Below, one piece after another: positions 1 to 64,000 of a DNA stretch of 64,000 nucleotides (positions within the stretch are counted from its first letter, which is position 1; every line of letters starts with the position of its first letter). This DNA comes from Prosthecobacter vanneervenii (lineage in GTDB: Bacteria; Verrucomicrobiota; Verrucomicrobiia; Verrucomicrobiales; Verrucomicrobiaceae). The stretch is from contig NZ_JACHIG010000001.1 of assembly GCF_014203095.1 (NCBI RefSeq), positions 1 to 64,000 on the forward strand, given 5' to 3'. A program made the position numbers and the translations under genes. The notes under the pieces are model-generated. The model worked only from the letters and a program-made list of their open reading frames with translations, searched no databases and was not told the DNA's origin.

Positions 1-122
1 CTGAAGCCTGGTTCCCGGGCTCAAGACGAATTTTTTCCCTATGTGCAGTTGTCAGGGAACCCTCCCTGAAAAAGTGTCTCCAGACACTCGGTTCATCCGG
101 CCCAAAGCCGATATGAGCCGCA
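1..122 (+). other. Probable 23S-5S rRNA spacer
   Basis: This stretch lies directly upstream of the 5S gene and has no coding potential on the plus strand. It contains a segment around 40-60 (ctatgtgcagttgtcaggga) resembling the conserved processing element found between 23S and 5S genes in many bacteria. I could not recognise the 23S 3' end, which should lie left of the window. The role as a transcribed spacer is inferred from position. Confidence 0.55.
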
Positions 123-239
123 GTCTGGTGACCATGGCACAGTGGTACCACCCGTTCCCATTCCGAACACGGAAGTGAAACGCTGTTGCGCCGATGATAG
201 TATGGCGACAGGCCATGCGAAAGTAGGACGTTGCCAGAT
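123..239 (+). rRNA. rrf: 5S ribosomal RNA
   Basis: This is a 5S rRNA gene of about 117 bases. The 5' end (tctgg, 124-128) pairs with the 3' end (ccaga, 234-238) as helix I. The conserved core 'cccattccgaacacggaagt' lies at about 157-176, and the 3' arm carries the typical 'gcgaaagtagg' segment. It is the last gene of an rRNA operon running in from the left and is followed 10 bases later by an intrinsic terminator. The exact ends are within a few bases. Confidence 0.95.
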
Positions 240-248
240 TAAACATCA

Positions 249-283
249 CCCCGCATCCCCTCAAAAAGGATGCGGGGTTTTTT
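249..283 (+). terminator. Intrinsic terminator of the rRNA operon
   Basis: A perfect 10-bp stem (ccccgcatcc, 249-258, pairing with ggatgcgggg, 268-277) with a 9-base loop is followed at once by six T residues (278-283). It sits 10 bases after the 5S gene, as expected for Rho-independent termination of an rRNA operon. It is the clearest terminator in the window. Confidence 0.95.
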
Positions 284-937
284 GTATGTTGCGTGTTGCG
301 CCAAATCGCATGACGAAAACACGCTGACAATCACCACTGCGCACACCGCAGCCCGGCGCACAAACGACACGCCGCCACGCAGTGCTGCACACCAACCCAT
401 CAACGCCCGTGAAACACAACAGGCCCAACGCGGCTCAAAAGGACACACGGACACGCACGAATTTAAACCAGTTCTCGAAAAGCCTGTCAGAGGCACCCTA
501 CGGGAATATCGAGAGAGAAGGCCGTGATGCTGAGCTGTGTTTTATGAATCGCATGAGCGCACTTCGCCATCAATGGAGCTCAATGCCTCAGCTCTCTGCC
601 TTACTTCATTTCAAAGAGGGCGCACCTTTTTGAGCTCTCGATGCCACAGACCCGTGTCTTGAGCCTGTACAGCAGTTTTGCCTACCTGCCCAGCGGCACG
701 CGCTGCTGCTCTCGATGGTAGGGATGCGCTGTGCGCGTCCCTGGAATCCTTCCTCCCAGCGTGGTCTGCTGCCCCATCGCATTCCCCCTTTCCGAAAGCG
801 CCCGCTTCTCAGCGCATGAGACCTGGTCTTGCATGCTCTTTCTGTCTCATGTCTTCAGGAGTGGAAGGCCACCGTAGGCATAGATACAGACCTGTTTTCG
901 GCAGGCAGGAACGCCCAGCTCAACTTCCTGGCTCCGC
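284..937. other. Non-coding stretch after the rRNA operon
   Basis: About 650 bases between the rRNA terminator and the 3' end of the minus-strand esterase gene. The open frames here are short, overlap one another on both strands, and show no recognisable protein composition or start context. I see no tRNA, no repeat and no convincing promoter. Confidence 0.6.
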
Positions 938-2623
938 TTACTTCGCCGCATACCCCTGCCAGAGCCATTCCAGGGCCTGGGGGAGGATTTGGGGGCGGGC
1001 GGGGCCGATGCCGTGGCCGGCGTTGAGGCAATAGACGTACTGGTAGTGGTAGCCTTTGGCCTTCAGGACTTTGGCCATGCGATGATTGGCCTCCACCCAG
1101 TCGTGCATGTTGTCGCGCATGACGTTGGGGTTGAGCAGGTCGCGATCGCCCACGGCCATCCAGATGCGCAGAGGTTTTACGGGGCTTTCAGGGATGAGTT
1201 TGTTGTGGAAGCCCCAGGCACCATCAGGGGTCTCGGGATTGAAGGGCCACTGCTGGTTCACATAAGTGCCGGAGAAGGTGAGCACACGGTGGTAGAGATC
1301 GGGATGATACCAGGCCATGGCGAGTGCGGCGGAGCCGCCGGAGCTGTTGCCCATGGTGGCGCGGCCTTCGGGATCTTTGGTGAGTTTGACGCTGTAGTTT
1401 TTCTCCACCAGCGGGAGCACTTCGTTTTCGATGAATTCGGCGTAGAGGCCGGACATGGTATCGTATTCGCGACCGCGCTCATGGCCCTGGGCATCGCCGC
1501 CGCCGCTGGAGATCATGATGGCGACCATGGCGGGCACGCGCTTCTGGGCGATGAGATTGTCGAGGATGCGGGCTAGATTCATGTCGGGTTTGCCCATGCC
1601 GGGGCCGTCATGCGTGACGATAAAGGGGGCCGCAGTGCCGGCGGAGTACTGCGCAGGCACGTAGACGGTGACAGTGCGTTTGTAATCCACGGGGTGGGTT
1701 TCGACGATAAGGGTCTTGGGGTTCTTGGGATCGACGATGCCAAACACCTCACGTGCGATGCCGGGGTTGAAGAGCTTGCAGTCCTTGGAGTCGATCTGGA
1801 ACTGCTGAACCTTGCCCTGAGGCACACCTGGCACCACTTTGGTTTCAGGGGCTGGGAGGTAGTCGGGACCGATGACGTAGTCGCCGTCGGTATTGACGGG
1901 CGGGACGGCGCCCGGCTTGCCATCCAGGCGGGTGAATTTGGGGGCGCTGGGGGCATCGAGCGGACGGGTGGGCGGCTGCGGGCGCTCGGGCTTTTTCATC
2001 TCGGCCACATCGACGACATCCAACTGGATGAACTGGCCGTTGTAGGGCTGCGGTGCGGGCGGGATGCCGGGCACGACGAGCTTGGAGAAATTGGTGATCA
2101 TGTGGCCGTTCTGGCCGTCGCCGTGGAAGGCGAGCGTGGCACCGCCGTCGATCTCCAGACTGGCGGTGTAGTCGATGGTGAAGATGCGGTGTCCCACCTT
2201 GTCGTCCCGGTTGAAAAAGAAGTGGGAGGAGGGCGAGGAGACGCTGAGCTGGTAGATGTTGTAGGTGGCGTTGTTGGGAGTGCCTCCGATGTAGAAGCGC
2301 TCTCCCTCCTGCTGGCCGTCTTTGTACATCATGGGCTCCACCACACCACGCACCCGGACGGTGACCTTGTAACGCTTGGCGGGATCGCCGCCGAATTTCC
2401 TGACGTCGGTGAATTTATCATTCGTGGCCGGGTCATTGGTCATGCGGGCGGAGATGCCGTCTGCGCCGGGCTTGGGATTCTCCGGCATGGGATCGCGGCA
2501 GGGAAACTCAAAGCGGTAGCCGTCGATGGCTGCGGCCACTTTTTTCAGGCTCTCATCGGCTGGTGCTGACGTGGCGATGAGAAGCGGCAAGGACAGACTG
2601 AGGATGTGGCGCAGGGAGAGCAT
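938..2623 (-). CDS. Secreted esterase, enterochelin-esterase-like alpha/beta hydrolase
   Basis: This encodes a 561-residue secreted hydrolase. The frame stays open to a TTG at 2665, but the ATG at 2623 is preferred because it begins a clean signal peptide (MLSLRHILSLSLPLLIATSAPA). Residues 25-290 form an N-terminal region I do not recognise, ending in a Pro-rich linker. The C-terminal 270 residues resemble esterase D/enterochelin esterase proteins: the nucleophile elbow GNSSGG places Ser at about 427, GDRDL supplies the acid near 493-495, and GHG places His at about 537. By family it should cleave a carboxylic ester, in the periplasm or outside the cell. It is the last gene of a minus-strand group after the nucleotide-sugar dehydrogenase (118-base gap), so a glycan ester substrate is possible but unproven. 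Confidence 0.85.
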   Translation of the reverse strand: MLSLRHILSLSLPLLIATSAPADESLKKVAAAIDGYRFEFPCRDPMPENPKPGADGISARMTNDPATNDKFTDVRKFGGDPAKRYKVTVRVRGVVEPMMYKDGQQEGERFYIGGTPNNATYNIYQLSVSSPSSHFFFNRDDKVGHRIFTIDYTASLEIDGGATLAFHGDGQNGHMITNFSKLVVPGIPPAPQPYNGQFIQLDVVDVAEMKKPERPQPPTRPLDAPSAPKFTRLDGKPGAVPPVNTDGDYVIGPDYLPAPETKVVPGVPQGKVQQFQIDSKDCKLFNPGIAREVFGIVDPKNPKTLIVETHPVDYKRTVTVYVPAQYSAGTAAPFIVTHDGPGMGKPDMNLARILDNLIAQKRVPAMVAIMISSGGGDAQGHERGREYDTMSGLYAEFIENEVLPLVEKNYSVKLTKDPEGRATMGNSSGGSAALAMAWYHPDLYHRVLTFSGTYVNQQWPFNPETPDGAWGFHNKLIPESPVKPLRIWMAVGDRDLLNPNVMRDNMHDWVEANHRMAKVLKAKGYHYQYVYCLNAGHGIGPARPQILPQALEWLWQGYAAK

Positions 2624-2741
2624 GGTAAAGAGAGAAAAGCAAAACGAGGCGACACGACGAAACAAGCGGATGTGCCTGTTTCACGGGGCAGAGTGGAACG
2701 GTGCTCGCCGGAGGAGCTTTTCAGCGGCTTTGCACCGGGGA

Positions 2742-4043
2742 TTACCAGCAGATTCCGTCGTACTGCCACGGCAGGCTTTTCAGATCCTCCCAGCCGCTGA
2801 CATCGATGACGGCATGGTCTGCGCGCGCGCTGGCCCGCAGGTCATCGATGCTGGCGCACTTTTGGGAGATGACGATGACATCGCTGTTTTCCAGAACCTC
2901 GCCGGCGGTGGACTTCATGAGCTGGGCCAGGTGCGGCATGCGCTGCTGGATCTGCTGCTCATTGGAGCCGATGAGGCGGGAGAGATTGATCTGGGGATCA
3001 AAGATGCTCAGCGTGTGTCCGCGGCCGTAGAGAGTCTCGGCCGCAGCCACTAGGGGGCTGCCGCGCAGGTCGTCGGTGTCCGCCTTGAAGGCCAGCCCGA
3101 GGAAGCCGATGCGGCGCTTCTGCTTTCCTTCAATGAGCTGCACAAAAAGCTGCTGGTGCGCAGCATTGGTGGAGAGGGTGTTTTCCAGCAGCGGCAGGCT
3201 GAGGCCCTGCTGGCGCACAAAGGCATGCAGTGCGGAGACGTCCTTGGGCAGGCACGAGCCGCCAAAGGGCGCGCCCGGGCGCATGTAGTAGCTGGAGATG
3301 TTCAGCTTCTTGTCCTCGCATACCACCTGCATCACACGTTTGCCATCCTCGCCGAGCTGCTTGCAGAGGCGGCCGATCTCGTTGGCAAAGCCCACCTTGA
3401 GGGCATGGAAGTAGTTGCAGGAGTACTTGATCATCTCCGCGCCTTCCCAGCGCAGCAGCTCCGGCTTGCCGCCGAGCAGCCCGGCGATCTCCTCCGGCAC
3501 GGGCGAGCTACCGTCTTCGTTGCCGATGACGGAGAGGGAGGGCTCGTCAAAGTCGCGCACGGCCGTGCCTTCGCGCAGAAACTCGGGGCAGTAGTAGATC
3601 TCCACGCGGCCAGCCTGAATGAGGTCTGCCAGCACCTCTCCCACGATGCTGCGGGTGCTGCCGGGCAGCATGGTGCTACGAAAGATGATGACGTGTTTTT
3701 TGGTCAGCGAAGACAGGGCCTCAGCAAGCTGGCGTGTCACGGAGCGCACAAAGCTCAGGTCCAGGCTGCCGGAGGGCTGGGAGGGGGTGCCCACGCAGAT
3801 GATGCTGGCGTCCGACTGCGCCACGGCCTGCGCCACATCCTGGGTGGCAGTGATTCTGCCACTGGTGCTGCCGTCTTTTAGGAGAGCATCCAGACCTGGC
3901 TCCACGATAGGGGAGATCCCTTGGTTAAAGGCTGCGACCTTGGCTGCATGCAGGTCCACACCGATGATGCGGTGCCCCTTTTTTGCCAGACAGGCGGCAG
4001 TAACGGCGCCAACGTAACCAAGGCCTAGGACAGAAATGTTCAT
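2742..4043 (-). CDS. Nucleotide-sugar 6-dehydrogenase, AlgD-like (GDP-mannose dehydrogenase)
   Basis: A 433-residue cytoplasmic enzyme of the UDP-glucose/GDP-mannose dehydrogenase family, which oxidises the C6 alcohol of a nucleotide sugar to a uronate in two NAD-dependent steps. The N-terminal Rossmann motif GLGYVGAV is at residues 7-14, the second NAD segment ICVGTPS at 82-88, catalytic Lys at 206 (MIKYSCN) and catalytic Cys at 264 in GGSCLPKD. The segment before the Cys, SSYYMRPGAPF, resembles AlgD more than UDP-glucose dehydrogenases, so GDP-mannuronate is the favoured product. The full family length is present. It lies 43 bases downstream of the VanZ-like gene and probably shares its transcript. 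It would supply a uronic-acid donor for the glycan locus. Confidence 0.92.
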   Translation of the reverse strand: MNISVLGLGYVGAVTAACLAKKGHRIIGVDLHAAKVAAFNQGISPIVEPGLDALLKDGSTSGRITATQDVAQAVAQSDASIICVGTPSQPSGSLDLSFVRSVTRQLAEALSSLTKKHVIIFRSTMLPGSTRSIVGEVLADLIQAGRVEIYYCPEFLREGTAVRDFDEPSLSVIGNEDGSSPVPEEIAGLLGGKPELLRWEGAEMIKYSCNYFHALKVGFANEIGRLCKQLGEDGKRVMQVVCEDKKLNISSYYMRPGAPFGGSCLPKDVSALHAFVRQQGLSLPLLENTLSTNAAHQQLFVQLIEGKQKRRIGFLGLAFKADTDDLRGSPLVAAAETLYGRGHTLSIFDPQINLSRLIGSNEQQIQQRMPHLAQLMKSTAGEVLENSDVIVISQKCASIDDLRASARADHAVIDVSGWEDLKSLPWQYDGICW

Positions 4044-4086
4044 GCAAATACGGCTGCGGGGAAAAGAAGATAGGATGGGAACCTGT

Positions 4087-5061
4087 TTATTGAGCGATCA
4101 GCGCATAATGTAAACCAGCAGACGGTATTTTTTTTGTGCTGGAATTGCGGCAGCTTGTCTCCTTAGGCGGCAACTCCCTGGCACCGATCAGACGCAGACG
4201 GTGGATTTCCAGCTGCGCTGCCTTGGAACTGGCCTGGAGAAAGACCACCAGCTGGTGAACAAGCCGTCTGTCAGCGTTCCGGGGCCAGACGATCTGGATG
4301 CTACTGGTTCCCGCCTGCATCCAGCCACCCGCACGAATACGCCTGGCCCCATCTTCATTCACGTCCAGCCGCACACCCACTTCCACCGCCGAATCTGACT
4401 GCAGTGTGCCAGAGATCTCAAGGCCTTCGTAGTCGCTCCAGTCGCGGTCCAAGGTGTCCAGATGGATGCTGCCAGGGTGGTTTGCGTCTCGCGTCAGCAG
4501 CAGGCAGGGGCCCTTTCCTCGATCTCGCACCTGAGAAGGCTCTATCGTCCACAATAAATGCATGCCTGGGCGGGAGCTTTGAACAAGCGTTGGAAACAAG
4601 CGCTGAGCCTCGGCTTGCACGAGCCAAACCTGCACACACCAAAGAGTGGGGGGGGCCAGCGCGCAGAACAGCGCCAGCATATAGGTAGTGAGAGCCACCG
4701 GCTTTGAGTTCTGCTGGGCGGCTCCCTGCCAGAGGCAACCCCCGAGGATTCCTGCCATTCCCCATAGGAAATCAGCCAGGCTGCTCGTGCGACCAAACCA
4801 AGGCTGCACCCATTCGATCAGAGCCGCTATCACCATAGCCACAGGCGCGGCAAGCAACAGGCTCGGGATCGCTGCCAAATATTTTGTGAACAGGTATGCC
4901 ACAGTAAACACGCATACTGCCATCAGTGGAGCGTGCAGACGATTGGTCAACTCACCACGCCAGCCCGCTGACCAACCATGCGGCAGAGGCAGAAAAAACA
5001 GAAGCAAAGCCAGTGCTAGGATGGCCAGACAGATTAGGGAAGGGAGGAGCGAGCGCTTCAA
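4087..5061 (-). CDS. VanZ-like membrane protein with C-terminal soluble domain
   Basis: The start is uncertain. The frame is open to 5274, but that would overlap the divergent YdcF-like gene. A TTG at 5061 (residues MKRSLLPSL) directly precedes the first membrane helix and is preferred, giving 324 residues. The N-terminal half has about five hydrophobic segments and the VanZ hallmark, an acidic residue in a helix (IEWVQPWFGR) followed by TSSLADFLWG. The C-terminal 150 residues are soluble and beta-rich (LEISGTLQSD, EVGVRLDVNEDG), possibly a beta-sandwich. VanZ-type proteins often sit in exopolysaccharide clusters; their biochemical role is not settled. It is first in the minus-strand group with the AlgD-like dehydrogenase. 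Confidence 0.75.
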   Translation of the reverse strand: MKRSLLPSLICLAILALALLLFFLPLPHGWSAGWRGELTNRLHAPLMAVCVFTVAYLFTKYLAAIPSLLLAAPVAMVIAALIEWVQPWFGRTSSLADFLWGMAGILGGCLWQGAAQQNSKPVALTTYMLALFCALAPPTLWCVQVWLVQAEAQRLFPTLVQSSRPGMHLLWTIEPSQVRDRGKGPCLLLTRDANHPGSIHLDTLDRDWSDYEGLEISGTLQSDSAVEVGVRLDVNEDGARRIRAGGWMQAGTSSIQIVWPRNADRRLVHQLVVFLQASSKAAQLEIHRLRLIGARELPPKETSCRNSSTKKIPSAGLHYALIAQ

Positions 5062-5221
5062 ATCAATCAGGGCATAACGGCTGTTTTGTTGGTATGATAA
5101 CGCTCCAGGCCGGGCTGGCGAGCCGTAGATACTGGGAGTTTTACCTTTTTTGCCCCCAAATGAGCGGCAGTTTCTTGCTGCAAAAGTTGCAGAGATGGCT
5201 GGAAACGTTGTAGCATTGAGT

Positions 5222-5998
5222 ATGACATTGATTCTGAAGACGCTGCTCCACCTCGTCCATCCTCTCTGCGTCATATGGCTGGTGCTCGGCTTGTGGTTGC
5301 TTCGGATGCTCTACAACCGGCGTACGTTGGGGCTGTGGTTTCCTGGGGCGGCCTGGCTGATCCTCACCCTTCTTACGTGCACCCCGTTTGCCTCATGGCT
5401 CATTGCTGGCCTCGAAAATCAAGTAACGAGTGTCAAGGTGGCAGAATTGCCTCAAGCCGAGGCCATTGTATGCTTGGGTGGTGGTTTCGTCCCCTCGTTG
5501 GTGGAACCAGCCGGCTTTCAATTGCAATCTGGTGCCGATAGGCTGACAACTGCTCTGACCTTGGCCGTCGAAGGTAAGGCGCCGCTGTTGATATTAGGGG
5601 GCGGCGGCTATCCTCATGAGGGGCATGTTTTTTCTGAAGCAGACACCGTTAGCAGTTATATTCGCTCCCACTTCAGCCTCAAGACTGAACTGCTCAGCAT
5701 GGGGGTCTGCAAAGATACCCATGACGAAGCTGTGAAAGTGGCCGCCCTGACCAAGCAGCGAGGGCTGAACCGGCTGCTTCTCGTGACCAGTGCCAACCAC
5801 ATGCCACGCACCATGGCGGCTTTTCGCAAAGTTGGAATCAACGTCATACCCGTACCCTGCAATTATATTAGCAGCCTGAACCATCTGGGAGAACAAAGAT
5901 GGTTGCATTTACCCAGCCCGCGTGGATTGGATGTTTTTGGCGCATGGCTGCACGAGATCGTTGGATCTTGGGTTTACTACTTTCGAGGCTGGGTCTGA
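5222..5998 (+). CDS. YdcF/ElyC-like protein (DUF218)
   Basis: A 258-residue inner-membrane protein. The frame opens at 5150, but ATG 5222 is preferred because it starts two N-terminal membrane helices (LVHPLCVIWLVLGLWLL and a second segment up to about residue 55). The DUF218 fold follows: AEAIVCLGGGF, then ILGGGGYPHEG, a conserved acidic cluster (CKDTHDEAVKVAAL) and LLLVTSANHMPRTMAAF. Relatives such as ElyC affect envelope integrity and lipid-carrier-dependent polymer synthesis in E. coli, but no reaction can be assigned. It diverges from the VanZ-like gene with about 160 bases between the preferred starts. Confidence 0.87.
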   Translation: MTLILKTLLHLVHPLCVIWLVLGLWLLRMLYNRRTLGLWFPGAAWLILTLLTCTPFASWLIAGLENQVTSVKVAELPQAEAIVCLGGGFVPSLVEPAGFQLQSGADRLTTALTLAVEGKAPLLILGGGGYPHEGHVFSEADTVSSYIRSHFSLKTELLSMGVCKDTHDEAVKVAALTKQRGLNRLLLVTSANHMPRTMAAFRKVGINVIPVPCNYISSLNHLGEQRWLHLPSPRGLDVFGAWLHEIVGSWVYYFRGWV

Positions 5999-6744
5999 TT
6001 TCGGGCGAATGGTTGGGGCTTCAGTGATTTAATGAAGATTGGCCCTAGGCTCTAGCTACTTGAGCCCTATGTAATTTTTGAATTCATAGTAAATTTTGTA
6101 ATTTATTGCGCTGATAAAACTCGTCGGCAAGGGGGCACTAAAGGAAGGGGGCAAAGCCTTCTTGAGCTAACATTTTTTGCGAAGACATTGCTAATCCTGA
6201 TGTTACAGCTTTTTCCCTTGATATAGGAAGGTTGCCTCGCTAGGTGGGTCGGTTTAGTTCTCTTGATTGCTGAAGCATTGGGAAGGTATTAATAGGCGTT
6301 CGGCTGTTTTTCTCGCTCATGATCCCCATCATTTCACAAGCTTTATTTAGATCGCGCCCTTCCCGACGCGCTCGCTTTTGTGTGAGATTTTGGCGGAAAG
6401 TGGCTGATTTTGTGGCAACTGGCACCCCTATTGCGCTAATTTTGACTAGGTTGAGCTTGATTCTCAGACAAATAATTCTCCGCGTACTCTGCGTGGCGAT
6501 TTGATATGTCTTATGACAAACATCCCTTTTTTTGACTTCATCACTAAAGCTACGTTTAGCATCCAGGCCTCTAACAGGCGTGGTGATCTTGCGTCGCATG
6601 AAAGATGCGGGGTGTCGTGGCTCGCCGGTCCTCCTCTCCGCTCGCAAAAACTGGCTGCGGTATCTTCAGCCCACGGCTGCACAACCACTTTTGTTCACTT
6701 CTCACTCGACTCTGTTCCCGGACACTAGTTCCGCCTGACATCCC
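5999..6744. other. Long AT-richer non-coding leader before the giant repeat gene
   Basis: About 745 bases separate the YdcF-like gene from the 14-kb repeat gene. The first 550 bases are clearly richer in A and T than the neighbours. Open frames here are short and overlapping and look spurious. No convincing sigma-70 promoter pair, terminator hairpin or riboswitch fold was found by eye. The promoter of the giant gene should lie here, so a long regulated leader is possible. Confidence 0.5.
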
Positions 6745-9700
6745 ATGAAAAGCATCCTTACTCTGACCCGCGCCTTTGCTGCCATTTTGACGGCAGTGCT
6801 GTTCAGCCGCGGCAACCTGCAAGCTGCTGTCCTTACCTGGGACACTGTCAGCGGGGATAGTGGCGTCATTACTGGCGGCTCGGGTGCCTGGATTGACGCC
6901 AGTGGCAACTGGAACAACGGTTCTACGGATGTGCTGTGGAACAACGTTACGCCTGACAGCGCCATCTTCGGCGGGCTTGCAGGTACGATCACTCTGGGCG
7001 GTGGCATCACCGTCGGGAACATGACTTTCAACGCTGGCACGGGAAATTACACGATTGATGGTGCTGGTAATGTTCTCACCCTCTCCAGTTCACTCATCAC
7101 AGTCAACACGGATGCCACCATCGCTGCCATCCTCGGCGGTTCGACCGGCCTCACTTTGGCGGGCACGAATAAGCTGGTGCTTTCCGCCGCCAGCACGTTT
7201 ACCGGTGATTTGAACATCAATTCTGGCACCCTGGAAATTTCTGGCACAGGAACTGTCCTCCAGAACAACAATGCCTCCACCGTCACTGTGGCATCAGGTG
7301 CCACGGCCTTGCTGAGCGGCAGTGCCAACAACGTCCTAGGCTGGGGCGGCAGCGGGATTTCGGGCTCCTATGAACAATGGGTGGTTGCTGGAACCATCAA
7401 CAACACCGGTGGTGCTGCTCAGACGATTCCCTTTGGTGGTATCGCTTTGAACGGGGGCACTCTTACCAGCAGTACCGGTAATGCCTTTTTCGGCTCTTAT
7501 CATGTGAACGCCAGCAGTGGTGTTATCACGGCCAATGGCACCGGTAACACGATCAGTGCCGTCGATGTTGGCATTGGCAACACCACGGCCACGATATCCA
7601 CGCCGCTTGCAGGTGACACACTCACGACATCGAGTGTTTTCAAGGATATCGGCGGCGTCGGTGCTCTGACAAAGACAGGTGCAGGAACCATGATCATGAC
7701 TGGTGCCAGCACCTACACCGGGGCCACAACAATCAGCGGTGGGGCTTTGCAGGTGGATGGCTCGCTGGCTTCCGGCAGCACCGTGGGTGTGGGAACGGCG
7801 GGTGCCCTGACGGGTTCGGGAACGGTCAGCGGCAACGTCACCCTCACTGGCAGCGGCGTCATCAACAAGAACGGTGGCAGCATCGGCGGCACCCTGGGAG
7901 TGACTGGAGGCAGCTGGAACGGAACGGGCAGTGTGACCGGTCTGGTGACCTCCAGCAGTGGCACCTTCACCATCGGCAGCGGTGCCAATCTGACTGCCAA
8001 TGGCAACCTCAACGTGACGGGCGGCACTCTTGCCAGCGGCAGCAGCACAAGCACGATCACCGGCAGTGTGAACTACACCAGCGCCAGCAGCAGCACCTTT
8101 GGCGGCGTGATCGCCGGCAGCGGCAAGACGCTGACGATGAACAACGCGTCATCGACGCTGACCCTCAGCGGCAGCAATACCTATACGGGAGCCACCACGA
8201 TCAGCGCCGGCACTCTTCAGATTGGCGGCGGTGGAACGACAGGCGCGTTGTCCACCAGCAGCGCCATCACCAACAACGCTGCGCTGGCCTTCAACCGCAG
8301 CAACACGGTCACCCAAGGTACTGACTTCGCCAGCGCCATTAGCGGCAGCGGCAGTGTGACGCAGGCTGGCAGCGGCTCTCTCATCCTCTCTGGGGCCAAT
8401 ACTTACACCGGTGCGACGACGGTCAGCGCGGGGGTGGTGAACATTCAAAATGCTGCAGCCCTGGGTACCGTAGCCGGTGGTACGAGTGTGAGTTCAGGTG
8501 CTGCCCTGCAGATTCAGGGCGGCATCGTCGTGGGAGCCGAGGCATTGACCTTGAACGGTACGGGTGTGAGCAATGACGGCGCACTGCGCACCATCAGCGG
8601 CACCAACACTTATGGCGGTCTGGTCACGCTCGGCAGCTCCACACGCATCAACTCCGATGCTGGCAGCACGCTGTATCTGACCAACACCGGCACGATCACC
8701 GGATCAGGTTTTGGCCTCACAGCCGGTGGCGCTGGCAACACCACGATCGCCGGCATCATCGGCACTGGCACAGGTACCCTGACTAAAGATGGCGCTGGCG
8801 ATCTGTATCTGACTGGAGCCAACACCTACACCGGCACGACCACCATCAGCGGTGGCAGGCTGGTTATCGGCAGCGGCAGCACGACGGGTTCTTTGTCCAC
8901 CAGCAGCGCCATCGTCAACAATGCCACCCTGGCATTCTGGCGCAGCAACACGCTGACGCAGGGAGCGGACTTTGCCAGTGTGATCAGCGGCAGTGGTGCG
9001 GTGAGCCAGGCAGGCGTCGGCACGACGATCCTGAACGGAGCCAACACTTACACAGGAGCAACGACCGTGAGCACGGGCGTGCTGAACATCCAGAATGCTA
9101 CAGCTCTGGGCACTACGGCTGCGGGCACCACTGTGCTGTCGGGGACGGCCTTGCAGATTCAGGGCGGCATCGTCGTGGGAGCCGAGGCATTGACCTTGAA
9201 CGACACGGGTGTCAGCAATGACGGCGCACTGCGCAACATCAGCGGCACCAACACCTATGGCGGTCTGGTCACGCTCGGCAGCTCCGCACGCATCAACTCC
9301 GATGCTGGCAGCACGCTGTATCTGACCAACACCGGCACGATCACCGGATCAGGTTTTGACCTCACAGCGGGTGGCGCTGGCAACACCACGATCGCCGGGA
9401 TTATCGGCACCGGCACAGGTGCCGTTACCAAAGACGGCGCTGGCGATCTGTATCTGACGGGTGCCAACACCTACACCGGCACGACCACCATCAGCGGCGG
9501 CAGGCTGGTTATCGGCAGCGGCAGCACGACGGGTTCTTTGTCCACAAGCAGCGCCATCGTCAACAATGCCACCCTGGCATTCTGGCGCAGCAACACGCTG
9601 ACGCAGGGAGCGGACTTTGCCAGTGTGATCAGCGGCAGTGGTGCGGTGAGCCAGGCAGGCGTCGGCACGACGATCCTGAACGGAGCCAACACTTACACAG

Positions 9701-12700
9701 GAGCAACGACCGTGAGCACGGGCGTGCTGAACATCCAGAATGCTACAGCTCTGGGCACTACGGCTGCGGGCACCACTGTGCTGTCGGGGACGGCCTTGCA
9801 GATCCAGGGCGGCATTGTTGTGGGGGCCGAGGCATTGACCTTGAACGGTACGGGTGTCAGCAACGACGGCGCACTGCGCAACATCAGCGGCACCAACACT
9901 TATGGCGGTCTGGTCACTCTGGGCAGTTCCTCACGCATCAACTCAGACGCAGGCGCGCTGACTCTCAGCAACACGGGAACGATCACCGGCTCTGGACTGG
10001 CGCTGACTGTCGGCGGAGCGGGGAACACGACGATCAACAGCATCATCGGCACTGGCACAGGCACGCTGACTAAGGACGGTGCGGGAACCCTGGCACTTAC
10101 CGCCGCCAGCACCTACACTGGCGTGACGACCATCAGCGCAGGCACACTGAGCGTGGGCACCATTGGCAATGGTGGCGTGGCCGGGAACCTGGGCCAAGCC
10201 TCAAACGCTGCTGCCAACCTCGTCTTTGACGGCGGCACCCTGCAATATACTGGCAGCACCGCGACTTCCGACCGTGCCTTCACGATCAATGCTGGCAAGA
10301 CGGCAACGATTGACACGAGCAATGACCTTACCTTGGTCGGCGCCACAGGAGCCGCAACTACTGGAGCCCTGACAAAGACCGGGTCCGGAGCTTTGATCCT
10401 GACTGGCGTGAGTACTTACACAGGAACGACCACGATCAGCGCTGGTACTTTGCAGGTGGGTGCTGGCGGCACGACCGGGGCGCTCGCATCCGGTAGTGCC
10501 ATCATTAACAATGGTACGCTGGTTTTCAACCGCAGCAATACAGTCACCCAGGGCTCTGACTTTAACAGCGTCATCAGCGGCAGCGGCGGGCTGACGCAGG
10601 CAGGCAGCGGTACGCTTCGGCTCACCGGTTCAAATACCTTCACTGGCAATGTGAACGTCACATCAGGGACTCTCGAAATTTCTGGCACTGGCGGCATACT
10701 CCAGTCCTCGAATAGCGCAACTGTCACCATCGCTTCCGGTGCGACTGCGTTGTTGAGTGGCACTAGCAACAATGCTCTGGGCTATAACGGGACGGAAAAA
10801 TGGGTTGTGGCGGGAACGGTGAACTCCACGGGTGGTGCGGCTCATAACGTTCCATTTGGTGGTATTACTCTGAACGGTGGCACTATAACCAGCACCTCGG
10901 GCAATTCGACCTATGGATCGTTTATTCAGAGTATCTTCGGTGGCGTCATTACGGCCAACGGCACTGGCAATACTATCAGCGCGGTAGATTTTGGCATTCA
11001 GGCTGGTGCTACCTTGACTCTCGCGACGCCATTGGGTGGCGACTCGCTCACTGCTTCTTCGGTATTTAAGAATTACACTGGGGCTGGGGCGCTTTCCAAG
11101 ACTGGGCTGGGTACAGTAAAGCTTACAGGAGTGAGCACCTACACTGGCGTGACGACCATCAGCGCAGGCACACTGAGCGTGGGCACCATTGGCAATGGTG
11201 GCGTGGCCGGGAACCTGGGCCAAGCCTCAAACGCTGCTGCCAACCTCGTCTTTGACGGCGGCACCCTGCAATATACTGGCAGCACCGCGACTTCCGACCG
11301 TGCCTTCACGATCAATGCTGGCAAGACGGCAACGATTGACACGAGCAATGACCTTACCTTGGTCGGCGCCACAGGAGCCGCAACTACTGGAGCCCTGACA
11401 AAGACCGGGTCCGGAGCTTTGATCCTGACTGGCGTGAGTACTTACACAGGAACGACCACGATCAGCGCTGGTACTTTGCAGGTGGGTGCTGGCGGCACGA
11501 CCGGGGCGCTCGCATCCGGCAGTTCCATCACTAACAATGGTACGCTGGTTTTCAACCGCAGCAATACAGTCACCCAGGGCTCTGACTTTAACAGCGTCAT
11601 CAGCGGCACGGGCAAACTGACCCAGGCCGGTAGTGGAACACTGGTGCTCAATGGCAGCAACACTTACTCAGGCTTGACGACAGTGAGCACTGGTGTGCTG
11701 AATATTCGAAGCGCCGGTGCGCTGGGAACGACCGCTGCGGGAACCAGCGTCACTTCTGGAGCTGCGCTGCAGATCCAGGGCAACATCACCACCGCCTCTG
11801 AGGCTCTGACACTGAACGGAACGGGCGTGAGCAACGATGGTGCCTTGCGCAACATCAGTGGCAACAACAATTACGCTGGGTTGATTACCCTTGGAAGCTC
11901 TACGCGGATCAACTCTGATGCAAACAACTTGGAATTGAGCAATGTGGGAACGATTACCGGAGCCGGACTCGACTTGACTGTTGGAGGGGCTGGTAATGTC
12001 ATTATTAGCAGCAACATCGGTACGGGCAGCGGCGCATTGGTCAAAGACGGCACAGGAACTCTGACGCTACTTAGAGGCAGTTCATATACTGGCGCCACCA
12101 CGGTGAGCGCGGGCATCCTCAACCTCCAAGCCAATGCGGGCCTCGGTACGACAGCAGGCGGCACTTCAGTGAGCAATGGTGCAACTCTGCAGTTGCAAGG
12201 CGGTATCACGGTTGGGGCGGAAGCGCTTACGCTCAATGGTGGCGCAGCCAGCGGCCAGTCTGGCGCCTTGGTCAACGTCAGCGGTAGCAACACCTATGGC
12301 GGTGCGATCACTGTGGCTGCGAGCAGCTCGATTTCGGCAGCCAGCGGCTCAACGCTCACTCTGACGGGTGGTGTGGTAAAGAACGGCACGGTGGCTACCT
12401 TCACTGGTGGCGGCACGATTAATGTCAGCACGACGGCCATCAGCGGAGCTTCTGCAAACTCCGATGTCATTGTAGATGGAGTGACTGTGAACCTGAACGT
12501 GGCCAACACCTACAATGGTCCGACCTTCATCCGAAACAGTGGTACGCTCAACGCCAATGTGGCCAATGCGCTTCCGACAGCTAATGGTCGTACCGCAGTG
12601 ACCTTTGACGGAACCGGCACATCAGTCCTTGCCTTGGGGGCTTCTCAATCGGTGGCTTCGTTGACTTCCGCTGGCGGGGCAACGGTGACTTTAGGCAGCA

Positions 12701-15700
12701 ATACTCTGACCGTTGGCAGCGCTTCCGGAAGCACGACTTTCGCGGGTTCCATCGGTGGCACTGGTGGGCTGGTGAAAGACGGCGCCAGCACTCAAATCCT
12801 TGGTTCCAACAACAGTTATACGGGTGCTACAACGATTAGCGCTGGCAATCTGACTTTGCAGGGAACGTATGCTTCCAGCGGTTTTGCCATCTCATCGGGA
12901 GCTACGCTTGAATTCAATTCCGCTTCATCTTTGGATTATGGAACGACCACCTTCTCCGGAGCTGGAAAGCTTCTGAAGACCGGCACAGGTGAACTCAGGT
13001 GGGGAGGTAATGCTGCTACCTTCGCGCTGACTTCGGGGGCTCTTATCGACATCCAGGGCGGTTTGATGGTTGGGGGGAACTTTGCCAACGAAGTTTGGAC
13101 GAACAACAAGTCGGATTTGAACATCGCCAGCGGAGCCTTCTTTGCGGGTGTGGAAGCCAATGTCAGAGTCAATGCGCTGACTGGTGGCGGAACTCTTTCC
13201 ACCGGTTACAGCGGCAGCGGCTACACGAGTTTGACGGTCGGGGTTGACAATGGAGGCGGCACTTTCTCAGGGAGCATTACTGATGGGGTCGCCAGTTTGG
13301 GTGGTTATTCTGATTTCGGGGGCGCTGTCGCCACCGGCAACCTGACCAAGGCTGGCACGGGAACCCAGGTGCTTTCTGGTGCAAACACCTATTCCGGCAC
13401 CACCACGGTGAGCGCGGGCATTCTCAACATTCAAAACGCCACGGGTCTCGGCACCACGGCGGCTGGTACATCCGTCACCAATGGCGCGACTCTGCAGCTG
13501 CAAGGCGGCATCACGGTGGGGGCGGAGGCGCTGACTCTGAATGGCGGCGCGGCCAGCGGCCAGACCGGCGCCTTGGTCAACGTCAGCGGCACCAACACCT
13601 ACGGCGGCGCGATCACCGTGGCATCCAGCAGCTCCATCTCAGCAGCCAGCGGCTCGGTGCTCAACCTGACGGGTGGTGTGGTAAAGAACGGCACGGTGGC
13701 TACCTTCAATGGTGGCGGCACGATTAATGTCAACACGACGGCCATCAGCGGATCGTCTGCTAATTCCGATCTGGTGATCGATGGCACGACGGTGAACCTG
13801 AACGTGGCCAACACCTACAACGGCCCGACATTCATCCGCAACAGCGCCACGCTCAACGCGAACGTGACCAATGCCCTGCCTACGGCCAACGGCCGCACCG
13901 CCGTGACCTTTGATGGCACTGGCCCCTCGGTGCTTACCCTTGGCGCAGCTCAATCTGTGGCCTCGCTGACGGCTGCAAGTGCCGCGACCATCACCCTGAA
14001 TGCAAACACTCTCACTGTGGGGGATGCGAGCAGCAACACGACCTTTGCGGGCGCGATTGGCGGCACGGGCGGATTGACCAAGGACGGAGCCAGCACTCTG
14101 GTGCTCAGCGGCAGCAACGGCTACAGCGGCACGACGACGGTGAGCGCGGGGACTTTGTCGATCACGGGAGACATCAACAGCTCGGCGACGATAGCAGTCA
14201 GTGGTGGCTCGCTCACCACCAGCGGAGCTGACAAGCTGGCAAACGCAGCCGCAGTGACGGTGTCTGGCGGGACGTTGACGGTGGGTGGATCGGACACGAT
14301 TGGCACGCTCACGATGAGCAGCGGCACGATTGGCGGAACAGCGACACTGACAGCAACGACCTACGACCTGAGCGGTGGCACGGTGAATGGCAATCTGGGC
14401 ACGGGCACGATCAACAGCTCCGGCACAGTGGCCCTCAATGGCACAGCGGCGGCGGGGACGGTGAATGTCACGGCAGGCACGCTGACCCTGGGCGCCAGCA
14501 GCGCGATCAACAGTGCGACAGCGGTGAGCGTCAGCGGTGGCAGCCTAGCGCTGGGAGCGTCCAATCAGATTGGGGACAGCGCTACGGTGACGGTGTCCGG
14601 TGGAACTCTGGCCATGGGAACCAACAACGACACCATCAGCGTGCTGAGCCTGAGCAGTGGAACGGTCAGCGGCAGTGGCACGCTGACAGCCACGACTTAC
14701 ACTTTGAGTGGAGGCACGGTCAATGCCAACCTGGGAACAGGTACGATCAACAGCTCCGGGACGGTGGCCCTCAATGGCACAGCGGCGGCAGGGACGGTGA
14801 ATGTCACGGCAGGCACGCTGACCCTGGGCGCCAGCAGCGCGATCAACAGTGCGACAACGGTGAGCGTCAGCGGTGGTAGCTTGGCGCTGGGAGCGTCCAA
14901 CCAGATCGGCAACAGCGCTACGGTGACAGTGTCCGGTGGAACTCTGGCCATGGGAACCAACAACGACACCATCAGCGTGCTGAGCCTGAGCAGTGGAACG
15001 GTCAGTGGCAGTGGCACACTGACAGCTACGACCTATGGGTTGAGCGGAGGCACGGTGGATGCCAACTTGGGAACAGGCACGATCAACAGCTCCGGGACGG
15101 TGGCTCTCAATGGCACTGCAGCGGCGGGGACGGTGAATGTCACGGCAGGCACGCTTACTTTGGGCGCCAGCAGTGCGATCAACAGTGCGACAGCGGTGAG
15201 CGTCAGCGGTGGTAGCTTGGCGCTGGGGGCGTCCAACCAGATCGGCAACAGCGCTACGGTGACGGTGTCCGGTGGTACTCTGGCTATGGGAACCAACAAC
15301 GACACCATCAGTGTGTTGAGCCTGAGCAGTGGAACGGTCAGTGGCAGTGGCACGCTGACAGCCACGACCTATGGGTTGAGCGGAGGCACGGTGGATGCCA
15401 ACTTGGGAACAGGCACGATCAACAGCTCCGGGACGGTGGCTCTCAATGGCACCGCAGCGGCGGGGACGGTGAATGTCACGGCAGGCACGCTGACCCTGGG
15501 CGCCAGCAGTGCGATCAACAGTGCGACAGCGGTGAGCGTCAGCGGTGGTGGCAGCCTGGTGCTGGGAGCGTCCAACCAGATTGGCAACAGCGCTACGGTG
15601 ACGGTGTCCGGTGGAACTCTGGCCATGGGAACCAACAACGACACCATCAGCGTGCTGAGCCTGAGCAGTGGAACGGTCAGCGGCAGTGGCACGCTGACAG

Positions 15701-18700
15701 CCACGACTTACACTTTGAGTGGAGGCACGGTCAATGCCAACCTGGGAACAGGCACGATCAACAGCTCCGGGACGGTGGCCCTCAATGGCACAGCGGCGGC
15801 AGGGACGGTGAATGTCACGGCAGGCACACTGACCCTGGGCGCCAGCAGTGCGATCAACAGTGCGACAACGGTGAGCGTCAGCGGTGGCAGCCTGGTGCTG
15901 GGAGCATCCAATCAGATTGGGGACGGCGCTACGGTGACGGTGTCCGGTGGTTCTCTGGCCATGGGGGCCAACAACGACACCATCAGCGTGCTGAGCTTGA
16001 GCAGTGGAACGGTCAGCGGCAGTGGCACACTGACAGCCACGACTTACACTTTGAGTGGTGGCACGGTCAATGCCAACCTGGGAACAGGCACGATCAACAG
16101 CTCCGGGACGGTGGCTCTCAATGGTACAGCGGCGGCGGGGACGGTGAACGTCACGGCAGGCACGCTGACCCTGGGCGCCAGCAGTGCTATCAACAGTGCG
16201 ACTGCGGTGAGTGTCAGCGGTGGCAGCTTGGCGCTGGGGGCGTCCAATCAGATCGGGGACAGCGCCACGGTGACCGTGTCCGGTGGGTCTCTTGCTATTG
16301 GAACCTACAGCGACACTGTTTCGGCCGTGCAATTGACTGGCGGCAACATCACCGGAACCACAGGTGTTCTTACCAGCACCAGCACCTATGACGTGCGCTC
16401 CGGAAGCGTTAGCGCCATTCTTGGGGGCACGGTGGGATTGACGAAGTCCACTGGCGGCACGGTGACTCTGTCGAACTCTAACACCTATACCGGAACGACA
16501 ACCGTCAGCGGGGGAACTCTAACGCTTAGCGGTTCAGGTCAGATCTCCGACAATTCATCCGTCGTGGTCTCCGGCGGTACCTTCGATATTGGAACGGTGA
16601 GTGACACCGTGGCAGGCGTTCAACTAACCTCGGGCGGCATCACGGGGTCCACAGGTGTGCTGACTAGCAGCAGCACCTACGACATGCAGAATGGCTCGGT
16701 AAGCGCCATCCTCGGCGGCAGCGTAGGACTGAACAAGACGACTTCCGGCACCGTGACACTGAGTGGCAGCAACACCTACACAGGAGGCACGTCCTTGACC
16801 AATGGAAACCTTGTGGTCAATGGAAGCATCGGCAGCAGCAGTTTGACAACGATCGATGGAGGAACCTTGATGGGAACAGGTACTGTGGGTGCCATCCAGC
16901 TCAACAGCGGCGGTGCAATCAATCCTGGAGGAGCCTCCTCTGCGGGGACGCTGAGCACAGGAAATATTTCCATCGTGGATGGTCAGCTCCACTTCAACAT
17001 TGGCGGCACCGGTGCCGGTAGCTATGACCAGCTCAACACCAATGGAACGATCAACCTTGCCGCAGGCGGTGCCGGTGCCAAGCTTGTGCTGGACGCCATC
17101 AATGGCTACACAGCAACTCTGAACAATGCCTTCACCCTTGTGAGCAACGATTTGACGGACGCTATTACCGGAAAGTTTGCCAAAGGCACCTTTAGCGGCA
17201 CGAAGTTGATCACGCTGAGTGGAGTGGATTATGTAGAAAACGTGCTTGGTTCAAGCTATTATGGTCGCATCAACTACTCCGGCAGCTCTCTGGCACCGGG
17301 CACGTTGGCCAGCTCTGGCAACGATGTCATCCTCAAGATTGTGACTCCTGAGATCACTATCACTGAATCTGGAAACAACCAGACAGACGGGGGGACCTAC
17401 GACTTTGGCGATGTGGACAAGGTCGTGCCCTCTGTGCCTCTGACCAAGACCTTCACGATCAAGAACGATGGTGAAGTCGATCTGATGGGGATTGTGATCC
17501 ACACTCCAACGGGCGCTGCTGCTTCCGATTACACCTTGGATTTGACTGGCACTGCCTCCACGCTCATCCCCGGAGCTAGCACCACCTTTAAAATCACGTT
17601 TGATCCAAGCCGCATCGGAACGCGGAATGCAGACATCGTGATAGACAGTAATGACTTGGATGAAAATCCCTTCAACCTAGCACTGACCGGTGTGGGCACG
17701 ATCGCCCGCGATGTCAGTGAACCTTGGACGGTTTTGTATGGTGGAGTGAATGCGCCCGCCACACGTCGTGATGGTGTGGCAATGGCCGTGGCAGTGCAGA
17801 AAAGCACGACTCGTGACGAGGCGGTGGCGGTTTTTGCCACAGGTTATACGACGAATGCGGCCTCCAATCGGGACATTTACACGGCCAAGTATGATCCGGT
17901 GACCGGGGCAAAATCTTGGGAACGCATTTTTGCAGGTGCCGCCGGTATGGATGACGAGGCCGCTGCAATCGCGGTGGATGCCAATGGAGATGTGGTGATC
18001 ACCGGTTACACCACCGTCGCTGCCAACAATTCGGATGTGTATGTGGCCAAATACTCCGGGGCAGATGGTTCCTTGGTTTGGGAGCGCACTTATGCAGGCA
18101 GTGGTGGAAGTTTTGATGAAGGCAACAGCATTGCGGTGCATTCCTCCGGACGCGTCCTGGTGGCGGGCTACGGCAGGACCAGCAGCGGTGCTGACATGTT
18201 TGCCGCAGGTTATTCAGGCTCCGATGGCAGTGTGCTCTTTGAGCGCCTGATCGAAGGTGGTGGCAATGGAGATGATCTGGCTCGCAGTGTTGCTGTGGAC
18301 AGCGCCGGCGATCTGGCAATCGCAGGCTATGTGCGTGGTTCAGCCAAGGACTTCAGAGTGATGAAGCTCAGCGGTACCAGCGGCGCCACGGCATGGCAGT
18401 GGAATGTGAACGGCAGCACAAACTCAAATGACGAGGCATTCGCGGTGGCTTTTGACTCCACCGGGCAGGTGGTCGCAACCGGAACAGTGAGTGCGGCAAA
18501 CTTTGATCTTTACACTGTCAAGCTGACTGCTGCTGGAGCGCTGGTCTGGCAGAAGCAATGGAACAGTTCGTTCAACTCTTCGGACGCCGGCTACGACATT
18601 GCAGTGGATAATTCAGGAAATGTAATTGTGGGGGGAACAAGCTACCGCGCTGCCAGTGTGATGGATGGCTATGTGGCAGAGTATGCCGCTGGCACGGGGG

Positions 18701-20820
18701 CATTGGTCTGGGAGCGCCGGTTCAATGGCTCGGTTTCAAATCAGGACGCCATCAACTCAGTGGATCTGGATGGCTTGGGTAATGTGGTGGCGACAGGTTT
18801 CTCATATAATGCCACCCCCAATTCGGATGTGTTAACCGCCAAGATATTTGCCACAGACGGCGGCTTGGTATGGGAAAAAAGGTACAACGGTGTCGCCAAC
18901 CGTTGGGATAATGGCGCTTCCGTGGCGGTATCGCCAGATGGCAACATTTATGTTGGCGGCTACGCTGGCAGTTCAGCTGGAACCTTGGATTTCATGGTCA
19001 AAAACTATCAGGCGGTCATTCCTGCGGTGCAGACCTCTCAGTTCATCGCGTTCTCCAACCCCGGTGGGCCTCGCGTTGCCGGGTCCGACCTGCCGCTTTC
19101 AGCCTCAGCCTCCAGCGGGCTGCCGGTCAAGTTCACTATTGTCAGCGGACCTGCAACAGTCACTGACAGCGGCAACATGCTTAGCTTTACTGGAGCAGGT
19201 ACGGTGACTGTTCGTGCCAGCCAGCAGGGAAACAGCACGTATGCGAAGGCGACTCCCGTGGATCAGACATTCTCCGTCATCAAGAGCGGTCAGACCATTA
19301 CCTTCACTCCGCCCGCCAGTTTGGCGTCTACGGCGCAGTGGCCGCTTACGGGGCTGTCCACCAGCGGCTTGCCGCTTTCTTACAGTGTGCAGAGCGGGCC
19401 TGGTACCATCACCAGTGGAGTGTTGAGTTTCAGCGGCGCTGGTGCCGTTGTTGTCCGAGCCAGTCAGGCAGGAGATGCAAGGTTCAACGCCGCCGCAAAT
19501 GTGGATGCCACGATAACATCAGTGAATAATGCGCCGATCATCATCTTGGATAATATTGCTGAGAACTGGCGGGACCGCTATGCAGGCAGCGGAGCAGGGC
19601 AGGGCAATGATCTTGCGTTGCAACTCAGTGGCAACACTGCCGTGGCCGGTTTCGTGGGCGGCTACACCACCACCAGCACAGGCAAAGACCTTTACCTCGC
19701 CAAATATCTCGCTGATGGCACGCTGGTGTGGACCGTCATCAGCGGCACCAGTGGCAACGACGAGGCCATGAGTGTGAAGGTTGATGGCAACGGGGATGTG
19801 CTCGTTGCCGGGTACGTCACCACAGGAACTGGCCAAGATGTCTATGTGGCCAAGTACAACGGCGGCACGGGTGCTAGAATCTGGTCCTACACCTACAATG
19901 GCACGGCCAATGGAAATGATGTCGGCGTATCCTTGGCCTTGGAAGGCACCACCAATGTGGCGGTGGGGGCTTACGTGGTGAGCACGGGTGCAGGTAACGA
20001 TTTCTTCGCCGCCAAGCTCAACCAGAGCACGGGTGCGGTTGTGTGGACAAGTGTGCAGCCCCGCAGCGGCACCACTTCGGATGTGCCCGTCAAAGTCGCC
20101 GTGGGCACGGACGGTGGCGTTGTGCTTGCAGGCGCCTCCGGCAGTGACGCTTGGACGATTAAACTTGCCTCTGCCACCGGCAGCAGGATCTGGCAGCAGG
20201 TGTACAATTACGCAAACAAACCCGATGCCGTTCGTGGCCTCGCGCTTGATGCCGCCGATAACGTGATCATTGCCGCCTACTCGCAAGGGGCCAACTACGA
20301 CATGTACACTGCCAAGTACGCAGCGTTGGACGGTAGTTTAATCTGGGGCCAGCGTTACAACAGCAGCTTCAACTCTTCCGATGCACCGTGGGATTTGGTG
20401 GTGGACGGAAATGCCAATGTTTTTGTCACCGGTACATCTTACCGCTCGGCCAGCGTGCGCGATGGAATGACGCTGAAATATGCCGGTCTCGATGGTGCGC
20501 TGGTTTGGGAAAAGCGCTTCAATGGTTCGAGCGGCGGCAATGATGAAAACACCTCCATCTCTCTAGACGGCATCGGCAATCCTGTGATCAGCGGCTACAC
20601 CACGAACTCTGACGCGACCACCGACGTCTATCTTGCCAAGCATAACAAAGCTGCAGGGGACATTCGCTGGGAGAAGACTTTTGATGGTGACAATAACAAA
20701 AACGACAGCATCAAAAAAGTGCAAGTGGACCCCAACGGTAACGTCTGGATGACGGGCTCAGCGACCAACAGCAGCGGGTTTTTGGAGGTGCTTACCCTGC
20801 GCCACATTCCCAGCCTATAA
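6745..20820 (+). CDS. Giant secreted autotransporter-associated beta-strand repeat (PATR) protein
   Basis: A 4691-residue surface or secreted protein. It starts with a signal peptide (MKSILTLTRAFAAILTAVLF, cleavage near LQAAVLTW). Residues about 50-3530 are Gly/Ser/Thr/Asn-rich repeats with about 20 copies of the PATR core (forms of NTYTGATTISAGTLQ), expected to fold as a long right-handed beta-helix. Residues about 3535-3655 match an ASPM-SPD-2-Hydin (choice-of-anchor D) domain. A first beta-propeller of seven to eight units (GYTT...DVYVAKY...G.LVWER) follows at about 3658-4088, then two Ig-like units built around 'SGLP' segments at about 4095-4261, then a second beta-propeller at about 4270-4691. 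No C-terminal beta-barrel, PEP-CTERM or sortase signal is visible, so export and anchoring are unexplained. Several blocks are nearly identical at the DNA level. Role inferred: adhesin or surface fibre. Confidence 0.93.
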   Translation: MKSILTLTRAFAAILTAVLFSRGNLQAAVLTWDTVSGDSGVITGGSGAWIDASGNWNNGSTDVLWNNVTPDSAIFGGLAGTITLGGGITVGNMTFNAGTGNYTIDGAGNVLTLSSSLITVNTDATIAAILGGSTGLTLAGTNKLVLSAASTFTGDLNINSGTLEISGTGTVLQNNNASTVTVASGATALLSGSANNVLGWGGSGISGSYEQWVVAGTINNTGGAAQTIPFGGIALNGGTLTSSTGNAFFGSYHVNASSGVITANGTGNTISAVDVGIGNTTATISTPLAGDTLTTSSVFKDIGGVGALTKTGAGTMIMTGASTYTGATTISGGALQVDGSLASGSTVGVGTAGALTGSGTVSGNVTLTGSGVINKNGGSIGGTLGVTGGSWNGTGSVTGLVTSSSGTFTIGSGANLTANGNLNVTGGTLASGSSTSTITGSVNYTSASSSTFGGVIAGSGKTLTMNNASSTLTLSGSNTYTGATTISAGTLQIGGGGTTGALSTSSAITNNAALAFNRSNTVTQGTDFASAISGSGSVTQAGSGSLILSGANTYTGATTVSAGVVNIQNAAALGTVAGGTSVSSGAALQIQGGIVVGAEALTLNGTGVSNDGALRTISGTNTYGGLVTLGSSTRINSDAGSTLYLTNTGTITGSGFGLTAGGAGNTTIAGIIGTGTGTLTKDGAGDLYLTGANTYTGTTTISGGRLVIGSGSTTGSLSTSSAIVNNATLAFWRSNTLTQGADFASVISGSGAVSQAGVGTTILNGANTYTGATTVSTGVLNIQNATALGTTAAGTTVLSGTALQIQGGIVVGAEALTLNDTGVSNDGALRNISGTNTYGGLVTLGSSARINSDAGSTLYLTNTGTITGSGFDLTAGGAGNTTIAGIIGTGTGAVTKDGAGDLYLTGANTYTGTTTISGGRLVIGSGSTTGSLSTSSAIVNNATLAFWRSNTLTQGADFASVISGSGAVSQAGVGTTILNGANTYTGATTVSTGVLNIQNATALGTTAAGTTVLSGTALQIQGGIVVGAEALTLNGTGVSNDGALRNISGTNTYGGLVTLGSSSRINSDAGALTLSNTGTITGSGLALTVGGAGNTTINSIIGTGTGTLTKDGAGTLALTAASTYTGVTTISAGTLSVGTIGNGGVAGNLGQASNAAANLVFDGGTLQYTGSTATSDRAFTINAGKTATIDTSNDLTLVGATGAATTGALTKTGSGALILTGVSTYTGTTTISAGTLQVGAGGTTGALASGSAIINNGTLVFNRSNTVTQGSDFNSVISGSGGLTQAGSGTLRLTGSNTFTGNVNVTSGTLEISGTGGILQSSNSATVTIASGATALLSGTSNNALGYNGTEKWVVAGTVNSTGGAAHNVPFGGITLNGGTITSTSGNSTYGSFIQSIFGGVITANGTGNTISAVDFGIQAGATLTLATPLGGDSLTASSVFKNYTGAGALSKTGLGTVKLTGVSTYTGVTTISAGTLSVGTIGNGGVAGNLGQASNAAANLVFDGGTLQYTGSTATSDRAFTINAGKTATIDTSNDLTLVGATGAATTGALTKTGSGALILTGVSTYTGTTTISAGTLQVGAGGTTGALASGSSITNNGTLVFNRSNTVTQGSDFNSVISGTGKLTQAGSGTLVLNGSNTYSGLTTVSTGVLNIRSAGALGTTAAGTSVTSGAALQIQGNITTASEALTLNGTGVSNDGALRNISGNNNYAGLITLGSSTRINSDANNLELSNVGTITGAGLDLTVGGAGNVIISSNIGTGSGALVKDGTGTLTLLRGSSYTGATTVSAGILNLQANAGLGTTAGGTSVSNGATLQLQGGITVGAEALTLNGGAASGQSGALVNVSGSNTYGGAITVAASSSISAASGSTLTLTGGVVKNGTVATFTGGGTINVSTTAISGASANSDVIVDGVTVNLNVANTYNGPTFIRNSGTLNANVANALPTANGRTAVTFDGTGTSVLALGASQSVASLTSAGGATVTLGSNTLTVGSASGSTTFAGSIGGTGGLVKDGASTQILGSNNSYTGATTISAGNLTLQGTYASSGFAISSGATLEFNSASSLDYGTTTFSGAGKLLKTGTGELRWGGNAATFALTSGALIDIQGGLMVGGNFANEVWTNNKSDLNIASGAFFAGVEANVRVNALTGGGTLSTGYSGSGYTSLTVGVDNGGGTFSGSITDGVASLGGYSDFGGAVATGNLTKAGTGTQVLSGANTYSGTTTVSAGILNIQNATGLGTTAAGTSVTNGATLQLQGGITVGAEALTLNGGAASGQTGALVNVSGTNTYGGAITVASSSSISAASGSVLNLTGGVVKNGTVATFNGGGTINVNTTAISGSSANSDLVIDGTTVNLNVANTYNGPTFIRNSATLNANVTNALPTANGRTAVTFDGTGPSVLTLGAAQSVASLTAASAATITLNANTLTVGDASSNTTFAGAIGGTGGLTKDGASTLVLSGSNGYSGTTTVSAGTLSITGDINSSATIAVSGGSLTTSGADKLANAAAVTVSGGTLTVGGSDTIGTLTMSSGTIGGTATLTATTYDLSGGTVNGNLGTGTINSSGTVALNGTAAAGTVNVTAGTLTLGASSAINSATAVSVSGGSLALGASNQIGDSATVTVSGGTLAMGTNNDTISVLSLSSGTVSGSGTLTATTYTLSGGTVNANLGTGTINSSGTVALNGTAAAGTVNVTAGTLTLGASSAINSATTVSVSGGSLALGASNQIGNSATVTVSGGTLAMGTNNDTISVLSLSSGTVSGSGTLTATTYGLSGGTVDANLGTGTINSSGTVALNGTAAAGTVNVTAGTLTLGASSAINSATAVSVSGGSLALGASNQIGNSATVTVSGGTLAMGTNNDTISVLSLSSGTVSGSGTLTATTYGLSGGTVDANLGTGTINSSGTVALNGTAAAGTVNVTAGTLTLGASSAINSATAVSVSGGGSLVLGASNQIGNSATVTVSGGTLAMGTNNDTISVLSLSSGTVSGSGTLTATTYTLSGGTVNANLGTGTINSSGTVALNGTAAAGTVNVTAGTLTLGASSAINSATTVSVSGGSLVLGASNQIGDGATVTVSGGSLAMGANNDTISVLSLSSGTVSGSGTLTATTYTLSGGTVNANLGTGTINSSGTVALNGTAAAGTVNVTAGTLTLGASSAINSATAVSVSGGSLALGASNQIGDSATVTVSGGSLAIGTYSDTVSAVQLTGGNITGTTGVLTSTSTYDVRSGSVSAILGGTVGLTKSTGGTVTLSNSNTYTGTTTVSGGTLTLSGSGQISDNSSVVVSGGTFDIGTVSDTVAGVQLTSGGITGSTGVLTSSSTYDMQNGSVSAILGGSVGLNKTTSGTVTLSGSNTYTGGTSLTNGNLVVNGSIGSSSLTTIDGGTLMGTGTVGAIQLNSGGAINPGGASSAGTLSTGNISIVDGQLHFNIGGTGAGSYDQLNTNGTINLAAGGAGAKLVLDAINGYTATLNNAFTLVSNDLTDAITGKFAKGTFSGTKLITLSGVDYVENVLGSSYYGRINYSGSSLAPGTLASSGNDVILKIVTPEITITESGNNQTDGGTYDFGDVDKVVPSVPLTKTFTIKNDGEVDLMGIVIHTPTGAAASDYTLDLTGTASTLIPGASTTFKITFDPSRIGTRNADIVIDSNDLDENPFNLALTGVGTIARDVSEPWTVLYGGVNAPATRRDGVAMAVAVQKSTTRDEAVAVFATGYTTNAASNRDIYTAKYDPVTGAKSWERIFAGAAGMDDEAAAIAVDANGDVVITGYTTVAANNSDVYVAKYSGADGSLVWERTYAGSGGSFDEGNSIAVHSSGRVLVAGYGRTSSGADMFAAGYSGSDGSVLFERLIEGGGNGDDLARSVAVDSAGDLAIAGYVRGSAKDFRVMKLSGTSGATAWQWNVNGSTNSNDEAFAVAFDSTGQVVATGTVSAANFDLYTVKLTAAGALVWQKQWNSSFNSSDAGYDIAVDNSGNVIVGGTSYRAASVMDGYVAEYAAGTGALVWERRFNGSVSNQDAINSVDLDGLGNVVATGFSYNATPNSDVLTAKIFATDGGLVWEKRYNGVANRWDNGASVAVSPDGNIYVGGYAGSSAGTLDFMVKNYQAVIPAVQTSQFIAFSNPGGPRVAGSDLPLSASASSGLPVKFTIVSGPATVTDSGNMLSFTGAGTVTVRASQQGNSTYAKATPVDQTFSVIKSGQTITFTPPASLASTAQWPLTGLSTSGLPLSYSVQSGPGTITSGVLSFSGAGAVVVRASQAGDARFNAAANVDATITSVNNAPIIILDNIAENWRDRYAGSGAGQGNDLALQLSGNTAVAGFVGGYTTTSTGKDLYLAKYLADGTLVWTVISGTSGNDEAMSVKVDGNGDVLVAGYVTTGTGQDVYVAKYNGGTGARIWSYTYNGTANGNDVGVSLALEGTTNVAVGAYVVSTGAGNDFFAAKLNQSTGAVVWTSVQPRSGTTSDVPVKVAVGTDGGVVLAGASGSDAWTIKLASATGSRIWQQVYNYANKPDAVRGLALDAADNVIIAAYSQGANYDMYTAKYAALDGSLIWGQRYNSSFNSSDAPWDLVVDGNANVFVTGTSYRSASVRDGMTLKYAGLDGALVWEKRFNGSSGGNDENTSISLDGIGNPVISGYTTNSDATTDVYLAKHNKAAGDIRWEKTFDGDNNKNDSIKKVQVDPNGNVWMTGSATNSSGFLEVLTLRHIPSL
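8509..9950 (+). repeat. 645-bp near-identical tandem duplication inside the giant gene
   Basis: The same sequence recurs with a period of exactly 645 bp (215 codons); for example 'cagattcagggcggcat' starts at 8509 and 9154, with a one-base variant at 9799. A little over two periods are present, and long runs are identical or differ at single bases. The period is a multiple of three, so the reading frame is kept. This implies recent unequal recombination or gene conversion. Confidence 0.85.
10111..11611 (+). repeat. Two nearly identical 475-bp blocks, 1026 bp apart
   Basis: Bases 10111-10585 and 11137-11611 are almost identical (a few substitutions, for example tccggtagtgcc versus tccggcagttcc), offset by 1026 bp or 342 codons. 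The 550 bases between them are unlike both blocks and resemble the N-terminal region near 7190-7680. Frame is preserved. Confidence 0.85.
12097..13905 (+). repeat. Diverged 500-bp block duplicated with 1305-bp offset
   Basis: Bases about 12097-12600 recur at about 13402-13905. The encoded segments match closely (GGVVKNGTVATF, then AISG..ANSD, NVANTYNGPTFIRNS and NALPTANGRTAV in both), but the DNA differs at many third positions, so this duplication is older than the 645-bp and 1026-bp ones. The offset is 435 codons. Confidence 0.8.
14353..16330 (+). repeat. Six tandem 112-codon repeats (336 bp) in the giant gene
   Basis: Six copies start at 14353, 14689, 15025, 15361, 15700 and 16036. The unit is 336 bp except copy 4, which is 339 bp because of one extra Gly codon (SVSGGGSL). 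Each unit begins ATTY.LSGGTV and includes GTGTINSSGTVALNGTAAA. Copies 2 and 5 share one version (TYTLSGGTVNA) and copies 3 and 4 another (TYGLSGGTVDA), a pattern expected from unequal exchange. Copy 6 diverges at its end. The array also creates a long antisense open frame that is not a gene. Confidence 0.92.
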
Positions 20821-20827
20821 GATGCTT

Positions 20828-20847
20828 TGAAATATCGGCTTATTTCA
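20828..20847 (+). other. Small hairpin between the giant gene and the next gene
   Basis: A perfect 7-bp inverted repeat (tgaaata, 20828-20834, and tatttca, 20841-20847) with a 6-base loop lies 8 bases after the stop codon and is followed by moderately T-rich sequence. It is weak for an intrinsic terminator and could instead stabilise the 3' end of the long transcript. Confidence 0.3.
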
Positions 20848-20870
20848 TCTATTTTAATCAGCTACAGATC

Positions 20871-21626
20871 ATGAATTCCCTACATCTCAAAAACCTTCTT
20901 GTGCTGCTGATCCTCAGTCATGGTTTTGCTTTACGCAGCAGTGCTACGGAGATTATCAATTCCGGACCAAGCTTGAGCGTGGTTCAGGGGGATGCCGCTT
21001 CGTTTAACGCTCAGTTCTTCGATGCCGACGGCAACGGCGGCGTCGACATCCGGGCTGTGCATGTGGCTACAGGGCAAACCATTGGGCAGTTCGTGCGCAG
21101 CGACGACACTGGTGATTTACAATGGACTTGTGATACTAGCACGCTTCCCACCGGCACCAACCCTGTGCAACTCATCGCCACGGATCCGGCTGGAGAAAGT
21201 GCTGTAGTGTCGATATCGTTGCAGATCAATCCAGCCTCCTCTGTGCAGCAGTGGCGGCAGACTCATTTTGGCAGCAGCCAGAACAGTGGTGCTGCATTGA
21301 ACAGTGCAGATCCAGACGGAGATGGTTTGAACAACTTTGCGGAATTTGCCTTTGGTCTGGATCCGAAAATTGGCAATCCTGATGTGGGTAATCGCATTGA
21401 AAGTGACGCAGGCAGGATGAAAGTGATGTTCCGACGCCGCAAAGACTATCAGAGTGCGGGGCTCAACTACATCTATGAGTTCAGCAACGACCTGCAGGGA
21501 TGGGAGGCAAGTTCGTTTAGCCCACAGGTTCTTAGTGATGATGGCACGATGGAAAACCTAACGCTGGAGTTTCCTATGCTGAGCAATGGCCAGACCAGCC
21601 GGTTTTTCCGCACGCGTGTCGAGTAG
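20871..21626 (+). CDS. Small secreted protein with calcium-loop-like motif and verrucomicrobial C-terminal module
   Basis: A 251-residue exported protein. Residues 1-26 are a signal peptide (LLVLLILSHGFALRSSA). Residues about 30-125 look like an Ig-like domain (SLSVVQGDAASFNAQFFDADGNGG). An Asp-rich loop, SADPDGDGLNNFAEFAFGLDP, at about 144-164 resembles thrombospondin type 3 or dockerin-like calcium loops. The last 60 residues (FRRRKDYQSAGLNYIYEFSND to SRFFRTRVE) resemble a module that ends many secreted proteins of Verrucomicrobiota, as I recall it. The gene begins 50 bases after the giant repeat gene on the same strand, and co-expression is likely. I infer an envelope or export partner of the giant protein; nothing proves it. 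Confidence 0.78.
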   Translation: MNSLHLKNLLVLLILSHGFALRSSATEIINSGPSLSVVQGDAASFNAQFFDADGNGGVDIRAVHVATGQTIGQFVRSDDTGDLQWTCDTSTLPTGTNPVQLIATDPAGESAVVSISLQINPASSVQQWRQTHFGSSQNSGAALNSADPDGDGLNNFAEFAFGLDPKIGNPDVGNRIESDAGRMKVMFRRRKDYQSAGLNYIYEFSNDLQGWEASSFSPQVLSDDGTMENLTLEFPMLSNGQTSRFFRTRVE

Positions 21627-21746
21627 TGTTGCCGCGCCAGGGGCCACTTTCGCTGTAATTCGATGATAACAGCACCTGGGGCTGGTGCCGAGATGAATCC
21701 ATCTTGCGCTTTCGCTTGGAATCATTCGGTAGAATAGTGGCTGATA

Positions 21747-22670
21747 ATGTCAGTCGAAAGCAGCTCATGCCGCACTCCTGTGCTATTTTTGATCCACCGT
21801 CGTCTCGGGCCTGCCACACGGGTCATGTCGGCATTGAAATTGGCTCGGCCTGAAGTGCTGCTTATAGCGGCAGACGGCCCGCATGATGACGCGAGGTGTG
21901 CAGATGTCAGAGAGCAGATGCTCAACAAAATCGACTGGCCATGTCAGGTGGCAACGCGATTCCTGGATGAGCAAATGGGCTGTCGCAATGCAGTCTCCTC
22001 TGCTTTGGACTGGGCCTTTGGTTTACATGAGCAGCTTATCATTCTAGAAGACGACTGCGTGCCGCATGCCTGTTTCTTTGCATTTTGTTCAGCCATGCTC
22101 GATCGGTACAAAAACGAGTCTGAGGTAATGCAGATCTGTGGAAGCAATCTCACCGGCATGCGACCAGCGGAGCAGAGCTATTTTTTTTCGCGGTTTGGTC
22201 CCATCTGGGGCTGGGCCTCCTGGCGGCGCGCCTGGCAGGCTTATGATGTCGAGATGAAAGAATGGAGCACGCTGAGAAATTCCACGCGATTGCACCAGCT
22301 CTGCCCCGAACCCTTTGAGGCTGGCTGGCGGCATGAAGTGCTTGAAGCGGTATATCGAGGCGAAGTGGATACATGGGACTATCAGTGGGCTTTTGCCAAG
22401 CTTCGCTCAGGCGGTCTGAACATCGTGCCTGCGGTCAATCTGGTATCAAACATCGGCTTTGGGGAGGATGCCACCCACACCACTAACGCAGATGATCCAC
22501 GAGCAGAAATGGAAATACATGAGCTTGCTTCCCCCTTGCGGCATGCAGATAAGATTATTGCGTGGCAGGAGGCAGACCGTGCTTATTTAACCCAAGTCGT
22601 TGGCCTGCCGGAAAGCATCTGGTCCGCCAAGGGGATACGCCGCAGCCTCCGCTCACTTTTTAAGTTATGA
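21747..22670 (+). CDS. Glycosyltransferase, GT-A fold (HlpA-like)
   Basis: A 307-residue predicted cytoplasmic glycosyltransferase. The N-terminal part (PVLFLIHRRLGPATRVMSAL, then VLLIAADGPHDD) is typical of the nucleotide-binding half of GT-A enzymes. The metal-binding acidic motif is LIILEDDCVPH at about residues 96-106. The later segment FGPIWGWASWRRAW is shared with HlpA-type proteins in polysaccharide loci. No membrane helix is seen. It begins the plus-strand glycan locus, and its stop overlaps the next start as ATGA. The sugar donor cannot be read from the sequence. Confidence 0.82.
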   Translation: MSVESSSCRTPVLFLIHRRLGPATRVMSALKLARPEVLLIAADGPHDDARCADVREQMLNKIDWPCQVATRFLDEQMGCRNAVSSALDWAFGLHEQLIILEDDCVPHACFFAFCSAMLDRYKNESEVMQICGSNLTGMRPAEQSYFFSRFGPIWGWASWRRAWQAYDVEMKEWSTLRNSTRLHQLCPEPFEAGWRHEVLEAVYRGEVDTWDYQWAFAKLRSGGLNIVPAVNLVSNIGFGEDATHTTNADDPRAEMEIHELASPLRHADKIIAWQEADRAYLTQVVGLPESIWSAKGIRRSLRSLFKL

Positions 22671-23809
22671 AGCGAGTCTGCCTTATTTCGACCGTGAATC
22701 ACAATGTCGGCGACGACTTTGTGCGTGAAGGCATTCTTTTCCTACTTCGTGACTTGCTTGGCGAGGTGGAAGCCAGAGTCATTCACAAACATTTTCCAGT
22801 CACGGTGCGTGGCGAGCCGTGGCCGCAGTTGGATCGACTGACACGGCACATGCCTAATTGGTTGAACTGGCGTACTCACATCGCCCGCGTGGCTGATTTG
22901 CTGCCCGGCAATCCAGCGGTGGATCTCGTGGTGGGCAGTGACTTGGTCGTTCAGTGTGGTGCCCCGGTGTATTGGAAGAATGCTTGGTCCACCTGTGCGC
23001 AAACTGAATGGTTCGCGCCGCTCATCGAACAGCGGTATAGGAAGCTCGAGCGAAGCGTGCCGCTGCTGAATCTTGGGGCCGGTTCCTGCCAGGCCTGGGG
23101 AAGCGCTGGTTCCGAGATTGTTTCAGATCCGGACTGCCGGTCTTTTATTGACCGCTTTACCCGCTGGAGTTCTGTGACGACAGTGCGCGACAAGCTGGCC
23201 CAGAGCATTCTGCACCAATGCGGGCATGAGGTGCCTTTGTTGCCATGCCCTTCTATTTTTGCTCCAGAAGCGCTGAGTGTGCAAAGCCGGCCCGGGCGGT
23301 ATATCGCGCTCAATTACATGCCTCTTGGCGGGCATTATGATCTTTCAGGTTACGGTGGCGTCGCGCTGCAACGATGGCAGCAGGCGTTCTGTATCACAGC
23401 ACGGGACCTTGCGCGGCGGCAGGAGTGTCTGCTCATCTGCCATGATCGCAGAGAGTTGGAGGAGGCGAAGCGTCTTCTCCCTGAGATCCCTCGTTTCTAC
23501 AGCGAGGACTGGCGGGCTTATCTGCAGGCCTACTCGTGCTGTAGCTCTGCAGTAGTAAATCGAGTTCACGGAGCGGTGGTGGCCGCCGCCATGGGAAAGC
23601 AGGTGCTGCTCACTGGAAACGATTCGCGCTTGCTCATGGCCGCAGAAGTGCCGGGTATAACCGTGCAGCCAGTTGATGAAGTTCTACACTCATTTGATGA
23701 GCGTGTGGCGGCTTTGCTGTGCCTGCCAGCCAGAGAAAAGCCTGAGGCTTTCATAGCTGCAACCAAGTCACGCTATCTGGAACTCCTGCGCCCCTTGTTG
23801 TCTCCATGA
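22667..23809 (+). CDS. Polysaccharide pyruvyl transferase family protein
   Basis: A 380-residue protein of the polysaccharide pyruvyl transferase family (CsaB/WcaK type), which moves pyruvate from phosphoenolpyruvate onto a sugar as a ketal. The N-terminus STVNHNVGDDFVREGILFLL matches the family's opening segment, and the C-terminal motif VVNRVHGAVVAAAMGK lies near residue 293-308. Inverting GT-B-like architecture is expected. It overlaps the previous and next genes by ATGA junctions, so the three are translationally coupled. Pyruvylation would add negative charge to the glycan. Some family members have other activities. Confidence 0.86.
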   Translation: MKRVCLISTVNHNVGDDFVREGILFLLRDLLGEVEARVIHKHFPVTVRGEPWPQLDRLTRHMPNWLNWRTHIARVADLLPGNPAVDLVVGSDLVVQCGAPVYWKNAWSTCAQTEWFAPLIEQRYRKLERSVPLLNLGAGSCQAWGSAGSEIVSDPDCRSFIDRFTRWSSVTTVRDKLAQSILHQCGHEVPLLPCPSIFAPEALSVQSRPGRYIALNYMPLGGHYDLSGYGGVALQRWQQAFCITARDLARRQECLLICHDRRELEEAKRLLPEIPRFYSEDWRAYLQAYSCCSSAVVNRVHGAVVAAAMGKQVLLTGNDSRLLMAAEVPGITVQPVDEVLHSFDERVAALLCLPAREKPEAFIAATKSRYLELLRPLLSP

Positions 23810-24954
23810 TTCGCTGGATTCGACTTCTTTGCTACCGGATTACTCTGGCTGTTTTACATCTTATGCCCAGAGCCAAGGGGCGTCGCTATCGACTGGCCAT
23901 CCTGAAACTTGATCGCCTGGGGGATGGTGTCCTCTCCCTTGGTTCGGTACGTCTGCTGGTTAAAGAATTCGGCGCTGATCAGACTCTGCTCATCATCTCC
24001 AATGTGGCCGAACCCCTCTTTCGGAATGAGTTTCCCGGAGTGGACATGCTGGTGCTGCCGCCTTTCAGCCAGTCTTTCTGGCCCGATTTCGTTCAGACCA
24101 TGATCTGGCATGCATCCTGGCTTCGTGCCATTCAGGCGGATGATCTGGTGTGTTTGCGGCATCAGCCCTCAGATTACCTTCATGCCATTGCATCGCTGGT
24201 GCGCGCACGACAGATGCATGCTTCAGAGTGGCTTGGAGCCGGAGAGAGTGTGTGCCTGGCCTATACGCGCTGTCGGAGGGTTCCCTATCCAGAGTATTCT
24301 GCTGAAGGTTGTCTTGAACTGGAGGCCCACCGCCGAGTTACGCAGAGTGTGCTTGGCCGGTCTGTGTCATTTAATGACATAATCCCAGTCTTGCATTCGA
24401 GTTTCGCTACAGGCGATGAGACTTTGTTGGTTTGCCCTCAAGCCGGCGCGGCCATCCGCCAGTACCCGCCTGCCAGTCTAGCCCTGGCCATAGCCTTGTT
24501 TCTTCAGGCTGTTCCTGAGATGCGTGTGGTTGTGTGTCTGCCGCCAGGAACACTTCGCACCCCCTATGAGCAGTCTCTGCAAAACGCAGGTGTCAGCTCT
24601 GTATTTTGGGTGTATCCGGCAAACCTCGGAGAACTCAGGCAGGCCATCAGCTCTGCGCGCCTGGTGCTTGCGCCTGATTCTGCACCCGCGCATCTCACCA
24701 CAGCCATGAACAAACCCGGTGTTTTTTTGCTCGGAGGTGGGCACTACGGCATGTTTGCCCCCTGGCGGCGCAGCACATTGCAGGTATGGCTGAATCACCA
24801 TACGGACTGCTATCAGTGCCAGTGGCGCTGCAGCCACGCAGAACCTTTTTGCATCACACATATTCAGCCCTCGGCTGTGGCGGCAGCTCTGCAGTCCGTT
24901 TACGCTGCCGCGGGCGTGCAGTGCGTTCTCGCGGCAAAGAAGCAGTCAGCATAG
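23806..24954 (+). CDS. Glycosyltransferase family 9 (heptosyltransferase-like)
   Basis: A 382-residue GT-B enzyme of the family that includes ADP-heptose:LPS heptosyltransferases. The opening LAILKLDRLGDGVLSLGSVRLL is the classic GT9 N-terminus. The donor-site segment LVLAPDSAPAHLTTAMNKPGVFLLGGG is at about residues 285-311. A Cys-rich C-terminal stretch (CYQCQWRCSHAEPFC) is common in the family. The gene follows the pyruvyl transferase by ATGA overlap. Its 3' end overlaps the convergent FkbM gene by 55 bases. The substrate need not be heptose. Confidence 0.9.
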   Translation: MIRWIRLLCYRITLAVLHLMPRAKGRRYRLAILKLDRLGDGVLSLGSVRLLVKEFGADQTLLIISNVAEPLFRNEFPGVDMLVLPPFSQSFWPDFVQTMIWHASWLRAIQADDLVCLRHQPSDYLHAIASLVRARQMHASEWLGAGESVCLAYTRCRRVPYPEYSAEGCLELEAHRRVTQSVLGRSVSFNDIIPVLHSSFATGDETLLVCPQAGAAIRQYPPASLALAIALFLQAVPEMRVVVCLPPGTLRTPYEQSLQNAGVSSVFWVYPANLGELRQAISSARLVLAPDSAPAHLTTAMNKPGVFLLGGGHYGMFAPWRRSTLQVWLNHHTDCYQCQWRCSHAEPFCITHIQPSAVAAALQSVYAAAGVQCVLAAKKQSA

Positions 24955-25670
24955 CTCGCATTTTTCGTCAGAATGGCCGGCTTTTCGTAGTGAGTTTCGA
25001 GCATCGTCATCACGGCGGACATATTTTCGTGCCTGACCTCCACACAGATGGCCCGCGGAATAAATCGTGAGAGATCCAAGCCGCGCAGTGCATCGACCTC
25101 AAAACCTTCCACATCCAGGCTCAGAAGATCAAAGTCAGGTGGCGTGTCTGTTTCTATCAGCACCTCGGTCAGCGTGCGCACAGTTGCCTCGACGAACTGT
25201 TCCAGAGGTGGCAGGCCTTGTCCTTCCAGGCCGCTGCTGGCACGCGCATGTTCCGTGGCATCATCTGCCAGCGCACCACGGACCATCGTCATAAGACCTG
25301 CGTGCCTTAGCTGCAGCGTGCGGCCCGAGTCTTCAGGCGCGCCGAGTGCACAACAGACGATTTTTGACTCTCCGCGCCGCTTTTTGCACAGGGCGGCGAG
25401 CGGCGGCAGTGGCTCGATCAAAACTCCCTGCCAGCCCTTCATCTTGGCCAAGTAGTATGTATTGCTCTGCTGAAAGCCATCATATGCCCCGGCCTCGACA
25501 TACCAGCCACCACGCCTTGGCAGCAAGCGTTCGAGCTGTCGGTCAAGACCGTTGAGTGCGGGGTGTGACAGCCAGCCGATGTGGCATCGTTCCAGCAGCG
25601 GCCTGACCAGATTAAAAAGCCGGTCGCGTCGCGAGTAGATGGAGCGGTAGGGGAGGGGGGCTTGTTTCAC
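24900..25670 (-). CDS. FkbM family methyltransferase
   Basis: A 256-residue SAM-dependent methyltransferase of the FkbM family, which O-methylates sugars or related hydroxyls. SAM motif I is VEAGAYDG (residues 58-65), the acidic/Pro motif LIEP at about 84-87, and the family motif DVEGFE at 186-191. It is on the minus strand with the methyltransferase-like gene immediately upstream (ATGA overlap at 25667-25670). Its last 55 bases overlap the convergent GT9 gene. This pair is inverted within an otherwise plus-strand region. Confidence 0.88.
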   Translation of the reverse strand: MKQAPLPYRSIYSRRDRLFNLVRPLLERCHIGWLSHPALNGLDRQLERLLPRRGGWYVEAGAYDGFQQSNTYYLAKMKGWQGVLIEPLPPLAALCKKRRGESKIVCCALGAPEDSGRTLQLRHAGLMTMVRGALADDATEHARASSGLEGQGLPPLEQFVEATVRTLTEVLIETDTPPDFDLLSLDVEGFEVDALRGLDLSRFIPRAICVEVRHENMSAVMTMLETHYEKPAILTKNASYADCFFAARTHCTPAAA

Positions 25671-26353
25671 GCAGGCTGTACAAGGTTACCATACACCGCT
25701 TCTGTCCAGGGGTCTCCACGGTGCGGCACTGCACTCTGCCGACGTGTGAAGACAGAAGTACACCAGGTGTAGTCGTTCACAGGCCCAAAGCCATGAAAGT
25801 CGATCTGCATCATCCCTTGTTCACGCAACCAGCGGCAGGCGGGGGCGTTCCAATCGGAATTGTCCAAAATCAGCAGGCCATGTTCTACTAGAAATGGCAG
25901 AGCCGCCCTGGCGCATTCAAGACGGAGGAAGCCATCAATCACGATCACCTCAAACATGAGACCGCCTTTCAGAGGGGACTCCACATAGTCCAGTCCTTCC
26001 ACTGGGCCGATCAGGCTAAGATTTCCGGGAGCATTTCGGCGTATTCTTTCGGCCCACTCCTTTCTTCCCTCGACCGTGGTGACCGTCTTGGCGCGGGCTG
26101 CCCACCATAGCGAGCTTTGGCCACCGCCGTACTCGAGCACGTGCGCTTGCGAGAAGTCAAGCCTTGAGAGGTAGTCCAATGCGGGGAAGGTGATCCAGGG
26201 GGCAGGCTGTCCATGCCCATCCAAAGGTATGCCGGTGCGCATGCTCTCCCACAACGCCCGCTTGATGAACAAGGTGTGTATGACTGCCAATGCTTTGCCA
26301 GCACGTGGGAAAAAGTGGTGGAGCACACGCTCAAGGAGTGTCATCAGAGGCAT
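25667..26353 (-). CDS. SAM-dependent methyltransferase-like protein
   Basis: A 228-residue protein with a Rossmann-like class I methyltransferase fold. The glycine-rich motif I VLEYGGGQSS is at residues 72-81, followed by VEG at 94-96, VIDGFLR at 138-144 and LILDNSDW at 161-168. This pattern is close to putative methyltransferases in polysaccharide loci, often without a known substrate. It is first in a two-gene minus-strand unit with the FkbM gene. The 45 bases to the divergent GT2 start must hold both promoters, unless these genes are read through. Confidence 0.8.
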   Translation of the reverse strand: MPLMTLLERVLHHFFPRAGKALAVIHTLFIKRALWESMRTGIPLDGHGQPAPWITFPALDYLSRLDFSQAHVLEYGGGQSSLWWAARAKTVTTVEGRKEWAERIRRNAPGNLSLIGPVEGLDYVESPLKGGLMFEVIVIDGFLRLECARAALPFLVEHGLLILDNSDWNAPACRWLREQGMMQIDFHGFGPVNDYTWCTSVFTRRQSAVPHRGDPWTEAVYGNLVQPA

Positions 26354-26398
26354 TAATCTCTGCTTGCGGCGCTTCTAGCAAGCTTCTATTTGCAGTCG

Positions 26399-27316
26399 AT
26401 GGGGTTCGAATCCAATCACGCAGTCTCAGCGGAAAATGTGTGGATAGTCATTCCAGTTCACAACCGACGCACCACCACGGCGCGGTGCTTGAAGCATTTA
26501 AGCGAACTGGGGGTGCTGCTATGGGCGCATGTGCTGGTGGTGGATGATGGTTCATCAGATGGAACACGGAACATGCTGGAGCAAGATTTCCCCTGGGTGC
26601 GGGTTGTTGCGGGAAATGGTCAGTTGTGGTGGAGTGGTGCGATCCGGCTTGGCATGGAAACGGCCATTCAGAGCGGGGCTGTCTGCATCGTCTGGCTGAA
26701 TGATGATACGCTGCCGCAGAGCGGTGCTTTGGAGCGGCTTGTCAACCTGTCGGCGGAACGGGCCGGCATATGCGGCGGGATTGCACGCACGCATGCAGAG
26801 TCGTTTTTTTATTCAGGCGGAGTCATGCGCAGGCGCTGGCCCGAGCGCTTGAAATCAGTCCCTGGGATCGATGCCGATCCGCTGCCTCAGGAATGGCTGC
26901 ATGGCAATATGGTCGCTATTCCGGCCGCAGTTTGGAGTAGAATCGGGTTGAATGAATCCTGCTGGATGAAACACACGTTTGCTGACATCGAGTACACCCT
27001 GCGAGCCCATCGGGCAGGATTACCGGTGCTGCTCGTGCCTGCGGCGCAGGCTGCGGCTGAATACAATGATTCGGCTTCTTATTGGTCCTGGGCTGACCCA
27101 CGCCTGTCCTGGCGGGATGTGCTGGCTGGTTTCCGCAGTCCGAAAGTGTGGTGGTACCTTCCAGGATTGGTTTATTTCAAGCTTGTTACGGCAGGTGTGG
27201 CAGGCGCGTTTGACTGTGTCTGGTTGTGTGTCAAGGCACTGCTGCTGGGCATCTATAAAGGTATTCCAATCCGCCGGTTGACACAAAATATTAATCAGAC
27301 CAATGACATGTCCTGA
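26399..27316 (+). CDS. Glycosyltransferase family 2
   Basis: A 305-residue GT2 enzyme. ATG 26399 is preferred over the in-frame TTG at 26390. The core is VWIVIPVHNRRTTTARCL, then VLVVDDGSSDGTR and the DxD-like WLNDDTLP near residue 105. The middle segment AGNGQLWWSGAIRLGME is seen in rhamnosyltransferase-like GT2 enzymes. A hydrophobic stretch near the C-terminus (YLPGLVYFKLVTAGVAGAF) may attach it to the membrane. It is followed directly, with no gap, by the next glycosyltransferase. The donor sugar is unknown. Confidence 0.87.
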   Translation: MGFESNHAVSAENVWIVIPVHNRRTTTARCLKHLSELGVLLWAHVLVVDDGSSDGTRNMLEQDFPWVRVVAGNGQLWWSGAIRLGMETAIQSGAVCIVWLNDDTLPQSGALERLVNLSAERAGICGGIARTHAESFFYSGGVMRRRWPERLKSVPGIDADPLPQEWLHGNMVAIPAAVWSRIGLNESCWMKHTFADIEYTLRAHRAGLPVLLVPAAQAAAEYNDSASYWSWADPRLSWRDVLAGFRSPKVWWYLPGLVYFKLVTAGVAGAFDCVWLCVKALLLGIYKGIPIRRLTQNINQTNDMS

Positions 27317-28477
27317 ATGAGTGAAGAATCTACCAGCCACCGCCAGCGCCACCAGTTTGTGGTCTTTGGCCCTGATTGGGGAAGGCACCCATCCACGAGC
27401 CAGCATCTTTTCAGTGAGCTGCTTCATTCAAATTCAGTTATCTGGGTCGAGACTGTGGGCCTGCGTCTGCCGAGACTGAACCTGCGGGATTTACGGCGCA
27501 GCTGGCAGAAACTGGTGGATTACTGCACCGGGCGGCGGCATGCGGCATCTGCCCAGTCAAATCTTACGGTCGTTTGTCCGCTGACACTGCCATTTACTCA
27601 ATATCACTGGGTAAGGCGCTTCAATCTGTGGCAGATTCAGCGCTCCGTAGCCAGGGCATGCCAGCGGCTGGGGTTCGTGCAGCACACACTGGTGGTCACG
27701 GCCCCCAGCCACTGTGATGTGGTAGGCAAGCTGCGGGAACGGCTGAGTATTTTCTACTGTCCGGACAACTATGCGCTGTGGCCGGGAATGAACGCACAGC
27801 AGGTTCTGCGCATGGAGCAGGAATTGACCGGGCGAGTGGATGTCATTGTGGCGGTTTCGGAGCTTCTGGGGGAAAGGTTTAAGAACAGCGGCAAGCCGGT
27901 GCTGGTGCTGACGCAGGGGGTGAACGCAGCGCATTTTGCGCGCTCTTTGCCACCGCAGAATTCCGGGCGGTTTGAGGTCGTGTATTTCGGCATGATCGAT
28001 GCACGATTGGATCTGGATTTGCTGGTCGATTTGGCGCAAAGTCTGCCGCAAGTCCTCATCCGAATGATTGGTCCGGTACTCGTCAATCCCGCCAGGCTGC
28101 GCGAATTGTCGAATGTCAGACTGGAGCCGCAGGTGCCCTTTGCCGTGCTGCCAGCATCTTTGACCACGGCGGATTTGTTCATTCTACCATTCATGTTGAA
28201 CGAGCTTTCGAAAAGCTGCAGCCCTCTGAAAATTAAAGAGTATCTAGCGTGCGGACGTCCAGTGGTGGCCACGGCAGTTCCTGAAGCTGAGCGGCTTGCG
28301 CTTTACGTGCATGTGGCCAGGGACCGGACGTCATTTGTTCAGGCCATCGCTGCGGCCGCAGATGGCAAGCTGCCGTTCGATGCTCAAGCAGTGAAGCTGA
28401 TGATTGCCAGTGAAGGATGGGACGCTAAGGCGCAGGAGTTCATCCAGTTTGTGGAATCGCAGCGGTCCCGGCATTAA
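27317..28477 (+). CDS. Glycosyltransferase, GT-B fold (GT4/TuaH-like)
   Basis: A 386-residue GT-B enzyme. Its ATG follows the previous stop immediately, so the two genes are coupled. The N-terminal domain contains HQFVVFGPDWGRHPSTSQHL and the segment IFYCPDNYALWPGM, similar to TuaH-like and other EPS glycosyltransferases. The C-terminal domain has VVYFGMIDARLDLDLL, then SKSCSPLKIKEYLACGRPVVATAVPE, the donor-binding region of GT4-type enzymes. It is probably cytoplasmic. The next gene is convergent, with a 52-base gap and no clear terminator. Confidence 0.85.
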   Translation: MSEESTSHRQRHQFVVFGPDWGRHPSTSQHLFSELLHSNSVIWVETVGLRLPRLNLRDLRRSWQKLVDYCTGRRHAASAQSNLTVVCPLTLPFTQYHWVRRFNLWQIQRSVARACQRLGFVQHTLVVTAPSHCDVVGKLRERLSIFYCPDNYALWPGMNAQQVLRMEQELTGRVDVIVAVSELLGERFKNSGKPVLVLTQGVNAAHFARSLPPQNSGRFEVVYFGMIDARLDLDLLVDLAQSLPQVLIRMIGPVLVNPARLRELSNVRLEPQVPFAVLPASLTTADLFILPFMLNELSKSCSPLKIKEYLACGRPVVATAVPEAERLALYVHVARDRTSFVQAIAAAADGKLPFDAQAVKLMIASEGWDAKAQEFIQFVESQRSRH

Positions 28478-28529
28478 GATGCACGACTTCGTGTCTTATG
28501 GCGGGATCGAAACGACCTGCCAGAGCCTT

Positions 28530-30128
28530 TCAGGAACGTTCGTAAACCAGCATTGTGCCGTTTTCCCACCAAACGCGCATCACGGGTTGTTCGAAACTCG
28601 GCTTCCAGCGTGCGTCTCCCGACTGCATGGCGGAGAGCAGCAGTTTTAGATGGGCAGGGCGTTGTGCTTCAGGGATGGACAGGTCCACAAAAACGCGGGT
28701 TATGCCTGCTTTGTCGAGATGATCCAGCAGTTCTGGAACACTGCCGACTGCTGTAACATAACCTCGCCCCATCCAGTCACTGGATGAAAGCTCCTTGCTG
28801 CCGCGATAGACGCGCAGCAGGGAAGGTGAGCGCTGGGGGCAGCCAAATGCCGCTGCAGCGATGACCGCGCCTTCGCCGTTTGGATCCGAGGCTACCAGCC
28901 AGTTTTGTTTCGCGTCGCCATGCTTGGGCAAGCCGGAGCGTGAAACCGCCGAATCAAAGCCGTGTACGTCTTTCGTTGGCCAGATGTCGGCATTCAGCAG
29001 CGGCAGGAGTGCAAAGCAAATCAGGAGTGCAGGTTGTGCCCAGCGCTCCAACTTCACCGGCCAGGGGAGAAGTGTCAGACCGTATGCGGCGGCAAGCATG
29101 ACCGGCGGTGCCAGCGTGAGCAGGTAACGGGTGCTAAGCCCCACTGGAACGAGCAGCAAAACCAGCGTCATGCCCACCGCCATCGCAAAAAGCGACGCAT
29201 GCACAGGGTCGAGCGCCTGCTGCCGCCAACCCGCCACGAGGCTGTGAACCACTCCGGCCACGGCCAGCAGGGTCAGCGGCCAACCAAAAACCCCAGGCAT
29301 GGCTTTGAGATAGAACGGAACTGCCTGCACGAAATACTGCGCCGGGGTAAGCAGGGTCATTCCTTCTTTGGAGATGCCAGTAGAGTAGATCATCCAAGGG
29401 CCAGCCAAAATCGCCACGGGTGCAGCTGCGCACCACCATGACCAGGTGAAGATGAGCCGCCAACGACCGGTCAGCAGCGTGCCTAGCGGCGGCAGCAAAC
29501 AGAGGCCCATGGCGGAGCCTTTCGTGAGAATGGCTGCAGCGGCCACGCAACCCCAGGTGAGCGCTCTGCTAACCGTGGGGTGCTGAAGATACGAGGCCCA
29601 CAGCATTACCGCCCAGACACATAGGGTTGCCAGCAGAATGTCAGACATGACATGCAGGGTCAGTTTCAGTGCCAGTGGCAGCAGGAGCATGCTCAGGCTT
29701 GCAACGGCGGCAGATAGCGGTTTCAAACAACGACAGCCGATGAAGTACGTCAAAGCCGCAAGCAGAGAAAGCGTCAAGGCCTGAAAGACCAGCAGCGTGC
29801 TCACACTGTTGTGCACCAGCAGCAGAGGAGCGGTCAGCACATAATACAAAGGCGGATAATGGCCCAGCGCTACACGGGGGAAATCAGCGTAGTAGGCTTT
29901 GGCGAAGTGCATCGGATGTTGGCCAAGGCCGCTGCCCAGATAGTCCCGCAGCATCAGTGAGGTTACGGCGTGCGCCGCTTCATCGGGGTCGCCACCCAGA
30001 TCTGAAGAAAATCCGCCAGCCCCAACCGCAAATGCCAGGGTGAAAAGGATGGAAACCACAAGCACCGCTGGCAGCAGCTTGGAGCCACTTCCAGCGCCCG
30101 GTTTGAATTGATTTTGACAGTTGGACAT
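28530..30128 (-). CDS. GT-C membrane glycosyltransferase (PMT/ArnT-like, GT39/GT83 type)
   Basis: A polytopic membrane protein of 532 residues from ATG 30128. The frame is open to 30227, but the upstream 33 residues look like leader shadow. About eleven hydrophobic segments are seen. The first periplasmic loop carries the GT-C acidic motif GGDPDEAAH (Asp47, Asp49, Glu50), and the next loop has LGHYPPLYYVLTAP, a hallmark of the PMT_2 type. Such enzymes use lipid-phosphate-linked sugars as donors and act on the periplasmic face. It stands alone on the minus strand and diverges from the next gene. GT2 proteins of the DPM/GtrB type elsewhere in the locus could make its lipid donor (inference). 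Confidence 0.87.
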   Translation of the reverse strand: MSNCQNQFKPGAGSGSKLLPAVLVVSILFTLAFAVGAGGFSSDLGGDPDEAAHAVTSLMLRDYLGSGLGQHPMHFAKAYYADFPRVALGHYPPLYYVLTAPLLLVHNSVSTLLVFQALTLSLLAALTYFIGCRCLKPLSAAVASLSMLLLPLALKLTLHVMSDILLATLCVWAVMLWASYLQHPTVSRALTWGCVAAAAILTKGSAMGLCLLPPLGTLLTGRWRLIFTWSWWCAAAPVAILAGPWMIYSTGISKEGMTLLTPAQYFVQAVPFYLKAMPGVFGWPLTLLAVAGVVHSLVAGWRQQALDPVHASLFAMAVGMTLVLLLVPVGLSTRYLLTLAPPVMLAAAYGLTLLPWPVKLERWAQPALLICFALLPLLNADIWPTKDVHGFDSAVSRSGLPKHGDAKQNWLVASDPNGEGAVIAAAAFGCPQRSPSLLRVYRGSKELSSSDWMGRGYVTAVGSVPELLDHLDKAGITRVFVDLSIPEAQRPAHLKLLLSAMQSGDARWKPSFEQPVMRVWWENGTMLVYERS

Positions 30129-30254
30129 CGGCAATGCCTGCAAAAACATGTGGCATGGCGGTGTGTAAAGCAAAGATTCTTCCACTGATGGTGAATATGT
30201 GTGAGCGGTGATTTTTGTGGATTGCATAAAGCTGCGGCATGACTATTCGCTGGA

Positions 30255-31478
30255 ATGCCGACAGACCCGTCTGACATCTCCGCCACTTCCTCGCACCGGT
30301 CCGCTTTTTATGGACTCATTGGCAGCGGATTGGTTGGACGAGATCCTTTTGACCGCCGGAGTTTTTCCGGTATCAGCTATTATTTTTTCAAGGAATGCGA
30401 GCGCCAAGGCCTGCTGCTGGGGGCGGCGGGATGTGAACTGGAGGGCTGGCGCAAGTGGCAGTTGCTTGCGCTCAACTATCACCGGCAGAAGGCGCTGTGG
30501 CGCATGCGCTACTATCTCGATTCACGTTATCGCGGCCAGTTGACGCACATTCTGGCCCGGAAGCTTCCACGGGACCAGCGCATCGGTACACTGCTCCAGA
30601 TCGGTGCCATGTTTGACGGCGGGGAGCTGCTCCAAAAAAATGCCTATTGCACATCCTATCACGATGGCAACATCGCCATGCGCCTGCGCAGCCCCTATGG
30701 CGCACGTGGTTTTGATGAACGCCGGGCGGCCCAGGCGCTGGCATACGAGCGCAAAGTGGCGCAGAAGATGGATCGGGTGTTTGTCATGGGGGACTACCTC
30801 GCCAAGTCCTTTGAGGAGGATCTGGGTGTCTCACCGCATCGCATTGTCAACATCAGCCACGGGGCCAATCTGGACGAGATACCCATGCCTGATCCGCATA
30901 AGAACTATGCTTCATTGGAAGTGCTGTTTGTCGCAGTGGAGTTTGAGCGTAAAGGCGGGCGTGTGCTGCTGCCAGCCTTTCAGCGCGTGCGTCAGCAGGT
31001 GCCTGGAGCCGTGCTGCACGTCATCGGCACGCGCGGGGAGCCCCCTGCGGATCTACCGCTCGAAAACGTCCGGTGGCACGGTTTTATGCGCAAGGAAGTG
31101 CCTGCAGAGGCTGCGGTCATTGAGAATTTGTACCGCCGCTGCTCGGTTTTTGTGCTGCCATCTTTTTATGAACCGTTTGGCATCTCAGTGTCCGAGGCCA
31201 TGCTGTACGGCATTGCGCCCATCATCACCGGTGACTGGGGTGTTGCGGAAAAAGTTGTCCCCGGCGTTTCTGGCCTCCATGTGAAAGCCGGGGACGAAGA
31301 TGGTCTCGCCGCTGCCTTGCACGAACTGCTCAGCGATCCCGCCAAAGCCGCCGCCTACGGCAAAGCCGCCCGCCAGCGAGGCCTCGACCACTTTACCTGG
31401 CCTGCCGTCGTCACCCATCTCGGTCACGCTTTAGATGCCATGCATCAGGAGCCCCCTCTTTGCAGTCTGAGTAAGTAG
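30255..31478 (+). CDS. Glycosyltransferase family 4
   Basis: A 407-residue GT-B enzyme. The N-terminal half contains GLIGSGLVGRDPFDRRSFSG and a conserved middle DRVFVMGDYLAKSFEEDLGV. The C-terminal donor domain has VLFVAVEFERKGGRVLLPAF, then VFVLPSFYEPFGISVSEAML with the family's E-x7-E pattern, and GLHVKAGDEDGL. It probably acts in the cytoplasm on a lipid-linked acceptor. It is followed by 150 non-coding bases and the GbsR-type regulator. Confidence 0.9.
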   Translation: MPTDPSDISATSSHRSAFYGLIGSGLVGRDPFDRRSFSGISYYFFKECERQGLLLGAAGCELEGWRKWQLLALNYHRQKALWRMRYYLDSRYRGQLTHILARKLPRDQRIGTLLQIGAMFDGGELLQKNAYCTSYHDGNIAMRLRSPYGARGFDERRAAQALAYERKVAQKMDRVFVMGDYLAKSFEEDLGVSPHRIVNISHGANLDEIPMPDPHKNYASLEVLFVAVEFERKGGRVLLPAFQRVRQQVPGAVLHVIGTRGEPPADLPLENVRWHGFMRKEVPAEAAVIENLYRRCSVFVLPSFYEPFGISVSEAMLYGIAPIITGDWGVAEKVVPGVSGLHVKAGDEDGLAAALHELLSDPAKAAAYGKAARQRGLDHFTWPAVVTHLGHALDAMHQEPPLCSLSK

Positions 31479-31484
31479 TTATTT

Positions 31485-31500
31485 TTAGATGGTTTTCTAA
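31485..31500 (+). promoter_or_regulatory. Short inverted repeat downstream of the GT4 gene
   Basis: ttaga (31485-31489) and tctaa (31496-31500) form a perfect 5-bp inverted repeat with a 6-base centre, just after the GT4 stop. It partly resembles the larger element at 31610-31627, which also has a 6-base centre and TTTAG/CTAAA arms. It could be a second weak operator for the regulator gene. The match is short and may be chance. Confidence 0.25.
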
Positions 31501-31609
31501 TAAAGCGGTTACATTGAGTTACGGTATTGCGGCCCAGCCTGGCTATTTGTTTTTGTTGCAAACCGGGCATATTCGCTGCTTTACAGCCCCGGCAAACCAC
31601 GCTAACAAC

Positions 31610-31627
31610 GTTTAGCTTTTTCTAAAC
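31610..31627 (+). promoter_or_regulatory. Candidate autoregulatory operator at the GbsR-type gene start
   Basis: A perfect inverted repeat, gtttag (31610-31615) and ctaaac (31622-31627), surrounds a T-rich 6-base centre. It ends one base before the ATG at 31629. A bound repressor dimer here would block transcription or translation start. MarR/GbsR-type regulators commonly bind such palindromes near their own genes. Binding is inferred. Confidence 0.5.
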
Positions 31628-31628
31628 A

Positions 31629-32192
31629 ATGCCTGCCGTCGTCGACTCCCCCCAGCCCCGGACTGACTCTCCATCCCGGAATCAGGTGGCATGGAATCGC
31701 GAGGTCACACGATTCATTGAAGCCAGCGGTGCCACTACGCATTCCTTCGGTCTTGGTCGTCTGATCGGCAGGCTTTTTGCCCTGCTCTACCTCACTCCCG
31801 AGCCAATGTGTCTCGATCAGATAGCCAAAAAGCTCAAAATCAGCAAGGCCAGCGCTAGCATTACTGTCCGTCAGCTCGCTGCCTTGCATGCCGTTCATAA
31901 AGTCGAGGAAATCGAAGCTGCCGGTCGTCGTGATTTCTACCAGGCAGAGCTCAGCTTCGGCGTCATTTTGCGCAAAGGGCTCCTGCCCGGATTGCAGAAA
32001 AAGCTGCGATCCGCCGGCGTACAGATTGACCGTACCCTCGGCGTCTCTCCTTCGCAGGAAGATCTGAATGAAGCCCCCGCCGCCATCAGTGATCACCACA
32101 AGGAGATCTGCCGCAGGCTACACCTCGCGCGCGGCCTCTATCAGAAAGTCAATGCGCTCTTCTCCAACCCCTTGGTGGATAATCTCCTTTAA
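31629..32192 (+). CDS. GbsR/MarR-type transcriptional regulator
   Basis: A 187-residue DNA-binding protein. The N-terminal segment EVTRFIEASGATTHSFGLGRLIGRLFALLYL matches the GbsR subgroup of MarR-fold regulators. The winged helix spans about residues 56-105, with the recognition region KISKASASITVRQL and the wing KVEEIEAAGRRDFYQAEL. The C-terminal half is helical and probably dimerises. It is the only regulator seen in the window and lies 153 bases before the glycan-exporter genes, so control of export or of the downstream block is a reasonable inference. An inverted repeat touches its start codon. Confidence 0.88.
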   Translation: MPAVVDSPQPRTDSPSRNQVAWNREVTRFIEASGATTHSFGLGRLIGRLFALLYLTPEPMCLDQIAKKLKISKASASITVRQLAALHAVHKVEEIEAAGRRDFYQAELSFGVILRKGLLPGLQKKLRSAGVQIDRTLGVSPSQEDLNEAPAAISDHHKEICRRLHLARGLYQKVNALFSNPLVDNLL

Positions 32193-32345
32193 CCCTGTTT
32201 AACGCCGCCGCTTGGCGGCAACGTTGCCCACCCTCGTGCGCAACAACCTCATCTCAGCTTTCACGCCACCGGTTTTCGCAACCGAGGGCGGCAGCGTACC
32301 CGCATTGGCTAAGGGCCGCGCCGGTTCATCTTTTTGAATTACAAC

Positions 32346-33227
32346 ATGTCGCAGACCACACCAGACCTAGTCACAGAAGCAGAAGAAGAATGGGATATGG
32401 TCATTCGCGCCCGTTCCGGCTGGTTTAATCTTCACCTGCAGGACCTCTGGCATTACCGCGACCTCCTCAGCATGTTTGTGTGGAGGGACTTTGTCGCCGT
32501 CTACAAGCAGACCATCCTTGGCCCCATCTGGTTTTTTATCCAGCCCCTGCTCACCACCGCCACTTTCACCATCATCTTCAGTGGCGTTGCCAAGCTCTCC
32601 ACAGATGGCCTCCCTCCGCTCCTCTTCTACCTCGCAGGCACCACGCCGTGGAACTACTTTGCCACCTGTCTGACCAAAACCTCCACAACTTTCAAAGATA
32701 ATGCCAGCCTCTTTGGCAAAGTCTATTTCCCAAGGCTCATCACGCCATTGTCGGTGGTCATTTCCACCCTCATTCAGTTTGTCATCCAGTTCGCCTTGCT
32801 CGGCATCGTCCTCGCTTGGTTCATCTGGCAGGGCAGGGACATCCGGCCCGACTATGCGGGCATATTTATCGGCACCCCGGTGCTTATCTTAATGCTGGGC
32901 GGTCTAGGTCTCGGTTCTGGAATCATCATCTCCTCTCTTACTACAAAGTACCGGGATCTCGGCTTTCTAGTCGCCTTTGGTGTCCAACTTGCCATGTATG
33001 CCACTCCCGTCGTTTATCCGCTCTCCATTGTGCCGGACAAATATCGCTTTTGGATCGAGCTCAATCCCATGACCGGCATCGTCGAAGCCTTCCGCGCGCT
33101 CTATCTCGGCGCCGGTAGCTTTTCCTGGCTGCTTTTAAGCTACTCCGCCCTGGTTACCGGGATTCTGCTGTTCCTTGGCATTATTGTATTTAACAAGGTT
33201 GAAAAATCCTTCATGGACACCGTTTGA
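32346..33227 (+). CDS. wzm: ABC-2 type polysaccharide export permease (Wzm/KpsM-like)
   Basis: A 293-residue inner-membrane permease with about six hydrophobic helices. ATG 32346 is chosen over an in-frame TTG at 32334. The N-terminal amphipathic part (HYRDLLSMFVWRDFVAVYKQT) followed by LGPIWFFIQPLL is the ABC-2 signature of Wzm/TagG/KpsM proteins. The C-terminal segment YPLSIVPDKYRFWIELNPMTGIVEAFR is equally typical. It would move a completed lipid-linked glycan across the inner membrane with the ATPase encoded next, whose ATG overlaps this stop (TGATG). Confidence 0.93.
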   Translation: MSQTTPDLVTEAEEEWDMVIRARSGWFNLHLQDLWHYRDLLSMFVWRDFVAVYKQTILGPIWFFIQPLLTTATFTIIFSGVAKLSTDGLPPLLFYLAGTTPWNYFATCLTKTSTTFKDNASLFGKVYFPRLITPLSVVISTLIQFVIQFALLGIVLAWFIWQGRDIRPDYAGIFIGTPVLILMLGGLGLGSGIIISSLTTKYRDLGFLVAFGVQLAMYATPVVYPLSIVPDKYRFWIELNPMTGIVEAFRALYLGAGSFSWLLLSYSALVTGILLFLGIIVFNKVEKSFMDTV

Positions 33228-34480
33228 TGAGCACTCCTGTCATACAAGTTGAAGACGTCTCCAAGCTCTACCGCCTCGGTGAAGTCGGCACAGGTACCAT
33301 CCAGCATGACATCAATCGCTGGTGGCATCGCATCCGTGGCAAGGAGGATCCCTACGCCAAGATTGCCACCGTCAACGACCGCACCCGCAAGGAAAAAAAA
33401 TCTCCCAAGGACGACTATGTCTGGGCGTTGAAAGACGTGAGCTTCGAGGTCCTGCAGGGCGAGGTTCTTGGCATCATTGGTCGCAATGGTGCAGGGAAGA
33501 GCACCCTGCTCAAGTTGCTTTCACGCGTCACCTCCCCCTCCTCCGGCTCCATCAAGGTCAAAGGACGCATCGCCTCCCTTCTGGAGGTCGGCACAGGCTT
33601 TCATCCAGAACTCTCCGGCCGGGAAAACATCTTTCTCAACGGCGCCATCCTTGGCATGCGCAAGCAGGAAATTGTCTCCAGGCTGGATGAAATCGTGGAT
33701 TTTTCCGGCTGTTCCGCCTACCTCGACACCCCGGTAAAGCGCTACTCCAGCGGCATGTATGTGCGCCTAGCCTTCGCTGTCGCAGCCTATCTCGAGCCCG
33801 AGATACTCATTGTCGATGAAGTGCTCGCCGTTGGAGACGCCGAATTTCAGAAGCGCTGTCTATCCCGCATGGACAAGGTTTCCAAACTCGGCAAGACCGT
33901 GATTTTTGTCAGTCATAACATGAGTGCCATGCAGTCCTTGTGCACTTCCATCTTGCGAATCTCCAATGGCGAGGCCGGTGTCAAAAGCCGTAACGTCGAG
34001 CAGGAGATCAACAAGTATCTTCACGACTGCCGCACCGCTCAGCCCTCCTTCCCGGTGGAATTGCAGGACGGTACGCGCATTCTCGGCTTGGAGCTCGCCC
34101 CTTCCATCTTCCCTACCGGCCAGTCCACCACGCTAACCTTTGAGGTGGAGTTCTCCAGCGCGACCACCATCACCGACTTTGCCCCGTTCATTTACAATCA
34201 TGCTGGCGTCAGGATCGGCATCATGGATGGGCGTAACAAGTTCGGCCTCCCTAGAAGCTTCGCCAAAGGCCGCTATTGTTTGCAGTTCAACACCGGACCG
34301 CTGCCGCTAATGCCGGGAGACTATGTCGTCGGACTCTATCTCCGCACCCTCTCCTCCTGGTTGAACCACGAAAATCTGGGAGACTTTCAGCTCACCTCAG
34401 AGACCGGGATGGAGATTACCAACTATCCGGCGGAACACGTTGGCATCTTAAACATGAGCTTTTCGGCTGTGATCCTCTGA
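33227..34480 (+). CDS. wzt: Polysaccharide ABC exporter ATPase with glycan-binding C-terminal domain (Wzt-like)
   Basis: A 417-residue ATPase. ATG 33227 shares a base with the permease stop. Walker A is GRNGAGKST (85-93), the signature is YSSGM (173-177), Walker B ILIVDE (193-198) and switch His at 230. A long insertion (residues 30-65) before the core is frequent in Wzt/TagH proteins. Residues about 255-417 form a beta-rich domain like the Wzt C-terminal domain, which in E. coli O8/O9a binds the modified non-reducing end of the O-chain. Its presence suggests that chain ending by a methyl or other cap is sensed before export. The many methyltransferases nearby fit this idea. Confidence 0.93.
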   Translation: MSTPVIQVEDVSKLYRLGEVGTGTIQHDINRWWHRIRGKEDPYAKIATVNDRTRKEKKSPKDDYVWALKDVSFEVLQGEVLGIIGRNGAGKSTLLKLLSRVTSPSSGSIKVKGRIASLLEVGTGFHPELSGRENIFLNGAILGMRKQEIVSRLDEIVDFSGCSAYLDTPVKRYSSGMYVRLAFAVAAYLEPEILIVDEVLAVGDAEFQKRCLSRMDKVSKLGKTVIFVSHNMSAMQSLCTSILRISNGEAGVKSRNVEQEINKYLHDCRTAQPSFPVELQDGTRILGLELAPSIFPTGQSTTLTFEVEFSSATTITDFAPFIYNHAGVRIGIMDGRNKFGLPRSFAKGRYCLQFNTGPLPLMPGDYVVGLYLRTLSSWLNHENLGDFQLTSETGMEITNYPAEHVGILNMSFSAVIL

Positions 34481-34508
34481 AAACCTTCGCCTGACATCCT
34501 CTTTCCTT

Positions 34509-35411
34509 ATGGCTTACTCCAAATTCAAGCTCGTTCGAGGGCTCCAAAAAGTCCTTTCCGGCAAGCTGCCTGACTTTCTCTTTCCACTGGTTGAAAAAAT
34601 TCGCTACCGCGAGTGGCATCGCCTCGAGCGCGGCGAGATCACGGAGATCTTCTGGCCCGTTGGCGCTGGTGCCAAACTCCGTTTGCACAAAGACTCCTTT
34701 CTTTGCCGGCCCATCGTCCGTGGCAAATTCGAACTCGGCGAGCGCAAGCTGCTCGCCCGCCTGCTGAAACCCGGCGATGTGTTTGTGGATGTCGGGGCCA
34801 ATATCGGCCTATTCGCTGTGATTGCCGGGAAGTGCGTTGGTTCGCAGGGGGTCGTTCTCGCGGTGGAGCCATCCTTGCCCACTTGCAAAATTCTCCAATC
34901 CCAGCTCGACCTCAATAAGCTGCAGAATGTAAAAATCTGCCAAGTCGGCATATCGAAAGAGAGCGGAGAGCTGGAATTATTTCAGGGCACTAACATCAAC
35001 GATACTTTCAACAGCTTCAGCCCGCCCATTTGGGAAGGTGAATACACCCCGACCAAGGTTCCCGTCATAACCTTCGACAGCCTGATTGCGCAGCATCTGG
35101 CAGGACGCCCAATCCGGCTCGTGAAGATCGACACCGAAGGCTGGGAATGCCAGGTGCTGGCTGGCGGCTCCATCTTCGCCCGTCCGGACGCCCCGGAACT
35201 GATCATCGAATTTTGTGACAAGGCACTGCTCGCCAGTGCTTCTTCTTGTGAGGCGCTTTACAATGCCCTGCGCTCCCTCGGCTACACCACTTTCGTGATT
35301 GATATGGAAAACGGCAAGCTGCAGCCGCTCAACCAGTCCAGGGAGTTCGAGTACGCGAATGTTTTTGCGACCAAAAGCCCCGACCGGCATCGCAATTTCA
35401 TCGTGTCTTGA
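34509..35411 (+). CDS. FkbM family methyltransferase
   Basis: A 300-residue SAM-dependent O-methyltransferase. Motif I is FVDVGANIGLF (92-102), followed by AVEP at 118-121, and the family motif KIDTEGWE at 206-213. The N-terminal 75 residues are a helical extension. It lies 28 bases after the Wzt gene on the same strand and probably belongs to the exporter operon. Proximity to a Wzt with a chain-end-binding domain makes it a candidate chain-terminating methyltransferase (inference). Confidence 0.9.
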   Translation: MAYSKFKLVRGLQKVLSGKLPDFLFPLVEKIRYREWHRLERGEITEIFWPVGAGAKLRLHKDSFLCRPIVRGKFELGERKLLARLLKPGDVFVDVGANIGLFAVIAGKCVGSQGVVLAVEPSLPTCKILQSQLDLNKLQNVKICQVGISKESGELELFQGTNINDTFNSFSPPIWEGEYTPTKVPVITFDSLIAQHLAGRPIRLVKIDTEGWECQVLAGGSIFARPDAPELIIEFCDKALLASASSCEALYNALRSLGYTTFVIDMENGKLQPLNQSREFEYANVFATKSPDRHRNFIVS

Positions 35412-35444
35412 GTTTCTCTTCTACGATGCCGCTGGCTGTAACCT

Positions 35445-36422
35445 ATGACTTTGGTTGAAATATCAGGCGGGCTGGGCAACCAATTGTTTCAGTATGCCAT
35501 GGCGCGCAGGCTGGCCCTGCGGGGAGACGGCATCATGCATGCGGACCTTTATCAGCTCGGCCTGCCGCAGAATCAGCCTCCACGAAAATTCCGCCTAGAT
35601 CTTTTCCATTCGTGCGTCCAGCCTCTCCCATGGCACTGCGTTTGGCGTTACAGCAAAAGGGAGTTCCTGGACCGGCTGACACGCCGATATCTACCGAAAA
35701 AACTAGCGCGCAGACTATTGTCGCTGGCTGCCCGCAGGGGCTTAAAGTCCCCCTGTGCCTATCGCTTTGATGCCTGTGTCTCCGGGCGGCCTAAGCCCAT
35801 GCTGCAAATCGGCATGGTTGTCTCTGAGCGGCAGTTTCACTTTGATCCGGAGGTGCTGGATCTGTCTGGAGACCTGTTGCTGATGGGTTACTGGCAGACA
35901 GAAAAGTACTTTGCAGACATCGCGCCGCAGCTCCGCGCCGAGCTTCAAGTTAAGACTCCACAGACAGGACAAAACTTGGCGGTTGGCTGTCAGATGCGTG
36001 CACAGCAGTCAGTATCGCTGCATATCCGGCGGGGTGATAAAGCGGTGGCAAAAGATTTCAACGGCTCCACTGCGGAGTATCACCAGCGCGCCATGGCATG
36101 GTTTCGTGAGCGCCTTTCCAACCCGGTCTTCTTTGTCTTCACTGATGACTGGGACTGGGTCCAGCAGCATCTGCCTGCAGCGCCTGATGTCATACATGTG
36201 AACCACAATAGCCAGGATCAGGAATATGAAGACCTCCGTCTCATGAGCCAGTGCCGACATCACATCATTGCTCTCAGTTCCTTCAGTTGGTGGGGGGCCT
36301 GGCTCAATCCCAGCCCTGACAAGCTAGTCGTCTGTCCGCCTCATAAGCGGTGGTTCAATTTTCCCAATTGTGACACCGTTGACATCTTTCCGGATACATG
36401 GGTTCAGATCGACGACCTTTGA
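35445..36422 (+). CDS. Glycosyltransferase family 11 (alpha-1,2-fucosyltransferase-like), copy 1
   Basis: A 325-residue GT11 enzyme. The N-terminal motif GGLGNQLFQYAMARRLA, the HIRRGD motif (193-198) that binds the GDP-sugar, and the C-terminal segment MSQCRHHIIALSSFSWWGAWL are all diagnostic. Family members move fucose from GDP-fucose to galactose at O2. No GDP-fucose synthesis genes are in the window. It is closely related to the next gene, with the same order of motifs and similar length, so the two arose by duplication. Confidence 0.92.
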   Translation: MTLVEISGGLGNQLFQYAMARRLALRGDGIMHADLYQLGLPQNQPPRKFRLDLFHSCVQPLPWHCVWRYSKREFLDRLTRRYLPKKLARRLLSLAARRGLKSPCAYRFDACVSGRPKPMLQIGMVVSERQFHFDPEVLDLSGDLLLMGYWQTEKYFADIAPQLRAELQVKTPQTGQNLAVGCQMRAQQSVSLHIRRGDKAVAKDFNGSTAEYHQRAMAWFRERLSNPVFFVFTDDWDWVQQHLPAAPDVIHVNHNSQDQEYEDLRLMSQCRHHIIALSSFSWWGAWLNPSPDKLVVCPPHKRWFNFPNCDTVDIFPDTWVQIDDL

Positions 36423-36610
36423 AGGCCGTTTGATCCGCAAGACTCGGAAACGAGGTGTTGGAAATGTGCTTCAAATTAAATCTGGCATAAGCGTAAATTT
36501 GCTCCTGCAAAAGACGCTGCTAAATAAAATTTCACTCCGGGAGGTCCATTGATCAAATTCGAATCAAAAACTCAATCGTTTGTCAGTGGCAGCCTTTAGA
36601 TTTTTCACGT
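36423..36610. other. Spacer between the two GT11 genes
   Basis: A 188-base AT-richer gap. It contains a GGAGGT sequence at about 36540, one of the few Shine-Dalgarno-like strings in the window, but it is 70 bases from the next start and precedes only a 16-codon TTG frame. No promoter or terminator was convincing. Confidence 0.35.
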
Positions 36611-37603
36611 ATGATTCTGGTTCAAATAGCTGGTGGATTAGGAAACCAGATGTTTCAATATGCTTTAGCGCGCAAACTGGCGACCAAGGGGGATGGCATC
36701 GTGCTGGCCGATACGTATCTGCTGGGTGTGCAGATGCATCCTGCCAGAAAATACCGCCTGGATAAGTTTCGAGTTCAGGCTCCTCGTGTCCCTTGGCACT
36801 ATGTGATCCGTTATAATCCAGGGGAGTTTCTAACCCGTCTGGCTCGCCGCAACCTTTCTGCTCCACAGGCTAAGCGTCTGCTTTACCGGTTCGAGCGTTT
36901 GGGGTTCAAGTCTTCGTGCGACTATCGCTTTTACAAGTACGAGCCGGGCCAGCCCCAGCCGCCCTTGCAGGTCGGCAGGACGGTCTCTCAGCGCCAGTTC
37001 CATTATGACCCCGAGGTGGAGAATCTCTCGGGCGACCTAGTGCTCATGGGTTACTGGCAGTCGGAAAAATATTTCACCGACATCGCTCCTCAGTTGCGGG
37101 CAGATCTGCAGTTGCGCGCACCATTTGCAGGGGAGGATGCCAAAGTCGCGGAACAGATGAAACAGACTCTTTCCGTCTCCCTACATGTTCGCCGTAGCGA
37201 CAAGGCGATAGCCAAGGACTTTAATGCAAGCGATTCGGTATACTGCCTCCGTGCCGTCGAGTGGTTTCGTTCCCGGCTGGACTCTCCGAAATTCTTTGTT
37301 TTTTCCGATGACTGGGAGTGGACACGGCAGCATCTGCCTGAGGCATCTGACATTCAATACGTCGCCCATAACAGCGTGGGCCAGGATTTGGAAGAATGGA
37401 ATTGGGAAGAAAATCTTAGCCTGATGAGCCAGTGTCGTCATCACATCATTGGCCCCAGTTCATTTAGTTGGTGGGCCGCCTGGCTGAATCCTGATCCGAA
37501 CAAAATCGTACTGAGCCCACCGCACCAGCGCTGGCTCAACTTCCGGAACTGCGACACTTCCGATGTGATTCCTGCATCTTGGATTCAGATCGATGATCGC
37601 TGA
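36611..37603 (+). CDS. Glycosyltransferase family 11 (alpha-1,2-fucosyltransferase-like), copy 2
   Basis: A 330-residue GT11 enzyme, paralogous to the preceding gene: both start with a GGLGNQ.FQYA.AR motif and both contain LSGDL.LMGYWQ.EKYF.DIAPQLRA. The donor motif is HVRRSD at 192-197, with Ser where the first copy has Gly; this position varies in the family. The C-terminus keeps MSQCRHHIIGPSSFSWWAAWL. The copies have diverged enough to suggest different acceptors. The 187-base gap before it suggests separate expression control. Confidence 0.92.
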   Translation: MILVQIAGGLGNQMFQYALARKLATKGDGIVLADTYLLGVQMHPARKYRLDKFRVQAPRVPWHYVIRYNPGEFLTRLARRNLSAPQAKRLLYRFERLGFKSSCDYRFYKYEPGQPQPPLQVGRTVSQRQFHYDPEVENLSGDLVLMGYWQSEKYFTDIAPQLRADLQLRAPFAGEDAKVAEQMKQTLSVSLHVRRSDKAIAKDFNASDSVYCLRAVEWFRSRLDSPKFFVFSDDWEWTRQHLPEASDIQYVAHNSVGQDLEEWNWEENLSLMSQCRHHIIGPSSFSWWAAWLNPDPNKIVLSPPHQRWLNFRNCDTSDVIPASWIQIDDR

Positions 37604-37659
37604 TAGTTGACCGCTCCCCTCTGGGTCCCTTCTTTTTTCTTATCTCCCGACTCTGGCAC

Positions 37660-38430
37660 ATGAAACTCAGTCCCAATGCCATTCGAAAACCCAGTCCTTG
37701 GTTTGTGCTGCGCTGCCTCATCAGCCAATTGCTAGGACGCTCCAATCAGGTGTTACAGTCCTACCGCAAGGACCGGATATCTCATGTGGAACTGGAGCTG
37801 GATCTCCCCTTGCTGCTCACCAAGAAAAATCCGCTGCTCATAGATGTGGGAGCCAATGCAGGACAAACCATCTCCATGTTCAAACGTGTTTTTGACCAGC
37901 CGGTGATTCACGCCTTCGAGCCCAACAAGACCCTCGTGGAAACCCGGCTGGCAAAGGACTATGGGCACAACAAAAACATCGTCCTCAACGCCGCCGGGCT
38001 CGGCGCTGAACCAGGTGTCCTCAAGCTCAATCATTTCGAAAAGGATCAGATGTGCTCCTTCCTGCCCTTGGATAATGGCCAGCTCAATCCTTATGCAGGC
38101 GAGGCCGTGGTCAGCAGTTCGGAGGTGCCGGTCTGGACACTCGATCAGTATGCGCATAAGCATTCACTTGGAGAGATTGATCTGCTTAAAATAGACACCC
38201 AGGGCTATGATCTACAGGTGCTGCTCGGCGCGGAAGGGCTTCTCGCTGCCGGCAGGGTGAACTTCATCATGCTGGAGATTAATTTCATTCCGCTCTATGT
38301 CGGGCAGCCGGAGTTTTTTGAGTTGGATTCCTTTTTGAGCAAGCGCGGTTATGCATTGGTGGACTTGTATGAAAAAATCTGGGTCGAGAACCGCATTGGA
38401 TGGTGCAACGGCTTGTACCAGAAAATCTGA
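37660..38430 (+). CDS. FkbM family methyltransferase, tandem copy 1
   Basis: A 256-residue SAM-dependent methyltransferase. Motif I DVGANAGQT is at 62-70, AFEPN at 85-89 and the family motif KIDTQGYD at 177-184. It is a tandem paralog of the next gene: both are 256 residues, and both carry PWFVLRCLIS followed by LLGRSNQVLQSYRKDRISHV near the N-terminus. It starts 56 bases after the second GT11 gene. Sugar O-methylation is the family expectation; the position is unknown. Confidence 0.9.
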   Translation: MKLSPNAIRKPSPWFVLRCLISQLLGRSNQVLQSYRKDRISHVELELDLPLLLTKKNPLLIDVGANAGQTISMFKRVFDQPVIHAFEPNKTLVETRLAKDYGHNKNIVLNAAGLGAEPGVLKLNHFEKDQMCSFLPLDNGQLNPYAGEAVVSSSEVPVWTLDQYAHKHSLGEIDLLKIDTQGYDLQVLLGAEGLLAAGRVNFIMLEINFIPLYVGQPEFFELDSFLSKRGYALVDLYEKIWVENRIGWCNGLYQKI

Positions 38431-38475
38431 ACATTTACTCCACCGCGATCGACGGCATTCTTTACCCCTCATCTG

Positions 38476-39246
38476 ATGAAACTCACCTCCCACGCCACCC
38501 ACATTTCCAGTCCTTGGTTCGTGCTGCGTTGCCTCATCAGCATGCTGCTGGGGCGCTCCAATCAGGTGCTGCAGTCTTATCGCAAAGATCGCATCTCCCA
38601 TGTGAATCTGGAGCAGGATCTGCGCGTCTTGCTACCCCAGACCGGCCCGCTCATGTTCGATGTCGGGGCCAACAAGGGCCAGACCCTGGCCATGTTTCAG
38701 CGTGTTTTTGACCAGCCTGTCATTCATGCGTTTGAGCCTAACAAATCCTTGGTGGAAAAGGTGCTCACCCCGGCGCATGCGGGCAGCACGAAGGTCGTGA
38801 TCAATGCTGCCGCATTGGGGGCGGAGAATGGTGCCCTCACCTTCAATGAATGTGATAATAATGAACTCAGCTCGTTCCTTCCCATGGAGTCCAGCGAGCA
38901 AAACCCGTTTAAAGACAGAGTGGTCAGTTCTAGCACTACCGTCCCTGTTTGGACGGTGGATGGTTATGTCACCGAGCACGGTCTGCCCCAGCTCGATCTG
39001 TTGAAAATTGACACCCAGGGATTTGATCTTCAGGTTCTCCAGGGCGCACGCCAGCAGCTCTCTGCAGGCCGCATCTCTCTTGTGATGCTGGAGATCAACT
39101 TTATCCCCATGTACGTCGGTCAGCCCACTTTCGGTCAGGTGGACGCCTTCTTGCGCGAACATGGGTACGCATTGGTGGACATGTATGAAAAAATATATCA
39201 GAACAATCGGCTTGCCTGGTGTACGGGCTTGTATCAAAAATGCTGA
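38476..39246 (+). CDS. FkbM family methyltransferase, tandem copy 2
   Basis: A 256-residue paralog of the previous gene, equal in length with almost no gaps. Motif I is DVGANKGQT (62-70), then AFEPNKSL, and KIDTQGFD near 177-184. The N-terminal 45 residues are nearly identical to copy 1, while the central 95-160 region, likely to contact the acceptor, differs most. This fits duplication followed by change of acceptor specificity. The gap from copy 1 is 45 bases. Confidence 0.9.
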   Translation: MKLTSHATHISSPWFVLRCLISMLLGRSNQVLQSYRKDRISHVNLEQDLRVLLPQTGPLMFDVGANKGQTLAMFQRVFDQPVIHAFEPNKSLVEKVLTPAHAGSTKVVINAAALGAENGALTFNECDNNELSSFLPMESSEQNPFKDRVVSSSTTVPVWTVDGYVTEHGLPQLDLLKIDTQGFDLQVLQGARQQLSAGRISLVMLEINFIPMYVGQPTFGQVDAFLREHGYALVDMYEKIYQNNRLAWCTGLYQKC

Positions 39247-39320
39247 TCAAGTCTGTTGAACCAAGCGAGTCGCCGCCCGTTTCCTTCATGCGGCTGTGCA
39301 ATCGAGGCATCTTCTAAGCC

Positions 39321-40316
39321 ATGGGATTGGTCAGTGTCGTAGTTCCAACCTTCAATCGTGCGGGCTTGATCCGCAGATGCTATGACTCCGTAGTGCAGCA
39401 GGCGCATCGTCCCCTCGAATTCCTCGTGGCAGACGACTGCTCCACTGACGACACCGCCGCCGCAGTGCAGCAGCTTCCTGCAAAGGAAAATGTGTCCGTT
39501 GTTTACCTGCCACAGTTCACCAACCGTGGCGTGTCAGCGGCACGAAATGCGGCCATTCGTGCAGCGCGTGGGGAGCAGATTGCCTTGCTGGACTCGGACG
39601 ACGTCTGGTATCCAGGGCATTTGGCAACGCTGCAGGCCGCGCTGGAGTCCTCCGGCGCAGACATCGCCTATTCCCGTGGCGACATCCGGGCCGGCCCTGA
39701 AGCTCCGCCGTCCGGTCGCAGCAGCTTCGGTCCCACGCCTTATGAGGAGCAAAATACTTCTGAATGCCTTTTTTATTACAACTTTGTCCTCCCTTCGGCT
39801 ACGCTCGTGCGCGGCGGCTTTTTTGAGAAGACCGGCCTCTTTGACGAAGACCCGCTGATTCAGCATGCGGAGGACTGGGACATGTCACTGCGTGCCGCTG
39901 CCGCCGGAATGAAGTTTGTTCACGTGCGTGAAGCGACGGTTTGCTACACCACCCCAGCCAAGGTGCCTGAGGCCAAGATGCAGATGATGATGCGCCGCTT
40001 TAATCACTGCCTGCGCAAGCACCGTGGCTATGCCGGTGCCGCTGCTTCTCGCCGCCGGTTCACTCGTGGGTATTATTTCTTCTGGCTTGGGGTCATGCTC
40101 GGTGTGGTGAATGCTGAATCTCAGGACCTGTTCCGTGAAGCTCGGAGGCTGGCATGGACGACTCCCTCGCTCCTGCTGCCGTCCATCTGCGGCCTTCTTC
40201 AGCCACATCTGCCCCCCTCCAGCCAGCGCCTGGGCCACCGCGTGCTAATGCGACTCCTTCGCGGTTTGCGCGCCAGACATCGAACCCTGCGTGGTTTTCC
40301 TGACCCATGGGACTGA
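39321..40316 (+). CDS. Glycosyltransferase family 2
   Basis: A 331-residue GT2 enzyme. The core runs VSVVVPTFNRAGLIRRCYDSV, LEFLVADDCSTDDT, GVSAARNAAIRAARGEQIALLDSDD with the DxD motif near residues 91-93, then the acceptor segment HAEDWDMSLRAAAAG. The C-terminal 80 residues are basic and have no clear membrane helix. The stop lies inside the start region of the acyltransferase gene (10-base overlap), so the two are coupled. The donor is unknown. Confidence 0.9.
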   Translation: MGLVSVVVPTFNRAGLIRRCYDSVVQQAHRPLEFLVADDCSTDDTAAAVQQLPAKENVSVVYLPQFTNRGVSAARNAAIRAARGEQIALLDSDDVWYPGHLATLQAALESSGADIAYSRGDIRAGPEAPPSGRSSFGPTPYEEQNTSECLFYYNFVLPSATLVRGGFFEKTGLFDEDPLIQHAEDWDMSLRAAAAGMKFVHVREATVCYTTPAKVPEAKMQMMMRRFNHCLRKHRGYAGAAASRRRFTRGYYFFWLGVMLGVVNAESQDLFREARRLAWTTPSLLLPSICGLLQPHLPPSSQRLGHRVLMRLLRGLRARHRTLRGFPDPWD

Positions 40317-42211
40317 AACAGTCTATAAACTACCGGGCTGACATTGACGGCCTGCGCGCACTCGCCGTGCTGGCGGTGATCCTTTTTCATGCCGGACTCG
40401 GCGTGCAGGGGGGCTATGTCGGCGTGGACGTATTCTTCGTAATCTCAGGCTACCTCATCACCGGTCTGATTTTGCAGGATATGGAGCAGGGCAAGTTTAG
40501 TCTGCGCGCCTTCTGGGAGAGGCGCATCCGTCGCATCATGCCCCCGCTGGTGGTGATGCTGCTTTTTACCCTGGCCGCAGGCTGGCTGCTGCTGCTGGCG
40601 GAGGACTTCAAAGAACTCGGCCAGTCTGCTGTAGCTCAGGCGCTGCTGCTTTCGAATGTGTTCTTCTGGCGCGAGTCGGGCTACTTTGAACAGAGCGCTG
40701 ACCTCAAGCCCCTGCTGCATACTTGGTCTCTTGCGGTGGAGGAGCAGTTCTATCTGTTTTTCCCCCTTGTGCTCGTGGCGCTGCGGAAGTTTTTCCCATC
40801 TTTGCTGCGCCCCCTGCTTCTCATCCTGCTTATGACCTCGCTCGTTATTGGCATTTATTGGTGCCGTACCCGTCCAGAGGCTGGCTTCTACCTGCTGCCG
40901 TCCCGCGCCTGGGAACTCCTGATTGGGGCCTTGCTCGCCATGTCATCCTGCTCCTTTTCACCGTCCCGACGCTGGCTTCCAGAGTTGCTGGGCATGACCG
41001 GACTGGGAATGATTTTGTATGCCGTGTTTGCGTTCAGCACCCGCACGCGCTTTCCTGGAGAAGCCGCGCTGCTCCCTTGCATTGGCAGCGCTCTGGTCAT
41101 CGCTTGTGGCACGAGATCCATGGCTGGCCGCCTGCTCGCATTGCCGTGGCTGGTGGGAATTGGTCTGGTCTCTTATTCGTTGTACCTTTGGCACTGGCCC
41201 TTGCTGGTTTTCTCCAAATACTGGGCATCCGTGCCACTCACCGTCTGGCAGCGGATCATGCTGCTGGCTGCCACTGGCATCCTCGCGGCGCTGTCTTGGA
41301 AATGGGTTGAACAACCGTTTCGTAAACGCGTCGTCTGCGGCAGTCGCCGCTCCATCTATGCATTTGCCGCAGTTTGCTCGGGTCTCATGCTTGCGCTCGG
41401 CTTGGCTCTGCACCTTTCGCACGGCGTGCCCGCGCGTATTCCGGCTGCAGCACAAATCTACGCCGCAGGCAGGTCTGACAGCATCTTTCGCAAGGAGGTC
41501 AGTCTGGAGCAGGCGCAGCGCGGAGAATTCGTCATTCTTGGCGGCAAGGAACACCGCGCTCCCGGTGTTCTGGTCTGGGGCGACAGCCACGCCATGGCTC
41601 TCCTGCCGGTCATCGATGAACTATGCAAAGAGAAAGGTGTCCAAGGCTTCGCCGCTGTGCACTACCAGACCCCGCCTCTCCTCAGCTACGTGCCCGCTGG
41701 CCCTTACAGCCTGAAAGACAAGACCCCGCTTTTCGGCGCTGCTGTTCTGGACTTCGTGCGTTCCAAGAAAATCCCCAGGGTGGTCCTCACCGCCTCCTGG
41801 AACTATTACTTCGAGGCAGACAACAGCGGCAGGATTCGGCAGGCCCTGCTCGACACTGTCACCTCACTGAAAAACGTCGGTGCCAGCGTCTGGGTCATGG
41901 AAGACGTGCCCAACCAGCCATTTGACGTTCCCCGCCGTCTCGCTGCCGAGGTCATGTTTTACCGTGGCGATGTGAACCTCATCGGCCTGCCTCTGGCCAC
42001 ACATCGTGCCGATTCCATCCAGCAACATGAAGTCTTGCAGAGTCTGGCACCTCAGCATTACACCCTGCTCGATCCCGTCGGCATCTTCCTCAATCCCCAA
42101 GGCTTCTGCCGGGTCGCTGCCGATGGCAGAGCACTCTACACCGACAGCAGTCACATCAGCACTCAGGGGGCGCGCTTCCTACGCCCTCTAGTAAAATCCA
42201 TTTTTGACTGA
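40307..42211 (+). CDS. OafA-type membrane acyltransferase fused to SGNH domain, copy 1
   Basis: A 634-residue fusion. Residues about 9-370 are an acyltransferase 3 domain with about ten helices, opening with IDGLRALAVLAVILFHAG (catalytic His) and VDVFFVISGYLITGLIL. Residues about 415-634 are a SGNH domain: the nucleophile is in LVWGDSHAM (near 425) and the Asp-x-x-His pair in YTDSSHIST near 610. Fused proteins of this type O-acetylate surface polysaccharides: the membrane part carries the acyl group across and the SGNH part passes it to the glycan. Full length for the family. It overlaps the preceding GT2 gene. Confidence 0.93.
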   Translation: MGLKQSINYRADIDGLRALAVLAVILFHAGLGVQGGYVGVDVFFVISGYLITGLILQDMEQGKFSLRAFWERRIRRIMPPLVVMLLFTLAAGWLLLLAEDFKELGQSAVAQALLLSNVFFWRESGYFEQSADLKPLLHTWSLAVEEQFYLFFPLVLVALRKFFPSLLRPLLLILLMTSLVIGIYWCRTRPEAGFYLLPSRAWELLIGALLAMSSCSFSPSRRWLPELLGMTGLGMILYAVFAFSTRTRFPGEAALLPCIGSALVIACGTRSMAGRLLALPWLVGIGLVSYSLYLWHWPLLVFSKYWASVPLTVWQRIMLLAATGILAALSWKWVEQPFRKRVVCGSRRSIYAFAAVCSGLMLALGLALHLSHGVPARIPAAAQIYAAGRSDSIFRKEVSLEQAQRGEFVILGGKEHRAPGVLVWGDSHAMALLPVIDELCKEKGVQGFAAVHYQTPPLLSYVPAGPYSLKDKTPLFGAAVLDFVRSKKIPRVVLTASWNYYFEADNSGRIRQALLDTVTSLKNVGASVWVMEDVPNQPFDVPRRLAAEVMFYRGDVNLIGLPLATHRADSIQQHEVLQSLAPQHYTLLDPVGIFLNPQGFCRVAADGRALYTDSSHISTQGARFLRPLVKSIFD

Positions 42212-42619
42212 AAACCTGCGGGCTTGAAAAAAATTTATTCAAAGTTGCTTCGCCGTCCCCATGACTTCAACTCACCCGGCGCTGCCTCTAACACTTGACG
42301 CAGAAAAGCCGTACTGCTGTTTTGACGGGCTAAGCACCGAATTCTGCGCCACTTGCCAAAAGCCCACGTCATAAGTGATTTTGATCTATGCCAGCCACAA
42401 AATACGATAACGTCCCAGGGGATGTCAGATCGGCGAAACAGGCTGGCGTACCTATCATCGTTGGCAATGACAGCCACGGCTTTTGGCCCAGTATTAGACG
42501 CGCAGTCGAGGAGTCGTTCAGAACTGACTTCAAAATCAGTGGAACCTTCTGTTCCAGCATCAAATCCACGCTCTTCTGACCCCTGAAAATAGCTCCTTTT
42601 TTCCACCCAACCTACCACC
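42212..42619. other. Non-coding gap before the epimerase gene
   Basis: About 400 bases with only short, overlapping frames on both strands. No RNA gene, repeat or clear terminator was recognised. It probably contains the promoter of the block starting at 42620. Confidence 0.5.
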
Positions 42620-43678
42620 ATGAAAAGTCTCCTTGTCACTGGATCCTCCGGCCTCATCGGCTCTGAAGTTGTCACCCATTTTTCCGAGTCCGGCTGGACC
42701 GTCCATGGCGTTGACAACAACATGCGAGCCGATTTCTTTGGCCCTGGCGGCGATACCCGGTGGAACACCCAGCGCCTCAAAGACCAATTCCCCTCTTTTC
42801 ACCATCATGAGCTCGACATCCGCGACCGTGCAGGGGTGCAGAATCTCCTCAAGGAACTCCGTCCAGACGCGATTGTTCACACCGCAGCACAACCGAGCCA
42901 CGACCTTGCCGCCAGCCGTCCCTTTGACGACTTCGATGTCAACGCCGTCGGCACCCTCAACTTTCTCGAAGCCGCGCGCCTCGCCTGTCCGGAGTCCCCA
43001 TTCGTCCACATGAGCACCAATAAAGTCTATGGCGACGCTCCCAATGAGATTGCCCTTGTTGAGCTCGAAAAACGCTGGGACTACGCTGACAGCACTTACC
43101 ATGACGGCATCCGGGAAACCTACCGCATCGATCAGTGCAAGCACTCTCTCTTTGGTGCATCCAAAGTCGCCGCTGACGTGATGGTCCAGGAATACGGCCG
43201 CTATTTTGGCATGCCCACCTGCGCACTCCGCGGCGGCTGCCTCACCGGCCCCAATCACAGCGGCGTAGAGTTGCACGGCTTCCTTAGCTACCTCATACGC
43301 TGCAATCTCGAAGGCAAAACCTACCGCGTGTTCGGCTACAAAGGCAAGCAGGTCCGCGACAACATCCACAGCCACGACGTCGTTGCCTTTATGGAGCACT
43401 TCATCGCCGCACCACGCCAGGGCGAGGTTTATAACATCGGCGGCGGTCGTGCCAATTCCATCTCCATCCTTGAAGCCTTTGACCTCATCGCAGCCATTTC
43501 CGGCAAGCCCATGAAGTATGAATACGTGGATCAAAACCGCCAGGGCGATCATATCTGCTACATCTCCAATCTCGAGAAGATGAAGGCCCACTATCCCGGC
43601 TGGGACATCACCAAAGACCTCCAGACTACCTTCCAGGAAATTTACCAATCCTGGCTTGCGCGCACTCAGGCATCCTAA
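42620..43678 (+). CDS. NAD-dependent nucleotide-sugar epimerase/dehydratase, CDP-tyvelose epimerase-like, with Phe at the Tyr position
   Basis: A 352-residue extended short-chain dehydrogenase. The NAD motif GSSGLIG is at 8-14, and [11 protein letters not shown] at 129-139 carries the usual Ser/Thr. The catalytic Tyr-x-x-x-Lys motif appears as FGASK, with Phe at 178 and Lys at 182. Overall the sequence resembles the CDP-paratose/tyvelose 2-epimerase branch ([25 protein letters not shown]). A 2-epimerase mechanism may not need the Tyr in the same way, or activity may be changed. It starts a block with the methyltransferase-GT2 fusion and a methyltransferase. Confidence 0.87.
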
Positions 43679-43711
43679 TTGTTCTCATTCCCTCTTACCG
43701 CACGCCTTCCC

Positions 43712-45193
43712 ATGTCTGATCCCTCCACCCCCACGACTCCCGAAATCCCTGTTCTCTGGGGTATGGCTGCCATTGAGGGCATGCGCAAACGGATCCTTGA
43801 AAGTGCAGAAGCGCACGCCGCCGAACGCGATTACCACATCAGCCGCAACAAGTACTTCTACGACCTTGTTGGCAAGGAACTCAAGACACTCATCGGGGAT
43901 GCTGGACGTCTGCTGTTTGTGCGCTGCCAGACCGGCAAGCTGCTGGAGTTTGTGCGTGCGGACTCGGTGCATGCAGTGGAAGTGAGCCCCCTGATGGCAG
44001 AACTCGCACGTCAGAAGCATCCGCATGCTGACATCCGTGTCATGGACCCCGAGAAGGAGCTTCCAGCGGGGCCATTTGACACCGTGCTCATTCAGGACAC
44101 CACGGACATGGTCGATATCCAGGCAATGCTGGACCATGTCCGTGCAGCCTGTCTCCCGCACACGCGGGTCGTCATTCACACTTACAACCACCTTTGGGAG
44201 CCGCTGATCGGCATGGCCGAAAAGTCGCGCCTGAAGACCCCCAAGGTGGAACCGAACTGGCTCTCCGTTTCAGACTATGAAGGATTGCTGAGACTGTCCG
44301 GCTTCGAACTGCTACACGTCTCGCGCCGTGTGCTGATGCCCTTCAAAGTTCCTTTGCTCGGCCATCTGATCAACAAATTCATTTCCTGGATGCCGCTCAT
44401 CGACCGGTTGAATCTCTGCCACTTTATCGTGGCCCGGCCAGATCCACAACCTCGCCCCCCCTCGGAATACAAGATCTCCGTCATCATCCCCTGCAAAGAT
44501 GAAAAGGGCAACATACGCAGTGCCGTGGAGCGTATGCCCGAACTCGGCCGCGAGACCGAGATCATTTTCTGTGATGATAAATCCACCGATGGCACGCCTG
44601 ATGAGGTGCGGCGCATGCAAGCCGAGTTTCCGCACAAAAATATCCGTCTGGTCGATGGGCCAGCCATCTCGAAATCACGTAATGTCTGGGCCGGTTTTGC
44701 TGCTGCCACAGGTGACATTCTCATGATCTTGGACGCGGACCTTACGGTCATGCCTGAGGAACTGCCGCGGTTCGTCGCCGCCATTGCTTCAGGCAAAGGG
44801 GAGTTCATCAATGGCTCCCGAATGGTATATCCCATGCAGGGCCAAGCCATGAAGTTCGCCAACATGTTGGGCAACAAGGGCTTCGCCTCCCTTTTCTCCT
44901 ACTTGCTGGGTTCCACGGTGCGTGACACCTTGTGCGGCACCAAGGTGTTGTGGCGCAAAGACTGGGAAAAAATTCGTCTTATGATTGACACCTGGGGAGC
45001 GGAAGACCGCTGGGGCGACTACGAGCTGCTATTCGGTGCAGCAAAGCTTAACTTACGCATCGTTGACTTGCCCGTGCACTATCAGGAGCGCGTCTATGGC
45101 GACACGAAGATGACACGCCGCTTCAAAAACGGGCTTGTCATGCTGCGCTTCTGCTGGGCTGCGTTTCTAAAGCTCAAGCTGCCACAGATCTGA
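43712..45193 (+). CDS. Fusion of methyltransferase-like domain and GT2 glycosyltransferase
   Basis: A 493-residue two-domain protein; ATG 43712 is chosen over an upstream TTG. Residues about 25-240 look like a class I methyltransferase fold (LLFVRCQTGKLLEFV, HAVEVSPLMAELAR, FDTVLIQDTTDM), though motif I lacks the normal glycine-rich pattern, so activity is uncertain. Residues about 253-493 are a DPM-like GT2 domain: ISVIIPCKDEKGNI, IIFCDDKSTDGT, DILMILDADLTVMPEEL with the DxD motif, and DTLCGTKVLWR. Having both domains in one chain would couple sugar transfer with modification or acceptor binding. It lies 33 bases after the epimerase gene. Confidence 0.87.
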   Translation: MSDPSTPTTPEIPVLWGMAAIEGMRKRILESAEAHAAERDYHISRNKYFYDLVGKELKTLIGDAGRLLFVRCQTGKLLEFVRADSVHAVEVSPLMAELARQKHPHADIRVMDPEKELPAGPFDTVLIQDTTDMVDIQAMLDHVRAACLPHTRVVIHTYNHLWEPLIGMAEKSRLKTPKVEPNWLSVSDYEGLLRLSGFELLHVSRRVLMPFKVPLLGHLINKFISWMPLIDRLNLCHFIVARPDPQPRPPSEYKISVIIPCKDEKGNIRSAVERMPELGRETEIIFCDDKSTDGTPDEVRRMQAEFPHKNIRLVDGPAISKSRNVWAGFAAATGDILMILDADLTVMPEELPRFVAAIASGKGEFINGSRMVYPMQGQAMKFANMLGNKGFASLFSYLLGSTVRDTLCGTKVLWRKDWEKIRLMIDTWGAEDRWGDYELLFGAAKLNLRIVDLPVHYQERVYGDTKMTRRFKNGLVMLRFCWAAFLKLKLPQI

Positions 45194-45209
45194 GTAACGA
45201 ACAAAGCAC

Positions 45210-45971
45210 ATGTTAGAAATTGCTCAGCACGACATCGAGATTCAGGAGAACCGCGCACATTGGGAGCGAAAGCCCGTGCTGCGTCTTGTGTATGAAGCAT
45301 TCTACCAGGGCATCGCCCGCTGGACTCTTTCGGGAGGAGAGGGCGTGACACTGGAGCTTGGCTCTGGCATGGGAAACATCAAGAACACGCTTCCCGACTG
45401 CTTGACCTCCGATCTATTTCCCAATCCGTGGCTGGACCGTGTCGAGAATGCCTACGCCCTGAACTGGTCGGACAAAACGGTCGAAAACTTGATCCTCTTT
45501 GACGTCTTTCACCATCTGCAGCATCCGGGCCGAGCTTTCACAGAGATGGCGCGTGTAGTGCGCCCCGGCGGCAGGGTCATCCTTTTTGAGCCTGGTATGG
45601 GCTTGCTTCCACGGCTAATCATGCGGTTCTTTCATCATGAACCGCTCGGCTTTGGGCAGCCGATTGAGTGGGATGCTCCGCAGGACTTTGACCCAGCGAA
45701 CCATCCCTACTATGCCGCACAGGGAAACAGCTGGCGTGTGTTTGTTCGGAAGGAAGGGCTTTCCCAGCATGTGCTGCGCGACTGGAAGGTGCTGCATGTG
45801 GGGCGTGAGCCCGGCTGGGCTTGGTTGATGTGCGGTGGTCTGCGCGGGCCGCAACTTTATCCAGATGTGTTGCTGCCAGCCGTGCAATGGCTTGAAAAGT
45901 GCCTCTCCTTTCTGCCATCCATCTTTGCCGGACGGCTGCTGGTTGTGCTCGAGAGAAAGTCTGGCTCATGA
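45210..45971 (+). CDS. Class I SAM-dependent methyltransferase
   Basis: A 253-residue Methyltransf_11-like protein. Motif I is VTLELGSGMGNIKN (about 46-59), a second acidic motif is CLTSDLF, and the later motif LILFDVFHHLQHPGRAFTEMARVVRPGG is diagnostic. It is 16 bases downstream of the fusion gene and probably in its operon. The substrate is unknown; a sugar or lipid-linked intermediate is likely from context. Confidence 0.88.
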   Translation: MLEIAQHDIEIQENRAHWERKPVLRLVYEAFYQGIARWTLSGGEGVTLELGSGMGNIKNTLPDCLTSDLFPNPWLDRVENAYALNWSDKTVENLILFDVFHHLQHPGRAFTEMARVVRPGGRVILFEPGMGLLPRLIMRFFHHEPLGFGQPIEWDAPQDFDPANHPYYAAQGNSWRVFVRKEGLSQHVLRDWKVLHVGREPGWAWLMCGGLRGPQLYPDVLLPAVQWLEKCLSFLPSIFAGRLLVVLERKSGS

Positions 45972-46344
45972 CAAGCAGCATGATCGCCAAAGAACTGCTC
46001 TTTTTGAATCATAAGCCCCGTTGCCCATGATAGCGCATGCAATTGCCAAAGGTGAGACTAGAGCATCTTGACTGCTAGGGCAGTGTTTGTCGTTTTCATG
46101 ATGGTGCTCTGCATCTCGTTGCGGTGTTTGTGTTGTTTCCAGTTGGCACACAGGGCGCTGTTTGCCCAAGCATTTCGCACGAGACAGCTCGCCGCCGTCC
46201 AGCAGGTGGTTTTTGGGTTCTTTTTTTGCGCAGCATTGACGTCAAGCCCGACCTGGTCCGCCCCAGTGTCCGATCACCCCAGCGCTCTTCCTTGATGCCG
46301 TCGTTCTTTGCCCATTCTTCAGTCTAAACTAATTCCTCGAACAA
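45972..46344. other. Non-coding gap before the DUF6056-like gene
   Basis: About 370 bases. Frames here are short, mostly with TTG starts, and show no family resemblance. I see no terminator or RNA gene. Confidence 0.45.
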
Positions 46345-47772
46345 ATGCCATCCCTCTCTGACTTTCGTCGTCTGGCAACCATGTGGCAGGCTTTTCTGCC
46401 TTGGCTCGCAGCCGCCGTAGGTGTTTTGCCATTCCTTCTTCTCAGCGCTTACTCCTACCCTTCAGCAGATGATTGGCACCTAGCTGCCGACACCATGGAA
46501 AAAGGTTTCCTGCAGTCCAACGTGGATTACTACACGCGCACTACTGGCAGGTTCTTCTCCTCCGCCTTCCTTTTCATGAATCCCATGCTGCTCTCCTTCG
46601 GAGCTTTCAAATGTTACAGCCTCTCCCTCGTTGCAGGTCTGGTCCTCTGCACACGCTGGGCAGTAGGTGCATGGTTTCCCGCCGCATCCAATACCTGGAA
46701 GTGGACGGCGGCACTCACGCTCGTCGTGGCGTTCCTGTGGGGCATGGCGGCTCCGGTGCAGGGTTTTTACTGGGGAACTGGTTCAGCGGGCTATACCCAA
46801 TCAGCCTTGTTCACCCTCGCCATCGCAGGCTTGTTCGGCCGACGCAGCTTGAATCCTGCCTGGCGGCCGCATCCTGCAGTGCTCGTGCTCGCCTCCCTTC
46901 TCGCCGTCGCCACCACCGGTTGCACTGAAGTCGCCATGGCCCTGCTCCTGCTCCATGTCGCCGCGTGGAATGCCGTTTATTTCTGGATCAACCGCCGCAT
47001 CAGCCGTCCCTTGGCGATCCTGCTGCTCGCGACCATCCTTGGTGCAGTGATGGTCGTCCTTTCACCTGGCAATGCTCTCCGCAGTGAGTATTACTCCAAC
47101 GGCGTTAAACACGTTCTTCCCGCAGCAGTTGCGCTCGCGGTCAAGCTCGGCATCAAGCAGGTGCTCCTTTGGCTCGTTTTTGTCCCGTTCGCGCTGCTCT
47201 CATTCGTAGCTGTCGTCGCTTGGCCAGAGCACGCCCCTGTCTCACGTCAGCGCTGCTGGGAACTCATTGCTGCCGCCCTCGTGCTCATGGCATGCACAGT
47301 GTTCGGTGCCTATTTTCTTGGCACCTGGAGCATGGGGCACTGCATCCCGATGCGTGGGGTGAACTTGGTGCTCTTTTTCTTTATCATCGACTGGCTCGCC
47401 CTGTTGGCAGGTCTCATTGCGCTGCTCCGCACCGCCGCCGTCGAGTTGCCACGGCCCGGCCTCTTTCTTTCATTCGGCCTCGTCTGCATTCTACTCGTCA
47501 GCTTTGCCAGCTCCCCTAATAATGTGAAGACCGCCTGGCGTGACCTTCTTTCAGGCGATGCCGCCCGTTACTCCGCAGAGCTCACCAAACGGCATGAACT
47601 CCTGCGCTCCACCCGCGAGCAGGACGTGCTCGTCCCACCGCTGAAGTCCCGCCCAAAAACGCTGTTCTTTAACGACCTCACCCCAGACCCCCTCAACTGG
47701 CGCAACACAGGCTGCGCTCGCTTTTTTCGCAAGCGTAGTGTTGCCATCACCACTTCATCCTCCCAGCCGTGA
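46345..47772 (+). CDS. Polytopic membrane protein, DUF6056-like (GT-C-like)
   Basis: A 475-residue membrane protein with about ten hydrophobic helices. The first periplasmic loop carries SYPSADDWHLAADT, similar in position to the acidic catalytic motif of GT-C glycosyltransferases, and a Tyr-rich loop follows (DYYTRTTGRFFSS). The middle segment GFYWGTGSAGYTQSALF matches DUF6056 proteins as I recall them. The C-terminal 90 residues are soluble. A role in adding a sugar from a lipid carrier in the periplasm is inferred; it could also be a modification transporter. It overlaps the next FkbM gene by four bases (GTGA). Confidence 0.77.
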   Translation: MPSLSDFRRLATMWQAFLPWLAAAVGVLPFLLLSAYSYPSADDWHLAADTMEKGFLQSNVDYYTRTTGRFFSSAFLFMNPMLLSFGAFKCYSLSLVAGLVLCTRWAVGAWFPAASNTWKWTAALTLVVAFLWGMAAPVQGFYWGTGSAGYTQSALFTLAIAGLFGRRSLNPAWRPHPAVLVLASLLAVATTGCTEVAMALLLLHVAAWNAVYFWINRRISRPLAILLLATILGAVMVVLSPGNALRSEYYSNGVKHVLPAAVALAVKLGIKQVLLWLVFVPFALLSFVAVVAWPEHAPVSRQRCWELIAAALVLMACTVFGAYFLGTWSMGHCIPMRGVNLVLFFFIIDWLALLAGLIALLRTAAVELPRPGLFLSFGLVCILLVSFASSPNNVKTAWRDLLSGDAARYSAELTKRHELLRSTREQDVLVPPLKSRPKTLFFNDLTPDPLNWRNTGCARFFRKRSVAITTSSSQP

Positions 47773-48596
47773 ATACTAAAACCAAGATTGGCCTCGCCAA
47801 ACTCCTCTATCATGCATTGCGGCTTGTTGGCGTCAGCCGGAAGCGCATCATCCTCCGACATGGCGTGCGCTTTGACGTTGACCTTGCCGAGGGCATAGAC
47901 CTCTCCCTATTTCTCTTTGGCAGCTTTCAGAAATGGGTCATTGATCAAACCCTGCTCCCTAACAAAGACAACTTTTGCGCCATCGACATCGGTGCCAATA
48001 TCGGCGCCATCTGCCTCCCTCTAGCCTGCCGCTACCCCGGTTCGCGCATCATTGCCGTGGAGCCCACCGACCACGCGTTCAAGCGGCTCCAACGCAATAT
48101 CGAGCTCAATCCCGCGATTCAGTCCCGTATCAAAACCATTCAGGCCTTCATGGGAGACGGCTCCCAGGCGGCAGCCCCGGGCATGATCGCCTATCCCAGC
48201 TGGCGTCTCGACAAGGTCGCAGGCGAGCGCCACTCCGTCCACCTGGGGCAGGCGCACGTGGTCACCTGTCCTACACTCTCCATTGATGGCCTCGTCGAGC
48301 AGGAAGGCCTCGATCACATCGACTTCATCAAGATCGACACTGACGGCCACGAATTCGAAATTCTTAAAGGCGCACGCACCACCCTCGAGCGCTGGCGTCC
48401 AGTGCTGGTCTTTGAATTCTGCTTTTACGAAAATGAAAAGCGCGGCTACAGCTTCGCCGACTTTAGTGCTTTTTTCAACTCATTGAACTACGACATCTGG
48501 CTCTGCGACAGGAAAACGCGCATCCCGGATGAGGCTGCTGCCAGACGCGTGGTGCCAGAGCTCGGTTCCTGCGACTTTGCGGCCGTTCCGCGATGA
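47769..48596 (+). CDS. FkbM family methyltransferase
   Basis: A 275-residue SAM-dependent methyltransferase starting with GTG inside a GTGA overlap. Motif I AIDIGANIGAI is at 71-81, IIAVEPTDHAF at 94-104 and the family motif KIDTDGHE at 188-195. It is the most diverged of the five FkbM proteins in the window, and its region 130-165 has no counterpart in the tandem pair. The tight coupling to a GT-C-like gene suggests they act on the same glycan. Confidence 0.9.
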   Translation: MNTKTKIGLAKLLYHALRLVGVSRKRIILRHGVRFDVDLAEGIDLSLFLFGSFQKWVIDQTLLPNKDNFCAIDIGANIGAICLPLACRYPGSRIIAVEPTDHAFKRLQRNIELNPAIQSRIKTIQAFMGDGSQAAAPGMIAYPSWRLDKVAGERHSVHLGQAHVVTCPTLSIDGLVEQEGLDHIDFIKIDTDGHEFEILKGARTTLERWRPVLVFEFCFYENEKRGYSFADFSAFFNSLNYDIWLCDRKTRIPDEAAARRVVPELGSCDFAAVPR

Positions 48597-48638
48597 ACCC
48601 CAGCCGGGTCGCCTGCCCATTCCCATCCCCGTGTCCTG

Positions 48639-50645
48639 ATGCACTCCCAGCCTCACCTGTCAGACTATCGGTCAGAAATCGACGGCCTGCGCGCCATTGC
48701 TGTGCTCGGGGTCATCCTCTTTCACGTGGACGTGAAATGCCCCGGCGGTTTCGTTGGAGTGGACGTTTTTTTCGTCATTTCCGGATATTTGATCACCTCC
48801 ATCCTTCTGCGGGACTTGGAAGCCGGCTGCTTCAGCCTCCTACAGTTTTGGGAGCGTCGCTGCCGCCGCATTATGCCCGCACTTGTGGTCATGGTACTCG
48901 TCACCCTCCTTGCCGCCGGCTTCCTCTTGTTGCCAGACGACTACCTCAAGCTCGGCAGGTCCGCTTTGTGGCAGGCCCTGTTTGCTAGCAATGTTTATTT
49001 TTGGCATGACACCGGTTACTTTGCTGCCGAAGCCTCGGAAAAGCCTCTGCTACACACTTGGTCCCTTGCCGTGGAGGAGCAGTTTTATCTGGGTATGCCA
49101 TTGCTGCTCGCGGCGCTGGTGCGCGTGCGTCCGGTTGGCAGCCGCAGGCATATAGGCTTCACTCTAACCGCCTTGCTGATTGCCAGCCTCGGTTGGAGCG
49201 TCAACATGCTGCGGAGTGACCCAGCCTCCGCATTTTTCCTGCTGCCCAGTCGCGCTTGGGAACTGCTGGTGGGTGCCCTCCTGGCGGTGCAGCCCATGGG
49301 CAAGCCCCCCGTTCTGGGTCGCTGGCGTGAAATTTCGGCATTGCTTGGGGTGGGGGCCATCATCAGCTCCTATGCACTGTATAAGGCGGACACCCGCTTT
49401 CCTGGCCTCGCCGCCCTTCCTCCCGTGCTCGGCGCAGCCTTGTTCCTCGCAGCCAATCAACGGCCCGCTGGCACGCCGCCACCCACGTGGTGTGGTCGTC
49501 TGCTCGCCACCCGCCCGCTTGCTTTCATAGGCTTGCTCTCCTATTCACTTTATCTCTGGCACTGGCCCTTGCTAGCCTTTGTCAATTACTGGAGTTTCGT
49601 CCCGCTGGCCAAAGGCGGCAAGCTCTTGCTCATCCTGCTGATCTTTTTGCTCGCTCTACTCTCTTGGCGCTTCGTTGAGACTCCCTTCCGCCTGCGCCGT
49701 ATTTGCGCTAGCCGACCCTCCATGCTCTTTGCCAGCGGCATGGCTGTTCTAATACTCCTGCTGTCAGGGGTGGGGATCACCCAATTTCAGGGTTTGCCTT
49801 GGCGCGTGCCCCCCGGTGTGAATCACGGCTATCCTAGGCACTCCGAGTCCAGCTTCATGCTTACCCACCAGACCGCCCTGGCGGATCTGGCGAAAGATCA
49901 GTTGGTGCAACTCGGCGTGCCTGGCCCCATTAGCAATAGCCAGTTCGTGTTGTGGGGGGACAGCCATGCACTCGCCGCCCATCCCGCCTTCGATAGCGTG
50001 CTGCGTGCCGCCGGCGTCTCCGGCTGCTCCATCACTCATTCCAGCACAGCTCCGCTGCTCGATTTCCATGTCAAAGTGCCCAATGGTCCCGTGACTGATA
50101 CCGTCGCCCTGAATCAGGCCGCGTTTGAGTGGCTGCGTGAGCACCGCGTCCGCCACGTCGTACTCGCGGCCTATTGGCAAGTATATGAGCAGAAGGGCAG
50201 GGTGCAGGGAGTCGCACCCAGCGATTACCTCGCTCATTACCAGGGCCGCATTCTAGCCACCGTGCAGAAGCTGGTCGAGATCGGCTGCCAGCCTTGGATT
50301 ATGCTGCAAGTGCCGGTGCATCCTTGGATCGTTCCCAAGGCGCATGCCTACTGCCTCATCTTCGGTGCAGATGAGAAACGCTTCTCCGCCACCCCAGACT
50401 CCTGGAACGGCCTGGCAGGGCAGGGGCCTGATTTCCTGCGTCAGGTTGAGCACGCTGGCGCACGCATCATTGATGCGCGTTCCGCATTTCTCGACTCTAC
50501 TGGCCGCTACTTCCGGATATCCATGGACGGGCAGGCGCTCTATGGCGACAAGCACCATCTTAACCCTGTAGGCGCGGAAAAAATGCTGACGCCGGTGTTG
50601 CGTCGTAGCTTTTTACCGATTTTTCCCGCCCTCGGCCAACCATGA
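48639..50645 (+). CDS. OafA-type membrane acyltransferase fused to SGNH domain, copy 2
   Basis: A 668-residue fusion, paralogous to the one at 40307. The acyltransferase 3 part starts IDGLRAIAVLGVILFHVD and contains VDVFFVISGYLITSILL and the shared LLHTWSLAVEEQFYL motif. The SGNH part has VLWGDSHALA near residue 438 and a C-terminal YGDKHHLNPVGAEKM with the Asp-x-x-His pair. ATG 48639 matches the family N-terminus. It ends in an ATGA overlap with a third, unfused acyltransferase gene, so two acyl modifications may be made together. Confidence 0.93.
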   Translation: MHSQPHLSDYRSEIDGLRAIAVLGVILFHVDVKCPGGFVGVDVFFVISGYLITSILLRDLEAGCFSLLQFWERRCRRIMPALVVMVLVTLLAAGFLLLPDDYLKLGRSALWQALFASNVYFWHDTGYFAAEASEKPLLHTWSLAVEEQFYLGMPLLLAALVRVRPVGSRRHIGFTLTALLIASLGWSVNMLRSDPASAFFLLPSRAWELLVGALLAVQPMGKPPVLGRWREISALLGVGAIISSYALYKADTRFPGLAALPPVLGAALFLAANQRPAGTPPPTWCGRLLATRPLAFIGLLSYSLYLWHWPLLAFVNYWSFVPLAKGGKLLLILLIFLLALLSWRFVETPFRLRRICASRPSMLFASGMAVLILLLSGVGITQFQGLPWRVPPGVNHGYPRHSESSFMLTHQTALADLAKDQLVQLGVPGPISNSQFVLWGDSHALAAHPAFDSVLRAAGVSGCSITHSSTAPLLDFHVKVPNGPVTDTVALNQAAFEWLREHRVRHVVLAAYWQVYEQKGRVQGVAPSDYLAHYQGRILATVQKLVEIGCQPWIMLQVPVHPWIVPKAHAYCLIFGADEKRFSATPDSWNGLAGQGPDFLRQVEHAGARIIDARSAFLDSTGRYFRISMDGQALYGDKHHLNPVGAEKMLTPVLRRSFLPIFPALGQP

Positions 50646-51748
50646 CGGCCTCGCCTTCCTCCCGCACTCAGTTCCTTTGCGGCATTCAGGCATTGCGCGG
50701 AATTTTCGCTGTTCTGGTGGTTTGCCACCACATTGGGGTGCGTTCTGCGCGTCTCTGGTCGCATGACTGGCTAGGCGGCTGGTTCTATCACAACACCTTC
50801 CGTATCGATTTCTTCTTCGTTTTGAGCGGTTTCGTGCTGTGGGCATCACACAGCGGGGATGCCGGACGGCCTGCTGCCGCGCGCAGCTTTCTCCTGAGGC
50901 GTGGCTTACGCCTCTACCCGCTGCTCATGACCATGACCTTGTTCAAGGTGCTTCTCATTACTTGCTTCCCCGGCAGAAGTTCCGATAGCTATCAGATCAT
51001 CCCATCTTTGCTCGCTTTTCCTCAGAGTTCCTTCCCTGTCATCGTGTCTGCATGGACGCTTTCCTTTGAGATGTATTTTATGATCATTCTTGCCGCATGC
51101 TTGGGATTGCCTGCAAAAGCTGCGCTCCCTGCCATGGTATTGGTGGCCGGACTGCTTCCAGTGGGCGGCATGTTGTTCGACGTCCACCCAGCCATCCACG
51201 GGCTGGGGTTCCTCACTCACCCGTTCATTCTGGAATTTGCTGCTGGAGCCGTGGCCGCAGAATGTGTCAGGCAGCGCGGAAGCAGAGGAGGGGGCATTTT
51301 GCTCTGCGCCGTCGCCATTGTCGGACTGGTGCTCGGCTCCACAGAGCATCTCAGGCTCAACTCCATTGCTGTCATCTGGCAGAAGTCCATCTGGGCGGTT
51401 ATTTTTGCCGTAGGTTTAGGTGGAATGGCGCTTTTAGAGCGCTCTTGCCGTCCGGAGCGCTGGTGGCTGCAGGACTATTGGAGTCTGGGGCGCGCCAGTT
51501 ACTCCATTTTTTTGTCCCATGGGTTTGTCCTCATGGTCGGCTTTGCCATGGGCAAACCGCAAATGTGCGGTGGCGATCCCTTTTGGACTGATGTCTTTTT
51601 GCTGCTGCTGGTCATCCTCGCCTTGTTGTTCGGGCTCGCTGTTTATAAATATTGGGAGCGTCCTCTACTCAGCTTCTGTAAATCGCTGGTGGTGAATTTT
51701 CCGTCGCGCCTTGCTGGTTCCGATTCTTCACAGACACCTCAGGTCTGA
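50642..51748 (+). CDS. Membrane acyltransferase 3, unfused
   Basis: A 368-residue integral membrane protein of the acyltransferase 3 family, with about ten helices. It starts with IQALRGIFAVLVVCHHIGV (His pair of the active site) and has IDFFFVLSGFVLW. There is no SGNH domain, so acyl transfer would be completed by the membrane domain alone or with a partner. It is coupled upstream (ATGA) to the OafA-SGNH gene and followed 4 bases later by the GT-C-like gene. Acetate is the most common group in the family, but others occur. Confidence 0.9.
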   Translation: MTASPSSRTQFLCGIQALRGIFAVLVVCHHIGVRSARLWSHDWLGGWFYHNTFRIDFFFVLSGFVLWASHSGDAGRPAAARSFLLRRGLRLYPLLMTMTLFKVLLITCFPGRSSDSYQIIPSLLAFPQSSFPVIVSAWTLSFEMYFMIILAACLGLPAKAALPAMVLVAGLLPVGGMLFDVHPAIHGLGFLTHPFILEFAAGAVAAECVRQRGSRGGGILLCAVAIVGLVLGSTEHLRLNSIAVIWQKSIWAVIFAVGLGGMALLERSCRPERWWLQDYWSLGRASYSIFLSHGFVLMVGFAMGKPQMCGGDPFWTDVFLLLLVILALLFGLAVYKYWERPLLSFCKSLVVNFPSRLAGSDSSQTPQV

Positions 51749-51752
51749 CCTT

Positions 51753-53453
51753 ATGACTCCTCTTCCCGCTTCGGCTGTCACGCGCCTTGCTTTCTTTGCC
51801 TCCTGCAGCATCGCTTTGCTCCTGCAGGGCTACACCCTGCTGCGCCCGATGTCTCTCAATGATGACATCGCCCAGCATCACATCTGGCTGGATGCCGGCG
51901 CGGGCAGCGGTTTTAGCCCCGATGATCCCTGGGTCTCCACCTCGAAGGCCATTCAACCCTATTTGTCAGCGGCGGTGTTTCAATTGCTGCATCTCGTGCT
52001 GCCAACTCTGCTCGTGGGCAAGGTTTTGGCCCTTGGCGTGCTCGCACTGACCGGGTTCCTCATGTTCAAATTGGCCGCTCGCTTCGGCTCGGCGCGGCTG
52101 GGGTGGGTCGCCATGGGGTTGTTTTTTATCTCGGACTCCTGGATCGGCATTGGCGGCGGTTTCGCGCGCGCCTTTGCCTGGCCGCTGGTCTGTGGCTTCC
52201 TCCTGGCCATGGCAAGCGGGAGGCGGTGCTGGGCAGCGGTTTGTCTCTTCTTTGCTGCGGCCCTTTATCCCATCATGTTTGTCCTGTTGGTGCCAGCCTA
52301 TCTCCTGCTGTGGTTGCAGTCGGAACTGCTCGCGGGGGGCTGGCGACGACTCATTGATTGGCGTGGACAGTTTCGAGGGCAGTGGCCTCTGATGGTCGCC
52401 GTCGCGGCAGGTAGCTCCCTCGTTCTGATCAAAAGCCATGAGCTTGGCCTGCACCCTTGGGTCGGCCCGCAGGTCACGCTGGCGCAGATTAAGACCGACC
52501 CGCTTTATGGCCTAGGCGGCAGAGTTCCCGTGTGGCCGCCCTCTCCTTTTGTGCCGTCCTTTGCCTGGGCGCTCATGCCTTGGGTCAAAGGGGTGCTGGA
52601 GCCCGTGCTGCGCCATGCCGCTTCCTTCCCAGCATTCCTGAACAGTAGCTTGATGTTGTTGCTAAACGTCCTTTCGTTTGCCATCCCTGTCCTGGCCATT
52701 ATCCTCGTCTTCCGGCGCGACCGTCGCCTGGCCCATGTCCTGATAGCTCTAGCCCTCAGTTCCGTGGTCATCTATTGGCTCGCGCAGCTTCTTCTGCCCA
52801 AACTCTACGAGCCTTCCCGCTATTTGAGCTGGAGCATGCCGGTGCTCGCTGTCCTCTGCTCGGCCATTCTGCTGGAGGCCGCCGTGGCACGGCTGCCCTC
52901 GGGCCGCCTTCGGCAGGCGGGCTGGATATTACTGCTGCTCGCGATGATTGCCCGCGCGCCGTCCATTCGTGGCAAAGGCGCGGAGGACGCTTCGGAATAC
53001 TCCCCCTTGTACGTTGAACTGGCTCGCACAGGCGGGGAGGAGATCATCGCCAGCTTCCCTCGTACCAGCGACTTCATCCCCCTCTTCTGCCACCGCAGCG
53101 TCTTTATCAGCAACGAGTCATCCCACGGCGTGCTCTTTTCCCGCTACCGCGATCTGGTCATGACCCGTCACACTGCCTTGCTCCAGGCTTTCTATTCCCC
53201 CTCGGTGGCGGTAGTTCGCACCTTCTGCCGACAGCACAACATTAGCTGGCTCGTCGTCGAGGATAAATATTACAGCCCCGAACCTGCACCTGAAGCCCAT
53301 TTTGCCCCCTTCCAAGAGCAGATGCGCGACATGCTCAAGCAAACACCCGTACCTTGGCTGCTCGCTTATGCCAGAAAAGCTGGCAAACAAGTCCAGCCCG
53401 GCGTCTACTTGCTCAACACCGGTCCGATCCTCGACTCAACTGCCCAGCCATGA
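51753..53453 (+). CDS. Polytopic GT-C-like membrane protein, paralog 1
   Basis: A 566-residue membrane protein from ATG 51753; the frame is open to 51711 but that overlaps the previous gene. About ten helices are followed by a soluble C-terminal region of about 150 residues. The first loop reads NDDIAQHHIWLDAG and GFSPDDPW, resembling acidic GT-C loops. I do not recognise the family. A paralog lies at 55926; the C-terminal segments KQTPVPWLLAYARKAGK and VQPGVYLL are nearly identical in both, as is EDxSEYSPLY. It is followed by a GT2 gene in ATGA overlap, which could make its lipid-linked donor (inference). Confidence 0.8.
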   Translation: MTPLPASAVTRLAFFASCSIALLLQGYTLLRPMSLNDDIAQHHIWLDAGAGSGFSPDDPWVSTSKAIQPYLSAAVFQLLHLVLPTLLVGKVLALGVLALTGFLMFKLAARFGSARLGWVAMGLFFISDSWIGIGGGFARAFAWPLVCGFLLAMASGRRCWAAVCLFFAAALYPIMFVLLVPAYLLLWLQSELLAGGWRRLIDWRGQFRGQWPLMVAVAAGSSLVLIKSHELGLHPWVGPQVTLAQIKTDPLYGLGGRVPVWPPSPFVPSFAWALMPWVKGVLEPVLRHAASFPAFLNSSLMLLLNVLSFAIPVLAIILVFRRDRRLAHVLIALALSSVVIYWLAQLLLPKLYEPSRYLSWSMPVLAVLCSAILLEAAVARLPSGRLRQAGWILLLLAMIARAPSIRGKGAEDASEYSPLYVELARTGGEEIIASFPRTSDFIPLFCHRSVFISNESSHGVLFSRYRDLVMTRHTALLQAFYSPSVAVVRTFCRQHNISWLVVEDKYYSPEPAPEAHFAPFQEQMRDMLKQTPVPWLLAYARKAGKQVQPGVYLLNTGPILDSTAQP

Positions 53454-54376
53454 CCGCTCCATCCCTCACCATCCTCATTCCCTGCCTCAACGAGGAGGTG
53501 GCCATTCCTGTGGTGGTTGCCGAATACCAGCAAGCTTTTCCGCAGGCCCGCATTCTCGTCGTAGACAATGGTTCCACCGATGCCACCAGCGCACGCGCAC
53601 GCGCCGCCGGAGCGGACGTGCTTGTTGAATCACGCCGAGGCAAGGCCAAGGCTGTTGCTACTGCGCTGAGCCACATTAACACGGATCTCGTGCTCATGGT
53701 GGACGGAGACGGTAGTTATCCGGCCGCCGGCGGCAAGCTGCTCTATGAACGTTACTGCGAATCTCCCGTGGATATGATCACTGGCGTGCGTCAGACCGAG
53801 CAGGACGTTTTCCGCCCCGGACATCAGTGGGGTACATCCCTGTTTGCAAGCTTTGTCAAAGCGGTGTTCGGTCATCAGCCAGGAGATGTTTTTTCAGGCC
53901 TGCGCCTGTTTTCCCGCCGCTTCTATATGAACGCACCGGTGCTTTCGCGCGGCTTTGAACTGGAGATCGAGCTGACCATTCAGGCTATCGACAAAGGCTT
54001 CAGCACCGTGGATCTTCCCATTCCCTTCGGTGATCGGGCTGAAGGCACGAGTTCCAAACTCAAGACTTTCAGGGACGGTACTCGCATTTTACGCGTGCTG
54101 TTGGTTCTTTTCCGCGATTATCGGCCAATGCGGTTCTTTGGGCTAATCGCCGCCTGTGGTTTCCTGCTTGGAGCCCTGGCGGGGGCACTGCCTGTGTATG
54201 AGTTTATTCAGACGGCCTATGTGAGTCGAGTGCCCATGGCTATTCTGGCTGCCAGCATCATGGTCATTTCTACGGTCGTTCTTTTGGTGGGATTGATCCT
54301 AGAGTCGAATCTGCGGCACCATCGAGAAATGTACCATATCCGCCTGCGCGGGTTCGGAATGCAGTCGAGGAGCTAA
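53450..54376 (+). CDS. GT2 polyprenyl-phosphate-type glycosyltransferase
   Basis: A 308-residue GT2 protein; ATG 53450 lies in an ATGA overlap with the GT-C-like gene. The core is LTILIPCLNEEVAIPVVVAEY, ILVVDNGSTDAT, LVLMVDGDGSYPA with the DxD motif, then GDVFSGLRLFSRRF. Two C-terminal hydrophobic segments (FFGLIAACGFLLGALAGALP and AILAASIMVISTVVLLVGLIL) place it in the inner membrane, as in DPM/GtrB-type enzymes that make polyprenyl-phosphate sugars. Pairing with a GT-C-like protein fits that role. Confidence 0.9.
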   Translation: MTAPSLTILIPCLNEEVAIPVVVAEYQQAFPQARILVVDNGSTDATSARARAAGADVLVESRRGKAKAVATALSHINTDLVLMVDGDGSYPAAGGKLLYERYCESPVDMITGVRQTEQDVFRPGHQWGTSLFASFVKAVFGHQPGDVFSGLRLFSRRFYMNAPVLSRGFELEIELTIQAIDKGFSTVDLPIPFGDRAEGTSSKLKTFRDGTRILRVLLVLFRDYRPMRFFGLIAACGFLLGALAGALPVYEFIQTAYVSRVPMAILAASIMVISTVVLLVGLILESNLRHHREMYHIRLRGFGMQSRS

Positions 54377-54497
54377 AAGCGGCAGCAGAGGGGCCATCTC
54401 AGATCAATAGCAGATAGAAGTAAAAGCAGCACCTTTCTGGCAGAACACCAAACAAGCCGCCGCTTTCGTTACCGTAGCTTGCATCACCGAGTCACCT

Positions 54498-54521
54498 TTT
54501 TCGGCATGTTCATGCCGAAAA
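54498..54521. repeat. Perfect 11-bp inverted repeat with 2-base centre
   Basis: ttttcggcatg (54498-54508) and catgccgaaaa (54511-54521) are exact reverse complements around TT. It lies 121 bases after the GT2 stop. No T-run follows the stem beyond the arm itself, so it is not a standard intrinsic terminator. It could be an operator, a bidirectional transcription stop or an element end. Confidence 0.6.
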
Positions 54522-54859
54522 CACAAGCTAATCAAATCGTGAATGGTGCTGAGAACATTCTTGTGTGGGGGGCTCGCACTATGAAGTGGGCAATAGCCAT
54601 GCAGCTTACAATGCAGGGGGGATCTCCTCTTTCCAGTTCGCACCAACCTTGGGTTTACGACACCGCCAGCTGAATCACATCCTTTTTTGGGGGGGCTGGT
54701 CAGTCGCATCGAGTTGTTCAACACGCCGATTTTGGAGTGAAGAAAACAAATCCTGCCGATGTCGCCTCACGCCATCCACTACCCAGGGCAAATGAGAACG
54801 CAGAACCATCGGTTAATTTCGAAATCGAGATTTAAAAACACTGACCTAAGATAATAAGC

Positions 54860-54888
54860 TTGAAACATGTGGCGGATTGCGCGATAAA
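54860..54888 (+). promoter_or_regulatory. Possible sigma-70-like promoter
   Basis: TTGAAA (54860-54865) and GATAAA (54883-54888) are separated by 17 bases, about 80 bases before the methyltransferase start at 54970. The -10 match is imperfect. The prediction is by eye only. Confidence 0.3.
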
Positions 54889-54969
54889 CGATTATTTATC
54901 TGGTCATCTGTTGGTTAATGGCACATCCAACGATGTTCATTTTCAAGTACGCGATAGACACCTCAAGAA

Positions 54970-55707
54970 ATGGGCTGGTTTTATAAACTTCTTAAGAAAG
55001 AAGAGTTTCTTCCTACTCGTCTTGGGATGTTCGTTAATTCCTCTTATCTGATCCGCCGCGCGCTTGGTAAGGCTGTCGTAAAGCACAGCGGCGAGATGCG
55101 CGGGACGATGGTGGATTTTGGCTGCGGGACCGCCCCTTACCGGCAACTTTTCAAAATCGACCACTACTTGGGGCTGGAGATTGACTCCCCCGGGTATCCA
55201 TTGAAGAACGCGCATTCGACATTGCTTTACTCCGGTGATCTCATACCGCTGGAAAATGAAAGTGTGGACAGCATTTTAATGACGGAAGTGCTGGAGCATG
55301 TTTTCAATCCAGCGCAGGTGCTGGCTGAGTTCCATCGTATCCTCCGACCCGGTGGTTGTGTGCTCATTACTTGTCCCTTTTCCTGGCCATTGCATGAGGA
55401 ACCCTACGACTATGCTCGCTACACCCCATTCGCATTGCAGCACCTTGTTCAGGCCGCTGGTTTGGAACTGAAGTCTATCGAGAAATCTGGCAATTGGACA
55501 CTCCTGCAGATTCAACTTCTTCTGACTTACAGCGTGCAGAATCTCCTTCCCCAGGAGGGTCGTCTCAATCGCGTGGGCAAGATCATTTATTGCACCATCC
55601 TCAATCCGCTTGCCTTGGTATTAAATTTTTTGCTGCCCAAGGATGAGCGCCTTTACTTCAACAACATTGTTGTAGCTCGAAAGAAGTGCGGCAGCAGTGA
55701 GAAATGA
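54970..55707 (+). CDS. Class I SAM-dependent methyltransferase
   Basis: A 245-residue Methyltransf_11-type protein. Motif I is TMVDFGCGTAPYRQLF (about 46-61), then YLGLEID, and the later motifs SILMTEVLEHVFNPAQVLAEF and HRILRPGGCVLITCPF. The C-terminal part has a hydrophobic stretch (CTILNPLALVLNFLL) that may contact the membrane. It stands alone between two non-coding gaps. Similar proteins occur in O-antigen loci; the substrate is unknown. Confidence 0.87.
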   Translation: MGWFYKLLKKEEFLPTRLGMFVNSSYLIRRALGKAVVKHSGEMRGTMVDFGCGTAPYRQLFKIDHYLGLEIDSPGYPLKNAHSTLLYSGDLIPLENESVDSILMTEVLEHVFNPAQVLAEFHRILRPGGCVLITCPFSWPLHEEPYDYARYTPFALQHLVQAAGLELKSIEKSGNWTLLQIQLLLTYSVQNLLPQEGRLNRVGKIIYCTILNPLALVLNFLLPKDERLYFNNIVVARKKCGSSEK

Positions 55708-55925
55708 CAGGTGTGGGAAAATAAACATTCATACAAATTTGGCGCGTGTATTCCTGAACAATTACCCTGAATCCAAGGCTGGCTTCTGGAGTGGAGACGT
55801 TTGTTGGTCGAGAGCGAAGGTGTCTCTGAGGCGCTCATGCAAATCTCTGCGCGGACTTTCCCGGACCCGAGCGCTGAGACTCTGACTGCCTCCCCCGACC
55901 TCATTTCATCCCCGAACCACGTTTG

Positions 55926-57614
55926 ATGAGTAAATTTTCCTTTTCTGCCCTGTTTGCTCTGGCTGTGGCCTGTCTTATGACCTTGCTCCTGCAGGGGCAT
56001 ACGTTGCTGCGCCCCATGCTCATCACGGATGATATTGCACAGCACCATGTGTGGCTGGATGCCGTGCCCGGCAGTGGCTTTCAGCCTGACGATCCCTGGA
56101 TCAAATGCTCCAAGGTTTACCAGCCTTACTTGGCTGCAGCAGCGTTTCAGGCGGTGCATCTTGTTCTGCCCACGCTGCTGGTGGGAAAAGCCATTGCGCT
56201 GGTTCTCCTGGCCTTAACCGCTTTTCTAGTCTTCCAGATTGGCATTCGTCTCGGCGGCACGCGCCTCGGCTGGATTGCCATGGGCCTCTTCTTTCTCTCC
56301 GATGGGTGGATCGGCATAAGCGGAGGTTTCTCACGCAGCTTTGCCTGGCCCCTTGTTTCGGGATTCCTGCTGGCACTCCTCAGCCGCCGTCCTGGCATTG
56401 CCGCGCTCTGCCTTTTCCTGGCTGCACCGCTGTATCCCATGCTCTTTGTGCTTCTCGCGCCCGTTTATGCCATTGTATGGCTCTATGAAGAGTTTCGCAC
56501 CGGCTGGCGGCAAACCTTCAACCTGCGCACTCAATGGCAGGCGCAGTGGCCTCTGCTTCTGGCTGTCCTCGCAGGCAGTGCTCTGGTGCTGCTGAAAAGC
56601 AGGGAGATGGCCATGCACCCCTTCATGGGACCTCAAGTTACGTTGGCTCAGATCCAGACAGATCCTCTCTTTGGTGTCGGTGGCCGTGTGGTGTTGTGGC
56701 CGCAGCCACCTCTCTACGTCATGTTGCCTGGGTCTCTGTTTCCGTGGGGAAAGGTGCTGGTTGAGCCGGTGCTGCGGCATCTGGCCGCAAAGTCCGCCGC
56801 ACTGGCTGGTGCGAGTGTCCTGCTGCTGTATGTTGCAGCTGTTCTCGCGTTCGTGCTGTCAATGTTTATCCTCTGGCGTCGCAGCCGGGAAAAAACTGTG
56901 GTGTTACTGGCTCTCGCGGTGGTCTCCACGGTGGCTTTTCAGGTTGCTGTGTTGCTGTTGCCCAAACTATTCGAAGCATCGCGCTATCTCATGTGGAGCA
57001 TACCGCCGCTGGGCCTCATTGCTTGGTCCGTGCTGCTCGATTCCGCAATCGGTCTTGTATCGTCAAAGCGTGCGCTTCAGGTGCTGTTCGCACTGCTGGC
57101 GGTCTTATACGTAGCCAGAGCTCCGGCCATCCGCGGCCAAGGTGCCGAGGACAGCTCCGAATACTCCCCCTTGTACTCCGCACTGGCACACACAGGCGCG
57201 GGGGAGCTGATTGCCTCTTTCCCCCGCACGGCCGATCTCATTCCGGTGCTGTGCCACCGCAGCGTCTTCGTTAGCAATGAATCTTCTCACGCCGTCATGT
57301 TTACACGCTGCCGGCAACTCATCATGGAGCGCCACTCCGCACTGCTCAAGGCTTTCTATTCACCCAGCTCCACAGACGTGCGCTGCTTCTGCAAAGACAA
57401 TAAAATTTCATGGCTCGTGGTGGAGGAAAAATACTATCGGCCGGACATGGCGCCAGGAATGCACTTTGCGCCTTTTGAGCAGCAGATGCGGGACATGCTG
57501 AAGCAAACCCCGCAGCCGTGGCTGCTGGCTTATGCTAGAAAAGCCGGAAAGCAGGTGCAGCCCGGCGTTTACCTTCTCGATACCGGCCACATCCAAGACC
57601 TTTCCGCTCAGTGA
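55926..57614 (+). CDS. Polytopic GT-C-like membrane protein, paralog 2
   Basis: A 562-residue paralog of the protein at 51753, with the same helix pattern and C-terminal soluble region. ATG 55926 is preferred over the TTG at 55923. Shared segments include LLQGHTLLRPM (GY in the other), DDIAQHHVWLDA, PSIRGKGAEDxSEYSPLY-like and KQTPQPWLLAYARKAGK. It lies 218 bases after a methyltransferase and ends in a GTGA overlap with an epimerase-like gene, not with a GT2 gene as its paralog does. Function as a periplasmic sugar transferase is inferred from architecture only. Confidence 0.8.
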   Translation: MSKFSFSALFALAVACLMTLLLQGHTLLRPMLITDDIAQHHVWLDAVPGSGFQPDDPWIKCSKVYQPYLAAAAFQAVHLVLPTLLVGKAIALVLLALTAFLVFQIGIRLGGTRLGWIAMGLFFLSDGWIGISGGFSRSFAWPLVSGFLLALLSRRPGIAALCLFLAAPLYPMLFVLLAPVYAIVWLYEEFRTGWRQTFNLRTQWQAQWPLLLAVLAGSALVLLKSREMAMHPFMGPQVTLAQIQTDPLFGVGGRVVLWPQPPLYVMLPGSLFPWGKVLVEPVLRHLAAKSAALAGASVLLLYVAAVLAFVLSMFILWRRSREKTVVLLALAVVSTVAFQVAVLLLPKLFEASRYLMWSIPPLGLIAWSVLLDSAIGLVSSKRALQVLFALLAVLYVARAPAIRGQGAEDSSEYSPLYSALAHTGAGELIASFPRTADLIPVLCHRSVFVSNESSHAVMFTRCRQLIMERHSALLKAFYSPSSTDVRCFCKDNKISWLVVEEKYYRPDMAPGMHFAPFEQQMRDMLKQTPQPWLLAYARKAGKQVQPGVYLLDTGHIQDLSAQ

Positions 57615-58405
57615 ATTTATCAACCGCGTCAAAGTCAGCATTGATCGGTCACACCGGTCTGGTTGGTGGCAATTTGGCTCGTCAGCACCATTTTGACGAA
57701 TTCTTCAATTCCAGTAATATTGGAGATATAGTCGGCAACCACTACGATCTGCTGGTGTGCAGTGGAGTATCTGGAACAAAATGGATCGCAAACCTTCATC
57801 CTGACAAGGACAAGGACAACATTGATCAGCTGATGCATCACCTCAGGCATGTCACGGCACGTCGGCTGATTCTGATTTCGACCGTGGACGTGTATGGGAA
57901 TCCCAGTCAAGTGAATGAAGATTCGGTGGTTGATCCGCAGTATCAGACACCTTATGGCAGGCACCGGCACCATTTTGAAAAGTCAATCTGCGAGCATTTT
58001 CCGAATGTGACGATCATTCGTCTGCCTGCCATATACGGTTGGGGATTGAAAAAGAATGCGCTCTTCGATCTGATTCACGACCACGAGGTCGAAAAGATCA
58101 ATGCCCATGCGGTTTACCAGTTCTATTGCCTCGATCGGCTTTGGCATGACATTGAGATCTGCCTCGCTCACGAACTGCCCTTGGTTAATGTAGCGACCGA
58201 ACCCCTGGGCATCAGCGCGGTTGCACGGGAGCTTTTCAATGTCGAGCTGACAAATGGGGCTGCGGAGACAGCAGCTAAGTATGATTTCCGCACGAAATAC
58301 GCAGCTCTTTTCAATGGCAGTAACGGCTATTTTCACGACAAGGCCACAGCGATGATAGACATCGCCGCGTTTGTGGCGCAGCAGCGTCGTGCGCGCGTTT
58401 CCTGA
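57611..58405 (+). CDS. Short-chain dehydrogenase/epimerase-like protein with altered active site
   Basis: A 264-residue protein with the NAD(P)-binding fold, starting with GTG in a GTGA overlap. The dinucleotide motif ALIGHTGLVGGNL is at 10-22, and LISTVDVYGNP at 88-98 supplies the Ser/Thr segment. The catalytic motif reads YGRHR (Tyr115, Arg119), with Arg at the usual Lys position; a Lys follows at 124. It is shorter than normal epimerases (about 310-350), and the second half is small. It could be a reductase or an epimerase for a nucleotide or lipid-linked sugar. It is followed by a GT2 gene 19 bases later. Confidence 0.8.
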   Translation: MNLSTASKSALIGHTGLVGGNLARQHHFDEFFNSSNIGDIVGNHYDLLVCSGVSGTKWIANLHPDKDKDNIDQLMHHLRHVTARRLILISTVDVYGNPSQVNEDSVVDPQYQTPYGRHRHHFEKSICEHFPNVTIIRLPAIYGWGLKKNALFDLIHDHEVEKINAHAVYQFYCLDRLWHDIEICLAHELPLVNVATEPLGISAVARELFNVELTNGAAETAAKYDFRTKYAALFNGSNGYFHDKATAMIDIAAFVAQQRRARVS

Positions 58406-58424
58406 CCAACCCCGAAACAAAAAG

Positions 58425-59195
58425 ATGAACAAAGCTCCCCAAACCAATGCGAAAAGTCCGCCACGTGTTGCTGTTGTAATGCCAGCTTACAATGTCGCTG
58501 GGGTCGTCGCACAAGCCATTGCTGCACTGCCCCCCCATTGTGTTGATGAGATTTTTGTCGTGGACGATGGAAGCCACGACGGCACAGGCAAGGTTGCTGC
58601 GGAGGCAGGAGGAACGGTCATCACCCACACCACCAACAAGGGCTATGGCGGTGCTCAGAAATCAGGTTACAAGGCCGCGATTGAAAGCAACTCTGACATC
58701 GTGGTGCTCGTCCACGGGGACAATCAATATGACCCCTCCTTTGCAGAGCTCTTCATTGCCAAAATCCGTGACGAGGGTTTCGATGTGGTCACGGGCACTC
58801 GCATGGTGCTGGGAGATGCGCTTAGCAACAACATGCCGATCTGGAAGTACATCCCCATTCGGGCCACGACGTGGCTGCAAAACCTCATGCTGGGCACCAG
58901 CATCAGCGACTATCATGATGGCTATCGCGCCTACAGCGGCTCCTTCTTGCGTTCGGTTCCGCTGGATCAGTTGAGCAACCGCTTTGACTTTGACTTTGAC
59001 ATGATGATCCAGGCAGCTGTTAAAAAGTCTCGAATTGCCGAAATTCCCCACCCGACACGCTATGGCAAGGAGCATTCCCAGCTTCCTTTCGGCAAAGCAG
59101 TGGCGTGCCAGCTCACGATTTTCAAATCAGCGTTTAAGTTCCTTCTGCATCGTCTGGGACTCATGCGTCAGGATACTTATGAGCGCAGAGCCTGA
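58425..59195 (+). CDS. Glycosyltransferase family 2, DPM-like
   Basis: A 256-residue GT2 enzyme from ATG 58425. The core is VAVVMPAYNVAGVVAQAI, IFVVDDGSHDGTGKVA, NKGYGGAQKSGY and VVLVHGDNQYDPSF, where the DxD region is replaced by HGDNQYD, a form seen in a subgroup of DPM-like GT2 proteins. No C-terminal membrane pair is seen, unlike the GT2 proteins at 53450 and 60460. It probably transfers a sugar to polyprenyl phosphate or to a lipid-linked acceptor. Confidence 0.89.
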   Translation: MNKAPQTNAKSPPRVAVVMPAYNVAGVVAQAIAALPPHCVDEIFVVDDGSHDGTGKVAAEAGGTVITHTTNKGYGGAQKSGYKAAIESNSDIVVLVHGDNQYDPSFAELFIAKIRDEGFDVVTGTRMVLGDALSNNMPIWKYIPIRATTWLQNLMLGTSISDYHDGYRAYSGSFLRSVPLDQLSNRFDFDFDMMIQAAVKKSRIAEIPHPTRYGKEHSQLPFGKAVACQLTIFKSAFKFLLHRLGLMRQDTYERRA

Positions 59196-59287
59196 CTGAC
59201 GGTTTTCTCATAGTTCTTCGGATTTTGGCTCGCAGTTAACACTGTTCTATCAGCGGTTCTTTAATCTGGCCAGTATTCGCTATCACC

Positions 59288-60391
59288 ATGCGCTCGATCA
59301 TCATTGCAGGCGGCGGCTATTTTGGCTGCTCCATCGCGCTGATGCTCCATGCCAGGGGCTGGCGTGCCATCGTGATTGAAGAAGCAGACGATCTGCTCAC
59401 GCAGGCCTCCCGGATCAACCAGGCGCGGGTTCATGGCGGTTATCACTATCCGCGCAGCCTTATGACGGCCTATCGCTCACGTCAGAACTATGAGCGCTTC
59501 CGCCAGTCGAATCGGTCGGCCATTGTGGATGAGTTTACGAAAGTTTATGCCGTGGCACGGAACTTTTCAAAAGTCACCGCGAACCAGTTTGAGACCTTCA
59601 TGAAGCGTGTGGGAGCTCCGTTGAAAGAGCCGCCTGCTGCGATCCAACGCCTGTTTGACCCTGCGCTTACCGAGCGATCATGGATCGCACAGGAATGCGC
59701 TTTCGACTTCTCTGTCCTCAGGGACACCCTGCGCCAAAAAATGGAAGCCGCAGGAATTGAAGTCCGTTTGCGCTCAACAGTTCTTACTGCTTCTCCACAT
59801 CTTTCCGGGGCCGTGGCTGGACTTTCGGATGGTTCGGAAATTGAATGTCGGTTCATTCTCAACGTCACTTATGCCGGCTTGAACCGCATCACAGCCGCTT
59901 CAGGTCTTCCTCCTGTTCCACTGAAATATGAACTCGCAGAACTCGCCCTGGTGAAATTGCCGCCAGAATTAGATGGAATTTCAGTGACAATGATGTGCGG
60001 CCCGTTTTTTTCATTCCTGCCGTTTCCATCTTTGGGTTTGACTACGCTAAGTCATGTGCGCTACACACCGCATGCCAGCTGGACTGAAAAGGACCATAGG
60101 CTGGCCGAAACTCCCTATGAGACTTTCAATGCCATGGGCAAACATAGTCACTTTAAACTGATGTTGGCCGATGCTTCCCGCTTCTTGCCCGCTCTCAGCG
60201 GTGCCAGATACCATGATTCGTTATGGACAATCAAAACCATCCTGCCTTTGAGCGAGATCGACGATGGCCGCCCAATACTTTTTCATCGCGATCCCGTCAT
60301 GCCTTCCGTCATTCATGTGATGGGCGGCAAGATCGACAACATCTTCGATGTGGAAGTCGAGATCGATGAATTGCTGAAAAATGCTGGATGA
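59288..60391 (+). CDS. FAD-dependent oxidoreductase, DAO-like
   Basis: A 367-residue flavoprotein. The N-terminal dinucleotide motif GGGYFGCSIALML is at 8-20, the second FAD segment IVIEEADDLLTQASRINQARVHGGYHYPRS is at about 28-57, and a C-terminal HVMGGKIDNIFDVE closes the FAD site. This arrangement is like D-amino-acid oxidase/glycine oxidase (DAO) proteins. Substrates in this family are amines or alcohols. In this context an unusual sugar or amino-sugar oxidation is possible, but no substrate can be assigned. It stands between two GT2 genes with gaps of 92 and 68 bases. Confidence 0.82.
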   Translation: MRSIIIAGGGYFGCSIALMLHARGWRAIVIEEADDLLTQASRINQARVHGGYHYPRSLMTAYRSRQNYERFRQSNRSAIVDEFTKVYAVARNFSKVTANQFETFMKRVGAPLKEPPAAIQRLFDPALTERSWIAQECAFDFSVLRDTLRQKMEAAGIEVRLRSTVLTASPHLSGAVAGLSDGSEIECRFILNVTYAGLNRITAASGLPPVPLKYELAELALVKLPPELDGISVTMMCGPFFSFLPFPSLGLTTLSHVRYTPHASWTEKDHRLAETPYETFNAMGKHSHFKLMLADASRFLPALSGARYHDSLWTIKTILPLSEIDDGRPILFHRDPVMPSVIHVMGGKIDNIFDVEVEIDELLKNAG

Positions 60392-60459
60392 ATGATCTAA
60401 TGTGACGGAACTAGGAGGCGATTGCGCCTTTCCTGTTTTTCTGACCGCAGTTTCATTTC

Positions 60460-61446
60460 ATGGACAACAACACCGTAATCAGCATCGTCGTTCCCTTGCA
60501 GCAGGATGCTGGTCTCGTGGAGGAAGTGGTGAATGGAATTGACCTTGTCCTGAAAGATCGTTACCGCTTTTTTGAGATCGTTCTCGTGGATGACGGCTCC
60601 AGTGATGGCACCAATGCAGCTATACAGCCACTGCTGAAGAAAATTCGGCGCATTCGCTACATGTTGCTCTCAAAGACTTTTGGCAGGGAGGTGGCTCTGA
60701 CGGCCGGCATTGAATCTGCCATCGGCGACTACGTCGTCACCCTCGATCCGCGAACAGACCCATTTGATCTTATTCCATTGATGATTGACAGCTGTCGAAA
60801 GAGCGGGGGAATTGTTCATGGCATGGCGGAGAATCTGCTGAGGCGGTGGTTTTTTCGTGAATGGTGCGGCAGCTTGTTCCGCAGCTACTGCCGCAAACAC
60901 CTTGGTGTTGACCTCAAACACGGTGTCTCTGATTTTCGCGTCATGAGCCGTCAGGCGGTGAACGCCTTGCTGCAAGTGCGTGAGCAGAGCCGCTATCTGC
61001 GAGTGATGACCCTCTCGCTTGGATATCAGCACGATTTTTATCCGTATCAGGTTAAGCATCGCAAGGGCTACCGTCCTCCGGCATGGCACAATGAAGTTGT
61101 CACTGCCGTCAATTTGCTTGCAGCAAATACGCGCCACCCGCTGCGGATTGTGACCGCCGTCGGAGTCTTGGGCGCATTGTTAAATCTTTCTTACGCCTGC
61201 TATGTCATGGTGGTTTACTTGCTGCGGCCCTCGGTGGCAGAAGGATGGACGACCCTTTCGCTCCAAGCCAGCGGCATGTTTTTTCTTATTTGCCTCATCC
61301 TTGCTGTTCTCAGCGAGTATGTGGGTGTCATCCTTGGGGAAGTGCGGACCCGCCCCTTGTACTTCATCGCTCAAGAGCTTAACAGCTCGGTGCTTTTAGA
61401 AGACACAATCCAATCCAGCATTGTCAAAGAATCGGTGGGCGAATAA
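60460..61446 (+). CDS. GT2 membrane glycosyltransferase, GtrB/ArnC-like, with changed DxD motif
   Basis: A 328-residue protein. The GT2 core starts ISIVVPLQQDAGLVEEVV and has IVLVDDGSSDGTN near residues 39-51. The usual DADLQDPP motif of GtrB/ArnC proteins reads LDPRTDPFDLIP, so the metal-binding motif is altered. SDFRVMSRQAV is typical of the family. Two C-terminal helices (about 228-252 and 268-292) anchor it. Expected role: making a polyprenyl-phosphate sugar used by GT-C enzymes. It is 5 bases upstream of the acyltransferase gene. Confidence 0.88.
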   Translation: MDNNTVISIVVPLQQDAGLVEEVVNGIDLVLKDRYRFFEIVLVDDGSSDGTNAAIQPLLKKIRRIRYMLLSKTFGREVALTAGIESAIGDYVVTLDPRTDPFDLIPLMIDSCRKSGGIVHGMAENLLRRWFFREWCGSLFRSYCRKHLGVDLKHGVSDFRVMSRQAVNALLQVREQSRYLRVMTLSLGYQHDFYPYQVKHRKGYRPPAWHNEVVTAVNLLAANTRHPLRIVTAVGVLGALLNLSYACYVMVVYLLRPSVAEGWTTLSLQASGMFFLICLILAVLSEYVGVILGEVRTRPLYFIAQELNSSVLLEDTIQSSIVKESVGE

Positions 61447-61451
61447 GCATT

Positions 61452-62582
61452 ATGCAGAAGCGCGATATCAGTACGGAAATCGTTAGGCCCCAAGCCTCGC
61501 ATGAGCGCATCATTGCTCTGGACGCATTGCGAGTCATCGCTGCCTTCATCGTGTTAGCGCAGCATTTTCGTCTGGTCTTCGAACTCAACTGGCCCGAGTG
61601 GCTGCGCAAAGGCTTGTTCGACTCCAAAGGGGCGGTGATGCTGTTTTTTGTGCTCAGCGGCTATGTGCTTGCCTTGTCTCTCGGAAGCAGGCTTCCCTCA
61701 TTCATGGCATATGTGAAGTTTGTCGTGCGCCGTCTCTTTCGTCTCTTTCCTGTCTATTGGGCTGCTCTACTGTTGGCTTTTGCTGTCTTGTGGTGTGTGC
61801 AAAAGCATGGGGCAGGGCAGGTGACAGGACTGCCCGCCTGGTTTCTTGATAGCAGAGACATGCAATGGAAACAATGGTTGCTGCAGAGCACGCTCGTCGC
61901 CCCTGGCATGAAGTCCGACTTTTCCTTGCCCACGGTATGGACGCTGATGACCGAGGCCAAGGTCTCCATGGTCTTTCCATTGCTTGCATGGGTGATCTTG
62001 CGCAGTCCTGGCTGGCTGGCTGGCGCTCTGGTTGCCGCTTTGGTGCTTGGCAGCGCTTGGCTGGACCAGCATGTCGTCGGCACCGCAGCTTTTCTCGGCA
62101 TGTTTGCTCTCGGCACGTTGCTGTGCCGCTTGCCTTCCACTGCATGGAGCCGGCTGAATCAAGCCGCATGGTGGGGCCTGATGCTTCTGGGCCTCGGGCT
62201 GTATGCCGCCATCTCCTGGCGCTATGTGATGCCCAGCATTTGGCTTGGCTACTATCTTTGTGGCCTTGGTTCGCTCATCTTCATCGCGGGCACGATCCAT
62301 TGGCCGCGCATGCGTTCTTTATTGACACGGCTGCAGCAGCTTCTGCGTGTGGACCTCTCCTACAGCATCTATATCCTCCACTACCCGGTGTTGGTGGCGT
62401 TGAAAAAACTCTGCGGGTCGGCTATCCCAGCTTCGCCACTGCTGGCTTTCATGCTTGCCTTGGGATTGACGGTAGGACTCGGCCTGCTGCTTCATTTCAC
62501 AATCGAGATGCCAGCTATTGAGCTTGGCCGAAGGCTGACGCGTTCCAGGACAGCTCAGCAGTCCGTTCTGCCTCATGAGTGA
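61452..62582 (+). CDS. Membrane acyltransferase 3, unfused
   Basis: A 376-residue acyltransferase 3 protein with about ten helices. It contains ALDALRVIAAFIVLAQHFRLV, in which the catalytic His is in QHF, and AVMLFFVLSGYVLALSL. There is no SGNH domain. The C-terminal hydrophobic segment LSYSIYILHYPVLVALKKL is typical of the family. It overlaps the next gene by 8 bases. O-acetylation of the glycan or its lipid carrier is the likely role. Confidence 0.9.
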   Translation: MQKRDISTEIVRPQASHERIIALDALRVIAAFIVLAQHFRLVFELNWPEWLRKGLFDSKGAVMLFFVLSGYVLALSLGSRLPSFMAYVKFVVRRLFRLFPVYWAALLLAFAVLWCVQKHGAGQVTGLPAWFLDSRDMQWKQWLLQSTLVAPGMKSDFSLPTVWTLMTEAKVSMVFPLLAWVILRSPGWLAGALVAALVLGSAWLDQHVVGTAAFLGMFALGTLLCRLPSTAWSRLNQAAWWGLMLLGLGLYAAISWRYVMPSIWLGYYLCGLGSLIFIAGTIHWPRMRSLLTRLQQLLRVDLSYSIYILHYPVLVALKKLCGSAIPASPLLAFMLALGLTVGLGLLLHFTIEMPAIELGRRLTRSRTAQQSVLPHE

Positions 62583-63792
62583 CGAAGTCCAGATATGCCA
62601 GATTTTTCCGCATTACGCTCCTGTTCTGGCCGGCGCGGCTGAGCGTTTCCGTCGCTATGCGCCTGGGCTTCATGCGCGTGGCGTTAAGACTTCCGTGATT
62701 ACCTCACGTAGTGATCCCTCGCTGCCTCTGGAGGAAACGTTGGAGGGGCTCGTTAGTGTTTCCCGCATGGAGGTGGGGCTTGATGCGCGGGCGCGCGATC
62801 AGCGTCTGTTCCGAGCTGCAGCAGCTCATCTCCAGAGGCAGGGCATGGCAGGGGCGCAGGTGGTGCAGACCATCAAAATAGACCGTCGTCTTTTTCGCAG
62901 TCTGCTCTCGATTAAACGCCAAGGCCGGGCGCTCATGTTTGTCTCCACCATGGTGGAGCCCGAGACCTGGGGGCGTACGGCATTGCATCGTTGGGCCAAT
63001 CTCCAGTTGCAAATTCTATCGCAGCGCCTTTTCGATGCAGTTGTCGTCGGCTCACCCGTGATGGCAGCGGCACAACGCCGCATGGGGGTTGGCGAATGCC
63101 GACTGCACATCATCTCTCATGGTGTGGACACCCACCGCTTTCAGCCTGCGGAACCTGACCAACCGCTGCCCGCCTTGGTTGAAAAAGTGCTGCCTGCCGG
63201 CGCGAAAGTCTGCCTCTATGTGGGGCATTTGATCCCGCGCAAAGGCGTTCTCACGCTATTAGAGGCCTGGCCCGAAGTGGCCATGCGCCATCCTGATGCC
63301 TGGCTCGTCCTCGTCGGCGCACTACAGCGCCCCACAATTTCTTCTGAACGGGAACGGCAGGAAATAGAGACTTATCAAAACGCTTTGTTCAAGAAATTGA
63401 ATTCTCTGCCACAGGTGCTTCACGTGCCCGAGCAGAAAGATATTCACCGCTGGTATCAAATGGCGGATATGTTTATCTTTCCTTCCACACAAGAAGGCTT
63501 TCCCAATGCCCTGTTGGAGGCCATGAGCACAGGCCTGCCCTGTCTCACCCGCCGCTTCATGGGCTTTCCAGAAGGTCAGCTCGGTGAGCGGCAGGGGGTG
63601 ATACAAGTGGTAGGCGCAGAGCCCCCTTCATGGTCCCAGGCCATTTCTGCGCTATTGCATGATGAACCGACGAGGCGCCGGATGGGATGCGCTGCACGCG
63701 AGCTCATTGTGCGGGACCACGCGTTGCAAAAAACACTGGACGAGTATGCCAGCCTGTATCATTTACTTTCCCGCTTGGGCGATGTCGCATGA
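62575..63792 (+). CDS. Glycosyltransferase family 4
   Basis: A 405-residue GT-B enzyme. The N-terminus QIFPHYAPVLAGAAERFRRYA is the acceptor-domain opening of GT4 proteins. SHGVDTHRFQPAEPDQPL begins the donor domain, followed by CLYVGHLIPRKGVLTLLEAW and the E-x7-E region FIFPSTQEGFPNALLEAMSTGLP. It is coupled to both neighbours (8-base overlap upstream, ATGA downstream). Donor and linkage are unknown. Confidence 0.92.
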   Translation: MSDEVQICQIFPHYAPVLAGAAERFRRYAPGLHARGVKTSVITSRSDPSLPLEETLEGLVSVSRMEVGLDARARDQRLFRAAAAHLQRQGMAGAQVVQTIKIDRRLFRSLLSIKRQGRALMFVSTMVEPETWGRTALHRWANLQLQILSQRLFDAVVVGSPVMAAAQRRMGVGECRLHIISHGVDTHRFQPAEPDQPLPALVEKVLPAGAKVCLYVGHLIPRKGVLTLLEAWPEVAMRHPDAWLVLVGALQRPTISSERERQEIETYQNALFKKLNSLPQVLHVPEQKDIHRWYQMADMFIFPSTQEGFPNALLEAMSTGLPCLTRRFMGFPEGQLGERQGVIQVVGAEPPSWSQAISALLHDEPTRRRMGCAARELIVRDHALQKTLDEYASLYHLLSRLGDVA

Positions 63793-64000
63793 ATTCTGAA
63801 AAACTCAGCGTGTTGATTCCAGTGCTCAATGGGGCACAGTTTATCGAAGAAGCCTTGGCCTCGCTCCAGCAGCAGACGAACAGCAATTTCGAGGTGCTCG
63901 TTTGGGACAATGGCTCCACTGATGGCACGCTGGAGATTCTTGACCGCTGGTTGCCTGCACGTCTCCCTGGGCGTGTGTTTCGCAGTGAACCGCTTTCATT
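63789..64000 (+). CDS. Glycosyltransferase family 2, partial (cut by the window edge)
   Basis: The first 70 codons of a GT2 gene, starting at an ATGA overlap with the GT4 gene. The visible part has LSVLIPVLNGAQFIEEAL and FEVLVWDNGSTDGTLEIL, the standard nucleotide-binding start of the family. The rest lies beyond 64000, which shows that the glycan locus continues to the right. Confidence 0.9.
   Translation, partial: MNSEKLSVLIPVLNGAQFIEEALASLQQQTNSNFEVLVWDNGSTDGTLEILDRWLPARLPGRVFRSEPLS

Follow-up and report, generated by a model that had tools for sequence, protein, structure and literature searches.

How a bacterial gene comes to encode a protein of 4,691 residues, and what such a protein might do, is the question raised by the locus described here. 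Giant bacterial genes are known and are mostly unexplained. The present gene occupies positions 6745–20820 of the window, a 64,000-nucleotide stretch at the start of contig C1 of the 6.66-Mb, 33-contig draft genome of Prosthecobacter vanneervenii, henceforth referred to as G000. It was compared with relatives in the genomes designated G001, G010, G011, G012, G015, G016, G031, G032 and G445. All protein-coding features and repeats of the window described below are on the forward strand. A 5S rRNA gene was observed at 124–239, beside the contig start, and contig C1 is probably broken at an rRNA operon. A search of the open PMC literature found nothing on this locus.

The open reading frame contains no internal stop. 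The first-pass annotation had described its product as a 4,691-residue PATR protein, and this description was borne out by the 20 PATR stretches identified with Pfam PF12951 and, in equal number, with NCBIfam TIGR02601. A signal-like hydrophobic N-terminus (approximately residues 1–28) was recognized by eye. The passenger region that follows (7150–16821) contains the 20 PATR cores, the first at 7150–7239 and the last at 16732–16821, spanning residues 136 to 3359 of the protein. A HYDIN/DUF1573-like Ig domain was identified by Pfam at 17401–17691 (residues 3553–3649). The remainder of the protein, henceforth the cassette (17698–20817, residues 3652–4691), was found at full length in this genus only, among the genomes searched. 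It comprises a first propeller (17713–19017) and a second propeller (19552–20817), each probably eight-bladed, separated by Ig-like linkers (19030–19533). The two propellers resemble each other and constitute an additional repeat layer that the first-pass annotation had not named.

Structure predictions were obtained for both parts of the protein. The model of residues 2430–3000, covering one PATR core and the 112-residue units described below, was all beta with a mean pLDDT of 91, and was built on five alignment rows, two of them from one protein. In VIA-align comparisons it resembled pertactin (Z 19.2, rmsd 4.2, 325 residues aligned) and UpaB (Z 16.9), while Foldseek alone returned no match at E ≤ 0.001. 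The repeat passenger is thus predicted to be, most likely, an elongated beta-helix rod. For the last 1,040 residues the model (mean pLDDT 84.8, pTM 0.50) shows a pair of propellers connected by Ig-like linkers, and the propeller model aligned with the designed eight-bladed protein Tako8 with Z 35.5 and an rmsd of 2.1 over 317 residues.

The passenger region carries several layers of internal duplication. A 645-bp tandem array at 8503–10079 (2.4 copies, 92% matches) encodes 215-residue units and includes a 257-bp identical stretch (8902/9547). It is followed by a pair of 475-bp copies offset by 1026 bp (10108–10582 and 11134–11608), which differ by 3 mismatches in 475 bp and are identical over 386 bp. 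An older duplicate offset by 1305 bp was measured at 12028–12807 and 13333–14112, matching at 76% over 300 bp from about 12027. Lastly, six 336-bp units at 14347–16316 (5.9 copies, 92% matches), encoding the 112-residue units modelled as beta-helix, form an array in which one spacing is 339 bp, one unit having an additional codon. These are the layers that the first-pass annotation had named besides the PATR cores, and each was recovered. The repetition goes far beyond chance. The longest exact repeat in the frame is 386 bp, compared with a mean of 14.8 and a maximum of 18 in 50 codon shuffles, and a mean of 21.8 and a maximum of 29 in 50 synonymous reshuffles that preserved the protein. Since synonymous reshuffling never gave more than 29 bp, the identity exists at the DNA level and goes beyond that of a repetitive protein.

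The layers are clearly of different ages, as had also been proposed. Synonymous divergence (dS) was 0.11 for the 645-bp pair, 1.35 for an older pair in the same register (8175 versus 8820), 0.98 for the 1305-bp-offset pair and 0.17–0.58 among the 336-bp units. In these repeat-copy comparisons dN was lower than dS, which suggests that selection acts on the encoded protein. A paralogous donor for the recent copies was sought within the genome and was absent from the 40 of 179 candidates scored, the best non-self match to passenger DNA being 71% over 371 bp. The possibility that duplications end in PATR cores as a rule was considered and rejected. The 475-bp copy at 10108 begins within a core and stops 9 bp short of another, but 18.6% of the region is occupied by cores, and of the 645-bp blocks two ends were tested, which are 60 and 154 bp away from cores. 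Such a rule is therefore no more than a hint.

The relatives, compared between species with one genome per species, differ in repeat number. PATR cores number 20 in G000, 15 in G012 (where the frames are broken), 17 in G011 by our own model (18 by Pfam) and 24 in G001, and are absent from both G016 genes (G016a and G016b) and from the truncated G015 gene. Near-full 112-residue units number six in G000, two in G012, two in G001, where they are adjacent, and one in G011; all four genes contain additional, diverged units as well. The first-pass annotation had expected repeat number to vary and had named identical numbers across diverged strains as the contrary outcome; equal numbers were not found at the level of species. 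The open frames in G000 and its relatives measure 4,691, 5,434, 6,195, 4,609 and 4,148 aa, the last counted from after an in-frame TAG upstream of which the open frame continues, and the G015 and G031 genes are cut by contig ends. Among the seven genes scanned with TRF, the 336- and 645-bp repeats were detected as arrays in G000 only, and G012, G001 and G016a carry different arrays of their own. The 112-residue units of G000 differ from those of the relatives with dS of 0.76–1.8, compared with 0.17–0.58 within G000. In the unit tree five of the six G000 units group together at 90/96 with the first unit outside, and no branch is starred. By these sequence comparisons, the 112-residue unit expansion is placed in the G000 lineage.

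Changes in copy number are accompanied by changes in order and type. Passenger matches in the PATR-containing relatives reach 91% identity, but the repeats make most passenger windows ambiguous. Of 69 windows, 7 in G012, 8 in G011 and 4 in G001 were unambiguous and reciprocal, and these few windows contained one out-of-order block in G012, one in G011 and none in G001. A stronger claim of scrambled order, based on the best hits of 150-residue windows, was scaled back, several windows that are duplicates of one another having hit a single place. Besides PATR, the G012 and G011 passengers contain TIG and cadherin domains. The G015 passenger has HYDIN/ASH-type domains, and those of G016a and G016b contain DUF5122, HYDIN, and cadherin, NHL or TIG domains. 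Frame interruptions were also observed in relatives. The G012 gene (L054, on contig C21 of that genome) has an in-frame TAG at 4844–4846 and a frameshift at 14259–14293, close to a run of six G, and G016b (L058) has an in-frame TAG at 978–980 with the frame open on either side. These interruptions may represent pseudogenes, sequence errors, phase switching or stop read-through.

The cassette has a narrower distribution and a history of its own. At E ≤ 1e-40 it was matched in 15 of 68 genomes of the family. Full-length cassettes were present in seven of 48 genomes of the genus, in eight copies; G445 and G010 carry partial cassettes at contig ends, and the remaining six matching genomes, three of them from other genera, gave part-length matches only. 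When 387 genomes were drawn evenly from the phylum, four of them from this genus, G000 alone matched at E ≤ 1e-60. The two G016 genes, located at different loci, have 3,887 bp in common with zero differences. In both genes the identical block opens exactly with the VERDVALAW codons, where the cassette starts, and it stops 10–19 bp before the gene ends, whereas the 5′ parts show DUF5122-/cadherin-type similarity only (approximately 64–81% in short pieces). The simplest reading is that gene conversion has acted on the common part behind different stalks.

The cassette of the giant gene itself appears to be composite. Its first propeller is 81% identical to that of G011 and 58% to that of G012, whereas its second is 87% identical to that of G012 and 51% to that of G011. 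In the propeller 1 tree, G000 grouped with G011 (100/99.8) and a grouping of G000 with G012 was rejected (AU p = 4e-5). In the propeller 2 tree, G000 grouped with G012, G001 and G031 (100/100) and a grouping with G011 was rejected (AU p = 9e-48). These p-values are descriptive, because the groups were picked after the identities had been seen. For the Ig part by itself, neither grouping was decided (p = 0.056 for G000 with G011 and 0.2 for G000 with G012). G016b, which duplicates G016a, was omitted from the trees, in which G031 and G015 formed long branches. Kinship switches within the linkers, at approximately residues 4130–4210 (19132–19374). Judged from these trees and identities, the cassette is a chimera, with propeller 1 kin to one relative and propeller 2 to the others.

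The same division of relatives recurs in the adjacent gene. A 251-residue protein with a signal-like start is encoded at 20871–21626, beginning 50 bp past the stop of the giant frame, and corresponds to the domain that forms, as a fusion, the C-terminus of the giant protein in four genes of three genomes (G011, G015, G016a and G016b). The fused forms have a proline-rich linker where the separate protein has its signal, and the G445 frame contains a partial match to the domain. It is a separate gene in G000, G012, G001 and G031. Since propeller 2 unites these four split-gene genomes, one fission or fusion event is enough to account for the arrangement. The domain, of approximately 125 residues with the motifs DPDGDG..N..EFAFG.NP and RRRKD, had no Pfam match above cut-off. 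Similar domains occur at 16 further places in G000, and in the seven of these that were examined the domain lies 0–16 residues from the protein C-terminus. Possibly it represents a sorting or anchoring domain that has not been described before.

Genes for glycan metabolism follow. A 307-residue probable glycosyltransferase (21747–22670) was proposed from an EDD-type motif recognized by eye; it co-occurs with the cassette and had no Pfam or NCBIfam match and no PDB sequence match at E ≤ 1. It is followed by genes for a polysaccharide pyruvyl transferase (22667–23809, PF04230) and a family 9 glycosyltransferase (23806–24954, PF01075), beyond which more glycan genes are found. The gene order is kept in G012 and G001, partly kept in G016a, and kept with one extra gene between in G015. 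Among the eight genomes of the genus that have both, the glycan cluster adjoins the giant gene in five; it is on a different contig in G011, and in G445 and G010 the cassette is at a contig end. Of the 9 genomes with the cassette 8 carry the 307-residue gene, compared with 3 of the 39 others in the genus (Fisher p = 3.7e-6, uncorrected for kinship). G032 has the neighbour genes on a contig of 7,959 bp that lacks the cassette, which either speaks against a strict link or reflects a cassette cut off there. The adjacent glycan genes may decorate the giant protein or the surface bearing it.

Taken together, the gene probably encodes a giant secreted surface protein, with a stalk and a double propeller, that has probably been rebuilt by repeat recombination, block movement and 5′ replacement. 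The signal-like N-terminus would be followed by a long stalk, a beta-helix of PATR and PATR-like modules, leading through the Ig domain to the two propellers with their Ig-like linkers. The stalk would change by recombination between its own repeats, by block movement and by replacement of entire 5′ parts, and the 3′ cassette behind it would be either retained or exchanged. The rod would hold the double propeller outside the cell, with the repeats setting its reach and the propellers serving as a constant binding or docking end. A more far-reaching version is tentative. According to it, the locus would belong to a surface-diversification system of the genus with reversed polarity, in which a conserved 3′ docking cassette is homogenized between loci by gene conversion and exchanged between species, 5′ stalks are replaced wholesale, and the sorting-type domain, cut off as a separate secreted partner, serves the giant protein in trans.

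A simpler account would hold that this is a plain Periscope-type spacer, in which repeat number drifts, only stalk length matters and the rest is ordinary divergence. The high-identity tandem DNA repeats and the unequal frame lengths fit such a spacer, as does the kept order of the few unambiguous G001 windows, and PATR repeats already occur among Periscope proteins, 4–6 of them being listed for ShdA in one review (PMC9704523). However, passengers of other domain types ahead of the same cassette, together with the chimeric cassette, are not produced by copy-number drift alone, and the same holds for the identical 3′ block at two G016 loci and for the blocks that have moved, one in G012 and one in G011. 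We regard a simple spacer as unlikely. The first-pass annotation is modified accordingly: its rounds of internal duplication stand, whereas copy number alone does not account for a gene whose relatives have rearranged passengers, or passengers of another type, and exchanged cassettes.

The cassette could also be an enzyme. CylK was its top PDB match, both by sequence (E 4.4e-7) and by Foldseek, with 25% identity in the VIA alignment, and shares the propeller fold with the cassette model, so the giant protein might be a secreted enzyme with CylK-like propellers and putative catalysis, for which the repeats are merely a scaffold. Against this, the resemblance is of the kind shared by delta-60/SBBP blades in general (TIGR02608), and the model aligns equally well or better with many propellers that are unrelated. 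A secreted enzyme is accordingly an improbable reading.

Still less probable is that the identical copies are an assembly artefact. The genome is a 33-contig draft and the 386-bp identity exceeds many short reads, but in most layers the copies have diverged in a manner that respects codons, which makes an artefact unlikely for them, and the relatives have fewer copies of the same modules. Repeats are usually collapsed rather than created by assembly error, and the repeat counts may therefore be minimum values. A classical autotransporter adhesin (type Va) whose passenger is rich in PATR is the least credible alternative: although PATR is named for autotransporter passengers, the protein has such a passenger with weak matches to ShdA and other autotransporters, and two PATR frames of this genome (5,528 aa on C21 and 2,074 aa on C8) end in a true barrel, the autotransporter barrel PF03797 was looked for and was absent from the giant protein at E ≤ 0.01, the seven places where it occurs in the genome lie elsewhere, and the C-terminus is modelled as a propeller.

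The stalk-and-propeller protein is not exceptional in size within its own genome. At least 19 open frames with PATR were found among the 150 of 500 candidate matches that were scored, and seven of these are longer than the giant frame. Long PATR frames of 11,644, 10,204, 8,722, 8,498, 8,399 and 7,942 aa were observed on contigs C1, C5, C7 and C9, several of them with PEP-CTERM. Besides the two of the 19 that carry a barrel, six carry PEP-CTERM (8,498, 8,399, 7,942, 10,204, 1,553 and 892 aa); PEP-CTERM (PF07589) occurs at seven places in the genome and was not found in the giant gene. The PATR repeat thus appears separable from the autotransporter route, frames of the same genome ending in a barrel, in PEP-CTERM or in neither. 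In this gene and its relatives, the rebuilding of giant proteins can be followed along several routes: tandem expansions that have been dated, blocks that have moved, passengers that have been replaced and cassettes that have been exchanged. Together they show with unusual clarity how a giant bacterial protein is reassembled piecewise. The C-terminal domain, fused in some genomes and free in others, offers a handle on the export or retention of such proteins.

The protein can be compared with several known systems. With the type V PATR passengers (PF12951/TIGR02601; the fold of pertactin and UpaB) it shares PATR cores and a predicted beta-helix; unlike them it has two terminal propellers and a separate C-terminal-domain gene in place of the barrel. 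The PEP-CTERM giants of the same genome are similarly PATR-rich, and differ in bearing the PEP-CTERM signal that the giant protein lacks. In polymorphic toxin systems, as described in PMC3482391, a portion of a large secreted protein is likewise swapped by recombination; the polarity here is opposite, with a variable passenger on the 5′ side and a constant 3′ end, and no toxin or immunity gene was recognized at the giant locus. The propellers share their blade family and fold with the delta-60/SBBP/DUF5122 proteins, CylK included, but are joined with Ig linkers into one cassette that is full-length in this genus only, among the genomes searched, with partial matches reaching three genomes of other genera. 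Periscope proteins are resembled in the long tandem repeats, which exceed 50 residues and are highly identical in DNA (the 112- and 215-residue units, at 92% each), in the predicted rod, and in a repeat number that differs between relatives, here species. The giant protein departs from them in having no recognized anchor and, as far as the sequence comparisons indicate, in a feature that is unusual for that class: the exchange of whole passengers and of half the terminal cassette.
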